Part shown: positions 1 through 64,000 of the stretch, in pieces
Layout of the letters: each line of letters opens with the position of its first letter
Position numbering within the stretch: the stretch's first letter is position 1
From: Serendipita indica DSM 11827
Taxonomy: Eukaryota; Basidiomycota; Agaricomycetes; Sebacinales; Serendipitaceae
NCBI GenBank assembly: GCA_910890315.1
Contig: CAJVGD010000001.1
Coordinates: forward strand, 1,302,001 to 1,366,000
Direction of reading: 5' to 3'
Length of the DNA: 64,000 bases
Position numbers and translations under genes: made by a program
The notes under the pieces: generated by a model
Told to the model about the DNA's origin: nothing
The model's input: the letters and a program-made list of their open reading frames with translations, nothing else
The model's database searches: none

Positions 1-576
1 GGGAACGGTGCTCCAATCCAAGCATTACGATGGGAGTGATCCCTAATGGCAGTGAGCTTGTGTACTAGCTGCAGCGTGTACCAACAGTCTCTGTGGACGT
101 GATCAGATACAAGCGATCATCACCGAGTGACATACTTCGTGTTTTGTCAAGGGGTGGATGAGAACGCTGGCAAAGTTAAGCAATGCCTCGAAACCTTGGA
201 TAAATCCACCTCAAAGACCCATGATGTTGACACAAGTAAGAGAAAACGGACGAAAACGACTCTGTAGGGCACCAAATCTCATATGAACCTATGCCCGTCC
301 TTCCGTGTCAGAATCACCATCTAATTAGTAACACGTACCGACTGGATGTGGACCCATTGGCCATTCGTTGACTCTCCATAGAGGAACTGCGACGAATGCA
401 CCTTGCTTTCGCAATTTGAGAACTGAGTCGCGCAACGCCAGAGCCTCCTTGTGTTCGGCCTCGTTCTTCTGATGGAAGTAGATATGAAAGTGATACTCCT
501 TGATTTCGTCTTTGAGTACAGTCTCGAGATCTGCTGGTGGCCTGTGTTGCTGTTCCTGCTCGACGGTTCGTGCGTC
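1..576 (-). CDS. DOPA 4,5-dioxygenase-like protein, partial
   Basis: Reads leftward and runs off the window start, so the C-terminus is missing. The exon ending at 576 follows an acceptor (ggtacag) and carries EYHFHIYFHQ, then KQGAFVAVPLWRVNEWPMG and PHPVG. After an intron near 285-330 comes SYEIW, then SVLIHPLTKHE and, past another intron, RDHSHRNAWIG. HFHIYF, PMGPHP, LIHPLT and DHS...WIG are the hallmark blocks and metal-ligand histidines of the DOPA dioxygenase family (PF08883), which opens catechol rings in betalain-type or related aromatic chemistry. The first exon with the ATG was not located between 577 and 850. The true substrate cannot be told; fungal members are mostly uncharacterised. 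Confidence 0.8.
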
Positions 577-852
577 CTGTACCAGGAATTAGGGACAAGA
601 TCTCAGTGAAAGAGGAGTATCAACTGTTTTCTCCAGCTCTAGAGTGGTCATTTTGTGCTAATGAAGGTCGTGGGGAGTGGATGCAGGACTGGCGAGGTCG
701 AAGCACGCAAGCAGTCCATACCTCGTGGGTCCCAAGCAAGTTCCAAGGAGAGCATATGGTCCTCAATTCGGTTGACCATTTACAGTGGAATATGTATTGG
801 ATTCAATGCAGCACATTGAAATCAACTTGAACTCACACCGCAAGGGACTCCT

Positions 853-2229
853 TCAAGAACTTCCTGGATGATCCAACAGAGGCACATCTACGAGTTCCAG
901 AATACCTTTTCTGTCTGCAGTTACTCCGCACCGTAGAACGCCTCTCTCTGCCGTCACCATTGTCGTCGCCTTGACCATTTTCTTCGATTCATGAGACCAT
1001 TTCGCCTCGGAAGGCCTGGCATCGTTGTAATTACGAGGTGTCTCGAAGCAAGAGAGTGTGCCATGAAGGGATAGTGCCAATAAGAGCGATTCGTTTCTCG
1101 AATGAAACTTACTGGAAGAAGCAAGTTGGTTAATGGACAATTTTGTGACTTGGAAACTCACACAGCAACAATTGGCCCATTGCCCGCCCGAAACCAAAGC
1201 CCCTCATCAGTCTTGAGTCCATTCCACTTGCGGCTCTTGCGCTTTCCATTTGGTTCAGAGCGCTTTGATCCACCATACCCCATCCAAATATGACCGGATG
1301 CTGTCGAGCAAGCAATCATGTCGTTTGGCGAAACGGCGATGCTAAGCGCAAAGGGAGGAGAAAGGGATATGGACGCTGTTTCCGAGTCTTCATCCATCTT
1401 CGGTGCTACAGTACATGAGTATGAGACGAACTGATCAGCTAGAGCCCGACCTAAATCTATGTGCGAGAGCAGACTGCCGGTCCTGGCATCAAAGTGGAGC
1501 AAGGTGTTATCGTATCCTCCAGAACATACTAAGGGCATCATTTGTGAACAAAGGCGTGATTGACCACTTACATACACTCAGCCGGGCGTCCAGGAATAAA
1601 AGAGATTGGAAGGGCAACCTTTAGTTTGTCAGAACTATGCCATGGCGAAATATGCGTATGCATACATTTCGGTGCGTCTGTCGCATAAACATAATCTCGA
1701 GAGTCGAGAGGTTCAATAGGCCTATTCTCCCAGAATCCGTTGTGAATGCAAGAGACTCTTTAACGATATCAAACTAGGAGATGTAAGGCATGCTTCTTCG
1801 AGAAACGGTGAACTTACCTCGTTGATCTCATCCTCTTCGGACTCGGGCGGAACCATCACCTTTGCGAGAGCTTGTGCCGGTCGGATTATGGCACTTGAAG
1901 CCACGGATATAATGGATTCTGAAGTAGAAAATCGAAATGAAACAGCTATACATGCGATATGACGTTTCGATAGTGAGTAAAATCGCGCTACTGACATCCA
2001 TTCCGCATGCAAGCCAAATGTGATCGTGCTGTCCTTTTAGAGGCGAGAATCTTAACCACGAAACGGCTCCAGAAAGACCCATCAAGGCTTTCCGGACTCT
2101 GGATTCGGGGAGCTGATATCGTCGGACAGTTCCGTCTTCGCATCCAAGGAGCAATGCGTCATTTCGTGCATCTATAGAGGACACTGGAGCTGGCGTTTCG
2201 ATGTAAATGCTCGTCGTTGGTTGAGCCAT
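853..2229 (-). CDS. WD40-repeat protein, possibly WDR53-like
   Basis: Multi-exon gene whose exons join cleanly. The start MAQPTTS at 2229 leads into DALLLGCEDGTVRRYQLPES and AVSWLRFSP. Exons near 1821-1921 (VASSAIIRPAQALAK) and 1650-1775 (FDIVKESLAFTTDSG) follow, then an exon with CSGGYDNTLLHFDARTGSLL, and the last exon ends at 853. GCEDGTVRRY and SGGYDNTLLHFD are typical blade strands with Gly-Asp/Trp-Asp-like ends, and about five to six blades can be read. The order of blades and the SPPFALSIAVSPNDMIACST segment recall WDR53, but that assignment is weak. It is divergent from RAD7, with 166 bp between the two ATGs, so they probably share a promoter. Function unknown; likely a scaffold. Confidence 0.7.
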
Positions 2230-2395
2230 GTCGGTGTGGCAAACAGAGGCGACTTTCTTTGTCAGCACTCTTGGTCTCTTTCGCCCTTCTCAAATCTCCC
2301 TCGGTCACATCCTGGGCAATTTCCAGGAATATACACATCCTCATTCACCAGCACACGATTGATCTTTCACTGTACAACCAGTCTTGAAGCGGAGA

Positions 2396-4578
2396 ATGTC
2401 ACGCCGCGGCAGAAACAACATCACTGGACCGTCTTCGGCACTCACTTCCTTCTTGAGGGTACGTATTGACCTCTGTGATTCCCTTGTAAACTTCTCCCAC
2501 TCGTCGAGTCCTCTTTTGATCATCTAATTTTGCGTCCTTTGATATATGCCCTGTTCCTGTTAATTGTACTTATCTTATCATAAGGAACATGGTATCACCG
2601 CGCGGCATAGCTACTTTGGACGTGCGGACCAAGCTCCACCAGCCGAACCTACCCCAGCAGGCGATGAGGAACAGCCCGCAGACGAAGAAGAAAACGCGTC
2701 AGCCTCGCAAACCCCGGCAAGAAATAACGTAAGTCAAACCTCGCTCATGATCCCAGTTCTCAGTCTTCAGTCTGGCTACGCATCCGACAACCTCGACGAA
2801 TCCGCAGAGGAGGCGAGCCCTCCAAAGAAGAAACGAAAGCTTACCAAAGCAGCCGAGGCAAAGCTCAAGGCAAAAGAGAAGGCGGCTTTGGACAAGAAGG
2901 GCGAGTCTAGTGGTAGTGGAAAAAGAAAGAAACTTGAAGACGAGGAAGATGACGAAGACGACGATCCTTACAAGGCAAAATCCAAAGGAATGATGAGCGA
3001 AGCAGTTGGAAAGGTGGCTCCTATTGGCACATTCCAAAACTGTGCTCAGTGCGGCAAGAAGTTCACGGTCGTATGTGACTTGATCCCCGACGTAACCCAA
3101 ACTAACTTCTTTAGACGAAGTATACTCTTTCCAATGAGAGTGGTATGCTGTGTCATGCATGCGCCAAAGCGTCCGGAGCCGATCCCTTCAAGAAGCCGGC
3201 ACCTCGTAAACGCAAGGACCCGGCAGAGAAGCGAACGGTCAAGAACTTTGAAGAGGTAGATACTGTTAAGCCACTTACTAGCTTATGCATCAACGTATGG
3301 GTACCAATCACGCATTCGGCGCTGGTTAACCACCAATGCAGATTATTGGCAAATACATCGATCAAGTCGAGGAGCTTGGTGACATTGGGACTGTCAACAT
3401 GGATAGGATATGCAAGATTGTCTCGAAGACACGATCTCTCACAGAGCACAATGTCCGACTCTTCTATGATGCTTCAAACACGTCCCTCGTTATTTACGAT
3501 GCAACCAGTAAGTCGGAAAATATTGATTAATTTATTTCTGAATCTTCAAGATCTTCAGGGACCTGCATATGAGACATTGGCCTACTTCAATCCAAACCTG
3601 GAGCGTCTTACCCTCCATCTTTGTGGACGAATGGAAACGCCCACCATTGATCATTGGTCAACGTCGCTTCCGAATCTCAAACGCCTTGAGCTGATCGCAC
3701 CCTTTCTGGTGCGAGACGACGCGTGGCTCAAATTCATCCGTGCTCGTGGTCCCCATTTGACCGGATTTCTCATCACCAACGTCCCCCGTTTCACTCGAGA
3801 ATGTCTGGATGCTCTTATTGAGCACGCTCCACAACTCCAAGAGCTTCGGCTTTCCGACATTATCAAATTTGAGGACAGTTGGCTCGAGCCCCTCGCACAG
3901 CTTACCAACCTGACGAGTCTGGATATCTCCACCGATCGATCCGGTAGGGTGATACTCTCCTCAGCTGCAGTCGTTGAGCTCCTCAAATCACTCGGGAGGA
4001 ACCTTGCTCTGCTCGACCTCAGCGGACACGAAGACCTAGAGGACGCGGTCCTTACGGACGGTATCGCCGCCAACTGCAAATCCTTGACGGATCTTTCGCT
4101 TTCTCTTCTCCCATTGATTACTGATGAAGGTATCGCGGCGATGTTCAAGCAGCTCCCTTCCACCAATCAACTGGTGCGTCTAGACATGTCTCGCTGCCAT
4201 GGTGCTGCGTCACTTGCTCTAGCCGCACTTCTTGAGCACTCGGGACATACTCTAGTGTCCCTGGATATCAATAGCTGGAAAGAAGTCGATGAAGACGCAC
4301 TCAAGCTCATAGCAGCAAAGGCACCGAATCTTTCAACGCTTGATGTTGGATGGTGCAGAAACGTCAATGATATTGTCATTGGTAGTCTCATCAAGGCAGA
4401 CCAAACTGGAACCACGGCGCTCAAGAGGATCAATTGCTTTGGCTGCAACAGAATCACAAACAATTGTCCGAAACGTGTGAGTTCTATAAATGAATTCAAC
4501 CCATTTACTGAAAGAATATCGTAGATTGGAGTCAGCATGCACGGCGTCGAGTCGGACGTTCGCCTACAACGACTTTGA
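2396..4578 (+). CDS. RAD7: RAD7-like DNA repair protein (LRR)
   Basis: The first exon (2396-2458) encodes MSRRGRNNITGPSSALTSFL; the intron to 2584 is followed by EHGITARHSYF. Next come an acidic/Lys-rich disordered region with PPKKKRKL (possible nuclear signal), then a zinc-knuckle-like block NCAQCGKKFTV...TKYTLSNESGMLCHAC, and a long C-terminal array of leucine-rich repeats (LKRLELIAP, LQELRLSDI, LTSLDIS, LALLDLSGHEDLEDAVL, LSTLDVGWCRNVND). This order matches Rad7, the LRR partner of Rad16 in global-genome nucleotide excision repair and of an Elc1-Cul3 ubiquitin ligase. The last small exon after 4528 gives IGVSMHGVESDVRLQRL. It lies tail to tail with NMT1, whose stop is only 60 bp away. Confident on family; exact internal exon edges are inferred. 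Confidence 0.9.
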
Positions 4579-4638
4579 TGTCAACTCTCACAGTGGTCGT
4601 CGGTACTTTCTTGGGTGATATGAGCCTCCGTGTATATG

Positions 4639-6807
4639 TCATAGCATTACTACGCCAACACCCCGGCCTATTGGTACTCCGTCGACAGACTCGATTCCTG
4701 CCAGAGGCGGTGTCCTCCAGTTGTAAAGATAAAAGTTCAACAGACCGTCGCCTGATCCAAACTAGAAGAAACGTGAGACAAGATTGAGCGCAACGTAGAA
4801 CATACCTTGAGATCTGCGAGGAACAGGGGATTGTCCATCAGTGTCAACGCGTTGAAGACGTCAAACTTGGCCTAAGGGGTGTCATAAACCTCTGGATGGA
4901 CGATATGACGATAGTATACCTGTACAGCGACGATCATCGCATCAGTGATGAGCTCTTCAAGGCGCTTCCGCAGTCTCGAGTCGTCGCTCGTGCTCAGTGC
5001 GACATCCGAGGCGTAGTAGAACAAGTAGGCCGCATCCAGCTGGGAGTGCTTCTCATTAGCTTGCATCACCGTAGAAGGGAGGGTGTAAAAGGAGAAGTAG
5101 TCAGTGACTTCGCCGCTCGTCGGGTCCTTAGAGAATTAAATCAGATCAACGTACTTCTGGATGAGTCATGCACTAAACGTACCTCGTACACAAAGCTCCA
5201 TACCACTTGGCCTTCGCGTCTGCCGTTGGTGATTGGTCCCTCGCCACGCCCGCTGAGAAGGTGATGTCTTATGTCCTCTTCTTCATAACAGGGACCATGC
5301 CAAAGCGCTTCATGTATCGCTCCCATAGCCTTGTCACGGCTGGTACATCGCGGTCTTCCATCTCCCTGAGCCCATGCGTCGCTGCGGGAGTGTGAGGCTT
5401 TTGCCAATGTCCAACCGGGTAAACATACGGAGTTCAGCAGACTTTCCCTTCCCATCGTTATTGCCAAAGATTGCCGCCTGCTCCGAGTTCATGAGTCTGG
5501 GTGTCGACGGGAGATGAAACTGCCTGATCATCCTCGCCATGGTCGAGCCTCGAGGTACAGTCGTGAACTTGATATCGACGAGCTTCTGCACATTCAACAA
5601 GCGATGGAAATAACTGCCACACATTAGAAGGTGTGTAGCTTGTCCACCAGCAAACTGACCGACAGGTGCTAACGGGGGTCGGTATAACAACTCCCGCAGT
5701 GTATATGGCTTGAAATATGCCCTTAGATGACACTGTCGCGTCACCTCCTTGATTAGCACCGGGGCAAGCCTCTTAGACCGTAGCTTTTTGTGAACACAGA
5801 GGAAATTGACTTCCGATGCATCGAATTGACTAAGAGAACGAGTCAGGTATGTCGATAAATCTACTGGGAACGTACCTATTCCGTACTCGGAGCGTCACGG
5901 GCACCGCACTAATGAAGGCCACTAAACGACCTTTTTGCGAGGTGCCCTGGGTCACTTCCGATTTCTTAGGGGCAACGCGGACACCAACGTGCCATTCTGG
6001 ATGCCAGCCCGGTGGCATGAGGGCCCACCGAAGAAACTCGGCTGAGTATTTGAAACGAAAGGAGGCGTCATCGTCCTCCACATAGTTAGCGCTCAGGAGC
6101 TCGTAAAGCTCCTTGAGCTTAGGTGACGGTTATCTCTATTCAATAGGACGATGGTGCAATGGCTCACCTCGGCATCGTCTGTGATGTCAACGAGTGCCCA
6201 TTCGAAGTCCTTTGGGAGAGGATAAGGAGCTTGTCGCACCTCGGAAGCCGGTTTCGAGGGTTCTATCGGCCCATCTTGTTGGGGAACGCCTTCACCTGTA
6301 TGGCCATGAGGATACAAGGAATGCACCGTGACAAGCTGATATACCAAACTGAGGGACAGGCTGTGTCGCCCAAAACTTGTGCTCGCCCATTTCCTTTCGG
6401 TTCTTGCCTCCAATGCCAGTCTTTCCCTTGAGTACCTCGAGAATCTTGAGCTGATCGAGCGTCGCACGAATTTGAGCCTCGTCAATCTTTTCTGCTTCAG
6501 CTGCTCCATGCTTCTGCCTTGGAGCGTCGCGTGAGAAGATGGACTGGATGTGCTAGCAAGCCACTCACCTGATCTCACTGACGACGTGATCGACGACCTC
6601 CTGAGGTATGTCCTTACCAGCTTTGTCCGTCTTGGATTTCTTCTTCTTCTTTGATTTTTTGCTTTTCGAGACTGTAGTGCTGGATGACGGTTCGGCAGCG
6701 CCTACGTTTTCTCCTGGTTCTGCACCACCGTCGTCCGAGTTATCTTCTTCCTCCTTTTGATGTTCTACATCATCAGTGTCTTTGATTTCTTCGATATGGG
6801 CGGGCAT
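4639..6807 (-). CDS. NMT1: Glycylpeptide N-tetradecanoyltransferase
   Basis: Transfers myristate from myristoyl-CoA to N-terminal glycines in the cytosol and is essential in fungi. ATG at 6807 opens an acidic then Lys-rich tail ([12 protein letters not shown]). Conserved blocks follow in order: [138 protein letters not shown], and at the C-terminus [20 protein letters not shown] with the carboxy end GVVML that supplies the catalytic carboxylate. Two spots need an extra base to stay in frame: near 5722 ([12 protein letters not shown]) and near 5277 (VMKK-EDIRHHL). Both lie in invariant blocks, so I read them as sequence errors and not as pseudogene damage. Confidence 0.93.
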
Positions 6808-7026
6808 GTCTTGTACGCGGCGAGTATGGTCGGGAGCAAAGCTTGATCCCCAACCACCACGACTCGCGTCGCCACCGAGTCCATCATCACGCGCCTGCTA
6901 CCCTAAAACCACCGCCTGTAGCCAGGAGTGCTGCCGTATTCTTCTTCTCGACGCGTCGATTACCAGAAAGCACTCAGACGGCTCAAAGCAAAACATATTT
7001 TAGCGTGATCTGCGTCAGATACCAAA

Positions 7027-9113
7027 ATGGCGTCCACGACAGCAGCACCATCGACTTCAAAGGCTGCAAGTGGTGCTAATAGCACCTTCAACGACAAGGT
7101 ATTCATGTCAGTGGGAAAGTGGCCTTGGGTGGCTAATGCAGATCGCGTTGTAGAGTAAGCCAATGGAAGTTCGTCTGTCAAATATGACGGCTGCGAAAGC
7201 AATCAGCGATGCCGTTCGCACATCGCTGGGCCCAAAAGGCATGGACAAGATGGTTCGTAAACCTCAGCCACCTTTTACAAATGCTCACTGTCCACGGCGG
7301 TTGCCTTGATAGATCTCAACTTCGAAAGGAGAGGTCATTGTAACAAACGATGGCGCGACAATTCTGAAGAGCATTCAGGCGCTTCACCCCGCCGCGAAAA
7401 TGGTGCCGTTATTCATATTCTTCTTCTGCGACTCGGCACTCACAAGATGCCCCTAGCTTGTCGATCTATCTGCGGCTCAAGATATTGAAGCGGGCGATGG
7501 CACGACCAGCGTCGTTGTTCTTGCAGGAAGTCTCTTGGGTGCAGCTGAGAAGATGCTCGGCAAAGGTAAGAAGCAAGACAAATAAACTCACGTTTGTGTC
7601 TGCTCACGCTATTGCTAGGAATCCATCCATCGCTCATTGCGAGTTCCTTCCTCAAGGCTGCTTCGAAAGCCGTCGAGTATTTGACCCAAATGTCAACGCC
7701 TATTGACCTATCAGACAATGCAAGCCTGCTCCGTGCAGCTACGACCAGTCTCAACTCGAAGATTGTGTCGCAGTATTCCTCGACACTTGCCCCCATTGCC
7801 GTCAAGGCCGTCACTCGAATTTCGTCCTCACAAAGTTCCAATGTTGACCTCCGTGACATCAGAATCGTCAAAAAGGTCAGTGATGCCTCGGAGCTAGAAA
7901 TTCCCATTGCTCACTGGACTTAGGTCGGCGGCACCATCGAAGACACGACTCTGGTCGAGGGCGTTGTCCTGAATCAGAATATGATCACATCGCACGGTAG
8001 TCCAACAAGGGTGGAAAAGGCAAAGATTGGCCTCATCCAGTTCCAGTTGAGTCCTCCAAAGCCGGATGTTCGTAATCACTCGCAAGTCTGGCCCGGTGCT
8101 AACAGTGCAGGTAGATGGATCACACAATTATTGTGAACGACTACCGTCTCATGGATAAAATCATCAAGGAGGAACGTGCCTATCTTATCAATATGCTGAA
8201 GAAGATCAAGAAGTCAGGCTGCAACGTTCTTCTCATCCAAAAGTCGATTCTTCGCGATGCTGTGACCAACGAATCCCTTGCAATCCTATCCAAGCTCAAA
8301 ATCGCCGTGATCAAGGATATCGAACGGGACGAGGTTGATTTCCTGTGTAGAAGCCTAGGATGTAAACCCGTCAGCGATGTGGACGCTTTCACGGAAGACA
8401 AGCTCGGATATGCCGAACTGTGCGAAGAAGCATTGATTCAGGAATGCAAAGTGGTCAAGATTACAGGCGTTCGATATGCAGCGCCTCTGCTGTGGCGGGT
8501 GCGGGTTCAGCCTCTGCTGGTGCAAGCGTCGGTGCTCGAGGTGGAACTGTGAGCATCCTGGCCATGGGGAGCAATCAGCTTGTGCTCGACGAGACGGAGC
8601 GCAGCTTGCACGATGCGCTATGTGTGGTTCGCTGTCTTGTCAAGAAGCGGTACGTATCTAGGGTGCTAAGTATACGCGATACTGACTCTAGCGGTCAAGG
8701 GCGTTGATCGCTGGTGGTGGTGCACCAGAGATTTATGTCTCGCGCCTGTTGTCACAAGATGCCCATACTCTAACCGGTATGGAAGCGTATTGCTTCCAGG
8801 CCTATGCGGATGCGTTGGAGATTATCCCGACGACACTCGCGGAGAATGCGGGGCTGAACCCAATTGCAATCGTCACCGAGTTGCGCAATCGACATGCCAA
8901 AGGCGAGCGGAATGCGGGTATCAACGTTCGAAAGGTATGTTGTATGCGGCTGCGCGTGTGACTTGACGTGACTTACGCATACAGGGCCTCATCTCTAATA
9001 TCCTGGAAGAGGACGTCGTACAGCCATTGTTGGTGTCGACTAGTGCCATCGAGCTTGCAACAGAGACTGTTGCATTGCTGCTCAAAGTAGATGATTACCA
9101 TATGACTCGTTAG
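7027..9113 (+). CDS. CCT4: T-complex chaperonin subunit delta
   Basis: Subunit of the cytosolic TRiC/CCT ring that folds actin, tubulin and WD40 proteins. ATG at 7027 ([12 protein letters not shown]); the exons then give [60 protein letters not shown] (ATP-binding GDGTT), [97 protein letters not shown] and [20 protein letters not shown] and the CKP...FTEDKLG stretch are typical of the delta subunit. It ends DDYHMTR at 9113. About seven to eight short introns. One missing base near 8470-8480, between KITGV and the [11 protein letters not shown] linker, breaks the frame; the downstream part is well conserved, so this is probably a base-call error. Confidence 0.92.
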
Positions 9114-9299
9114 TCGCGAGATCATGTAGCCAGAAGTAGAATCAAAAGGCACGTCAGCAGTGTCTGGATTTTAGACGGGATACAAACAGTAGAATACGGG
9201 GAATGAAAATGCGTAGAGTAAAGATACGATGCCTGAACGAGGGATGAGCTTGGACGAGTACTGTGTCCGCGACTTCACTTACTACCAGGTTTGAACGAA

Positions 9300-9589
9300 T
9301 TAGGCCAAGATACATTCACATCCTTTTTCCGGAGGCGCGTACGGGTCCTCTATTTGACCCCAGATGGACGGTACTAGCGGGTCGCGGGTCGCCTTGCAGT
9401 ATTGAATAAGACTATCGGTTCGAGTCAACAATACGTTTACCAAGGGAGAGGATAAGCTCACTTAGCTGAAGCCTCTGATATCTTGACGCGGGGACGACCG
9501 AGATCGTCCTGGAGACGCTGGACATGTTCTTGAATGCGACGGAACTTCATCTCGAACATGGCTCCTTGTCGCTGAGTGTGTACGCTCAT
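9300..9589 (-). CDS. STE18: Heterotrimeric G-protein gamma subunit
   Basis: Two-exon gene of 79 residues, too short to stand out as an ORF. Exon 1 is 9462-9589 (MSVHTQRQGAMFEMKFRRIQ), and exon 2 is 9300-9411 after a 50-bp intron. The GGL-domain signature is clear: a helix with RRIQEHVQRLQDDLGRPRV, SEASANLIQYC, then DPLVPSIWGQ and DPYAPPEKG, ending CECILA. The last four residues CILA form a CAAX box for prenylation, which tethers G-beta-gamma to the plasma membrane. Fungal gamma subunits have this length and ending. In basidiomycetes G-beta-gamma acts downstream of pheromone receptors and in cAMP signalling. Start and stop both fit the family; confidence is high despite the small size. Confidence 0.9.
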
Positions 9590-10613
9590 CGCTGGCGAAT
9601 TTGTCAGGCTTTACGCAGGCAGATGAGGGTGCTGGCGGGGTTCGAGTTTGCGTGCCGGAAATGCAGGGCTGCTAAATTACGACCAACGGGGCAGTCCGAA
9701 GCGTCTAGTCCCATGTATGCGGTAAGAGAATTGCCAAATTTGGGTATCGGATGCCCCTCGTCGTTTGGGAATATCGACGAATGATGCCCCTATCAGCGTC
9801 GGAAAGTCATCTTCGCCGGAGAATGTAGAGTACACAAGATGATTATGCCCTTTCTGGCCAAATGAGATAATGTGGCGGCGAAAGAGCCGTATCAACAGTG
9901 ATAGGGGGTCTCCTATCCATAATGCCTCAGGGGGAACGCCAAAGATCCTAGGGCTGTACCTCTGAGAGAGCCGCAGAGACCCGGCCGCCAGCATCCTCTG
10001 CCCAAAGAGAGCTGTGTAGAGCTGGGTGGGCGGCCCATCCCGTGGGTTTGAACAAGGTTTGCCCAATCGTCGAGCGAGCTTGGGACACATTGCACGGAGG
10101 AGCAGCAACGGCGGTTGACAGTTGACAGATTGCGTTCCCGTAAAGGTAACTGGGTTTGCAGTTTTCAAACGACAGAAGGCAGCAGCAATTGACGGGTGCT
10201 GTGCCGCAACCGCGGTGGCGAGCGGTTAACAGGATCTATATCGCTGCATTTTGAGACGATTGGAGCGTATACATTTCTCCTATAGCGTGCTAGGGCCGAG
10301 GGCAAGAGTACGAGTTGATTGTGGTAGAGTCCAAGAGGGACAACGCGTCGCGGTGCCCTCGAATGTCCAAGCAAATGCCCTCAGGCGTGTTTTTACGTCG
10401 ATATAGACAAGATTCCAAGGTTAATGAGCGCGTTGGACGGTGTCGTCGCTGTTCGGGTGAAGAGGAGAGCACGCCTCGAGAAGACGCAAAAGAGAAGAGC
10501 TAAATCGAGGGTCAGGCGGCCTCTGCTTATTATAAGGTTTTGGCGACAAACCGTGGGCTCGATTTCTTTATCCGCCCCTTGGACCTCCCCTTCATCTAAG
10601 CTTACCCTCGAGA
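9590..10613. other. Intergenic, no supported gene
   Basis: About 1 kb between the G-gamma start and the next gene. It holds the 5' region of two divergent genes. Open frames of up to 163 codons exist (9677-10168, minus), but that one starts at TTG, has no domain and lacks a splice partner. A purine-rich stretch near 10320-10520 precedes the next ATG. Confidence 0.5.
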
Positions 10614-11529
10614 ATGCTCCAGCGAACATTTTCTTCGTATTCGTCTGCCTCTCTGCGTCGCTCAGAAACCAATCTCGCCGTGATGACCTCTTCGTATCGC
10701 TACCCCGGCGCCGCGGGTCCTCGTAGAGCCCGCTCAGCCTCTGCCTCGCCCTATCCTCGCTCTTGGGAGGATATCTCTCATGCAAGAAATGCTAATCGTC
10801 GCACACAACGCTCCAGGGCTGCCCGTGAAGAGTTGCCTTCGTGGGCGTCGATAGCCGGCCAAGGCCTCCAACGAGCAAGTTTTGCCGAGCTCGAGGCTGA
10901 AAACAAGACCCAGTTGACATCTACTTTGGACGACGATTTGCATTCAATCGCCTCGTGCGACTCTGCAGCGTCACATCCCGCTTTCAGCGACGACGAAGAC
11001 ATGTTCTCCGACGTAAATGGCTTCCGTCACAACCTTCTTTTCTCAAGACTGACAATGTACCTTTCTTCCCGCAGTATTCCGACGAAGACGATTTCGAGTC
11101 CCTCACCGACGAAGCCCACGGAGTGACTACACGAGCGGTCAGTCTCTTCCATCAATCGCACCCCAATATATTCTGACACGATCTTTTCTTTTTTTTAAAC
11201 AAAAAACAGTATATCGCCGAAAAGGAACCGTATCAGGTACCCGTGTCCCTTTGTGGTCGCTTCCCTGTCACTAACGTCGAAACCTACAGACTCTCTTCCC
11301 AACCACACTTCCCTCTCTGGAAGACCTGTTGTCGACTCAGGTCGGCTTTGAACCTGAGCGACGTGCACCAGAGTCCAAGCTTGAGTGGGACACGATGGAG
11401 ACTGCGGTACCAGAGTTTTCTCCAGAGCCCCGTGGTCGCAAGCTTGGATTCGCTCCGAGTACCGTCTTTGAAAACATTATCAAAGAAGCTATGCGCGCAT
11501 TCGCTACGAGAAGCCAATACGCCGTGTAG
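10614..11529 (+). CDS. Uncharacterised protein
   Basis: Four exons join in frame. ATG at 10614 starts MLQRTFSSYSSASLRRSETN, which is rich in Ser/Arg and free of acidic residues for its first 18 positions, so a mitochondrial presequence is possible. It continues through an Arg-rich part and EELPSWASIAGQGLQRASFA to an acidic stretch AFSDDEDMFSD; after the first intron comes YSDEDDFESLTDEAHG, then YIAEKEPYQ and LFPTTLPSLEDLLSTQVGFE, and the C-terminus FENIIKEAMRAFATRSQYAV. Total about 230 residues. No domain recognised. Consistent splice signals and codon pattern support a real gene; the second-to-last intron has an A-rich acceptor tract. Function unknown. Confidence 0.6.
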
Positions 11530-12415
11530 TGACCCGACAGGGGACGCCTCCGAAATAATCAATCCCAAGACTGTTTCTGTCAAGACTGCAATTACAAATC
11601 TCTCAATAGCATGACGCTATCAAAACGTTGCACGCGGCCATCCCGTCTATGTGGACGTCGCAGTGCCGATCACAGCGTCGCATTGCTCTCTGCAAGCACG
11701 CCGGCCAAAGGGTGTATGCTCTGTACACCGAAACGGAAGGAAGCAGTTTCTACCAATGCCTGCGTCGTCGAGGCCGAGATTACGTTGCTCCAGCTGACTT
11801 TTGTCTTGACACTACCTCGCATCTGTTCTACAGATTGCCACCAGTGTCAGCAAAGGTCACGGGTGTGATCGTCTTGACTCTCGATTGCCAGTCATATTGA
11901 AGCGTGCATCGTTCCATCTTGGCCACTTTAAGCATTCCAAATACATTGACGACATCCGACCTGCCTCCATTGGCCCGCATGGTCCATATCACCGGCCTTG
12001 GCCAACGAAGACGTTCAGCACAGTGCCATCCAACCTAGGCACATTCTGCGCGCCTCACTGTCTTGGATGCTCCCTCTGCATCCAAATTCGTCGCAATTTC
12101 TCATGATCTTTGTATTTGGCAAGCTATCTGTACATTCATACGCGTCATTTTGTCTCGGTGTCTCATAATCTGCTGTTTCGTGGAATTGGAATTCGACTTC
12201 TCTTATCTTCTGCGTTCTGTGAGATTGACCGGCGAAAGCGGCTTCCGAGCGCTCGACGAATCCTTGACCCCCGACCCTTGCAGCCTTGTTTGTCTTGGAT
12301 TACAAGGGGCGTTGATCGGCTATCAGTAAGGGTACTCCATGACTGCCTTGACTGGCCAGGTCCCTGCCGCCTCTTAACTGCTCTTATTAGCCAAACCTTT
12401 GACTCCCCCACAATC
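11530..12415. other. Intergenic, putative metacaspase promoter
   Basis: About 890 bp without a convincing gene. Short overlapping open frames are present on both strands, but none has a domain, conserved motif or clear splice sites. Presumably the 3' end of the upstream orphan and the 5' leader of the metacaspase; the stretch 12110-12415 is pyrimidine-rich, as expected near a fungal transcription start. Confidence 0.4.
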
Positions 12416-15130
12416 ATGTTCAGCTGGCTTCAACGACGCTGGAAGGCTGCTCGGGCGTGGATACGCTCCCACTTGGGCTCACAGTCCTTACGCAATCGAC
12501 AGCAACGCCCGGAGCGCGAAACACCAGCGCACCCGCTCGCTGGTGAGAATGGTAATGCGCAAGAGTCCTCTTTTGTGGATCAGAAACGACTCTCTGTGTT
12601 GGAAGCAACGGACACGGTGACGACGACGATTATTGCTAAACAAATCTCTCGCGACGCAGCGCAGACACACCAGGATTCGGACAATCTAGTCTACACAACC
12701 GAGCCCAATCGTACAAACGAGACGGATAGAACAAACGACAGCCTTCGCACAGACGACGTGAACCGCGCAGACGACGTAAACCACAGCGCCGAGCGCTCGT
12801 TATTTGCAGTCGGAAACGCCACAGGCCAACGGGCTGTCGATGGAAATGCAACTTTGGCTGAACAAAAACTCGTTTCGGGTCTGGAGAGCGTTCCAGAGGA
12901 TGAAAGCACGGCGATGGCCCCTGCTGCCAGTAGCGCGCTGCCAGTCGTGGCCAATGGTACGGCGGCGCTCGACGATGTTGCAGCGCCGGTGAGATCGCCG
13001 AAGAAACGCGCTGTTCTCGTACGTGACGCAATACTTAAAAGGGATGAAACGCTAACCATTTGTCTGTACAGATTGGAATCAACTATAGGGCCCATATCGT
13101 TAAGGATTGGCCGGAGCTGGATACACCCGGAAACGATGTAAAGAAGATGGAAGCGTTTTTGAAATCTCGTATGGGTTTGGTTCGCATAGGCCCCACGCGT
13201 GGAGCTCACGTCCAGTTAGGGGGTTACACCGAAATGCTGATTCTTCTGGACGAGGACGCTTACCCTCAGCCAACAGCCAATGTTGTCGTACGTATCGTGA
13301 TGTCACACGGGCTGCATGGGCTGATGGTCATCGCAGCGAGATGCGTTAAAATGGCTCGTGGAGGATGCCAGAGATGGGGACAAGCTCTTCCTCCATTGCA
13401 AGTTTTATCAAAATCTCTCCGGCTTCTCTAACATTTCAACAGACGCCGGACATGGACACCAAGTGCCAAACGAGACTCAATCCGAGGTGAGTCTCTTTTT
13501 TGCTTTTTGACATCGCTCACCCCTTTCGCAGGTGGATGGCATGGACGAGGGTACCTATGTCACACGTTATTTGGCGTAGATGCTGACCACGCTCGTAGCT
13601 ATTGTTCCTCTATGCCTCGAAGGAGACGAAGAGACTTATATCACGGACAACGAATTACACGAGCTGTTGGTTAAATCGATCCCCAGCGGTTGCTCGTTGA
13701 TAGTATGTGGGCGCTCCTTCTCTTCAACGATCTGATAACTCTGTTGTAGACTGTGTTCGACTGCTGTCACGCGGGCACAATGCTCGACCTCCCGAAAGAG
13801 TTTCCTCCAACCTTTACGGAACGACTCGTCAAGACTCTTCCTCTTCTCAAGAGCTCCTCCCTAGGTGAGTCATTTGTACGACCATCTTCCGGGCTCTTAT
13901 CTGTCGCAGTGCGCAATCATATCCACCAACGCCGGCTCAGTGAGTTCAACTAGATTGGGTGGTTTGCAGAACTGACTCGACTTAGCTCTCGATGACCCCA
14001 TCTATGCTAAAAAAGAATTCCGCCTTCGTGAAGACACCGACGTCCGTGTCAAGGCAGCAGTTTCACAAAGAAAAGCGGCTGCTATGGAGAAAGAAAGGAC
14101 GAGCAGGTTTATCAAAGCCAAAGGCGCTCGAAGGGTGTCGATCAATCCTTCGCGACAACGAACTTCGAATCTACTCAAGCTACCAGAAACCAAGATGAAC
14201 GACGCGACTGGCATCTCTGCTATGCACTATGGGGTCCCCATGAAGAAAATGCAGACGCCTCAGTCAACCTTGGACATGCCTTCGCCAATTTCACCTGCGC
14301 AAAAGGCGAATGGTACACGGATTAGCTTTGAACAGCCCACTCCTCTTGCAAAGACCCCTACATACGGCTCCATGAAGTCGGCTACGAGTGCCAAACGGTA
14401 TTTCTTTGACAAATGGCTTGTTGGAAGTGTGCACCCAGAGAATATGACGTCTCCCATCGATGACGAAACTATATCACAGTGAGTAGAGAGCATATTCCTC
14501 GTTGCATACTCTGACTCTGCCGCAGACCAACATCCGCCGCACCGGCGAATACTACGGTGCTACTTACCCCCCACCCTGAGCTGCGACGAAGCGTGGTCCC
14601 CAAAGCGACGATGAAGGAACGAGCGTCGACTCTTCATGCCTTCACACCTTCGGATGAACCCACAATGGATATTCAGCCGGATGTCACCAGCGTCGCGGCT
14701 TGTCTAGACTCGGAAGAAGCCATTGAGAAAACTGATCTAGGCGGGATTCTCACAAACGTATGTTGAATCCGGTAGGGGTGGGCCTATGTTGACAACTTGA
14801 AAGGTCTTTATCCAGTGCTTCGAGGAGCGCTCAAAAGAACACGATGACAGCATTACCCTCGGCGAACTGAGCGACTATTTGCGGTACGTGACTTGTATGG
14901 GAACAGCGTTTTAGATACTGAGATGAAACAGCGAGCATTTCAAGAAGCACACTGACAGCCTTCACGAAGACTGTGAGAAAGGTCCTGCTGGCACCACGCG
15001 GTGTCTGGGACCCAACTGTCTCTTGCCCATAGTTCCTCCAGAGCCCTTAGTCACGAGCAACAATCATTTGGTTCGTCCTCTTCTTCCCATCTCCGAACAA
15101 ACGACTCATATAACGTCAGTATCGCGATAA
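12416..15130 (+). CDS. Metacaspase / caspase-p20 domain protein with long linker
   Basis: ATG at 12416 (MFSWLQRRWKAARAWIRSHL) opens a disordered N-terminal region of about 200 residues. The p20 fold follows: KKRAVL, IGINYRAH, ELDTPGNDVKKMEAFLK, EMLILLDEDAYPQPTA, DGDKLFLH-YAGHGHQVPN with the catalytic His, VDGMDEAIVPL, and TVFDCCHAGTMLDLP with the catalytic Cys. After CAIISTNAGSALDDPIYAKK comes roughly 230 residues of linker, then p10-like VAACLDSEEAIEKTDLGGIL and FIQCFEERSKEHDDSITLGE. Read through the last possible donor, it ends TSVSR at 15130. Metacaspases are Arg/Lys-specific cysteine proteases of clan CD. The intron at 13398-13442 starts with GC and sits right before the catalytic YAGHG. 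About ten introns. The long linker is like plant type II enzymes; fungal ones are usually type I. Confidence 0.82.
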
Positions 15131-15395
15131 AGTGATCAGCATCTAATTGATCTTGCTCTCCACAGAGAGAATCTATGCCGAGACATTTTGCCTGTGTACT
15201 CATTGTCATTGTATCTGTATCACTGGTAACACTGGCAATTCAAATGCCAGATAATAGAGAAAGTGTGCATGGAGAGTTTGAACTTGGGCATCTCCCTCTT
15301 ATCCTTGATTTGATGCAAAGCGCGTGTCAGTTAGGAATACGCGCCACCGAGTTGACAACTTGGACCCGCCACCACTCGCAATTTCGTTTCTCTTG

Positions 15396-16516
15396 ATGTC
15401 CGAAGCAAAATCGAGGTAAGGATACATTCTTCTCGTCAGATCGGAATCTAGATCCGGAAACCTTTGCTGCCGTGCATATCTGAAACTGTGCTCTAGTCCA
15501 CTAGTTGCGAGTCGCAAGCTGGAGGAAGAGGCGGAGAACGGCGTAGAGGGTTCCGGGTATGTGACGACTCTGACTTCTTCGCAAGTTGACTGATATCCCA
15601 ATCCTGGTTAGCCACGGCCATGGTGACAGCGTAGAGAGTCACGGGCCTACAAAACCGGAAGAGCATGAATCGACTAGTGATCAAGATGTCAAAGTGGATC
15701 ATGGGTTGCGTATTTTTATTTTGTTTGCCACCTGGATTTACTGACACTTTGACCACGTATAATTGCTCTGGCGGCATATCGCTTTTGGGCGTAATTTGTC
15801 CTTGGCCGGTTAATGTGATGCGGTCCGCAAACAGAGCGCTCAGCCCGGAACATGATCATGAACAGGACCACCATGAACATGATCATCACGGCAAGCTGCG
15901 CGGCAAGTCGAGTTCTGACGGATCAAAGGGAGGTGGAAGTTCAGTGAAGAGACCGAGCGGTGGACCACGCAAGTAAATAATCATCTCCTCCAGAAATTAC
16001 TTTCCGTCCCTCTTCTTTTCAATTCTATTCACCCTTCTTATTTCGCTCTATCTTCCCTGCCAAGCCATTTCTGCGAGCCGGATGGACATTGCTTCTGAAA
16101 TAGTATCCCTTTGTGAATTTTGACAAACCTGACTCTTCAGGAGTGACGAATCTTATTCGACAAGCTCGTCACTTAAGGACGCGGACGACTCCAGCTCGGA
16201 GGACTCGGCTGATAAACCGGAGAACATAAAGTAAGATATGTAACATGTTGTTTGAAGCTTGTTCGTTGACGAATTTAGGACAAGACCCAAACTTCGTGGT
16301 AAAGCAAGCCCAGGTACAATCAAGGGGGGTGATGGAAGTGGTCCGAGGCCCAAACTTCGCGGTAAACCAACTCCAGATGTAGTCAAGGCGGGTGATGGAA
16401 GTGGTCCGAGGCCCAAACTTCGCGGTAAACCAACTCCAGATGTAGTCAAGGCGAATGACGGGACTGGTCCGAAAGGTCCAAAGGGTCCAAAAGAAGAGAA
16501 AAAGGACAATAAATAA
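15396..16516 (+). CDS. KLRG-1, small His/Glu-rich protein with KLRG repeats
   Basis: Six exons (15396-15415, 15497-15556, 15612-15704, 15835-15972, 16141-16230, 16279-16516) give 212 residues in one frame. The protein starts MSEAKSSPLVASRKLEEEAE, passes His-rich HGHGDSVESH and EHDHEQDHHEHDHHGKLRGK, an acidic Ser tract, then three tandem 21-residue units built on RPKLRGKxxPxxxKxxDGSG, and ends GPKGPKGPKEEKKDNK. Every intron is phase 2, so the internal exons (60, 93, 138, 90 nt) are symmetric modules. A paralogue lies at 38621-38978 with the same 20-nt first exon. No known domain; RGKP resembles the core of an AT-hook, and the His clusters might bind metal, both only inferences. The first base overlaps a possible alternative end of the metacaspase, which I reject. 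Confidence 0.7.
16278..16466 (+). repeat. Three 63-bp tandem repeats in coding exon
   Basis: Units at 16278-16340, 16341-16403 and 16404-16466, with a partial fourth from 16467. Units 2 and 3 are nearly identical (gtccgaggcccaaacttcgc...), while unit 1 is more diverged. The period of 63 keeps the reading frame and encodes 21 residues per unit with PKLRGK at its core, so this is a coding minisatellite. Confidence 0.95.
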
Positions 16517-16686
16517 ACACGTTTCAAGTTCATACTATCTGGAAATATTCGGTTGTCATTGTCATTTCTGTTCCATGGTACAAAGGAGTTATAAACAGCG
16601 ATAGGGCGTGCTACAAGCGAGATACTGTAGGTTGACAGATGGCATAGATAACGTGATAGAAATTGTGGAGAACGGCGGGGATTAGG

Positions 16687-18999
16687 TCATACAGGAGGCA
16701 GCGCGCTGTTCTTGCGGAGCACCTCTTTGACGGCCTGAGAAGGTGAAGCGCGCCAGTCCCACGTCCAGTTCGTAAATATCATCTTGAATCGAGGCCTCAA
16801 CCCATCTTCCTTATGTGACTCGCGTTTCCAGAAATACCACACGCAGAGCACGATCCATCCCACGATGAACACGCTCAGTGAGACAAGAAGATACTTTGTC
16901 ACGTCGCCAGCAGCCATGATAGTGAAAATCATGACCGCAGCGCTAAACGTGATGACACTCCACATCAAAAAGGCAAACGGCAGTGCCCAGATGATTGCGA
17001 GCGGTCGGTGGCCAAATGCGTGGTGATGCTGTGTCTCTAGATATTCGCAGTATTCCTCTGCAGTCCGTTCGGTGCGGTGTTTTCGGATATGCAGCAGACT
17101 AATGGCGATTGAGCCGACCGAAAACACTGTCGAAGCGAGTGAGGCCGTGATCATGGCAGTACGCATGATTTCCTGGAGTCGTGTCTGTGGCCGTTGTTGC
17201 TGAGGATCGAGAATCGGGTACGGGATGGCCAAGAATGCCATGTTGGCCGTCCAGAGCACAGTCGAGAGCAGGCTGACATCGCTCCAATCCTTGACTGTGC
17301 GGTCGATGAGGAGCTGAGACCGGGCCTTGTGTACAATCTTGTCCACCCATATCTTTTCCAGTGCATTGTAATGCGTCGCCGGTGCGTCGAAGAGGAGCAC
17401 ACACGTTATTCGGAGAAGAACCGCCAGCACAAATTGGTAAAACATGCTTAGCCGCTGTCCAAACGTCTTTGGAGTGTCGGATTCCATGGTATGTATAGAC
17501 TGTACGTCGACGCCGTCCTTGTCTGCAGCAGCTTTTTCTTCGAGAGTGATGTTGGGCACTTCAACCTCGTACGAGTGGCAACGGTCGAGTCGAGCAGCTG
17601 GATGGCCATATAGGTTTTGGAATTGCCATTCCATCATGAGCGCAGTCAGACGCGCCACAGCCCATGTCCTACGACCAGGTGGACAATCTACAATAATCAG
17701 AGATGTCCCCCAAGACGATTGGAAAACTCACGACTGAGCATAGAGAGGAAGGATTGGCATTGGTTCTCCGTCCATGAAGATGTGGAGGATACTGAAGTTG
17801 CGACGTCGATGTACATAAACGCAATTTGCTCGGTTAGGTATTTATGGGCAGCATCGACATCAATGTTGGCGTCGATGGGATAGCACTCGATATGGGACCA
17901 ATATTGTGAAGTAAGTTGTAGTCCTAAATGAGGGTCAGTAATCGGCAATTCGTTCAGAGTGGACGTACGCAGGTGCTGGTCAGCAAAAGTTCCAGGGTTG
18001 ACCCTCAGACCTCCAACATCATTAGTGGTAGTCGGTGCCGCCCAGAAGACGACTTGATTATCATGATCTGCGAGATAGTATCCGGCATACGGTCGCAAGT
18101 CCTCTTCATCTTCCCGATAAAGTTCGATGAATAGTTCGCAGCGCTTGGGAAGCTCGAATTCGTTCTCCGCAACAGTGACACGGGTAATAAAATGGGCATG
18201 CTCCAGCGTTTTGCGCACCACAGGATCGCGCGGGTCGCTGTCCGTCACGATTGGCAATGGACGGCAGACTGCCTTGCCTTTACCGTACAGCAGCGTCTAT
18301 TAGAAGAAACCGTCAGAAAAGCCCGCCAAGTGAAGATAAGCGCTTACTCCTTGCAATAAATGTTCTTCGGGCTCCATGGCCTCGCGGTGATAGTACGGCT
18401 TCCCTTCGGGATGGATATACATCTTCCACCCTTTTGGCAGGTCCTCCATCTTGCGATTCATTGGGAGGGAGCCCGGAGCGATGGGTGTATGTGCGACAGG
18501 AATTCTATTCGACGCGTCAGTCTCTCCAAGCAATTCAAGAGGGCGAGACGCACGGTGCTGGCTTGTGCCATCGACGAATGTGCTTTGGCATGGTTGGGTA
18601 AATGTCCCAAACATGACCACTACCCGGTTTTTCCTCTTCGACCATGGTTTTGCCATGCAACACGGGCTTTTCCTTTTCCTTCTGCTCCTTGAGAATCATC
18701 TGGCTAAAAGTGCCATCTGCACCCTCTGGTTCTTCGTGTAGTGAGCCCTCGGGAGACATGACCAGACCCGCGGTTCCATGGCGGGTCGTGAACGAGGTGT
18801 CAATGCGGAGGACGCGGGAGAGCGAGGACCATGTCCTATTTGGATTGCGAGCATCGGGTTGGGTAGTCTTTTTTTCGTCGTTGTTATCATTAGGAATAAT
18901 GTTATCGGCCGTTTGTTGTCGTTCTGGTTGCGCAGCAGTCTCGTTGGAGAAGCGCGGGAGACCTGGGTCCATGGAACTGTTTCTCCTCCAGAAGCTCAT
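16687..18999 (-). CDS. WW-domain membrane protein, copy A
   Basis: ATG at 18999 (MSFWRRNSSMDPGLPRFSNE). A polar N-terminal region with PGSGHVWDIYPTMPKHIRRW leads into a WW domain: LPKGWKMYIHPEGKPYYHRE (both aromatic anchors and the central Tyr pair visible). A central part follows with TLEHAHFITRVTV, FELPKRCELFIELYREDEED and YYLADHDNQVVFWA, then TSQYWSHIECYP and, after an intron, MMEWQFQNLYGHPAARLDRC. The C-terminal third has four to five hydrophobic segments (LAVLLRITCVLLF, LLSTVLWTANMAFLAIPYPI, TASLASTVFSVGSIAISLL, VITFSAAVMIFTIM, VFIVGWIVLCVWYF). It fits an uncharacterised family of WW plus transmembrane proteins known in Agaricomycetes. WW domains bind Pro-rich ligands. The next gene is a tandem copy. 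Confidence 0.8.
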
Positions 19000-19349
19000 G
19001 ATTTATTTCGTAAAGTGGAGAGCTGTCGTGAGAGTACTGGGCGTGACTGATGTGGGCGTCTGGGTCCAAGCTAACCTGCCTTCAGATTTATAAGAAAATG
19101 TTGCGCCACGGGAGTATAATCCGAGTGTAAAGCTTTCAGAAACTGTCATTCGCCCGGAACACGCACAACCGACTCGGCTTTGGATCGGAATCTGCGGGAA
19201 ACCAACGAGGCGGCTCATGAATATATTACTGGCTCATACAAGGAACAATCTCGTTAGATCGGATAGTACAGATGCAGCTAGACACACTCTGGATTCTAGA
19301 TGTCGGCCCTGTCGGTTGGCTGATTCCGAGATCAGTAGCATGCAGACGC

Positions 19350-20160
19350 TCATAGTAGCTTTCCAAGGGCTTTTGGAAGCCCTTTTCAACGCTCCAGCTA
19401 AGCACGCCTCGGAGGTACGTCTGCCGGACTTGGCCATGCAGCTTGACGCCCTCAAACGGCAAGAGCCGATTCTTGAAGTGCAGATCCTCTTTTACTGTCT
19501 ATTCGCTCACTTGTGAACTATTAATCCACGCGAAGCGACGAACACGCACGGTCACCTCGGGTTCCGGATTCCAAACAACCAAGTCTGCACCAAGTCCGAC
19601 CCTAATGGACCCCCTTTTGTCGTGTAGTCGGGCATGAAGGGCTGTTCGCTCACTGGTCTACTCTATCACGCGCTTGATGCTATACTCCTCTTCTTCGCTC
19701 CCGTCCAAAGGGCAAGCCCTAATCCAGATATCCCACCCCATGCTTTCATGGATTCTCCAACGTTGACCATTTTCAAACTGGCGACGCATGGCGAATGGTC
19801 CGATACGACAAAGTCGATTGTACCGTCGCCCAGCGCCGCCCAAAGTGTTTTATTACTTGCCCAATAGAATTTGACTTTTGGGTGACCAGAAGGTTCGCGG
19901 CGACAAGGTAGTGAAAGCACGTCTCGACTATCAACCAGAAGCTGGATGCTTTACCGTGTTTAATGATAGAAACGGTGAGTGAGGTGGCGAGGTGTACAAA
20001 CGTGACATCTTATAATGGGAGGCATGCCTGTGCGCAAATTACTATGCTGATAGCAGCGAGTTGTGTAGTCATGGAGGTGACACGAGAAATATGCCAGAGG
20101 CGTGTCGGTCTACATTCGGTTGCGAGCTTTTGTATACATATAACTCGGCATGGAAGAGTC
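19350..20160 (-). pseudogene. Truncated allantoinase pseudogene
   Basis: Matches the 3' part of the intact allantoinase at 22943-24547. Recognisable are [46 protein letters not shown] and the C-terminal [20 protein letters not shown]. The 5' half, with the His-x-His metal site, is absent: similarity stops near 20160 next to copy B of the WW gene. Within the kept part are a shortened GLGL region, a frame change after AKKR, a diverged stretch with stops at 19900-20100, and a one-base loss before the old stop (QKP-LGKLL). It cannot make an enzyme. It is a by-product of the tandem duplication. Confidence 0.85.
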
Positions 20161-20339
20161 AGACACCACGGGTATTCTGAAGACATCAGAGGAGCGGGTT
20201 GTCTGGAGCCATGAAGCGCCCTCGTAAATCCTCACCATTTGGGTGGTATTGAGCACGGGCCATTCCCTACTCTCAAAGGTAAATATATTCCTGTGCCTAC
20301 ACCTCAAATGTTACAGTTGCCTATAGCAGATTCTACAGA

Positions 20340-22595
20340 CTATATTGGTTTCTTATCGGGCGTCGCCGAATCGTGTTCCGGCAGTACTAACCAATTTATA
20401 AAGATTGCCTTGAAGTCCAGCCTTGACCCTCCCTCATTACCATGTGACCAGAAGTACCACATGCAAAGCGCCACCTCTGCCACAATGAACATGCCCAGTG
20501 TAATGAGCAGATACCTTGTTCCATTGTTAGCAGCTGTGACAGTGAAGATCATGACCGCAGCACTGAAGGTGATGACACTCCATGCCAAAAGAGTAAAAGG
20601 CAGTCGCCAGATGATAGCAAGTGGTCGGTATCCAAAGGCGTGATGATACTTCGTATATATATACTTAGAGTGGTCCTCTGCAGTCCGTACCGTCCGGTAA
20701 ATCCGGATATGCAGTAAACCAATGGCGATCGAGCCAATTGAAAACATTGTCGAGGCGAGAGAAGCAGTTATCATGGTATTACGCATGATTTCTTGAAGGC
20801 CTATCTGCGACTGCTGTTGGATCGGGTATGGGATAGCCAAAAATGCCATATTGGCCGTCCAGAGCACCGTCGCAAGAAGGCTAGTGTCGGTCCAATCCTT
20901 GAGTGTTTCATCGATGAAAAGCTGGGTACGTCTTTGGCTTGTAATCTTATCCACCGACAATCCTTCTAGCGCACGGTGGTGTGTCGCCGATATGTCGAAG
21001 ATGAGCACACATGCTATGCGAAGGAGAACTGCCAGCATGAATTGGTAAACCACGCTCAGCTGTTGCTGAGAGGTTCTTGTGTCAGGTTCTGCGGTAAGAA
21101 TGGACGGCATATCGGCATTTTCTTTGTCTGCGGCAGGTTTATCCTCGAGAGGGATGTCGGGCACTTCAACCTCGTACGAGTGGCAACGGTCGAGTCGAGC
21201 AGCCGGGTGGCCGTAGAGGTTCTGGAATTGCCAGTCCATCATGAGAGCAGTCAGACGGGCTACAGTCCACGTCTTACGGCCAGGTGGGCAGTCTATTATA
21301 CTCTGATCAGACGCGCTCTACATGTGTTGTAATACTCACGATTGAGCATAGAGAGGAAGGATTGGCATTGGCTCTCCGTCCATGGAGATGTAGAGGATGC
21401 CGAAGTTGCGATGTCGGTGCACATGAACGCGATTTGTTCGGTTAGATATTTGTGGGCCGCGTTGATATCAATGTTGGAGTCGATGGGATAGCATTCAATG
21501 TGAGACCAATATTGTGAAGCGAGTTGTAGTCCTATATGGGGTCAGTCCTCGGCAACTTTCCAGGTTGGACCCACGAAGGTGTTGGTTGGCAAAAGTTTCA
21601 GGGTTGACCTTCAAACCTCCGATGTCATTAATAGTAGTTGACGCTGCCCAGAAGACGACTTGGTTATCGTGATCTGCGAGATAATACCCTGCATAAGGCC
21701 GCAAGTCTTCTTCATCTTCCCGATAAAGCTCGATGAACAGCTCGCACCGCTTTGGGAGCTCAAACTTATTCTCCATGACAGTGACACGAGCGATAAAATG
21801 GGCATGCTCCAGCGTCTTGCGCACCACATGATCGCGCGGGTCGCTGTCTGTCACGATCGACAATGGAGGGCAGACTGCCTTGCCTTTACCGTACAGCGGC
21901 GTCTATTAGAAAGTGTCAGAAAGACTCACCAAGTAAAAGTGATAATGACAAGCGCTTACTCCTTCCAATAGGTTGTCCTCAGGCTCCATGGCCTCACGAT
22001 GATAGTACGGCTTCCCTTCAGGATGAATATACATCGTCCACCCTTTTGGCAGTTCTTTTAGCTTGCAATTCATAGCGAGTGAGCCTGGGGCAATCGGAAT
22101 GTTTGCGACGTAAATTCTATTAGGTGCCAGAGGTGTCAGTCTCTCCAAGGAACCCAATAGCTAGACCCACGGGGCTGGCTTGTGCCATCGACGGATGTGT
22201 TTTGGCATGGTTGGATAAATGTCCCAAACATGACCACTTCCCGGTTTTTCGTCTTCGACCATGGTTTGGCCCTGCAGCATAGACAATTGCCTTTCCTCCT
22301 TGGTTATGTCCTGGCTTGATGTACCATCGACAGCCTCTGGTTCATCGTATATTAACGTATCGGGAGACATGACCAGCGGCACGTCGGTGTCATGCTGGGT
22401 CTGAAACGATGTAAGGATGCGCGGGACCGAAGGCCACATCCAGATTGCTTCTGGCAAAGTGGTCTTTTTGCCGTTAATTTTATCATTGGGAATAGTGCTA
22501 TCCACGGTTCGGCGTCGTTCTGATACTGTAGGAGTCTCGTGGAACCGTGGAATTAGATCTGGGCCCGTAGAACTACTTTTCACCCAGACACCCAT
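20340..22595 (-). CDS. WW-domain membrane protein, copy B
   Basis: Tandem paralogue of the gene at 16687-18999, with the same exon layout and order: PGSGHVWDIYPTMPKHIRRW, WW domain LPKGWTMYIHPEGKPYYHRE, the EHAHFIARVTV and FELPKRCELFIELYREDEED block, MMDWQFQNLYGHPAARLDRC and the same set of hydrophobic C-terminal segments. It is shorter at the end (FKAIFINWLVLPEHDSATPD). The ATG equivalent to that of copy A is at 22595 (MGVWVKSSSTGPDLIPR); an upstream in-frame ATG at 22670 (MSTWRGTSSTG) would add 25 residues. Divergence is strongest in the N-terminal region, while the WW domain and the membrane part are kept, which suggests both copies are under selection. Function unknown. Confidence 0.78.
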
Positions 22596-22942
22596 GATTC
22601 GCTTTCTGGAAGGTGAGAATTGCCGTGAGAGTGCGGTGCCAGTAGAACTAGTTCCCCTCCAGGTGCTCATGTTCCGTGGACGTTGAGAGCTGTCGTGACA
22701 GCACGGAGAATGACTAATGTGAGCGTTGAATCCAACCAGTCTACCTGCAAATTTATACCGAGATCTTGCGCCATAGGCGTGGAACCGAGAGACTGACAAC
22801 TAACCAGCAGCGCGCTCCAACGAGGCACCTCAAGCACGATCGGAGAACAGCCTCTTTATATCTGGTAGTACAGATCCAACTAGATAGGATTGGGACCTAG
22901 ATGGCGGGTTGACTTCAGTTGGCTGGTCCAGCACAGCGATGC

Positions 22943-24547
22943 TCATAAGAGCTTTCCAAAAGGTTTTTGGAAGCCCTTTTCCACGCTCCAGCTGAGCACG
23001 CCTCTGAGGTACGTCTGCTGGACTTGACCATGAAGCTTGACGCCCTCAAACGGTGATAACCGATTCTTGAAGTGCAGATCCTCTTTCGCTATCTATTCAT
23101 GTATTCGTCAGATACAATTCGGAGAGACATGACAAGTACGTACCGTCACCTCGGTATTTGGATTCCACACAATTAAATCTGCGTCATGTCCAACCGTAAT
23201 AGACCCCTTTCTGTGGTGTAATCGGGCATGAAGGGCCGTTCGCTCACTGGTCCACTCCATCACGCGCTTGATGCTATATCCTCTCTTCTTCGCTCCCGTC
23301 CAAAGGACGCTCAGACCAAGTCCCAGTCCAGATATCCCACCCCACGCCTTCATGAAATCCCCACCGTCGACCATTTTCAAACTCGCGACGCACGGCGAGT
23401 GGTCCGATACAACAAAATCGATTGTACCGTCGCCCAGTGCCGCCCAAAGTGCTTCCCTATTTGCCTCGTCACGAATAGGTGGGCAGCATTTGAACTCTGG
23501 ATGACCAGAGGGAACGTCCGAGGCGATAAATGTGAGATAGTGGAAACATGTCTCGACTGTCAGTTTCAAGCCGGATGCTCTGGCGCGTTTGATGATTGGG
23601 ATGGCGGATGAGGCGGTGAGGTGGACAATATGGCATCGTACTGATGGGTAGGATGCCTGTAAGCGGGTTATCATGTTGATAGCGGCGAGTTCCATTTGTT
23701 GTGGGCGCGAGGCGAGAAATGTACTATAGTCGTGTGGATCTGCATCCGGTTGCGAGTCTTCGTGTACATCCAATTCGGCATGGAAGAGCAAGGCTGCGTC
23801 GGTGTCCTGTAGATGTCAGTAGTGAGAGTGATTGAGATAACAAGGCGTACCTCGAGTTTTTCCATTGCCAGCTTGAGATCATTCTCCTCTACGTGGGGGA
23901 ATTCCTATCGCCGGTTATGTCATATAGAAGTGATTGAAGGTGGCACACCTCGACGCCACTATTGATGAGGAAACACTTGAAGCCTTTGACACCAGCATCC
24001 AATAGCGGTCTCAGGTCGTCCTTATCACTTTGTCAATAGGCGTCTCGCCAAGAGATGATAACCGACTTGATTACCAGGGATAACGCCTCCCCAGAATGCG
24101 ACATCTGCCCAGCATTGTCCATTGGCGGCGTCGCGCTTGACGGTCAGGTTGTGGACGGTGGTCGTTGGTGGAATCGAGTTGAGGGGCATGTCGACGACAG
24201 TGGTGACACCTCCAGCGACAGCTGCTTGAGTCCCTGTTGCGAATCCCTCCCAGTCTGTGCGCCCGGGCTCGTTGAGGTGGACATGTGCACTGTTTAGATG
24301 GCAAAGGTCAAAGAGCGTGGGGATAAGCAACGTAGGGGACTTACTCGACGAGACCTGGGAGTATGTAAAGATCTCCAGCATCAATAAATTCGTAGCGATC
24401 ATTGTCTGCGAATGCGTCTTGCGGCGAGTAGCCAGAGTCGATGGCGGTGATCTTGCCTGTGGATGGATCTGCATGGATCGTCGCTGGGACGGGCTGATCG
24501 TGTGCTGGCAGGAGGACATTTCGGGACGTAAGCACGAGGAGCCGCAT
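22943..24547 (-). CDS. DAL1: Allantoinase
   Basis: Hydrolyses allantoin to allantoate in purine-nitrogen use. ATG at 24547 ([14 protein letters not shown]); an earlier in-frame GTG is not a credible start. Key blocks: [11 protein letters not shown] joined across an intron to [16 protein letters not shown] (His-x-His zinc ligands), [32 protein letters not shown] with the Lys that becomes carboxylated, [59 protein letters not shown] with the catalytic Asp, and the C-terminal [10 protein letters not shown] and [15 protein letters not shown] ending at 22943. Length and order match fungal cyclic amidohydrolases of the allantoinase type. A decayed copy of its 3' part lies at 19350-20160. Confidence 0.92.
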
Positions 24548-25377
24548 TCCGACTGTCGAGGCAGTGGCGCAAATCCGTTTGGGTAAACAAATCTCTAGAT
24601 CTGATGGGTCAACACTCGGCTCCGCAGCTTTGTTCAATATTAGCACAAGAGCCTAATGATTTCTCTGTGAGATACGAGAAACGGACTCGGCTTCTAGTAA
24701 GCGTTGTTTGGGGCCGGGCAACCTCCACGGAGGGAGCAGTCACTTGAAATTGGCGGCGTTATGCAGATGGGCTCAGAGGAGCTGTCTGCAAAGGACTTGT
24801 ACTGTTAGAATTACAAAGAGGCGAACATATGACTGTACGGGGCCAACAAAGGGGCCTCCAGGGATCTGATATTGCGCAGGACCCTCGTTAGCCTCTGTGC
24901 TTCTCAAGGACTTGGGCCACTGAAATCAACCAGACATATGATCTCCCAGGGTGCCTGTGGCCGCATTGGGAAGGTGATGTTTTCATAGCGGGCCAGGCGG
25001 CGGTTGAATAACTGCTGCCGCTACTGGCTTGGACTGCCGTGTAATGTGTTTATAAGGAGGGTCTCCTTCCGCTTCTGGTCGTTGTTCCAAACCGAGCAAG
25101 ACGCCGTCTGCAGCCAGGCCAGCGCTAAACCTCCCGCTTGGTAAACTTGTTCGTCGCTGATTCCTAATTCTTATTTATCTCATAATTACTTTCTTTGCCA
25201 GGTCCCCCCTATAGCCCGCCCGTGTTTGCTTGCGTTTACGGTGCTTGCGCCCACTCCGGTTTTGTGACCTACCATTCTCGGCCAGTCCTCCCATCGCCTC
25301 TGGTTAGCATTCTAAGCTTGATTGCACGCTATCTAGCTTGCTAACAACACCCGTTTCATGCGCTCCAGAAGTCGATA
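24548..25377. promoter_or_regulatory. Divergent promoter, allantoinase / MADS-box gene
   Basis: 830 bp with no coding potential between two divergent start codons. The stretch 25130-25330 is pyrimidine-rich just before the MADS-box ATG, typical of a fungal core promoter. Specific binding sites cannot be assigned. Confidence 0.45.
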
Positions 25378-26794
25378 ATGTCCACGTCTGCTGCTCCCGT
25401 CGGCGCTGGAGGAGGTGCCCAGCACCCGCACGGCCATCTTCCGCCCCAGTCCATGATCAATTTCCAACACGAAGACGGAGACGATGATGAGGGCGACGAT
25501 GATGACGAGGGCCCGTCCAAAAAGGCCGCTGACAAAAAATCTGGCCGCAGAAAGATCAAGATCGAGTTTATCAACGACAAGTCGAGGAGACACATTACAT
25601 TCTCAAAGCGCAAGGCTGGAATTATGAAAAAGGTGTGCTCCCTTTGCTGTCCCCGCCCCGTCCTTGGTCGCCGTGCCGTGCTCGTCGTGTTGGGCCCCTC
25701 CAAACCCGCCCTCGCACGAGATCCTGGTCTCTGAAACCCCCTGGGACGCTGTTTCACGGGGGATTTGCCAGTCTGCCACTCGTGCCCACTGCCGTCACGT
25801 CGTCCCCATTTGGTACTCAACTATTGACTCTCCAAACCAGGCATATGAGCTCTCTACGCTCACGGGTACTCAAGTCCTCTTGCTCGTCGTCTCAGAGACT
25901 GGTCTCGTCTATACCTTTACCACGGCCAAACTGCAGCCTTTGGTCACACAGCCAGAGGGCAAGAACCTCATCCAAGCTTGTCTCAACGCCCCCGCAGGTC
26001 AGATCCCTACGGGTGCACCGCTCGGACAGGCAGGAAGTAGCGTTCATCAAGCAAATATTCACAACCAGCCACAGGTCCCGCAGTCGTCCGGTGGGCCCGT
26101 TCCAGTTACACATCCAGCTTCTGGCGTCGCTCAGGGCATGCCCCCGCCAACGGCAATGCCTCCGCCTACACGCAACATTCCAGGTGGTATCAATATTGGT
26201 GGCAACAAACGCGATGACGACATGGAAGACGATGATGAAGAAGAACCCGCGAGCCCCTCCGACGACGCGACGTCGCCCATGGTCGATCTCGGGCCCGGTA
26301 CGTCAACCATTTGTTCATTCCTTGCTCTCATTCTCTAACCCTTTTCCCGTACAGGGGGCTTGCAACGCCATACGTCTCATCATGGTGCACCCGGTCAACC
26401 TCGTCCTACTGCCGCTACGAACCATTCCGCTAGAGGAGCGCATCATGGTGTCCATCCATACGGTGGAGGTGCTCGTGATGCCGGTCACAGACGTCGAACG
26501 AGCAGTAACACCAATGCCGCCTCTGCTGGTGGCGTCGGTGGTCCCGGACGTGTGACGAGTCCACGACTTGCAATGCAGCGACAGGCGAGTGGGTTGAGCG
26601 ACAACAATGGTGGACTAGAGACCCAGAGCCCGACGACAATGCATTACGCGCCTCATGCACACGACCCTCAGGCTGCGCTGTACTATGGTCAACAAGGATA
26701 TCCCCCTCAACAGCAACAACCCGGTCCGCCACAAGGTGCGCCGCCAGGCAGTTGGGGACAGGCGCCTCCAGGTGTCCATCAGCATCGCAGGTGA
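25378..26794 (+). CDS. MCM1: MADS-box transcription factor, MCM1/SRF type
   Basis: Exons 25378-25632, 25841-26297 and 26355-26794. The N-terminus is Gly/His-rich, then strongly acidic (residues 31-45), followed by the MADS box at about 55-112: GRRKIKIEFINDKSRRHITF, SKRKAGIMKK, intron, AYELSTLTGTQVLLLVVSET and GLVYTFTTAKLQPLV. KIKIEFI and the SAM-like ACLNAP extension fit the SRF/MCM1 class, not MEF2. The C-terminus is Pro/Gln/Gly-rich (YYGQQGYPPQQQQPGPPQGA), like an activation domain. In fungi this factor binds CC(A/T)6GG boxes and acts with cofactors in mating, cell cycle and arginine metabolism. An intron of about 208 bp splits the MADS box. The arginine-catabolic CAR2 gene lies next door. 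Confidence 0.9.
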
Positions 26795-27175
26795 AGGAAC
26801 CCCGACTTGTCGTGCCAGTCGTGTCCCAAGCCCAAGTCTCTGACTCTTTTCAACCTCTCGAGGCCTCGACCACATGGTTAGGCAAACCCTTCTCTCACTA
26901 TGCAAGCTTTATGGTGCCCGTATTTTCATTTGCGGTCGTACCAATTACTGTATATCAATACCATCCGACCCGTCATCTTCCTTCTTCATCCTAGCACCCG
27001 GTCCTCGTCAAGAATGGACCTACGTCGACTATGTTGTTGAACAAACGGACCTGCTTTCCTTCTTCTTGCCTGTTGTGTCCCCTCCTCTCCGCTGCCTGGT
27101 CCATCCATTGAGACCGTGTACCGTCTAGGCTGATCATTGATACGCATGCCGTTCCAGCTTCGTTGTGCCTACTAG

Positions 27176-27191
27176 CTCTCTCTCTCTCTCT
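27176..27191 (+). repeat. (CT)n microsatellite
   Basis: Eight CT dinucleotides in a row, followed by a second short CT run near 27206-27216, in the 3' region of the MADS-box gene. Confidence 0.9.
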
Positions 27192-27511
27192 GTGAATGCA
27201 ATCGTCTCTCTCTCCTTCTTGTGATTCTCGTGATCCCTGGTGCAAGTGGCGTTGGTCATTTACGAGTTCCGGCCGATGAGCCAAATAGACGGGAAACGAC
27301 GAGCGCTCAATGATGCGCTATAAGGAAAACGTCACGTAAGGATGGTCATGAGTCTGAAAAGCCACAAGGTCCGTTTGACCGTGGGGTCTTTCGTTTCTTG
27401 GCTCTGACCACCACCAAAGGTTTCTCGACGCCGAACTAAACACGGTTTAAAGCAACCAAGACCGGATTACCAACAAGAGAAAAGACAGATCTAGAATTCT
27501 ACTTGACCGAT

Positions 27512-29422
27512 ATGCCGACCGATACGCGACAGCCAACGATTGGGGCAGGTCATGGCACCGTCCCAAAGCCGGCTCCTACATCTGCTACAAATGCGAGCGC
27601 TGAGAGGCCTGTTGGGAACGATCGGAATGAATATGCCACCCAACAGCCAACGCAGACGAAGAAACTGTCTTCAAAGGCCGTCATGGACATGGAACACAAG
27701 CATGGTGCACACAAGTATGCCCAATCCTTTTTTTAAAAATCATGGTTTATTTTTCTGACTTTGCCATCCATCGCCACCCGTACTGACGGCTTTCTGCTTC
27801 TTGCGATTGCGTGCCATTCCATAGCTACCATCCTCTGCCAGTCGTCTTTGATTCTGCAAAGGGAGCAAAGTAGGCGGATTCCTCGGGATGCGCAAGTGTC
27901 GCGTGACTCATTCTCGGAACAGGGTTTGGGATCCAGAGGGAAGGGAGTACATTGATATGCTGAGTGCATACTCGTATGTCCCTTACTCTACACATACATC
28001 ATTACATCATTCTTACCAAACGTGATTTTATTTTTCACAGAGCGGTCAACCAAGGCCACTGCCACCCAAAACTCGTCGCCGCCGTTCAAGCCCAAGCGAG
28101 CAAACTCACCTTGTCCTCTCGCGCGTTTTACAACTCGCAATTTGGACCGTATGCAGAGTTTGTGACGCGCATGTTTGGATATGACATGGTGCTCCCCATG
28201 AACACGGGCGCAGAGGCTGTTGAGACGGCCCTCAAGGTGGCGAGAAAGTGGGCTTATGAGGTTAAAAAGGTTCCGCAGGGGAAAGCGATGATCCTTGCCT
28301 GCGAGGGGAATTTCCATGGTAGGACACTCGGTGTCATCAGGTGAAGGCTCTCCTGTTCATTCTGCCAGCAATAGGTTGATCGCTTCATAGTATGAGTACC
28401 GATCCTGAAAGTCGTGGTGGATTTGGGCCATTCCTCGAAGGTGTAGGCCCGACGTATATGTCCAAAGATGGGACTACAAAGGCGATTCGGTACAACTGTA
28501 TCCCGGATCTCAAAGAGGCACTCGAAACACATGGAGGTCATATCGCAGCGTTCCTTGTCGAACCCATTCAAGGTGAAGCAGGTATCGTTGTCCCAGACGA
28601 CGGATATCTCGCCGAAGCACACAAGTTGTGCAAAGAATATAATGTGCTCCTTATTTGCGACGAGATCCAGACGGGGTTGTGCCGCACAGGAAAGATGTTG
28701 TGCGCCGAGTGGGATGGTGTGCGTCCGGACATGATTCTTCTTGGCAAGGCGCTTTCTGGGGAATGTACCCTGTCTCGGCTGTCCTAGCAGACAAGCCGAT
28801 CATGGGCGTTATCAAGCCAGGTGAACACGGTAGTACTTATGGCGGGTACGTACCATTTCGTCTGGCTTTTCTATTTCTCTTACAAGCAAATCTCTATAGA
28901 AACCCACGGTAGTGCCATTGCCATTGTAGCATTGCAAATCCTCGTTGACGAGCAACTCGCCGAGCGTGCGGAGCGACTGGGCAAGGTTTTCCGTGACGGT
29001 ATCAAGGCGATCAACTCGCCACTCGTCCAGACCGTACGCGGGCGAGGATTGCTAAACGCGGTCGTGATCGATGAGAGCAAGAGCAAGCGCGGACGCACGG
29101 CATGGCAGCTTTGCTTGCTCCTCAAGCAACGTGGGCTCTTGGCGAAGCCTACGCATGTCAACACGTAAGCTTCTAGAATCGGAGCTTGGTTTGAGGGCTG
29201 ATGAAATGGTGTAGCATACGGTTTGCGCCGCCATTGGTGATTGAAGAAGAAGACCTCCGCAAGGCGATTGATATCATTGCAAAGGCGTTGAAGGATCTGG
29301 ATGAGGTGCGAATCCGTACGCTTTTATATCTGAAAACTAAATCAAGGTAGCTCGACGTTCTTCCTGGCGAAGAGGCAGAGGAGCCCGAGGAAAAGTCGTA
29401 CACCGCTCATGTCGAGCTCTAA
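27512..29422 (+). CDS. CAR2: Ornithine aminotransferase
   Basis: PLP enzyme that converts ornithine and 2-oxoglutarate to glutamate semialdehyde, in arginine catabolism. ATG at 27512 ([15 protein letters not shown]). Conserved blocks: [109 protein letters not shown] with the PLP-contacting Asp, [12 protein letters not shown] with the Schiff-base Lys, [11 protein letters not shown] and [12 protein letters not shown]. The tail [17 protein letters not shown] is acidic. At 28758-28761 a G run is one base short, breaking [12 protein letters not shown]. No targeting peptide is obvious, in line with cytosolic fungal forms. Confidence 0.93.
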
Positions 29423-29901
29423 ACGCCCTATGTTCTCCTAGAGGCACTGTTACAATACCCTACACCTACTGCATCGCATCATCATCGCATCCCTGCACGA
29501 CAGAAACGACGCATTTATTCAATGGAGCTCCCGAGGACCGCTGTAGGTCAGAGTGTCTTGAAACAGATGTTCGACGCAGTGGTATAGCCAATGTCGTTGA
29601 TCACTCCTGTAATGGCCTCTCTGATATGTAGATTCCATGTGCCTATTTTTCCTTGTAGCCAATATCAACACACCCCGTATCTGATCTAGAATAGTGTGCG
29701 TGAGGATGATTAAAAGAGGGTCGATTGCGAGAGGAGCACGCCATCCTCCGAGTGTTTCTCCGGGGCTTCCATGGGCCCGCTCCTGACTTGACTCCAGTCA
29801 CGACCACGAACGACCTTTGCATCTCAAGCACGGACACCCTGCATTATATTCCTTGATTCTACTCGTCCAACAACCACTCGTGTACTAGCAACGTGCACAC
29901 C

Positions 29902-31189
29902 ATGTGTCGTTTGGTCATCTACAAGGGTACCGAGCCCATCTTACTCTCGCATGTGCGTCCTCTGCATTTCGAAAGTGATATCAGAGACTAATAGACGTAT
30001 AGCTTCTTACTCGACCGGCTCATTCAATCATCAATCAGGCCTTTGACTCACGGCTGCGCTTGGACAGACGCAGGCCCATCAACGGCGATGGTTTTGGAGT
30101 TGGTAAGCATCACGGTGTGCTCAACGCTCTAATTGACGCGTTGAATAGGTTGGTACGATACGCCTTCGGACGGTGGCTCAGAGCCATGCATATTCACCTC
30201 TATCACTCCGGCTTGGAACAATGCAAACTTGACGCGTATCGCCGAGAAGATTCGTAGTCCGCTCGTATTTGGTCACGTTAGAGCCACGACGGCCGGCAGT
30301 ATGTCTCTCATCCTTCGCGGTTCCCGAAATAGACTAATGCCGTTTGCAGGTCTGAGTCAAGACAATTGCCATCCTTGGCGATATGGACGACTCATGGTTA
30401 GTCGACTTGTTTAGTCGCTGCATGGTACTGATACTAACCGCACGGATACAGTGGATGCATAATGGGGGAATCGCCGAATTTGACCGTCTCAAACGGCCAC
30501 TTCAAGCTCTTCTTCCAGACGAAATCTTCGCTGTCCCACAAGGGAACACAGACTCTGAATGGGCGTTTGCCCTGTTCCTCGCCGAACTCTCCAAACTTCA
30601 TCCCATCATTCCCAAGTCATCGTCCAATCCAGACCACTCTGCACCAATTCCGCACGACCTTCTACAAAAAGCGATGTTGGCGACCATTTCGACGCTCAAC
30701 AGACTCGCGCGTGATGCGGGCGTAAGCGAACCCTCGCTCATGAACTTTTGTGTGGCAGACGGGCAAACTGTCGTAGCGACGCGATACATCTCGAGCAAAA
30801 AGGACGAGGCGGCGAGCTTGTACTACTCGAGCGGAACAACGTTTTGTGAGGAGTCTGTCCACTGCACCAACAACGATGCTGCTACTGTAAACGGCAATGG
30901 AAGTGGAAGCGGGCATTATCGCATGTCCAAACTTGACAAACGCGAAAACATTATCATGATCGCCTCGGAACCGCTCACGTTTGAGAAGGCAGACTGGCTC
31001 GAGATACGAACAAACACAATGGTGGTCATCACTCCCAAGATGAATTTCTTGCAAATTCCCATCAAGGACGAGTTTTACGTCCCACACTCTGTCGCTCACA
31101 CACGTACCATCGAGTTTGCTGCGACAAAGGGCCTGCTTAGTCCAAAGACTGGCGCCTTTGTTCCACGCATCGCGGGAGAAGCTTCTTGA
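29902..31189 (+). CDS. DUG3: DUG3-type class II glutamine amidotransferase
   Basis: ATG at 29902 gives MCRLVIYKGTEPILLSH; Cys2 is the nucleophile exposed after Met removal. Then LLTRPAHSIINQAFDSRLRL, PINGDGFGVGWY, an exon with EPCIFTSITPAWNNANL, PLVFGHVRATTAG, NCHPW and MWMHNGGIAEFDRLKR. The rest (LPDEIFAVPQGNTDSEWAFA and VVITPKMNFLQIP) fits the Dug3 family, the amidotransferase-like part of the Dug1-Dug2-Dug3 system that breaks down glutathione in the cytosol. Five exons. The C-terminus IAGEAS is normal for the family. It is convergent with the P450 gene. Confidence 0.88.
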
Positions 31190-31523
31190 GTCCTCTCGCC
31201 TTCATCATATATCCCAGAGTCCTTTGTGTTCACTGCGTCACGCCCATGTAGAGATCCAACTATGATTTATTGAGAAGCTGCTTTCTATCTACAGCGAATA
31301 AGATACCCTCCACAAAAGAGGTTAAGATAGTGAGAGGCGGCGTCATCGTGATCAAAAGGTTTGCGGAGTCGAAAGGTGGTGTACATTTGGGAGGTAGAAC
31401 AAAGGCGGAGCGGGCATAGAGGGTTCGGAGGAGTCGTTATCGGGGTCGTAAGAGAGGATCACGGTCACACTTGGTGGTTAGGGTATTTGAGGATAGGGTC
31501 AAGGGGGGTTGGTTGTCATCCAT

Positions 31524-33446
31524 TTAAGCGACGACGGGACGGAGACGGAGGGGCAAGCATGCTCCATCCTCAGGTCTGCTGATCACGCGAGGTTGGATTG
31601 TGGCCGACATGCGCGATTCGATGGGTTCAATGACTTCGAATTCAAACGCGCGGATAAAGGCCATGATAAGAATCTTCATCTCAAAGACGGCTAGAGACAA
31701 GTTAGTCGAATAGAATTGCCTTTGGAGCGAATTAGACGTACCTAGTCGGTAGCCGAGGCAGCTTCGAGCGCCCACAAGGAAGGTGAGCATACCACTCCAT
31801 GCACCAGGCAAGAACTTTCCGTCTGGAGTACCGCTCTTCTCAATCCAGCGCTCTGGACGGAAGCTATCGCCATCACCCCAGACAGAAGAGAATCGGTTGA
31901 CAGCTACAACGGGGATGTGGATAACCTGACCGGCCTTGATCGGGATCTCGTGGATAAGGCGACCGTCGGTACCGACAATGGGCGTGGCGAGCGGAAGAAT
32001 ATCGTCCTTTTCAGCCACCTTTTCGTTGCGTGCAGAGGGAGGGAAGAGTCGGAAACCTTCGCGAGTGACGGCGTCGAGATAAGGGAAGTTTTCGCTGGAC
32101 CAAAGCTCGTCGAAAGTAGATTCCTATCGGTGCTCATGACCTCTTCGCGCAACTTGCGTTGAACTTCTGGGTGCTGAGCGAGCATGTAGAGCGTAAAGTT
32201 GAGGACGACAGAGGTGGTCTCATGGCCAGCGATGACAAAGGTGACGATATGGTCAAGGAGTTCGTCGTCAGAGATGCGCTTCTTGCTTTTCACCGAGGTT
32301 CGCACGCACTAGAAACCGATGAGAATCGGTTGTAAGCACAAAACTGCAACAACTCACAAAGAATCGAGAGGAGATCTCGGCCATTGTCGATATCCGAAAC
32401 ACCTCGCTGAATGAGCTTGTTGGCGAAAGGCTTGATCGTGTTTTTAATGTTGCTCTGAGCCTTGATAGAGGGGAGAGGAAGTTGGCCGATCCAAGGGAAT
32501 TGAAGTGCGAGGAGAGCAAGAAAACCTTCCCAGACCATGCCGAGATTGGCTTGCTTACGCCAGCCTTCCATAATCGAGCGAGCCTCGGGGCTTTGACCTT
32601 GTTGAAAGTCGTGTGCAAATGCGACACGACCAATCACGTCGAGAGTCGAAGTGGCCGTCCAGTCGAGCATGTTGACGTCTCGGACACCACCATGGGATTC
32701 GATCTGAGATTGCAGACGAGAAACGACATTATTGACTGCGAGCCACATGTCGGGACCCATTGCGCGGATGCGGTCGAGCGTAAATGCAGGGGCGAGGAGT
32801 GCGCGCATAGGCTTGTGAGCGTGCTCGCCCTCGACCCAGACTATACCACGTCCAGTGAGGCGCTCAATAATGGGTCTAAACACAGCTGAATGAGGGTAGT
32901 TGTACGCATTCTGCAAAGGCCGTTGATGCGATGTCGAAAGTCTGGGAAAAAGTCGGACCTTGCAAAGAATGCGGTCAATGGCCTTTGGGTCAGTGACACA
33001 GAGCTAATTTAGATGATTAGACTATTGCTAGACTGCCTCGAGACGCCCTCGACTCACTATGTCATGATGCTATCATGTCGAAATATCGTCAGATGCGCAA
33101 ATTTAGACGCAAAAAAATATGAACGTACACCCCAAGCACCCTTGATCTTAAAATTGGGACCGAAACGAGTGATCCATTGACGCCATTGGGAGCCACAGTC
33201 GTCTTCAAACTCGAGCCATTCGTGACCCCAGATTTTGGAGGCACCGTCCTGGATGCGGAGAGGAGTTGTAAGCATCTTGAAGGCAACTACGAGCATGTCA
33301 CAAAGGAGACTTACGGGTACGGGAATGTTCTGGAGACGCGAGTAATTGTCCCACCACTTGTAGGCTACATAACCAGCGGTGGAGGCAACGAGCGCAAGTG
33401 CAAGTTGAAGGGGGAGCGGAAGTGAAATTAAGAGGCCGGCGGACAT
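31524..33446 (-). CDS. Cytochrome P450
   Basis: ATG at 33446 (MSAGLLISLPLPLQLALALV) with an N-terminal membrane anchor for the ER. The I-helix is FVIAGHETTSVVLNF (AGxxT), the K-helix is DAVTREGFRLFPP (ExxR), the PERW-type motif is FRPERWI and the haem loop is FLVGARSCLGYRL with the axial Cys. Length is about 500 residues, as usual. Six or more introns. The VWVEGEHAHKPMRALLAPAF block resembles basidiomycete CYP families that lack an assigned substrate; no secondary-metabolite cluster is visible around it. Function cannot be inferred beyond monooxygenation. Confidence 0.9.
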
Positions 33447-33878
33447 GGTGGAGTTCAAGATTGAGGCGGGCTGGGTGGGGGAAAGAGAATGAGAACAAGG
33501 CTAAGGCAACACCAATTCGATTTATAGGCGGCGTCTCGTACCACTCGCTGGCCGGTCGCCATTGTCTGCCAGGCAGAGCAAGAACTGCAGGAATCCCTTT
33601 TTTCGCTATTTCAACATTAATTTCATATTTTGTTCGGCCTGCTGTATTTGTGCACTCTCTGGGCGCCCACAATAGGCCAATTCAGTCCCGTGGCCACTTA
33701 GGGAAGACTAAAGAAAACTGACTCCAAAACAATCACCGGAGACCCTGGAGCAATACTCACAAGCAACTCATTGGATGACGGAGATGCGTTGAGCATTCAG
33801 CTCCAGGGTATCGGCTCTTGGCCACGGCACGTCACATCCGGCATCCTTTGACAGGCAATCCCAAGAGTTTGAACCGTC

Positions 33879-34710
33879 TCAACGTTGTCTCTGTGCCGTT
33901 GGCTGAGCGGCAAGTTCGGCGGAGACCTCTTGAACCCATTGTGCACGCTGAAGCTCGCGCGGTATAGTCTAGAAACCACACCCGTCATTATCATGCGCTC
34001 ATGTCCAAAGGTATCAGATGCACCACTCACCTCTTTTAGTCGTTCAGCCTCTCGTTGCGCCTCGAGGATCTCCTCTCGCAACTCGGGTTCTCGCGCAACA
34101 AAGGCTACACGAGGTTAGGAACACCACAACATGGAGTGAGAACAACGTACAGAATTCGTCCTCGTCCGCTACTGATGGTACCTCTTCGAGCTCCGACAAA
34201 AGGGCCTTTTCCGCCGCCCGCTGTCGTTCGAGCAAACCACTAGCAGCTCTTGAACCTTTGCGGGGACAGTCCGTCGTTCAGCTATTGTCTGCCCGAGACC
34301 AACGATTGCTCCTGCAACGCAATCACGGTCCGGTCCAGCGCCTCGTCAAAGGGCAAGCGACCTTTCAATCTGTTGAGATGCGCAAACAATTGACAGTTCC
34401 AGGCGACTCACGCGGCTGATCCACATATTCTTCAAAGTTGACGCCATTGACGCGCAGATTCGGCCCAGCAAGCGCAAATGTGTCGTCTACCCACTGATTT
34501 TGAAATTGTCAGACACTATTTCACATTTCAGGCGGTGCATCGGCTGACCTTGAGGAGCTCCTTTTCGAGTAAAGCCCGCTTTGCCGCGTCTTTGTTCCCT
34601 GGGAGCGTGGTTGACAACACATTGAGCACCGCTTTCCTAAAGTTGTCTTTGATCGCATTGTAGCTATCCATGCTTGGGACGGTCACTCGCGATAATCCAT
34701 GGGCGGGCAT
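33879..34710 (-). CDS. MIS14: Mis14/NSL1-like kinetochore protein
   Basis: ATG at 34710 (MPAHGLSRVTVPSMDSYNAI), DNFRKAVLNVLSTTLPGNKD, then WVDDTFALAGPNLRVNGVNF, RLPFDEALDRTVIALQEQSL, GQTIAERRTVPAKVQELL, LLERQRAAEKALLSELEEVP and REPELREEILEAQREAERLK, ending LAAQPTAQRQR at 33879. The order of a helical N-part, NLRVNG, PFDEALD and then IAExRRxxPxK matches Mis14/NSL1, a subunit of the MIND complex that links centromeres to Ndc80. Two one-base shifts around 34250-34310 disrupt the frame between ALQEQSL, IAERRTVP and SGLLERQR; no intron explains both, so I suspect base-call errors. Assignment rests on motif order, as this family is poorly conserved. Confidence 0.6.
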
Positions 34711-34910
34711 GTTTGTCGTCTGTTTCGTGCACTGATGACTAGCTTTATGTTGTTGAATAAACTAAAGAAATATCTGGGAGACCCAAGGAGTGGCTTGAAC
34801 ACGGTCCCCTCAATGTGGTTGGGCTCCAACCCTATCTTGGACATACCCATCGCAAGCGCATTGCTACTGCCCGCCAGCTCTCTCTGTAACGCGTAAAAGA
34901 CGCGTCAAAT

Positions 34911-37168
34911 ATGTCATTAGATGCATTGAAGGAGAATGTGGAGGCCCTGAACGACTGGCTCCGCGCTGCAACCGGTCGGTTCCTTCAAACTCGCCGCAAA
35001 GGGGATGGCTAATCTTATATATGGGATCAGATCTTGAGAAAGAGGTAAATCAAGTGTCTTTTGACGCGTCTCACTTCTCATAAACGCGTCAGAACGCGCG
35101 GTTGACAACACAACTCGTGGAACAATTAACAGCGTACAATGAGCTCCGCAGTAAATACGACATACTAAAGCAAGAGGCAATCAAACGGCAGACAGATGCT
35201 GAAGAGCTGGAGCAGACAAAGGCTGACAACAATGCCAAGATGGAGAAACTGTCTACCACGGTTCATTCAACACTTGGTATGCTCAACTCGGTTTTCCGTA
35301 AGCTTCGGGAGCAAGAACAGAGGATCCTCGAGGCAGAGGCCAGAGAACAGACACTGCAGACCCGTTACGACTCTCTACAAGAACGAGAGGATGCTTTGGC
35401 AGCCGAGAACGCTGGATTAAAGACAAAGTTGGAAGCAGTCAATAACCACGAAGTGTATGTTATTCAAGGGTTGAAAGCTTTAGCTCATCGTATCACAGCC
35501 GCACACTCAAGGACCGCAATTCGTCCGAATACAAAGTAACCTCTTCCGCAGATCAAAGAAAGGCCCAGCTCGTGGTCGAGTCCTTGGAACGTTTACAGCG
35601 TCGTTTTAACCGTCTCGCCGACCAAAAAGAAAGAGCAGAGAGGAAGTTCTTCAAATCCTACCTCGAATGGAGTGGTTTCAAGGAATGGTGGCGACAGTTC
35701 TGTTCCATTCCGAGCGTCAATGACGCTATTCGTACCTTTAATCGCTCACTACGAGACAGCAAAGCCCGAGGTGCTCTTCCAGGAAACGCTTTGAAGTCGA
35801 CCGACTCTGTGGCGAGGAGGCATGACGATGACCCCCCCCTCTATCACTGGAGCCGTCGAAGCTATCGACAGATGCAATTGTCACCACCCGTGCTGCGCCG
35901 ACGGGTGAGAAAGTGTTGTCGTCCAAGGACATGCTTGAAGCGGCTTGTGAAGATCTCTCAAGGACGTATCACCAATTCGCTACACAATACGAAGCGTTTG
36001 GGTTTGACGCTCCTCCCTTTACCACCGAGCAATCGAAAGAGGCCACTCAGATTTTCGATACCGACAAGACGCAAGAGACATCGGCGGGTACACCAACGCG
36101 GCCGTTCAGGTTTAATCTCACAGGTATTCCTCTTCCTCAACCGACAATGTAAGTGATCTGTCAGTTCACAAGCACGAGAGCTGATTTTTCTTCAGTTATG
36201 AATCACCAACGAGGAGGATCAAGACACCCGTTCGTCACGTCTCTCCAGACTCGCCCGTGGCTATCAAGCTTGAAGAATCGCCCATCAAGGTTCCGAATGC
36301 AGCTCCTCCCCATCCAAGCGCGAGTACTCCGCTTGGCGAAGCTCCTGTTGCTGGTCCCAGCCATTCGTCTCTTGGGAAGCGAAAAGCTCCCATCGAAGAA
36401 AGCCATTCGTTGCAAGTAAAGAGCGGCAGAAAGAGCTACGTACCCTTGGTGCAGCAATACATGGACGGGACCAAAGTCGTGTCATCCAACTCGAGCAAGA
36501 AGCGGCATACAGAGGCGCTTGATAGGGACTCGATTACACCGAAACAACATGGTAAACCGATCAAAGGCCGATCAACAACGGGAAAGGCGTAAGTCCAACT
36601 CCTTGGACAAGAAAGCAAAGGATTTACGGTCGAATAGCGTGACCAGATACGAAGTCAATCCTGATCGGAACAACGGGGTTAATTTTGCGTATGACGAAGT
36701 CGTGCGCAACAAGGCAGAGAGAAAGCGTATGGAAGCGACCGACTGTGATCAATGTCGAGAGGTGAGTAGAGTCCATCATTCTTATCATTATCTCACCGGT
36801 ACTTTTTAGTTTTACAAGGCTGCCGGGCCTCTCCCACCACGATTGCAGGCGCCTCTCTGGAAGAGCCCGACATCAAGTCAAGACCCCGCCGCTGCACCAC
36901 AGCGTCATTGTAAGCACCACAGCAACAAAGAGGAATCGGACGATAGTGGCCTGAGTCGGAAGACTCGGGGGTACTCATCGCCAAGAAGTCTCGCGCCATC
37001 GCTATATCATGCCCTCCGGCGAGACACCTCCAGGCTTCTGGGATCTGGATTTCCTGACACGCAACGGGTCGAAAACTGAGGGATGAAGCTGAGAAGATGC
37101 ATCGTAAGCGCGAGAGGTTCATGGAGAAAGAGGCGGGCAAGAAGGATGGCAAGTATCGTTTGAAATGA
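34911..37168 (+). CDS. CTP1: Sae2/Ctp1/CtIP-type DNA end-resection factor
   Basis: ATG at 34911 (MSLDALKENVEALNDWLRAA), two tiny exons, then a long coiled coil (QLVEQLTAYNELRSKYDILK up to ENAGLKTKLEAVNN), a second one (ERLQRRFNRLADQKERAERK), and a disordered middle. The C-terminal signature is DCDQCREFYKAAGPLPP, SRHRYIMPSGETPPGFWDLD and F-PDTQRVEKLRDEAEK. CxxC with SRHR and PPGFW is the Sae2/CtIP C-terminal domain that activates Mre11 nuclease for double-strand-break resection. Frame breaks occur at 37051-37054 (CC where CCC is needed) and 37071-37074 (a short A run), inside this conserved domain. About 700 residues. It is divergent from the kinetochore gene by 200 bp and its stop lies 8 bp from that of the DUF202 gene. 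Confidence 0.82.
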
Positions 37169-37176
37169 GTCTGTAT

Positions 37177-37671
37177 TCAGTGTTTCGATAGGAGTGTAAT
37201 TATTGTAGCAATAATGAGGAGAATAATGGATGCCATGACTATTGTATGTTTTCTGCGAGGAGCTCAGAAAGAATGTCTTTTTAAGTCGTAGCATACCTGG
37301 AAGACTGAACGAACGCCGCTCCGTTCTTCAAACCTTTCCATAGTCTATTATAGTTTTGGATAGCTGCAGCGAGACAGACGAGACTAGCTGCGAAATAGAG
37401 TGACGCCAGAGGCAATGCATAAGTCGGTACTTTGTGTTCATGAGATCCGCTCGGGTCTGGAAGCCGTGCGTTAAGGAGTAATGCAGATGAAAGAAGTCCA
37501 AGGAGTAGTCCGAATCGTATTTGACTGAGGTATGTGCGTTCAATGGCTGGATAATCCTCAGTCTTCAGAAAAAGGCCCACCAACAGGGCGACGCACCACA
37601 AAAGTCGCGAGCCTCTGAGCCTACATTGTCCACGGTAACTGTTTTGAATGTTTCTCGGTTTAATAAAGGCA
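37177..37671 (-). CDS. DUF202 small membrane protein
   Basis: Three exons: ATG at 37671 (MPLLNRETFKTVTVDNVGSE), then ARDFSIERTYLSQIRFGLLL, the first membrane span GLLLGLLSSALLLNARL, a second one LPLASLYFAASLVCLAAAI with NYNRLWKGLKNGAAFVQSS, and the last exon HTIVMASIILLIIATIITLL. N-x-GS-x-ARD and ERTYL-x-x-x-R are the hallmark of the DUF202 family (PF02656). Length of about 125 residues is typical. Family members sit in vacuolar or plasma membranes, with unknown activity in fungi. Only 69 bp lie between its ATG and that of AP-3 sigma on the other strand. Confidence 0.82.
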
Positions 37672-37740
37672 TGGGCCGTCGAGGTACTGGCCAAAGCGAG
37701 TTCCAAGGTGGCAGATACAGCTTGGCCCCGACCTCAAAAT

Positions 37741-38474
37741 ATGATACACTCCGTTTTGATCTGTACGTTAGCTGGATAATTTGTTCTGCGGATATTAATG
37801 AAGATACGATAGTCAATACGTCTGGAACACCACGTCTTATCAAGTTCTATACGCCGCTCAGGTCGCCCGAACTTGCGACAGTCATTCCACAGAAAATATT
37901 CAAGCTCATCTCATCACGACCTCCAGGAGCATGCAACTTTCTTGATGTGCCAGACCTAGACATGACTTCCCAGCTTAACATCGCGAGCAATGACCGCATA
38001 TGCGTAGTCTACCGAAACTATGCGACTCTGTACTTTGTCTTTGTCATAGACGGTGGAGAAAGCGAGCTCGGGATCCTAGACCTGATCCAGGTGGGCGATC
38101 CTTTACAATCACTGAGCAAGGATTACTGATATCCGATTAACGTATAGGTATTTGTGGAATCACTCGATAAGGCGTTTAGAAATGTGTGAACTCGACTCGT
38201 CTTTCACTTTGACGAAGTGCACGCCATTCTCGCCGAAATCGTCCAGGGAGGACTGGTATTGGAGACCAACGTCGCCGAAATCTCTCAGGTGGTCGAAGAG
38301 GGCTTCAAAGCGCGAAAAGCGTCTTATGCCGCGGCCAATCCTCTTAGTCTCAGTGGTGGGGTGATGGGTGGCTCGAGTCGTGGGGGAAATAGTAACGTCA
38401 GTTCACCATTAAGCAGTCTGCAAACCCCTATTGGTTGGTTGACAGAGCGTATTACCGGCCTGAACGCTCGGTAG
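37741..38474 (+). CDS. APS3: AP-3 complex sigma subunit
   Basis: Exon 1 (37741-37762) MIHSVLI joins across a 50-bp intron to FNTSGTPRLIKFYTPL, then IPQKIFKLISSRPPGACNFL, RICVVYRNYATLYFVFVIDG, SELGILDLIQ, VFVESLDKAFRNV, LVFHFDEVHAILAEIVQGGL and VLETNVAEISQVVEEGFKAR. A Ser/Gly-rich tail ends at 38474. This is the small longin-fold subunit of AP-3, which sorts cargo from the Golgi or endosome to the vacuole. Around 38184-38196 the CELD block is damaged: in the frame a TGA replaces it, but a missing TG in a TGTGTG run and a missing C would restore it, so it is probably a base-call problem. Confidence 0.9.
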
Positions 38475-38620
38475 CATCCCTAATGGACAGCCGCGTATCC
38501 TATCTTATCGTGATGTACCAGTAAATGTTTATTGCTCGTGATAGCACACCTCCATACCAGTATACTTGTGTCCAATGGACAGCGTTCTGTGGAACAGTGA
38601 TGTCGATTTCTGGAAACCGG

Positions 38621-38978
38621 TTATCCCTTCTTAGGCCCGGTTGGTCCTCCAGAGACACCTCCTTTCACTGTTCCTCCAGTCGGACGTCCTCTAAGTTTGC
38701 CTGCGGGTTTCTTCCTGCGAGACATCAATACGGCCAATAGCACCACACAAAGCCAAGGCATACGCACTGTTCAGATTCCGATTTTGGCACCTCTTCTGTC
38801 ACTGACTCGGTGGTCTCGGTGTGTTCGTGATCCTGCTGTTCGGCATGCTCGATATCCTGTTGTTGCGGCTCGACGTCTGGGTGGCTGGGACGATTCATGC
38901 AGATATACAGTCAAAATCTCGATCGCTTATGATCAGTAATTGTTGAGCTTTTACATACACTGTAGGTTGCTCAGACAT
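38621..38978 (-). CDS. KLRG-2, small Glu/His-rich protein with one KLRG motif
   Basis: Three exons (38959-38978, 38768-38884, 38621-38714) give 76 residues in a single frame. Start MSEQPTVHPDVEPQQQDIEH, then an acidic/His part AEQQDHEHTETTESVTEEVP, and a basic Gly-rich end KKPAGKLRGRPTGGTVKGG with GPTGPKKG. It mirrors KLRG-1 at 15396-16516: the same MSE start, a 20-nt first exon, phase-2 introns, acidic/His middle and KLRG[K/R]P[T] plus VKGG tail. RGRP equals the core of an AT-hook. No known family recognised. It lies between AP-3 sigma and the RING gene, with about 145 bp to APS3. Confidence 0.68.
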
Positions 38979-39167
38979 CGTGCAGCAAGGTTGGCTCGAC
39001 GGGGAAGGATTCAAGATCGAAGAGCAGGCGCCTAAGTCGTCTGGGGCGCCAGGAATCATAGCGCGTTGAAAATGACGTTATCTAGTCCATCTCTTGGTGA
39101 TACATGAATAACAATAAACAAAGACATCACAGTGCGCGTTCTATCTTGATACACAGGAGGAGAATCC

Positions 39168-40559
39168 TTAGTCGTCCGAATCTTCGTCTTCTTCTTCGTC
39201 GTCTGAATCAATAATCTGTACAGGAGAGCTATGCGTTCCACCGCCTTCACCCTGTCTTGCTCTCTGTTGCTGAGCAGGTCTTCGTAGAGGTCGATAATAG
39301 TCGGTAGGCACAGGTACAAATATCACACGCTCCAAGTTGCGCGAGTGTGATCTGATCACTTCGTCAACACCATTGCAGAGTCGGCGTTTCGACATACCTG
39401 TGGCTTCGAGCGTTTCTGACGGGTTCAGGTCTCGTCGCTTTCATAATCTGATAGGTCCTAGACCAAATGCGTTCAATTTTATATGGAAGATAGAACAAGG
39501 GCACCTACTTCTTTCGTATCTCTCGTTCCTTCCATTTACCACCGCCATCCATCCAGTCCTCTACTTTGTTCGATCGGAGGACCTCGATGTGCTTGTTTAC
39601 AGTAGTTTCAATCGCAAAGTTTGGGATATATATTGACCCTTGGACAAGATTGGCACGGCACGTCGGGCACGTTACGTGAGAAGGATTCTGACACTCATGA
39701 GTATTCGTGTCAATGAATCAAGTACTACGCACTTTCTCGACCCAGAGCAGCACACAGTCGCCACAGACACTATGACCGCATGGGTTGAGAAGTTGAGGAG
39801 ACAAGCTGGAATGACCCATCAGCTGTGGCACTAAGATATTAACATCTATATAATCTCACAAGAGTTCTAGGCATCTTCAAGTGTATCAATACGAGCTCCA
39901 GGGCGCATGCGGGGGGTTACGTACATCGGACAACTCAAGTCGTCGTCATAAGCACTCAATGCGCTACGAATCCTGACACCCTGAGATGGAGTAATATCTT
40001 CCGAGTCGTTATCAGGTTTACATTCGGTCGGACTGCCCTGCCTCTGGCGTTTGGTCGACTTGGGAGGCAAATCATCATCACTTGACAGTCCCTCGAAGGC
40101 AGCTTAGAGACTGTGAGATCCAATAATCGTAGAAGAGAGTCACAAGGCTTCAATACCTTGAATGGAACGCTTCCGGCTCTCCTTTTCTTCGTTGCTCATG
40201 CTCGTCTTGCGAGATTCGGCTACTGAGAAGCTGGAATGAGATAAATTATGTCCACTCGATGATCTTTCTTGTTCATCTTGAGTTCGCTCCTCTGAACGCG
40301 ACGTTGAGGCGGTTGCGACCACCGTCCCTGTACCCAGAAGCGTCGTAGACCCAGTAATGATTGGTGCTGACAAAAAGCTGGATTCAGCAACTAGCGTAGG
40401 TTCTGTAACAAGCGTCACGCCAGGGCCGTTTGAACCACCAGGAGTTGAAGGTTCCACAGGTGCTGTCAAAGCCTCCGACGCCACAGGTTCTTGTACTGCC
40501 AAGGAGAGTTCCTGCCAATCAACCTCGTTGTCATCCCAAAGTTCAGAGGCATCGGACAT
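39168..40559 (-). CDS. RING-finger protein, putative E3 ubiquitin ligase
   Basis: ATG at 40559 (MSDASELWDDNEVDWQELSL). A Ser/Thr-rich N-terminal half is joined by an intron to AAFEGLSSDDDLPPKSTKRQ, then SAYDDDLSCPMCH, LLNPCGHSVCGDCVLLWVEK and, past another intron, CPTCRANL followed by IPNFAIETTVNKHIEVLRSN. CPxC, CGHSVCxxC and CPTC form a C3HC4 RING, and the IPNFAIETTV helix is usual just after such RINGs. The C-terminus is acidic (SDDEEEDEDSDD, ending 39168). The RING suggests ubiquitin transfer; no FHA or other domain is visible, so the target is unknown. The last intron and the exon after SDYESDET are uncertain. Confidence 0.75.
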
Positions 40560-40675
40560 GGTCGAATCCAAGTCTCGGGACAACACAACTCGTGGCTCAG
40601 AGAGCAAAAGAATTCCGGGTGTACACCAAATTTGAGCTCTGATAGCTTATTATATACATGTATACGGAGAGCTCT

Positions 40676-42176
40676 TTACCCTTTAGCAGACGCGGGATTG
40701 CCAGGGAGGTCTCTCCCGTTCAACAGACGATCAATCTCCTGCCGAATCTCTTTCAGATTCTGCTTGAGCGTCTTTGCGTCTTCAAATTTACGCTGTGCGT
40801 TTGCTTCTTCGACAAAACTCTCCAGCAGCGCTTCTTGCTCCAACAGAGGTTGCAGCGTATGGGCCAAAGCAGCGTCTTGATCGCTCATGTCCACGAGATT
40901 GGACGGGAGAGAAAGAGTTGTAACGGACGAGTTCTTGGCGTGCGTCGGCTTCTTCGGTTTGGGCAACGACTGCGGTGACGGTCAGAGGAGTAAGGATAGG
41001 AATAGTATGTACTGACCTGAAGGGGGAACAAATTCCTCTGCAAGAAGAGTGTCGCACGGTTCGAGATGGCGTTTTGGACCTTTTCTTGAGACGAATTCGG
41101 CCCAGGTGTCTTTAGCGACTTGATGCGTTTTGCAATAGCGTCGTATTGAGAAAACGACTCAAGAAGATGCTTGCGAAGGTTGGTGGCTTGTTTAACCCGG
41201 TTATTATTGGGCGCCGAGTGTAGATTCGAATCGTCTTCCTGTCTGCTTTCAATCAGCAAATACTTCGAACGGGCCAGAAAGTACTCACGAGAGGTGAATG
41301 ACCAGTTCTTGGAATTGCGGCAGCATCTCCTCAATCTCCTTTTCAATCTCTAGCAGGACCGCATAGAGCTTGGAAAACGGCGGAGTCGTCCTGGCTTCCA
41401 CTCCATATTGCCTCCTTCGCAGAGTAGGTCGACACTCTTTGCATATTCGAACTCCTTTAAGATACTTTTCCTGCTCCTCGGCCATCTTCTTCGCAAGCAA
41501 CGCGTCGCTTCCACTCTTCCCTCCAGGCGTGACCTGTCGTTTGACGCCATAGTCGACAATATCTCCGCTAACCTCTTCAATTAGACCCGTCTTTGCATCG
41601 ACAACAAAGAGAAACGAGCAAAGCTCGGGCCGATTTGGGTGTTTGACAGGAAGTGAGCACACCACTTTGCCACACAAACGACAATGATGTTTACGATTCG
41701 TTAGTGTGTTGAACGTCGTCAAGCATATTGGACAAGCCGGTACCGCCGCGTCCTCTTGCCACGGTGTGATGGCCATTTCCTGTTGTCGTATTTCGCCCTT
41801 TGCGTTGAGCGACGGCAAACGTGTCGATGCAGCCGAGTCCAAGACATTGCGCCAGAGATCAGAGGCATTCTTGCCTTTCAAGTCGGATAGATCAAAGTCG
41901 AAGAAGGACGATTGCCGTCGATTGGGAGGCGGCTTTTCCTGCAAGGGAGTCGAAGTGGTCGGTGTATTCGCTTGTTTGGAGTCTTGTGACGGAAAATGGA
42001 GGTCGATCAACTATGTGAGAATGCATTAGAGGACAAGCCATTAGCCAAGCGACAGGGCACCTTTTCCATCTTCGCTCAAGCCTACGGTCTTCTATCCGCG
42101 ACGTGTCTCTCTTCAACCGTCGTGCCTCCAAGAATTCATCGTTCTCTGCCCGTAGACACCTTGGGCTGGAAGCCAT
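40676..42176 (-). CDS. VAC1: Vac1/Pep7 (rabenosyn-like) FYVE protein
   Basis: ATG at 42176 (MASSPRCLRAENDEFLEARR). After a variable part (SFFDFDLSDLKGKNASDLWR) comes an atypical FYVE-type zinc region: CPICLTTF...RKHHCRLCGKVVC, CSFLFVV and RICKECRPTL. Then helical segments and, at the end, LLEQEALLESFVEEANAQRK with FEDAKTLKQNLKEIRQEIDR, the Rab-binding helix pair of rabenosyn/Vac1. Vac1 binds PI3P and Rab5-type Vps21 on endosomes and helps fusion with Golgi vesicles on the way to the vacuole. Length of about 430 residues is near the fungal norm. The R(K)HHCR core is intact. Confidence 0.85.
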
Positions 42177-42220
42177 GTCGGTAAGGAGCACTGCCAGTGG
42201 AAACGGTGCGATTAGGAGTA

Positions 42221-43271
42221 TCAGATTTCCTCGGAGCTTGAATGGTAGAGGTCGAAGAGCCCGACGCGAGTGGAACTGAACCCGTGGATGGGGAAGGAGA
42301 GGAGAAATGGCCGGTCTTGATGGTGACGCAGAGGGCGATGGATTGGATGATTTTGAAGGACTACTCGATTTAGTTTCGAGGCAGGAGATGCAAGTGGAGA
42401 TGGTTGTCTGCTGCTTCCTACCGAAGACGAGGAAAGTGGAGATGAAATGGCGGGTCGGGCGGTATGAACCGTCAAAGACGATCCGTTAACAGGAGAGCCG
42501 GGTTGTGAAGAGCTTTGACTAAAGTCGTGGACTTTGAGCCCGCCCGGAGGCCGTGGTCGAAGGTTCGAGGATGGATTCACACCCGAAGCAGCGCGTGAAG
42601 GCGTCCCAAGAGTAAGAGTCGAGCGAGAGGAAAGAGGAGTCCCTTCATAGCTAGACTTGAGAACCGAAGCGGATGGCCTCAATGGTGATGCCCGAGCTGG
42701 AACGTGTCGAAAAGTGGAATGAGAGGCCAGTTTAGGCGGTGCTGGAGAGGCTGGCGACGGTGTTTCCTCCTTTGGAGACGCGACAGGAGGTGCTGGAGGA
42801 GTGACCACGGTTTTAGGAGGCACGCTGGGTGATTCCGGGACGGCAACTGGCTGAGGTGGCTCCTCGACCACTTGCGGCGATGGTGACGCTACTGTGCTCT
42901 CTGAGATCGGAGAAGGTGGAATCTCAAGAATCTCAATGGCTACCGGCGTCACGGGAGCACTTGGGAGAGGCAGCGCCTTGTTGTTTGACGGAGGAGTGGC
43001 TGGCGGAGGCGTCGAGCGATCTAGACTGGCCAGATCTGCGAGAGGGCTGTGTGTAGACAGTCGTTTTGAGGATGCATTGGATGCGGGTGTCGCGGGAGAC
43101 TTGGGAGATCCTACGGGCGCAAGAGGTGGAGACTGGGGAGGCGTAAATGTGTTTGAGAGGTTTCTCGAGTGTCTCTTTGACTAGTTTGCAGCGTAATTAT
43201 AAGCACCACTGACACATCTAAATGGAGACGTGGACTACCTGGTAGGCCCTGTACGGTACGGGAGACGACAT
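42221..43271 (-). CDS. Pro/Ser-rich disordered protein
   Basis: Exon 1 gives MSSPVPYRAYQ (ATG at 43271); after an intron comes SKRHSRNLSNTFTPPQSPPL, then LADLASLDRSTPPPATPPSN, EILEIPPSPISESTVASPSP and a long Pro/Ser region with many SP and TP sites (STLTLGTPSRAASG, PRPPGGLKVHDFSQ). It ends near 42221, where two frames compete, so the true C-terminus is unsure. No domain seen. The many S/TP sites suggest a target of proline-directed kinases and possibly a ligand for SH3 or WW domains. Only 45 bp separate its end from the Vac1 start codon. Confidence 0.6.
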
Positions 43272-43875
43272 AAAGATTCGTTAGGGATCGTTTGTACTCG
43301 TCGTTGTCGTTGACAGCCGACAGACGCTAGAGACGGCGATGGTTCGGGTCCAAGATGTGGACTCGCTCGATGGGCTTCTAGTGACGGAGGAATTGGGAGA
43401 ATAATGTATAAACTACTGGATATTTCTGCCAGAAATGGTAATTGGACCGTATGGCGGGCTATTGAAACCGCTGTACTGCCTCGTGAGTCGCTACGGCTGC
43501 AGTCGTCAACGGCGACGAGTTTCTGTGTTTTCAGTGTAATTCAGCGCTCTCACGGGCAGCACTTGGACTGTCCAGTGACGCTCTCCCGCAAACGGCGGCT
43601 CGAGCTCGGCGGCGCAATCGTGAGGAGAATACAGAAAAGTAAATGCAACTGAATCCTTATCTGGACTAACCCTGCGCAAGCGAGCTCCCAAAGCTGAATG
43701 ACGGCGTCGAAAAATGAAACGTGTTGTGCGCAAGGCCAAAGCTTGGACCTACTCGCCGACCATAGCCGCAGACCAGAAAATCCCCAAATAAATTCCAACT
43801 GTCCTTCAAGCTCACAAAAATTCCACAAATTACACTCGTACACGACTGCGCGACGTCCAGCCGGCTTGGGCAGCG

Positions 43876-46800
43876 ATGCGCGCATTTCTGCAAAAGTTTC
43901 GGTCCAATGCGAGCTCGAAATCCAACACTGGTGGATATACTCCTGCTCCCCGTGAGCTAGAAAAGGAGAAGAACTTTCCCCCGCTGCCAGAATGGCCCTC
44001 GCCCGCGCTCAACCAGACGCTCAAAGATTCGCAGCCAGCGCCTGTAGTCGCGCCGACGTCTGTGCCGATATCCCTCGAAACGTCTGCTCCAAACCTCAAG
44101 GCTACGTCTACAGTCCCAACGGCGGCCCGTCCATTCTCCAATGTCGACTCCGAGTTACCTCCTTTGCCATCCTTTGCTGAGCCACTCGATTTCACCGCAG
44201 ACGACAAGTCTAGAAAGCGAACTAGCAACGCGACCAGCACCGCGACCGTAAAGGAGCTTGCTAAACGGCCAAAGGACACGGATCCTAACCAGACGTCGAG
44301 TGCCGCAGGCACGCCCCCGCCAGGCGCATCATCGTCCGCTCCCGTCCCTAATGCGACAAAAGCGAATGGTTCAGCCAATGCCTCTGCACCGGCGTCTAGA
44401 GGCGACTCGTTTGACGAGCGGAGAAAGGCGAGCACGTCCGAGGCGGCTCCCTCAAAGGCCATGGTCACCAAACTCGTGAATATGCACGAGGGCCGTGGAT
44501 CTACCTCGACAAATCACACGGTGGGAACGTTTAGGACGATCCCGGTAAGCAATCCTCTCAAGACGAGTTCCACGCGGGCACTTGCCGCTTCCCCGACGCC
44601 AGGCAGCGCTATGAGCCATGGAACCGCACCGGCACACGCTCATCCGCGCGCACAAGCAAGGCAACATAATGCAATGGGTCTGCCCATGGCCGACAACGTT
44701 TCCATCCTCCGCCCGGGCACATCCATGTCTGCACGATCCCAAAAGTCGACAGTCGCCACTACAGCGTCGTGGAGCGAGGCGGCAGAAGAGGACCTCGTCG
44801 CCAATCTCGGCCAACGCGAGCGAACCAGGCAAGAGGTATTGTGGGAGATTGTCGCCTCTGAGCAGAGGTTAGTTTCTCTCTTGCCAATTTTTTTGCGTTT
44901 CAGCACGCTGATTTGCATCCGAACTCTGTTTAGGTACATTCAAGAGCTAATGAATATGCGTGAAAGCTACATTATTCCGCTATTGCACCCGTTTGCAGCT
45001 CAGCATGACGCGAGTGAAGAAGGATACCCGCGGAGCGAGACACCCGCCGAGTCGATTGAACACCTCCCAATTGCTTCCAGATTTATTGGACCCTCTTCCG
45101 TCCGCTCTCCCACTCCTGCAACAACAACCGCTGCGACACACCGTACGAATGGGACCACACCGCAGATACCGACACCTGATCAAGACTCGGATACGGATTA
45201 CGACGAGCCGGGTGCGAATGCAGGCAAACTCGTTGGCTCGAAACGCGTGACAGGCAAAAAGTCGAGTATCACAGGCTCGATGGCTGCAAAAGCAACCATC
45301 CGCGGTCCCCATATGGACCAGCTCTCGAGCCACAAGCAATGCGGTCAATCCACGCTTGAACAGACTGATGCCCCAGATATCCTCTCGATCACATCAATCT
45401 CTCCCACCTCCACCTCGTTCAACTGGCACTCCTGGCGCCAACGTTGCATCCACCACCTCTCTGGGGAGAAAATCGGTCAATGAAGAGAGAGACGACCCGG
45501 GGCGGGTGCAGCGAGGCCGTCTACAACGGATCCAGGACATGAACGACGGCGAGCACGATTCGCGCCTTCGCCATCTCCTCAGCGCGTACTCAAAAAGACG
45601 CGAAAGGACTCGGAAGATAGGCCGAAATTGGTCGCCGTTCCGGGCGGGTCCCCGCATGTCATACCCGAAGACCTGAGGACGTGTCTTGATGTCATCGAGC
45701 GGGGTATTATACCAGGACATGGTGTCCTTCCAAGGCGCTCATCACTCGGTATGATGAACAGTATCCGCTTGTCAGAGTCTTGCAGACATCTTTGTCGGCC
45801 ATGTGCGTACCTCCAGTTTTTTTTTTTTTCCCTTTTACTCTTTACTAACTTTTTTGCCCATAGGCTACCATCTTGCATGAGTATGCTACTTATGTTCTGC
45901 ATCTGGAACGCGCGTTGGAACAAGTGGACACTATTGTCAACAACGCCAGCATTCTTGGCCGCTCACGACAGCCCGAAAATTCTGATGCCGTGAAATTGGC
46001 AAAACTCGTCCAGGTTTGTCTCTATTCTGTCTCATTATTTCCATGTCTGACCCCTTGCAGCGGCTAGAAAAGGAAGCACACTCACGAGGGGAGACCAACT
46101 GGCTATTTCTCTCGAAACCGTTCCAGCGTCTCCTAAAGTATCCGCTATTATTCCAAAACCTACTCTTCCACACCGACCCGTCGACATTCGAATATGAGAG
46201 TACGCTGGAAATGGTCTCCGAGGTTGAGACGATTGTACGGTCCATCGAGGACGAAAAGGTTCAACAAGAGGAGCGCGATAAGACGCGAGATGCATTGGCG
46301 CGTATAGATGGTTTGGAGAAGGACAAGGTCCTTGCGGTATTCAAGCCTTCACGCCTGCTCATCGAAGAGAATCCTCAACCTGGGTCATGGGCAGATCCAG
46401 CGACCAAATCACCTCCAGTGGTCACCGTGAGCACGACTCGGGAAGCAAGGCCGTCAAGCAAAAAGGTTCGTTCCGGCGCATCAGCGAGGTCTTGGGGACA
46501 AAGGACGACAAGAGCGGTCTGGGAAGCAAACGAGACCTTTGGCTCGTCGTCTTTTAATGACGTTGTTCTTCTCTGCCAGCGAATTGGCACGACGACTCTT
46601 CCACTCTCTACAACCGCCAACTCGCGTGCCAATTCGTTAGGTGATGGCTCGAGTAAACCCAAGTATGCGAGCACCAACGCCAAACGGACATCCTCTCAGG
46701 TTCGCCCAAGAAATCTTTATCGGTTCCTCAAGGTTGAAAGCTGACCATCAACGAGAAGCCCAAGCCCCGGGAACTCGTCTCCAAAGAGGCGTACGTCCTG

Positions 46801-47482
46801 GGTCGGTTAACTTATTCAAAGACTGACAAGGTTTCTTCTAGTATCGAGCGATGGAGAAACCAGCAAGCGAGTGGTCATCTTATGGGCAGCGGAGAATCCC
46901 CGAAGAGGAGGGTGAAGGCAATGACAGCGATGATTCTGACCGCAAGAGCAAGATGAGCTTTTCGTATTGGGGTGCCGACAAGGTCACCCTACCAAGCCAG
47001 CAGCCAAGCGCGTTCCATCGACCAACGTATCGCGGACACAGCTCACTCCCTGGTACCAAGCACCGTCTTCCTTTGCTGGAAGAACGCCGGCGAAAGAGTC
47101 CAAGTTTGGTACACGATTGCGTTCACCAGAGCCGAGCACAGACGGCTCTGTTGTTGGTTCTGTTCGTCCTGGAAGTCGACGGGCAGGTGCCACTGCGTCT
47201 CCAAGTATGCAGAGACGGCAGATTACCAGTACCGTCGACTCGAAGCTAACGACGGGGAGCACCACGTCCTTGTCTCGACAGCTCGCGCCGGGGCGACGAC
47301 ACAGTGGGAACGCAAGTTCGAGTGCACCCATCAAACGCGTTCGCAACACTTCTGTCACAAGCGGGCCGCCGAGAGTGGGCAATACAAAGACACTGAGCGC
47401 GGTCCCATCAGAAGACTCTGGAGTGGGCATGTACCGTCAAATCATCGACTACGATCCGACATTCTCCGAAATCAGGTCGTGA
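43876..47482 (+). CDS. RhoGEF (DH-PH) protein
   Basis: ATG at 43876 (MRAFLQKFRSNASSKSNTGG). About 310 residues are Ser/Pro/Thr-rich and disordered. The DH domain starts at RTRQEVLWEIVASEQRYIQE, then NMRESYIIPLLHPF, an inserted low-complexity region, HVIPEDLRTCLDVIERGIIP, LITRYDEQYPLVRV, LHEYATYVLHLERALEQ, FLSKPFQRLLKYPLLFQNLL and a helix with STLEMVSEVETIVRSIEDEK. A PH-like part follows (SSSFNDVVLLCQRIG, NLYRFLKVES, SKEAIERWRN). KPFQRLLKYPLL is the DH signature, so it should activate a Rho/Rac/Cdc42 GTPase. Frame breaks at 45592-45596, near 45730 and near 45781 fall inside homopolymers or doublets of the DH domain. The last 150 residues are low-complexity and end at 47482. Confidence 0.83.
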
Positions 47483-48441
47483 TAACATATTAGTGGCCTC
47501 TTTTTTCCATCTTCACGAACACAAAGGATCTCCCGCCATGGCCAGCGAGAAATATACCGCGCAAACGCGAAACCATCCTGACGAACATCAGCATCACAGA
47601 TCAAAAAAAACACTCATGCAATGCCTAATCTTACATTTTATAATATTCGCCTCAAGCCGTTCATTTCTGGCCTTGTCACGACCAACGCCCCCGCAAAACC
47701 CAGCAATCCTTTACAATTCCTCGTATTTTCTTTTTTCCCGTCTCGCTCCTGGACCTCATCCTGCACACACTCTCTATCTCTGTCTCCTCCACTCTTGCCG
47801 TTCCCTCTCCATCTGTCCAGCTGACCTTACTGGTTGCGTCAACGAAACTACCGAGACACACGCACGTTGCTGTGAATGAACGCTTAAGGTTATTGTATGT
47901 GTAGATTCCGGTTTCTGTCTGCCCGTTTGTGCGTTTGCATGTTTCTTTCCCTACCGTTCTTGTAGACAGTTGCATTGGCTTCCTATTCTATGCAAGTCCC
48001 ATTTTTGCTGCTCTGTTTGCCGGCCGTCCTCATGACCTTTAGTCGATGGTAAATTGTTGTCGAATGAAGTGAGGGCGATAAGTTAAGCGATCTTGTCGAA
48101 ATGCTGGTCGACTGAGTGCATTCAAGCGCCACTAGTATGTGCTGTATGGTCTCGTGAGTCCATTTAAGCTCCGAGTTCTCTCAAAAGAGTAAGGGCCTAT
48201 TCCTCCTTGGCGAGTCGAGCGCTGTTGACAAGTCATGAGTGATATAATGCGTGCATCAGCTGACGGTATAGACGACGCTTGTTATCGGCAGTTACGTCTA
48301 CGGCTACAGTACAGAACTTGACCAGGTCGGCTAATCTGTGGCTATAAGGCCAAGGGTCTGACTCCTCCACATCCGTTCGTTGTCCCGCACTTTGGACATT
48401 TGACGAAAAAATCTTGGACATAGATTAAACATTGTCAGAGA
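47483..48441. other. Intergenic, no gene seen
   Basis: 960 bp between the RhoGEF stop and the asparagine synthetase ATG. Pyrimidine-rich stretches (47680-47830) and short open frames without motifs; probably the 3' UTR and a promoter. Confidence 0.5.
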
Positions 48442-50725
48442 ATGTGCGGGATATTCGGTGTTCACGGACTCGAGCAACCTACGCCAGGATTGCGGACAAA
48501 GGCGATTGCACTCAGCAAGCGGCTGAGGCACCGCGTCCCGACTGGTCGGGTTGTTACGTTGGAAAGGAGTGCATCCGCACGAGAGAGACTTGCGATCGTT
48601 GGTGTTGGTGAGCCCATAGAGTTTCTTTCCCTTATCCGTTGTCCCGCAACGTTTTGAACGTATTTTTATCCCAGCTATTCGCTGTAATCGTCAAATTTTC
48701 TGCATGAAATGCGATCTGGACAGCAATGTGTACTGATGAATGCTCTTTGCTTGTGTGATCGACAGACACGGGTGCTCAGCCACTCATTAGTGCCGACGAA
48801 AGCAAATCCTCTGCGTCAACGGCGAAATCTACAACTATCAAGCTCTCAAGAAGACCGTCCCAGCAAATGCAATTTTCAAGACGCACTCGGACTGCGAAGT
48901 TATTCTCCATCTCGCATGCCCTCTCCTTTCGGCAGTCATCTCCGAACTAACCGCCTCTGTTTTCTCGCCCGGTGGCCCGACTTATATTCACATTCTGATA
49001 CATAAATCAATCGTCACACAGTACAAGCAACATGACCCGAGCACGCTATGCAACCTCCTCGACGGCATGTTCTCCTTTATCCTCCTAGACGAGTCCGTCT
49101 CGCCGACTCGCGTTCTTGTCGCGATCCGATTGGAATCACGACGCTCTATCGTGGAACTTCAAGTAATACGCCTGGTCTCACCTATTTCGCGTCCGAGCTC
49201 AAGGCCCTCACCGACGATTGCGATTTCATCGAGGCGTTCCCACCAGGTCACTTTTTCGACTCTAACACGGGCAAACTTGAACGCTACTACAAGCCCAAGT
49301 GGTGGGACCCGGAAGTCATCCTGCCTGACCGCTCATGCCGATCTCACTCTCTTGCGCACAACCCTCGAAGCGGCTGTCAAGAAGCGCTTGATGAGTGAGG
49401 TACCCTATGGTGTCCTGTTGAGCGGTGGACTGGATAGCAGCTTGATTGCCGCTATCGCTGCCCGAGAAACGGAACGCGTCGCACAAATTCAGCAAGAGGA
49501 ACGTCGCAGGCGATTGCTCTCCAGCGGTACGACGTCTCCTGTCATTATGACCAATGGAGGATCTGGATCTGCCGGTGTGGTTGGCGAAAACGGTACAGTT
49601 TTCCTCGACGACACTACCCCAGTCGCATGGCCGCAACTCCATTCGTTCTCGATTGGGCTTCCACATTCCCCTGATCTACTCGCCGCACGCAAAGTCGCCG
49701 CATATCTTGGGACTCAGCACCATGAATTCACCTTTACAGTCCAAGAGGGACTCGACGCTATTCCCGAGGTCATCTATCACCTGGAGACATACGACGTCAC
49801 GACTGTTCGCGCTAGTACACCCATGTATCTTCTCAGTCGCAAGATCAAGGCCATGGGGGTCAAGATGGTCCTTAGCGGAGAGGGAAGCGACGAAATCTTT
49901 GGAGGTTTGTGGCATTCATTTCCTATCGACCTTGGCTGACATCTTGGATAGGATACCTTTACTTCCATGCCGCACCATCTGCTGAAGAGTTTCACAAGGA
50001 GACGGTCAAACGAGTGCAAAACTTGCACACGTCGGATTGCCTTCGCGCCAACAAGTCGACGATGGCATGGGGTTTAGAGGCTCGCGTGCCCTTCTTGGAT
50101 AAGGCATTCTTGGACGTCGCGATGACAATCAACCCAGAAGAGAAGATGTTTGGCAAGGGTACGAAGCAAAAGGTCGACAGTGATGGATGCCCTATCATGG
50201 AAAAGGTGTGTCATATTCTCTTTGTCCGCTATTGATTACTGAATAGACTGTAGTACATCATTCGAAAGGCCTTCGACTGTGCTCCCGACGGCAAGGTACG
50301 CCTTTGAGTGAACATCTGCTGGGTACTGAGTATCTGCAGGCATACCTTCCCAAGTCGATTCTCTGGCGTCAAAAGGAGCAGTTTTCCGACGGTGTAGGCT
50401 ACTCTTGGATCGACGGTATCAAAGACCACGCTGCTGCCACCGTCTCCGATGAGGCTTTGGCGGGTGCCAAGGAACGATACCCAGAAGATACCCCCGAGAC
50501 CAAAGAAGCATATCTCATCCGTGAAATCTTTGAGAGTATGTTCTTCGTCGGCTGATGATATTAATCGAGGCTGACATGATCTTCGCAGGTCACTTCCCTA
50601 CCAAGGCCGCTGCGGCAACGGCTGTGCGCTGGATTCCCCGTATGGACTGGGGATGCTCATCAGACCCGAGTGGTCGTAGCGTTTCCATTCATAACGCGGC
50701 CTATGAACAACAACAGGACGAATGA
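48442..50725 (+). CDS. ASN1: Asparagine synthetase (glutamine-hydrolysing)
   Basis: ATG at 48442: MCGIFGVHG with the Cys2 nucleophile of the class II amidotransferase. Then [115 protein letters not shown] (PP-loop SGGLDSS), [75 protein letters not shown] and [20 protein letters not shown]. It is full length, about 620 residues with an insert after the PP-loop. Several frame breaks lie in the N-terminal domain (near 48534, 48804-48806, 49112 and 49330), each at repeated bases in conserved motifs. One intron begins with GC at 48914. Confidence 0.92.
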
Positions 50726-51008
50726 TCTTTCGAAGGCAAGGAGCGCTGCTCGCTCTGGATTGGATAGATGCACGAGGATATCTCAGTTTACTTAGTTCGG
50801 CTGATTTGGAATCTACAGATTGTGTTTCTTCAGTGAGGAATGAGTTTGAACCATGGATACCAGCGAAAGCAGTAGAGTACGACGCGGAGACTTCTCCATC
50901 GTTGACGGTCATTTTGCGGAGTAGAAAGAGGCTCAATCGCTCATAACTAGACTTTACAAATAAGTGATTCTACATAGCAATTTCGTTACTTCCTATTGGC
51001 GTAGAGCG

Positions 51009-51556
51009 CTATTTGTAGAAACCAAACCCATCGCCCTGTAAACCCACCCTCACAGTGCGTCTCCTCACCTGACCGGGCTCCAACCCACTACCAGCACCGG
51101 TAGAGCCTGGATTAAACATCTTTTCTCCATCTAACATCCATCTTGTTCCAGCTCTATCCGCATCTTTCTCAAACACTTCATAAACGAGACCGGTCGGGTC
51201 GCACAACCTTCGCCGTCCAATATCAATGGTGTTGACTACTTTCTCTTCCCTATTGGCGGTAACCTCTGGATGATCGGCCTCTGGAGGGACCACAATGGCC
51301 GTTTTATCCGCCATCATTGCCATCCCAGCCAACACGATCCCAAGAAGCGCAGTCACTCCTAGACCCGCAATAAATGCGACACTAGATTCCATGTCGGGAC
51401 AACGGTCGCCAACACTTGGCCCGCAGCAGTAGCCCTTTCTACCGGTGAAGTGGAATCGAATGCCGCGTGGCCTAATCCAAGCATAGTGCGCCCCATACTC
51501 TCGCTCATCTTCCTTTCCACCTCTTTGGACGAAGCACCCGAAGCCGCGAGGGTCAT
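51009..51556 (-). CDS. Single-span membrane protein, uncharacterised
   Basis: ATG at 51556 (MTLAASGASSKEVERKMSES), then AAFDSTSPVERATAAGQVLA, a short intron, a hydrophobic span VAFIAGLGVTALLGIVLAG, and a cytosolic-looking tail CDPTGLVYEVFEKDADRAGT and VRVGLQGDGFGFYK ending at 51009. An exon farther upstream on the same strand (51566-51690: HTTSSLSNQATAQALSSVLY) may belong to it, and then it would overlap the plus-strand gene. The tail shares an LVYE-x-FE motif with the gene next to it. No domain known. Confidence 0.5.
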
Positions 51557-51658
51557 GAACGAGTTTCAGAGGCCTCCACCCCGTATAGGCGGGTTGGCGG
51601 CATAGAGCACACTACTCAATGCCTGCGCAGTAGCTTGATTGGAGAGACTGGAAGTGGT

Positions 51659-52462
51659 ATGGAAAGTAACGGTGATTGGGGCCACAGGAATGAATCGCCG
51701 TATGGGGCAATTCTGCTTATTTGCTCCGTGACGGTGGCAGATATGAGAGTCAAATACGTTGACCCATCCCTCTCCCAAACTGCCAGTTCCAACGATCCAT
51801 CGTCCGACGAAAACCACGGCTTCATAATCCTCTCATACACGCCGACCCCTTCCAACGAAACTACGCGCGCGGTGACTGCTATCCTAGACATGATGTTTTC
51901 ACCAGTCGAAACGCTCTCGACCGCGTTACAACCACTCGCACTCACGCTGAATGCAACAGAATTCGTACGCGCATTCGAACGAGAGTACGCCCGAACACAT
52001 TTGCCGTTGGCACACGGGGCGTTTGAAGTCATCCCTGCGACTTCAACATCCGTTACCACTGTCGTCGAGGGTTCTGCAATTCCTATTGCCGGACTACTCG
52101 TCTACATTGCGCTACTGATTCTATTCGGCCTGTTTGCCCTCCTTCAGGGTGGCTTGGCGATGGGAGTCAGCAAGATGGCAGTGTGGAAGCCAAAAGTCAG
52201 TAAGGGTGATAATGAGAAGAGGAAGAAAGACGGACATTGGACGAGCATTGCACAACTCGCTGCTGAGCGACTCACAAGCAGCTGTGCACTCGTCTACGAG
52301 GCCTTTGAGCGTCGTAGGCGTTCAAGGGAGGAAGCCTGCTCGCACTCAGTGCAGAGTGCAGGAATCGAAATGTTCGCCGAGGGTACGCGCGGCGAAGAAC
52401 GAGATACGGAAGGGAGGGTGGTATTCGATATTGAACAACGAGGCGTTTATGTTCTCGGTTAG
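51659..52462 (+). CDS. Single-span membrane protein, uncharacterised
   Basis: Single open frame, ATG at 51659 (MESNGDWGHRNESPYGAILL). The outside part has LSYTPTPSNETTRAVTAILD, FVRAFEREYARTHLP and FEVIPATSTSVTTVVEGSAI; one strong span follows (IAGLLVYIALLILFGLFALL), then a basic tail with ALVYEAFERRRRSREEA and VVFDIEQRGVYVLG, ending 52462. The LVYE-x-FE motif is also found in the gene at 51009-51556 on the other strand. An N-terminal signal peptide is not seen, so a 5' exon may be missing. Function unknown. Confidence 0.5.
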   Translation: MESNGDWGHRNESPYGAILLICSVTVADMRVKYVDPSLSQTASSNDPSSDENHGFIILSYTPTPSNETTRAVTAILDMMFSPVETLSTALQPLALTLNATEFVRAFEREYARTHLPLAHGAFEVIPATSTSVTTVVEGSAIPIAGLLVYIALLILFGLFALLQGGLAMGVSKMAVWKPKVSKGDNEKRKKDGHWTSIAQLAAERLTSSCALVYEAFERRRRSREEACSHSVQSAGIEMFAEGTRGEERDTEGRVVFDIEQRGVYVLG

Positions 52463-52840
52463 ACTTGTTGTACGTAGTCTTATTGTAACTCGGTTTAAAT
52501 AACAAGAAACTGCTCTCTCTAATTGGATATAGCGTAGAATTATCGTATGATTATAGTTTGGTCTTAATTACGAGCCCCTCAGTCTAAACCGACACTTTCG
52601 AAGATGCAGGGTTTGAATGAATGGCTTGGCTATTCCTCGTATCTTGCTGCCATCCTCAAGGACGAGGTAATGCAACGCAGTTCAAGCAGTTGAAATAAAC
52701 TGAGACGCTGTTTTACGAGCTTGTCAAGGTTTGCCGACAACAGATCGAACGTGAGGGCGTAAATGGGGGTAAAACAAAGTCTGCCACTTGATCCTCGCCA
52801 CCACTTTCATCGTCCCCGTCGAGTCCATCGCCAGTCCAAA

Positions 52841-53553
52841 ATGCCCGCCAGAGAACGCAGCTTCATCATGATCAAACCGGACGGTGTCCAGCGCAACCTG
52901 ATTGGCAAGATCGTCGGTAGATTCGAGGAGAGGGGTTTCAAGATTATCGCCATGAAAATGGTTCACGCAACCACGGAGCACCTGGAGAAGCGTAAGTCTC
53001 GTCCCTCGTGTACACTATGTCCTCCTTGCTCGATCCTCGTCGATTTCGTCGAACTCGATACAGGCTCTCGTCCTCGGCGTCGTTGAGAGGACTGAGAGGA
53101 CATGATAACGATATAAAATCATCTTCAAATAGCTTTTATTTCCATCGATTGCTCAAATGCTGACCCGCCGGCCCATGCCACCCGCCTTTCACAGACTATG
53201 CCGATCTCAAGAACAAGCCCTTCTTCCCGGGACTTATCAAGTACATGGCCTCTGGACCCGTCCTCGCATTCGTTATCGAGGGTCTCGACGCTGTCAAGAC
53301 CGGTCGTGCCATGCTCGGTGCAACCAACCCCCTGGCATCTCTTCCTGGTTTGTCGTTTTAAACACCATCGTAGCACGGCACTGATGATATTCACCTAGGT
53401 ACCATCCGTGGTGACTACTGCCTTGTGACTGGCCGCAACATCTGCCACGGTTCCGACGCCGTTGAGTCTGCCGAAAAGGAAATCGCACTCTGGTTCCCAG
53501 AGGGCGTCATTGAATATAAAGACTGCGAGGCCGAGTGGGTCTACGAGGACTAG
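52841..53553 (+). CDS. YNK1: Nucleoside diphosphate kinase
   Basis: Transfers phosphate between nucleoside di- and triphosphates through a phospho-His. ATG at 52841: [40 protein letters not shown], intron, [80 protein letters not shown] with the catalytic His, [19 protein letters not shown]. It is full length (about 150 residues) and all frames are intact. Highly conserved family; no doubt about identity. Confidence 0.96.
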
Positions 53554-53732
53554 ATCTTACGTCTCGTCTGTTAGTCGCGCTGTAGTTTCTCCTGTCGTTG
53601 GTGTCCAGTGACACTCTTCGTGAATCCAAAGTGCATCTTACAGTCATAGCACCTCGAACATGCGTGAAGACGTGTGAGATTCAGTATGGAAAGTACAGTG
53701 CTCGTGTGTAAGTCAATCCGTCAAATACACAG

Positions 53733-56700
53733 CTATGAGTCGGCCTTGATCAATGCTCGCAGATCATCTGAGATAAACGGAAGCTTCTTCAGGCTTCCGA
53801 CAACACTGTCCGCAGTTGAGCCACCGTCGACGTTTCGCTTCCTCATGCCAGACGTCGTCGGATCGAGCAGCTCAGCTTGTCGGCGATCAATGTCCTGCAC
53901 CATTTGCCGGAACGAGAGGAAGAGCACTTCGGCCTGCGCAAGCGTCGAGTCGAGCTCGATCGTCATGCTCAGGTGATTGCAATACTTGAGAATTTCGTCA
54001 AACTCGACCAAGTACCGCAGAATGCTGTCCCGGTGGGACTCGAGTACGGCGAGTGCCACGAAGAGAAGGAATTGGCTGCTGTAATGATTCGTCCAAAGAA
54101 CCTGAGAGCATACTCAATGAATTGTCTCTCAGGAATCTGTAACATACCTCCCAAAGTCCCAGTACATCGTCGAAAGGAAATTCGCGTTTGAATGCAATTA
54201 GAACCCAGCTAAAAAGAGATTCAACACTTCAAGTGTGGCGCGCCGTCGTCACGCACCGGAAACAGAAAAATAGGTTAAGGCTGTCGCATTTCTCTGAAAG
54301 ATTGTGAGACAGGCGCCTTTAGATGAGGCGAGTAACCGCACCGAAGTGCTTGTAAAGCTCTGGATCCATGACTGCAACTAGCTGTTGCAAGGTTGCCAGC
54401 TGACGCTTCATGCCGCTCTGATCCCGCAAAAAGTTTTGCTTCTAAAGGCGGGTCAGACAAATCCACGATCATCGTTTAATTAGGACACACCATTCGGTCC
54501 ATGAGTGCTGCGAAGCACCAGAAAGTCATCACCTCGTCACCCTTCATCACCACATAGATCGGAGCACAGAGATCTGACATTCCTTGGACATAACCTGTAT
54601 CATCGCGACATTCAAAACGAGACCCGCGGCGTCGGGGAAGCATGCGAGAAGAAGTGTTCGTGTCAGTCCCCAAATTTGCGCGCATTTCTTCAAAGGATGT
54701 CTAATGTCCTCATCAGAAGCAAATTTGTAAATGACGTACCGAGATCCTTCTCGTAAAAACCGTATGTCAGCAAGATTTCGCATAGCTTGACCGTATGTTC
54801 GTTTGCGAGTGATTGTGCGCCAATTTCCTCCGTCGAGGGTGAGAAATTGTATGTATTGTGCGGATTGTGTGGATTTGACGGGTCTGAAGGCGCCATGAAC
54901 ATGGGCTGATTCCTGTCCGTACGCCGGCAGTCGACATCAATACGATGCCGTTCCTATACAAGAGATTAGACACATCATACTAACATATGTCGACAAACCT
55001 CTTGAATATCTTGACGATTGAAGACTTCATCCACGCCTTGCCACTCCGATTTAATTTCATTGTAGCGCGCCTTTAGCTGCGCCCAAAGAATCTCTCGCTC
55101 TCGTTCATCAACATCCCAGGGTAAAACTCCTAGAATAAACGGCCACGCCTTTTGACGAACGTCGTAGGCACATCCCTAAGCGAGACACGTCAATCCAAGG
55201 TACTACCAAGGTGTGTGATACTTACCCGTCTGAAAATTTCTTGTCGCATGTAATCAATCGGTACGATAGGTCTACCATCGCCGGCGAACCAAGCAGCCCA
55301 CATATCGCGGTCAACGGGGTGCTTTGGATCCCTTGTGCTCCGAGATATGGGCACATTTCGCGACTGCCTAATCACCTCGAATACGCCTAGTCCCGAGTCT
55401 TCCTCATCATCATCAATACCGCCAACCTGTGAGTGGATTTCACGTCGGCGAGCGCGTTCTCCCTCCTCTGCAACGATGCGGGCCCATCTCGCGAGATAGA
55501 CACGGGCACTTTCATATTCGCCTACACCACCTTTCTCCACCCAGCTGGACCATTCCCCATTAGCATTTACGAGCGAGTTGACGGGATCAGGAAGGTAGGG
55601 TACAATGGGTTTGGCTAGAGGATGCGAGAGAATGCGCTGAGCGGTTGAGCGGGCCCCCCGGGTGATCTGCGAAAAGCCCTGCAGAAGAGCTAAACGAGCT
55701 TGAGATGTCGATGCTGGAGATGACAGCGTTTGGTGAAGGACTGAGTTTCGGTTCGGGCTGCCGGAGTACGAGTGTGGTCGGCCACGTCTTCGATGACGTG
55801 GTGTATTTGAGGATGGCGAGAGAATTTCGTCTACTGCGTCGTCTGAAAAGAGCACGGTCGTGTGTGTTTCGATATCTGCGCGTGATGGATCGACAAGGTA
55901 GAGGCTGTTCTGGAGAGAAGATCGAAGGACATTTGCGTACAAGCGCAGACGTGCTAGGAGATCCTCTCCGCCCCATTTAGAGGGAGGCTGCGACGAGCCT
56001 GGAGCAATGGAATTGAACGATCTGGACTCGTCATCGTGGAAGAAGAGTGTCGGGAGCGTTTCGCCACTACTGAGATGGATGGATATTGAACCATACCAGG
56101 AAGAGAAAGAGGGAGGGTGAATAATGAGGCTGTAGACTGAACTTAAGGGCACAGAAAACGCGTATGGCTCGCCATGTCGTGAAGGGAGCTCGACGAGAAC
56201 AGCGTCTCCATCTTCAGTTGACGCAGAGGCTTCGACAGATGTGAATTTTTCCCATTCTTCGGATCCCTTCTCCTCTAGCAGCGACTCTGGTATCCACGCA
56301 AGCAGATACGTCGGCTTGAGACCTTGCTATCGAAGAAACAATGAATTGGTACCCGATTAGTCAAATATGTAGATACCTTGCGAACGATAGCAACAAATCC
56401 TGGCAGATTATCCCTCGAATATGCAGTTGGATGGACATAACTGAAGATACAGTCAAACGGTGCCAAGTTCGTGTGAGCCAAATGGACGTACACCTTTGAC
56501 TTGGAGTAAAGTAGGCCGTATTTCATATCCTCTTCGGATAACTGTTCATCCGAATTCGGTGTGTGCTTGATTTCCACCATGCTGTCAATCTGAGAGCGGC
56601 CGCGTCAGTCCCTGGGGCTTGTAAGGTAGCGGTGGGGACGTACGGAGAGTGTAGACACGTCTTCTTCGATGTTTTGGAACGAGTTTCCCCCTCCCATGCT

Positions 56701-56990
56701 ATATGAACCCCACGCGCTTGCTACGGACGGACAGACTTCTGCAAGCTGCGGCGCAGTGCGTTCGCGTGCTGATGTGTACGCCTTGGATAATAGATTATAA
56801 TCTAGAGACTCGAGTCTTGGCGGAAAATCCGAGAGTCTGCTCGAGTTGGAATCAATGCCAGTTGTGGCAGAGAGGAAGCTTGTGGTTGCTGACCTCCACA
56901 CCTGATATTGACGCCCGGAGCCTGCATCAAGCGGGGAGCGAGACGAGCCTGGATTCCCTTCTGCGTCAAACTTGGTTCAGGGTTGAGTGA
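53733..56990 (-). CDS. GYP7: TBC-domain Rab GTPase-activating protein, Gyp7-like
   Basis: N-terminal part: MVEIKHTPNSDEQLSEEDMK, YGLLYSKSKVYVHPTAYSRD and NLPGFVAIVRK, the region typical of Gyp7/TBC1D15. A large middle exon (VYSLIIHPPSFSSWYGSISI, then AWAAWFAGDGRPIV-like DMWAAWFAGDGRP) precedes the TBC fold: AYDVRQKAWPFILGVLPWDV, WQGVDEVFNRQDIQE, IDVDCRRTDRNQPM, GYVQGMSDLCAPIYVVMKGD, TFWCFAALMDRM, LATLQQLVAVMDPELYKHFG and a C-terminal segment ILKYCNHLSMTIELDSTLAQ. The Arg finger (IDVDCRRTD) and Gln finger (YVQGMSD) are seen. Gyp7 turns off Ypt7/Rab7 at the vacuole. About 10 exons. The first exon with ATG lies near 56990-57050 and was not fixed. Confidence 0.85.
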
Positions 56991-57053
56991 CAAAGCTCGA
57001 GAGACTTGACGCGTAGCGGCGCCTACTAGCCTATCTCGATCTGGGGAGTAGCC

Positions 57054-58036
57054 ATGGCATCGCTGGGGGTCCTGAGAGAATACGCAAAGAAATCTATTCC
57101 TTCTCCGTCATTACCGTCATCGGTACTCTTTGCTCATACCGACAAAACCCTCACAATCTTCGATGGGTATCCAAAGGTCAGCGTTCAGTTCAGGAAAGAG
57201 GAAGACCCCTCTAAATCACGAGTTGCAGGCCCAATTTCACTTCTTGATTATGCCTAGGCTACTTCCAGAAATGGAGACGGCAAGATTCAAGAATCTGCGG
57301 ACTCTGCTGCGGTGGGATCGCAACAAAGCCAAGGAGACCATTGTACAGCTCCAAAAAGACTCTGAGAAAGTCATTGAAGACATTGAAGACGAGATGGTTC
57401 GTCTTCACGGGTACAAATGGAAGGTAAAGATCATTGGGACCCGTGTTCAACGAGCTAAGAATTCTTGCAGATACACATCGGGTTTCATGCCGTCCCAAGC
57501 ATGGAGTAAGTAGAAAACTCTACGCCTCACATCATCTGACGAGGCGGATATAGCCATCTCCACATGCACATCATCTCGTCCGACCTGTGCTCGCCTTCTC
57601 TCAAGAATAAGAAACACTACAACTCGTTCCACCCGGACCTCGGCTTCTTTATTCATCTCAATGATGTGCTAAGTTGGCTCGATGGGGACGATGCCTATTA
57701 CGAAACAGCAAGTGGATTTTTCATCCCTGCGATGAGCGCTGAACCATATGGTCACCGAAGATGTCCAAACTACCGGAGTCTCAATACGAACCAATTCTCA
57801 AATCGGATCTTGCGTGCTGGCGGTGCCAGGCTACACAGAAGAATATCCCCACGTTGAAGCAGCACCTTCAGGTAGAATGGGAGAAGGAAAAGGCTCGAGC
57901 GCTCTCACCCACTAAACGGAAACGAGCAGCATCGGGTGGACAGCACGATGAAGACACACGCGGAGGCCGAGAGGATGATGCAAAACGAAAGAAAACGGTG
58001 GATACGGACAACCAGCCCAATACACCCTTGCAATAA
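57054..58036 (+). CDS. HNT3: Aprataxin-like HNT3
   Basis: Removes AMP from abortive DNA ligation ends. ATG at 57054: MASLGVLREYAKKSIPSPSL, SSVLFAHTDKTLTIFDGYPK, intron, AQFHFLIMPRLLPEME, then helices, KIHIGFHAVPSM and, after an intron, HLHMHIISSDLCSPSLKNKK and HYNSFHPDLGFF. The His triad HLHMH is the HIT active site, with SPSLKNKKHYNSF typical for aprataxin. The C-terminal CWRCQ...PTLKQHLQVEW is the matching zinc finger, and the tail PTKRKRAASGG is a likely nuclear signal. About 235 residues. Close to the yeast and fission yeast proteins in layout. Confidence 0.9.
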
Positions 58037-59444
58037 GATCGCAAAAGAAGGTGGATTATCAATGCCTCATGTCTGTCCCTTTCTTCTTGGTTGACATCAT
58101 TTTCATTTACTTGCTATCAGGTATCATAGACGGTCGGAAGGCGATCGTCAAGCGACACCGTGCCGTTGGCCGTGCGGACGCTGCACGCGTGAATACTAAT
58201 CGTTATCAATCGTGCCTCTTCAAGCGTTCTATCTTCATAGCATCCGTTTCGTCACCAAAATGCTTACCTCCACTCGGCCTCATGGAAGGGAGTAGGCTGC
58301 CTTTGATTGCTGTGATCGCCTTACTAGGTTGTGCTATCGAATTCTATTACTACCAGCACCATCCTCATCTTCAGGGAAATTGCCAACTCGTGGATTTCGT
58401 CCGAGGAATGCAAAGCGCGGGATACTCTCGTTGCCTCGTGCAAAGGTGCAGGCACAGGCTCTTTGGTGCCAGCTCTGGATCTGGATCTAGGCTCGTTGAG
58501 CTGCTCCCTCACTCCCGCCAGGGCTTCTCGCCGTCGATGGACAGCTCGCCGACAAAGATACCGTCGCTGGAACGGAATCACTGCGTCGCATTCAGACTTC
58601 AAGCATTTTCGAAGCCACAAACCGCGGCGAATACTTGCGGTAAGCTCGCGAGGATGCCTGTAGGGAGCGTGCCTCCGCCCGAGTCGCTGAAACCCCCGGA
58701 GTCTTCATAGCGCGAGCTTCATGGATCTATGGACACCAACCACAATACAAAGCACTCTACGTACACTCAAGGTTTCTCTGGATAGCTCAAGGCCATGGAT
58801 TTGCCCACGACTCTGGTGTCGAAGCGCGGTCTCCATCACGGACGTCTTCCTCTAGGATTCAGCACACTCAGCGCATACTGGCAACGACGTCTTAGAGGCC
58901 CACGTAGAGAGGGAGGGGAGATGGTAGATTTTTTTGTTTCGATCGCTAAAACTACATCTGTAGTTTGTCTACGGTTCAACAAGAAGAGTGGATCAGATCC
59001 ACGACGTTTCTTTGCAGGAGAGATTGATGATGGGATCAAGGGTGTGTGATATAATACAGATTTCTGCACACGAGCAGCCGAGCGAGCAGCTGGCCGGTGA
59101 GCGGCGTGGATGATGCATAGTGAGGATAAACAAGAGACAAATGCCCCTCTAGTTGAGGCACAGCAGGACGTGACGAATTAGGATGAAATGTGAAGTTTGG
59201 AGAGGGGGGGCTCTGGCGATTCAATATTCGCCTCGGCAGCAAATAGTAGAAACACATGAGGGAAGACAAGAAATGAGGAAATCAAGAGTATTTTGGTTGG
59301 AGTACACAGGCGCGGTCCAGTCGAGGTGGGTAAAAAAAAGCACCTATTTCTTGCCGCGAGATTGAAGGGAAAAGCAAAAGCACACCCCAGTGACAGTCGA
59401 ACGTCCACATCGAAGTAAGAAAAAAGAATCCTCGATCGGTTTAT
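58037..59444. other. Unassigned, low-evidence coding region
   Basis: 1.4 kb with long but conflicting open frames. On the plus strand 58051-58710 (LPLIAVIALLGCAIEFYYYQ) and 58331-58663 overlap in two frames; a minus frame runs 58324-58620. None gives a known domain or clear intron signals. A small gene with frame errors may exist near 58260-58710. The part 58730-59440 looks non-coding. Confidence 0.35.
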
Positions 59445-62400
59445 TTAGTAGACAGTCGATTCGACGTCGGAGAGTTGGCGCGCGTGCGCTTGTGGTCGAC
59501 CATAGCGAAGAATACGTCCAGCAGCCGGGACAGCGCTGACCATCGTCATTCCACCGTCGTCTCGTTCGCTCTCGCTGGCCGGAAGATCGAATGAGACGCC
59601 AGGACGTTGGCGACGTGATTTACCGCTCGCCTTCCAGTCCTGCTCCCGGTTATTGTTCCATTGCTGGACAGCGTACATACGATCCTCAAACGGTGGCTCG
59701 TCACTTTGCACGCCGTCATCACCCGCATCGTCAAACTCGTCCTCGTCGACCATGCGCACACGACCCTTGGTGTCCATGACCGCCGCTAGCCGCTTGTTGT
59801 TCTCCGAAATGCCTCCGTGTTGTTGAGCAGTAAGAGGATCGGGTGTTCGACTCGGGAGAAGCGAGCCCTGGCTCGACATGGCGATTTCGTTCGTGACACC
59901 AAACTGCGTGCCACCGATGACAGCTTCCATCGACGCGCCGGACACGCCGGAGATGGACTTCTTTGGCTTGTGGCGTAAGATGGGAATTCGACCAAGCCAC
60001 GAATCGGCGCGGAGAGGCCGTAGCCGCGCGGGGTGGAGGCGTCTTTGATGGGGGCGGGGCGGGGGCAGGAGACGCGGACCGCTCAATGGTAGGGAATGGA
60101 CGTGCGGGTGATTTTGGGCGGAACATGTTGAAGATTCCACCACTCTGCGATTGCTGAGGTGGGTATGGGAGTTGAGCCGGGTATCCTTGGGATTGCGGGG
60201 TTACACGACCAGACGCGCTTTGAATGGCAGGGGTGGGCCGTTCTTTCCGCATAGAGCTTGCGGTCAGTCGCTCAAGAGCGTGGGGAAGGGGTCCCGAGGA
60301 AGGTTGCGCATGGGCAGTCTGGACAACCGTGGAACGGGTGACGGAAATCGATGTCGTCACGGTATATTCACTGTCGCTCATGAGTGTCCTTTCTCCGTGG
60401 AATGGCGTGCCCATCAGGGCTCGGTGGACGTTGGCCGACGGCGAGCGTGGATTGGCGGATGCAGACTCCCTATCTAGGCCGTAATTCTGAAGAATGGATG
60501 GTTGAGCTGCTGAAGGAGACCTAAGCCCTGATACTGGAGATGCGGTTTCATCTCGCCGAGATGGGGTCGCTGCCTTGCTAGAATTGGGCTTTGTGAAATC
60601 TGGCGTAGCGTGACGGGGCGAGGTTGGATGCTGGAATTGACTCTGAAGTTGCGTATAGCTTTGTTGCGGAGCATCCGGCCGAGTGGACTGTGGTGGGAGA
60701 GGAGGAGGAGTTAGCAATCCTGATGCAAGGTTCGCTAGCCGAGGACTGTCTACCTCCGGTGCGGTGATCGGCGGGTTGGAAAGACTGGAAGCACGGGCTG
60801 GTTGACGAGAGGGTCGCGAAGTGAACGAAGAAAAGAGGGCTCGAACCGTGTGAGATGCTGGACTGCCGGGCGTTGCGGTGCTAAACGACGAGTTGGTGTC
60901 CTCTTCGACGTAGGGCTTTCCGACAGTCGAACCAGCAGAGGAGAGGGCAGAGCGCTGTTGGGAAGGTAGAATTGCTGGTAGCTCGCTTGCGTGATGGGAG
61001 CCATAGACCAAAGTCCGAGGGCTGGCGACTGACGCGCGGTTTGGTGACATCACTTGAGAAGTCAAACTCGAATAAGTAGGTCCAGACGTCATGACCGGAG
61101 TATTGGAATACTTCCACGGCGGAATGCTCTCGGCTGTAGCCTGGAGGCTGGTGGGCGAGTGTAGCGCAGCGAGTTGACGCTCTTGCTCGATACTGGGCGA
61201 GCTGGCCGCGATGCTACCGGTCGAGAGTCGTGGTATTGTCGTTTGCTTTAATTTAGTCATATTTGGATTGGCCTCTTGCGACGATGAGTATACACGCGGC
61301 TGGTGCGTGCTGGGAGCGGACATTGCCCGGGCGGAAGCGGTGGAAGTCTAGATGCGAGAAAAACAATGAATATTGATCAGAAACGATGGCATCATCGACA
61401 GAAAATCTCTGTAACATACCCCTTTGGACATCTTTGAAGGTGTAGAAGCAGACATGACGCGCGCCAGTAGCGTATGTCGATCAGCAGAACCGGTAGAGTG
61501 TTGTGGGGGAAGATAGGCAATCTCTGGGATCATCTCGGACCGACTGCGACGGTGAGTCGGCTGAGCAGATGGAGGGGATGGGGAGGTTTGAGTAGCTGGG
61601 GCTGGGCTTTGACGACCGGTAGCGGCAGTCGCGTCTCTTATCGAGTTTGAGGAACCAGTGCCACCATTGATCTGACCTTTGCTTCGCCTAAGAGAGCGAG
61701 CACGCACAGGCGACTGGAGGCATGGGTCAGAAACAGGGGTAAAGAGGACAGCGCTTAGAGTTGGGGGAGGGATGCAACGGGTTTTATTCACCTCGTAGTC
61801 TGAATTTGGTAACGGCAATGCGTTTGAGGCCTGTTCACCCACTTGCGTGCTTTCGGCGTGTGCAGCCGCAGGCGTCCGCTGACTATCCGACGTCTCCACG
61901 AGAGGATATCTGGCAGACTCCCGGCGCTGCCTCTGTTCTTTGGGCGCAGAGTCCTTTGAGCCGTCGTGGGCAACGGGGATTCGGACGAGGCTCTCAGTAC
62001 TGCGAGGGGCGTTTGAGCTGGGGGCAGTGGTAAACGTATTGCTGCCCCACGACCCTTGGAGATTCTCAGCGGAGATACGCTCAAAGGAGGAGCGCGAAGT
62101 GCTGGCAGTATGGAGCGAATTCAAGCTGGCTGAAGTGCGGTGGGAAGGGACATCGGTAGGAGCGGGCTTTGACGAAATCAAGGTGTCATTTGCTCGAGGA
62201 ACATTGATACTCTGACTCGGCGGGCTTGTGAGGCCAGCATGGGGAGCAGGACTCGAGGTCGTGGCGACAGCGTTACGCGGATCTACGCTGGATCTGACGA
62301 CGTTAAATTGAGGTTGCGAATGTGCTGGATAGCTAGAGACTACGCTAGGAGTCGCTGTAGTCGCTGGACGCGTCGTCACAGGTACCGCTTGGGTGCGACC

Positions 62401-62656
62401 GCCGATAGCGCGACTGTCGACGGCTGTAGGCGCTGGAACGGGCTGCGACGAGTGCCTAAGGACAGACGATCTATGAAATCTGATTGTCTCTGCGTCCGAC
62501 GGGGGCTGGGCGACTGGGGCGTCTGATCTCCAAAACGAGGGTCGAAGTGACCGCTGAGCCCCTATTGTCCAAGCATATAAGCAACGCAGAAACACTAAAC
62601 GACGTTCTAGACGTCCTAGACGCACCCTGGTCGGTGGACTTTCTGGTCTTGAACAT
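59445..62656 (-). CDS. Large Ser/Pro/Thr-rich disordered protein
   Basis: ATG at 62656 (MFKTRKSTDQG) with a short first exon; a second long exon is full of Ser, Pro and Thr (SDAETIRFHRSSVLRHSSQP, LRRSKGQINGGTGSSNSIRD, SRSEMIPEIAYLPPQHSTGS). An intron near 61330-61425 separates it from a third exon (MSAPSTHQPRVYSSSQEANP onward; MSPNRASVASPRTLVYGSHH; SDSEYTVTTSISVTRSTVVQ). Near 60005 the frame seems to slip before WLGRIPILRHKPKKSIS, and the end is GRILRYGRPQAHARQLSDVE at 59445. About 1,000 residues, no globular domain seen. Repeated RxxS and SP sites suggest heavy phosphorylation. Function unknown. Confidence 0.6.
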
Positions 62657-62894
62657 TGTCTGACTGGGGGGAAAAGAATAGGAAAAAGGAAAAAGGGGAA
62701 AAAGAAAAGATGCGAACGAGTCCAAGATGCACAGATCCCCGAGGATATAAAGGCCACCACACTGGGCCTCATGTCCCAAACGTGTGGGCCTTCGATCACT
62801 ACTCAGTTTATAAACCACTCGCAGAATATTCAGCAGAAAAAATCGTTCGATTAATTGTCTGAAAAAAAGAAGAGACTACAGGCGAGAGGCTTCT

Positions 62895-63318
62895 CTACTT
62901 TTGGTACGACCAAACACCCTTGAGCACTACAACACACGCTCAGCAAACGGTTCAAGAGCGCATAACACGTTGAGTACGAGTACTTACAGCCCGATTTCGT
63001 TGCCAGTCTGTTCAAGCTGTCGTCGGCCTCGCCATCTGCGCGCACTTGGCCACAGAGCGCAAACGTTGTCGACGTCGAGAGCGCTTTGCCATCTGCATCC
63101 ACGTCTGCAATGCTAATCTGCACAGATGCGTGGTCCTTTGATGTAATCAGGCGGTCTGTGCCCATTGTTAGTCCCAAATTCTCCCCATCCTACAAACACG
63201 CACTGGTCGCCGAGCACTTGCGCGGGACGTAGAGATCAACAAGGACACCCTAAACATCTCGTCAAAACTGTCTTCAAAATCTCCTGCAGTAGCCCGTCCA
63301 TACTTGGTCGTTTTCCAT
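62895..63318 (-). CDS. RPS21: 40S ribosomal protein S21 (eS21)
   Basis: Four exons, not visible as one open frame. Exon 1 is 15 nt (63304-63318, MENDQ). Exon 2 gives [15 protein letters not shown], exon 3 [20 protein letters not shown] then [20 protein letters not shown] and RLATKSG, and exon 4 [10 protein letters not shown] to the stop at 62895. MEND-x-G...[17 protein letters not shown]...DHASVQ is diagnostic for eS21, a small ribosomal subunit protein. The four short exons are normal for fungal ribosomal genes. It sits head to tail behind RRP36, a ribosome-assembly gene. Confidence 0.93.
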
Positions 63319-63440
63319 CGGTCGGCAGATTCAAGGTTTGTTGGTGCCAAACATTCAAGGCTCGCCCCGGCACTCTCCGGTCATCTCCCCCTTCAGTTTT
63401 AGCTCGACATTTCATTGTTTTGTGAACGAGGATCACGTCC

Positions 63441-64000
63441 CTATTCTTCATCTATACGTCGCCTCTTCTTTGGTCGGCTTTCCCCACCTATTCTAGAGCG
63501 GTGTTTCGTCCCGCCAGCCCCTACAACTCCCGCCGATGCCGATACGCGCTGAGACGAGACGGCTCCAAAGAACGGTCGTGATCGCTTGTCCTTTTGTGCC
63601 ATCTTCTTCTGTCGCTTTTCCATCGCCTTTTTCGCTTCCTTTCCTGACATGCTCTCGAATTTCGCCTCGAGTGTCATCTTCTTCTGGTCGGCTGAGCTCA
63701 GGGGGTGAGTGAGTGCCACTCGGGTGATCATCCGACGATACCTTTCTTCATGTACCACGCCTTTTTGCCTTGCAAACGCCTCTCCCTTTCCTCCCTCTTG
63801 GCTTTCAGGAGAACATCTCGTTCGAATGCTTCCCTCTTGCTCCGCTCAATTGTACTCTCCGTTCTCCTCACCGCCCTTTCCAGTTTCTATGTCTGGTCAG
63901 TCAGGTGTAAACACAGCTCGAATGTGTATTACCTCGACTTCACGGCCTCGTTCCTCCCGGAGGTGAGCAGGACTGCTGGCCAACAGCTTTTTGGCCCTCG
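63441..64000 (-). CDS. RRP36: rRNA biogenesis protein RRP36, partial
   Basis: Cut by the window end, so the N-terminus is missing. Read from the right: RSKREAFERDVLLKAKREER, ERRLQGKKAWYMKK, an intron (63692-63740), then ADQKKMTLEAKFESMSGKEA, KKAMEKRQKKMAQKDKRSRP and F, ending in basic RIGGESRPKKRRRIDEE at 63441. GKKAWYMKK followed by KKMTLEAKFE and the Lys-rich MEKRxKKxAQKDKR stretch is the RRP36 C-terminal domain, needed for early 35S pre-rRNA cleavage in the nucleolus. The basic tail is a likely nucleolar signal. Confidence 0.85.

What the first reader, a model, noticed from the sequence alone, without database searches (positions are those of the whole stretch)
15396..16516. KLRG family: two small paralogous genes with identical first-exon design
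KLRG-1 (here) and KLRG-2 (38621-38978, minus) are 22 kb apart on opposite strands. Both start MSE, have a first exon of exactly 20 nt, use only phase-2 introns, have an acidic/His-rich middle, and end in KLRG[K/R] followed by a Gly/Lys-rich tail (VKGG, GPKGPK / GPTGPKKG). Neither matches a family I know. RGRP in KLRG-2 equals an AT-hook core and RGKP in KLRG-1 is close to it, so a small chromatin or nucleic-acid binder is one idea; His clusters may instead bind metal. All internal exons are multiples of three, so alternative splicing or exon duplication would keep the frame.
Basis: partly seen in the sequence, partly recalled or inferred. Interest (0 to 1): 0.72.

Follow-up and report, generated by a model that had tools for sequence, protein, structure and literature searches.

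The report
Two small disordered-protein genes, fungus
Two small neighbouring genes of a root-dwelling fungus look real and distantly related through a short repeated basic motif; they probably make floppy, charge-patterned proteins of unproven role, an ordinary sort of gene without a known family.

Summary
The observation largely holds. Both gene models reproduce: KLRG-1, 15396-16516 (+), 212 aa, six exons; KLRG-2, 38621-38978 (-), 76 aa, three exons. The genome is almost certainly Serendipita indica.

The link between the genes is probably real but short: a basic Gly-rich module, KLRG[K/R]-x6-K, once in KLRG-2 and four times in KLRG-1 (diverged in exon 4, three tandem 63-nt units in exon 6). 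The KLRG-2 tail ranks KLRG-1 exons 6 and 4 first and second of 3428 ORFs after itself and its allele, though filtered BLASTP at 1e-3 does not link them.

The 'identical first exon' is model-dependent: KLRG-2 has an in-frame ATG 81 nt upstream. Five protein queries found no third gene; a KLRG-2 copy on contig C3 is best read as an allele.

The AT-hook idea fails its test. Best reading: intracellular disordered proteins with acidic/His arms and polyanion-binding basic modules; a hydrophilin-like role is the main rival. Function is inferred; expression was not tested.

The parts
15396..15415 (+). KLRG-1 exon 1 (20 nt, MSEAKS + 2 nt)
   Evidence: in-frame stop 90 nt upstream, no in-frame ATG between
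15497..15556 (+). KLRG-1 exon 2 (60 nt)
15612..15704 (+). KLRG-1 exon 3 (93 nt, His/acid-rich); 3' border uncertain by 5 nt
15835..15972 (+). KLRG-1 exon 4 (138 nt): HDHEQDHHEHDHHG then a diverged KLRG module; if intron 4 is retained the protein ends here, ...GGPRK stop (104 aa)
16141..16230 (+). KLRG-1 exon 5 (90 nt, Ser/acid-rich linker; residues 105-134 have net charge -6)
16279..16516 (+). KLRG-1 exon 6 (238 nt incl. stop): three KLRG modules and a GPKGPKGPK tail
16286..16472 (+). 63-nt in-frame tandem repeat, 3.0 copies, 88% matches (21-aa KLRG unit)
38959..38978 (-). KLRG-2 exon 1 (20 nt); could extend to 39059 if the in-frame ATG at -81 is used
38768..38884 (-). KLRG-2 exon 2 (117 nt, acidic with His)
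38621..38714 (-). KLRG-2 exon 3 (94 nt incl. stop): KKPAGKLRGRPTGGTVKGGVSGGPTGPKKG
   Evidence: the copy on contig C3 is identical in all three exons

Best explanation
KLRG-1 and KLRG-2 are two real, distantly paralogous nuclear genes of Serendipita indica. They encode intracellular, intrinsically disordered proteins built from two kinds of block: an acidic, His-containing N-terminal arm and a basic Gly-rich module of about 21 residues (KLRG[K/R]-x6-K). KLRG-2 has one module. KLRG-1 has one diverged module in exon 4 and three recent tandem ones in exon 6. Most likely mechanism (inferred, not shown): each basic module is a weak, extended polyanion-binding element (RNA, ribosome or DNA backbone, or acidic partners), the acidic/His arm competes with it and makes binding dependent on charge, pH or metal, and module number sets the avidity. 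Shown here: frame-consistent gene models, similarity of the module, charge blocks, predicted disorder. Inferred: expression, splicing in the cell, cell compartment, binding, role.
For: Models with GT-AG introns and an in-frame stop on retention of each of 7 introns. The partner gene ranks first among non-self ORFs in both directions, 3428 ORFs. Between unit 1 and the KLRG-2 tail the 63 nt are 33/63 identical, by codon position 12, 14 and 7 of 21, and 7 of 11 shared residues use a different codon, so the protein rather than the DNA is conserved. KLRGK of exon 4 and of unit 1 in exon 6 use different codons at all five residues. Net charge of blocks: KLRG-1 -15/+7/-6/+13, KLRG-2 -13/+8; GRAVY -1.50 and -1.45; no Cys, Trp or Phe. 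Both lie on the disordered side of the charge-hydropathy line (line recalled). KLRG-2 exons are identical in the C3 copy, the only two differences over 38300-39300 lying in intron 1; divergence there is low, so this is weak support.
Against: No relative found outside this genome in the collections searched, but none of these is a collection of fungal genomes. Similarity outside the module is compositional, and block shuffles reach the whole-protein score in 58 of 5000. Exon 4 against the KLRG-2 tail is weak on its own (298 of 20,000 shuffles reach it). BLASTP between window ORFs with the low-complexity filter at E <= 1e-3 linked neither the two genes nor exon 4 with exon 6. Genome queries with the KLRG-2 tail or with KLRG-1 units did not retrieve the other gene at E <= 10; only a typed consensus of both found both, partly by construction. 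No binding or expression evidence of any kind.
Confidence: 0.4

Rival explanations
1. Hydrophilin-like stress protectants: bulk disordered, Gly-rich, very hydrophilic proteins that protect cell contents under drying, salt or heat without a specific ligand.
For: Gly 14.2% and 13.2%, GRAVY -1.50 and -1.45. Paper PMC4190154 (one passage seen) describes hydrophilins as high in glycine and in mean hydrophilicity; the thresholds used (Gly > 6%, hydrophilicity > 1) are recalled.
Against: The criteria are loose: 22 of 543 window stop-to-stop ORFs of 60 aa or more meet them. The conserved KLRG core argues for a specific contact.
Confidence: 0.25
2. Metal or proton buffering by the His/Asp/Glu-rich arm (for example HDHEQDHHEHDHH), the KLRG tail serving only for localisation.
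For: 12 His in the first 76 residues of KLRG-1 (15.8%) and 4 in the first 45 of KLRG-2 (8.9%).
Against: His clustering is strong only in KLRG-1; KLRG-2 has only a short EHAEQQDHEH stretch. What the two genes share best is the basic module, not the His arm.
Confidence: 0.13
3. AT-hook-like chromatin binder.
For: RGRP in KLRG-2 equals the AT-hook core (core recalled).
Against: PF02178 does not match either gene; all four KLRG-1 modules have RGK in place of RGR.
Confidence: 0.07
4. Not a gene pair: one or both are mis-modelled or non-coding, and the shared motif is convergence of low-complexity basic tails.
For: No expression evidence; whole-protein similarity is modest once local composition is kept; filtered BLASTP at 1e-3 does not link them.
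Against: Introns with stops on retention, different codons at shared residues, first rank of the partner in ORF ranking.
Confidence: 0.12

Closest known systems
Hydrophilins / LEA-like disordered proteins
   Same: Gly-rich, very hydrophilic, few hydrophobic or aromatic residues, predicted disordered
   Different: No Pfam match of any kind; acidic and basic blocks are segregated; a KLRG module is repeated
AT-hook proteins (PF02178)
   Same: RGRP tetrapeptide in KLRG-2
   Different: No PF02178 match; KLRG-1 has RGK in all four modules
DELD proteins of Serendipita indica (PMC3192844, passages seen)
   Same: Small, His-containing, several related genes, no known domain, same fungus
   Different: DELD proteins are 101-135 aa, His/Ala-rich and carry a C-terminal RSIDELD motif; the KLRG proteins end in KDNK and PKKG

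Membership tests
AT-hook (PF02178) | Match to the AT_hook profile | tested here: not met
   5 genome places at E <= 10, none at either KLRG gene; 0 Pfam families for both proteins. Short models can be lost by the filters and the first look.
AT-hook (PF02178) | Binds the minor groove of AT-rich DNA | not testable with these tools
   needs a binding assay
Hydrophilin | Gly > 6% and mean hydrophilicity > 1 (thresholds recalled) | tested here: met
   Gly 14.2% and 13.2%, GRAVY -1.50 and -1.45; 22 of 543 window ORFs also pass
Hydrophilin | Induction by osmotic or drying stress | not testable with these tools
   no expression data at hand
DELD proteins of S. indica | C-terminal RSIDELD motif | tested here: not met
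   proteins end in ...EEKKDNK and ...GPTGPKKG
LEA / dehydrin | Match to a LEA or dehydrin profile | tested here: not met
   0 Pfam families at E <= 10 for both proteins

The most novel reading that the evidence does not exclude
An undescribed Serendipita-lineage family of charge-block disordered proteins, built by duplication of a KLRG polyanion-binding module. KLRG-1 could switch between a one-module 104-aa form resembling KLRG-2 (intron 4 retained; the stop overlaps the splice donor) and a four-module 212-aa form, so that splicing would set binding avidity.
Probability: 0.12. Interest if true: 0.45.

Novelty: new member of a known kind. Interest (0 to 1): 0.2.

Why it matters
Small disordered proteins make up part of the unnamed share of fungal proteomes. 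A pair 22 kb apart with one and four copies of the same module is a compact case for asking what a repeated basic module does and how it spreads, in a fungus used as a root-endophyte model. It is otherwise an ordinary gene pair without a known family.

Tried and rejected
AT-hook: rejected. Solved-structure relatives: two chance-level matches for KLRG-2 (best E 0.49, the tail of a 60S ribosomal protein L34a, similar in composition) and none for the KLRG-1 repeats. Prokaryote genomes (175 pattern matches) and viral contigs (16 and 58 pattern matches) gave no relative by tblastn; neither is a collection of fungal genomes, so these say nothing about fungi. Segmental duplication of the two loci with their neighbours: comparison of 993 window ORFs of 40 aa or more (BLASTP, E <= 1e-3) gave no pair linking the two neighbourhoods; the hits are a tandem duplication next to KLRG-1 plus two short overlapping opposite-strand ORF pairs. 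A recent third copy: the C3 copy of KLRG-2 is best read as allelic. Intron-4 retention as something special: retention of any of the five KLRG-1 introns gives a stop, and a phase-2 donor that begins GTAA gives one at once, as in introns 1 and 5 too, so the short form is only a possibility. Literature: full-text search for KLRGRP, KLRGKP, KLRGRPTGG and GKLRGR listed 2 papers, by title on muscle stem cells and on wasp venom, neither opened; KLRG as a word start does not occur in the main text of the S. indica genome paper PMC3192844; searches on S. indica with histidine-rich or disordered proteins, on hydrophilins and on orphan genes were read as listings only and showed nothing on these genes. 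In one search the listing of alternative first-exon donors worked only for KLRG-1, because overlapping GT sites were skipped for KLRG-2. No structure prediction and no signal-peptide predictor was run. The neighbours were only partly scanned for domains (10 ORFs, 3 window ORFs; one search failed).

Full report
Source organism. The assembly is 24,708,602 bases in 55 contigs. A phosphate transporter found in it with TIGR00887 (exon-wise and below the curated cut-off; ORF) matches PDB chain 7sp5_A without a mismatch over 248 residues; a second transporter on the same contig is a more distant relative of the same chain. That 7sp5 is the Piriformospora (Serendipita) indica transporter is recalled. 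The 2021 resequencing paper of S. indica reports 24.7 Mb, 57 contigs, GC 50.8% and 9441 predicted genes with 59,045 exons (PMC8385953, passages seen), which fits, though the contig number differs by two. That makes about six exons per gene, so the six exons of KLRG-1 are average.

Gene models. Both reproduce as written. KLRG-1: exons of 20, 60, 93, 138, 90 and 238 nt, 212 aa. KLRG-2: exons of 20, 117 and 94 nt, 76 aa. Retaining any of the seven introns gives an in-frame stop. KLRG-1 has an in-frame stop 90 nt upstream of its ATG and no in-frame ATG between. KLRG-2 has an in-frame ATG at -81, the next upstream stop being at -102, so its first exon is 20 or 101 nt long depending on where transcription starts. 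Intron 3 of KLRG-1 has a second frame-keeping solution (donor 5 nt later, acceptor 2 nt later) and a third with an acceptor 9 nt later. The 'identical first-exon design' is therefore suggestive and not established.

The shared part. The tail of KLRG-2 (KLRGRPTGGTVKGGVSGGP) matches unit 1 of KLRG-1 exon 6 (KLRGKASPGTIKGGDGSGP). In a ranking of 3428 stop-to-stop ORFs (20 aa or more; window, two 10-kb flanks, contig C3), the KLRG-2 tail scores 69 with the exon-6 ORF and 45 with the exon-4 ORF, first and second after itself and its allele, the next being 38. Unit 1 scores 62 with KLRG-2 and its allele, and then 44 with both the exon-4 ORF and an unrelated ORF at 45397-45738. The exon-4 tail scores 52 with exon 6 and 45 with KLRG-2, the next being 42 (all). 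Shuffles: 1 of 20,000 reaches the unit-1 score; 298 of 20,000 reach exon 4 against KLRG-2; 77 of 20,000 reach exon 4 against unit 1; on whole proteins 7 of 5000 full and 58 of 5000 block shuffles reach 75. Against this, BLASTP between window ORFs with the low-complexity filter at E <= 1e-3 linked none of the three. So exon 6 and KLRG-2 very probably share a module, while exon 4 is a weaker, probable member.

Level of conservation. In 21 aligned codons of unit 1 and KLRG-2, 4 are the same codon, 7 are another codon for the same residue and 10 differ in residue. DNA identity is 33 of 63, by codon position 12, 14 and 7 of 21. This pattern points to selection on the protein. Within exon 6 the units are an in-frame 63-nt tandem repeat with 88% matches.

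Copies in the genome. Protein queries with units 2-3, the KLRG-2 tail, exon 4, a typed module consensus and unit 1 found at E <= 10 only these two genes and a second KLRG-2 on the 26.8-kb contig C3; a DNA query with all of KLRG-1 found only itself. Against my reading, queries with one gene did not retrieve the other; only the consensus found both, which is partly by construction. The first look of that tool is a heuristic, so diverged copies may be missed. C3 matches window 30856-50830 at 98.9% over 20,070 aligned positions, and 50963-51772 at 95.4%. The S. indica genome paper concludes that the strain is most likely a heterokaryon with two genetically distinct nuclei (PMC3192844, passage seen), so C3 is best read as the other haplotype. 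Over 38300-39300 the two copies differ at two places only, both in intron 1 of KLRG-2.

Protein character. The proteins alternate acidic and basic blocks: KLRG-1 -15, +7, -6, +13; KLRG-2 -13, +8. GRAVY is -1.50 and -1.45, with no Cys, Trp or Phe and one Tyr in all. Both fall on the disordered side of the charge-hydropathy line (line recalled). There is no Pfam match and no solved relative beyond chance. The N-termini are hydrophilic and do not look like signal peptides (by eye; no predictor was run), so an intracellular place is assumed.

Mechanism. The most conserved feature is the basic KLRG module, followed by Gly-rich, positively charged sequence. The simplest reading is an extended contact with a polyanion, with acidic/His arms that tune it; a bulk hydrophilin role or metal buffering by the His arm are rivals. 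None of these steps is shown. The AT-hook idea is not supported.

Verdict. A probably real and modestly interesting pair of small disordered-protein genes with a repeated module. No known family was found for it in what could be searched here, but no fungal proteome could be searched, so whether it is restricted to this lineage is open.

Noticed in passing
window 16690-20310 and 20343-23904, minus strand: A tandem duplication next to KLRG-1: two blocks about 3.6 kb apart with translated identities of about 40-94% between ORFs; an ORF at the 5' end of the second block, 23111-23815, matches Amidohydro_1 (PF01979, E 1e-12).
   Followed up: partly
L006 (contig C3) 807-6804 against window 50831-50962: The other haplotype carries about 6 kb that the window lacks at this place, with no clear domain in the 7 ORFs scanned of 16 of 90 aa or more (best RhoGAP E 0.003, below the Pfam cut-off); nature unknown.
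   Followed up: partly
window 15130-15395 and 38979-39167: Both KLRG genes lie close downstream of a same-strand gene by my own reading of the sequence: about 190 nt after an ORF with RING-like Cys/His spacing at KLRG-2, and about 265 nt or less at KLRG-1. Read-through or shared transcripts were not tested.
   Followed up: no
window 37509-38126 (+): A clathrin-adaptor small-chain match (PF01217, E 2.2e-15) on the opposite strand appears to lie tail to tail with KLRG-2.
   Followed up: no
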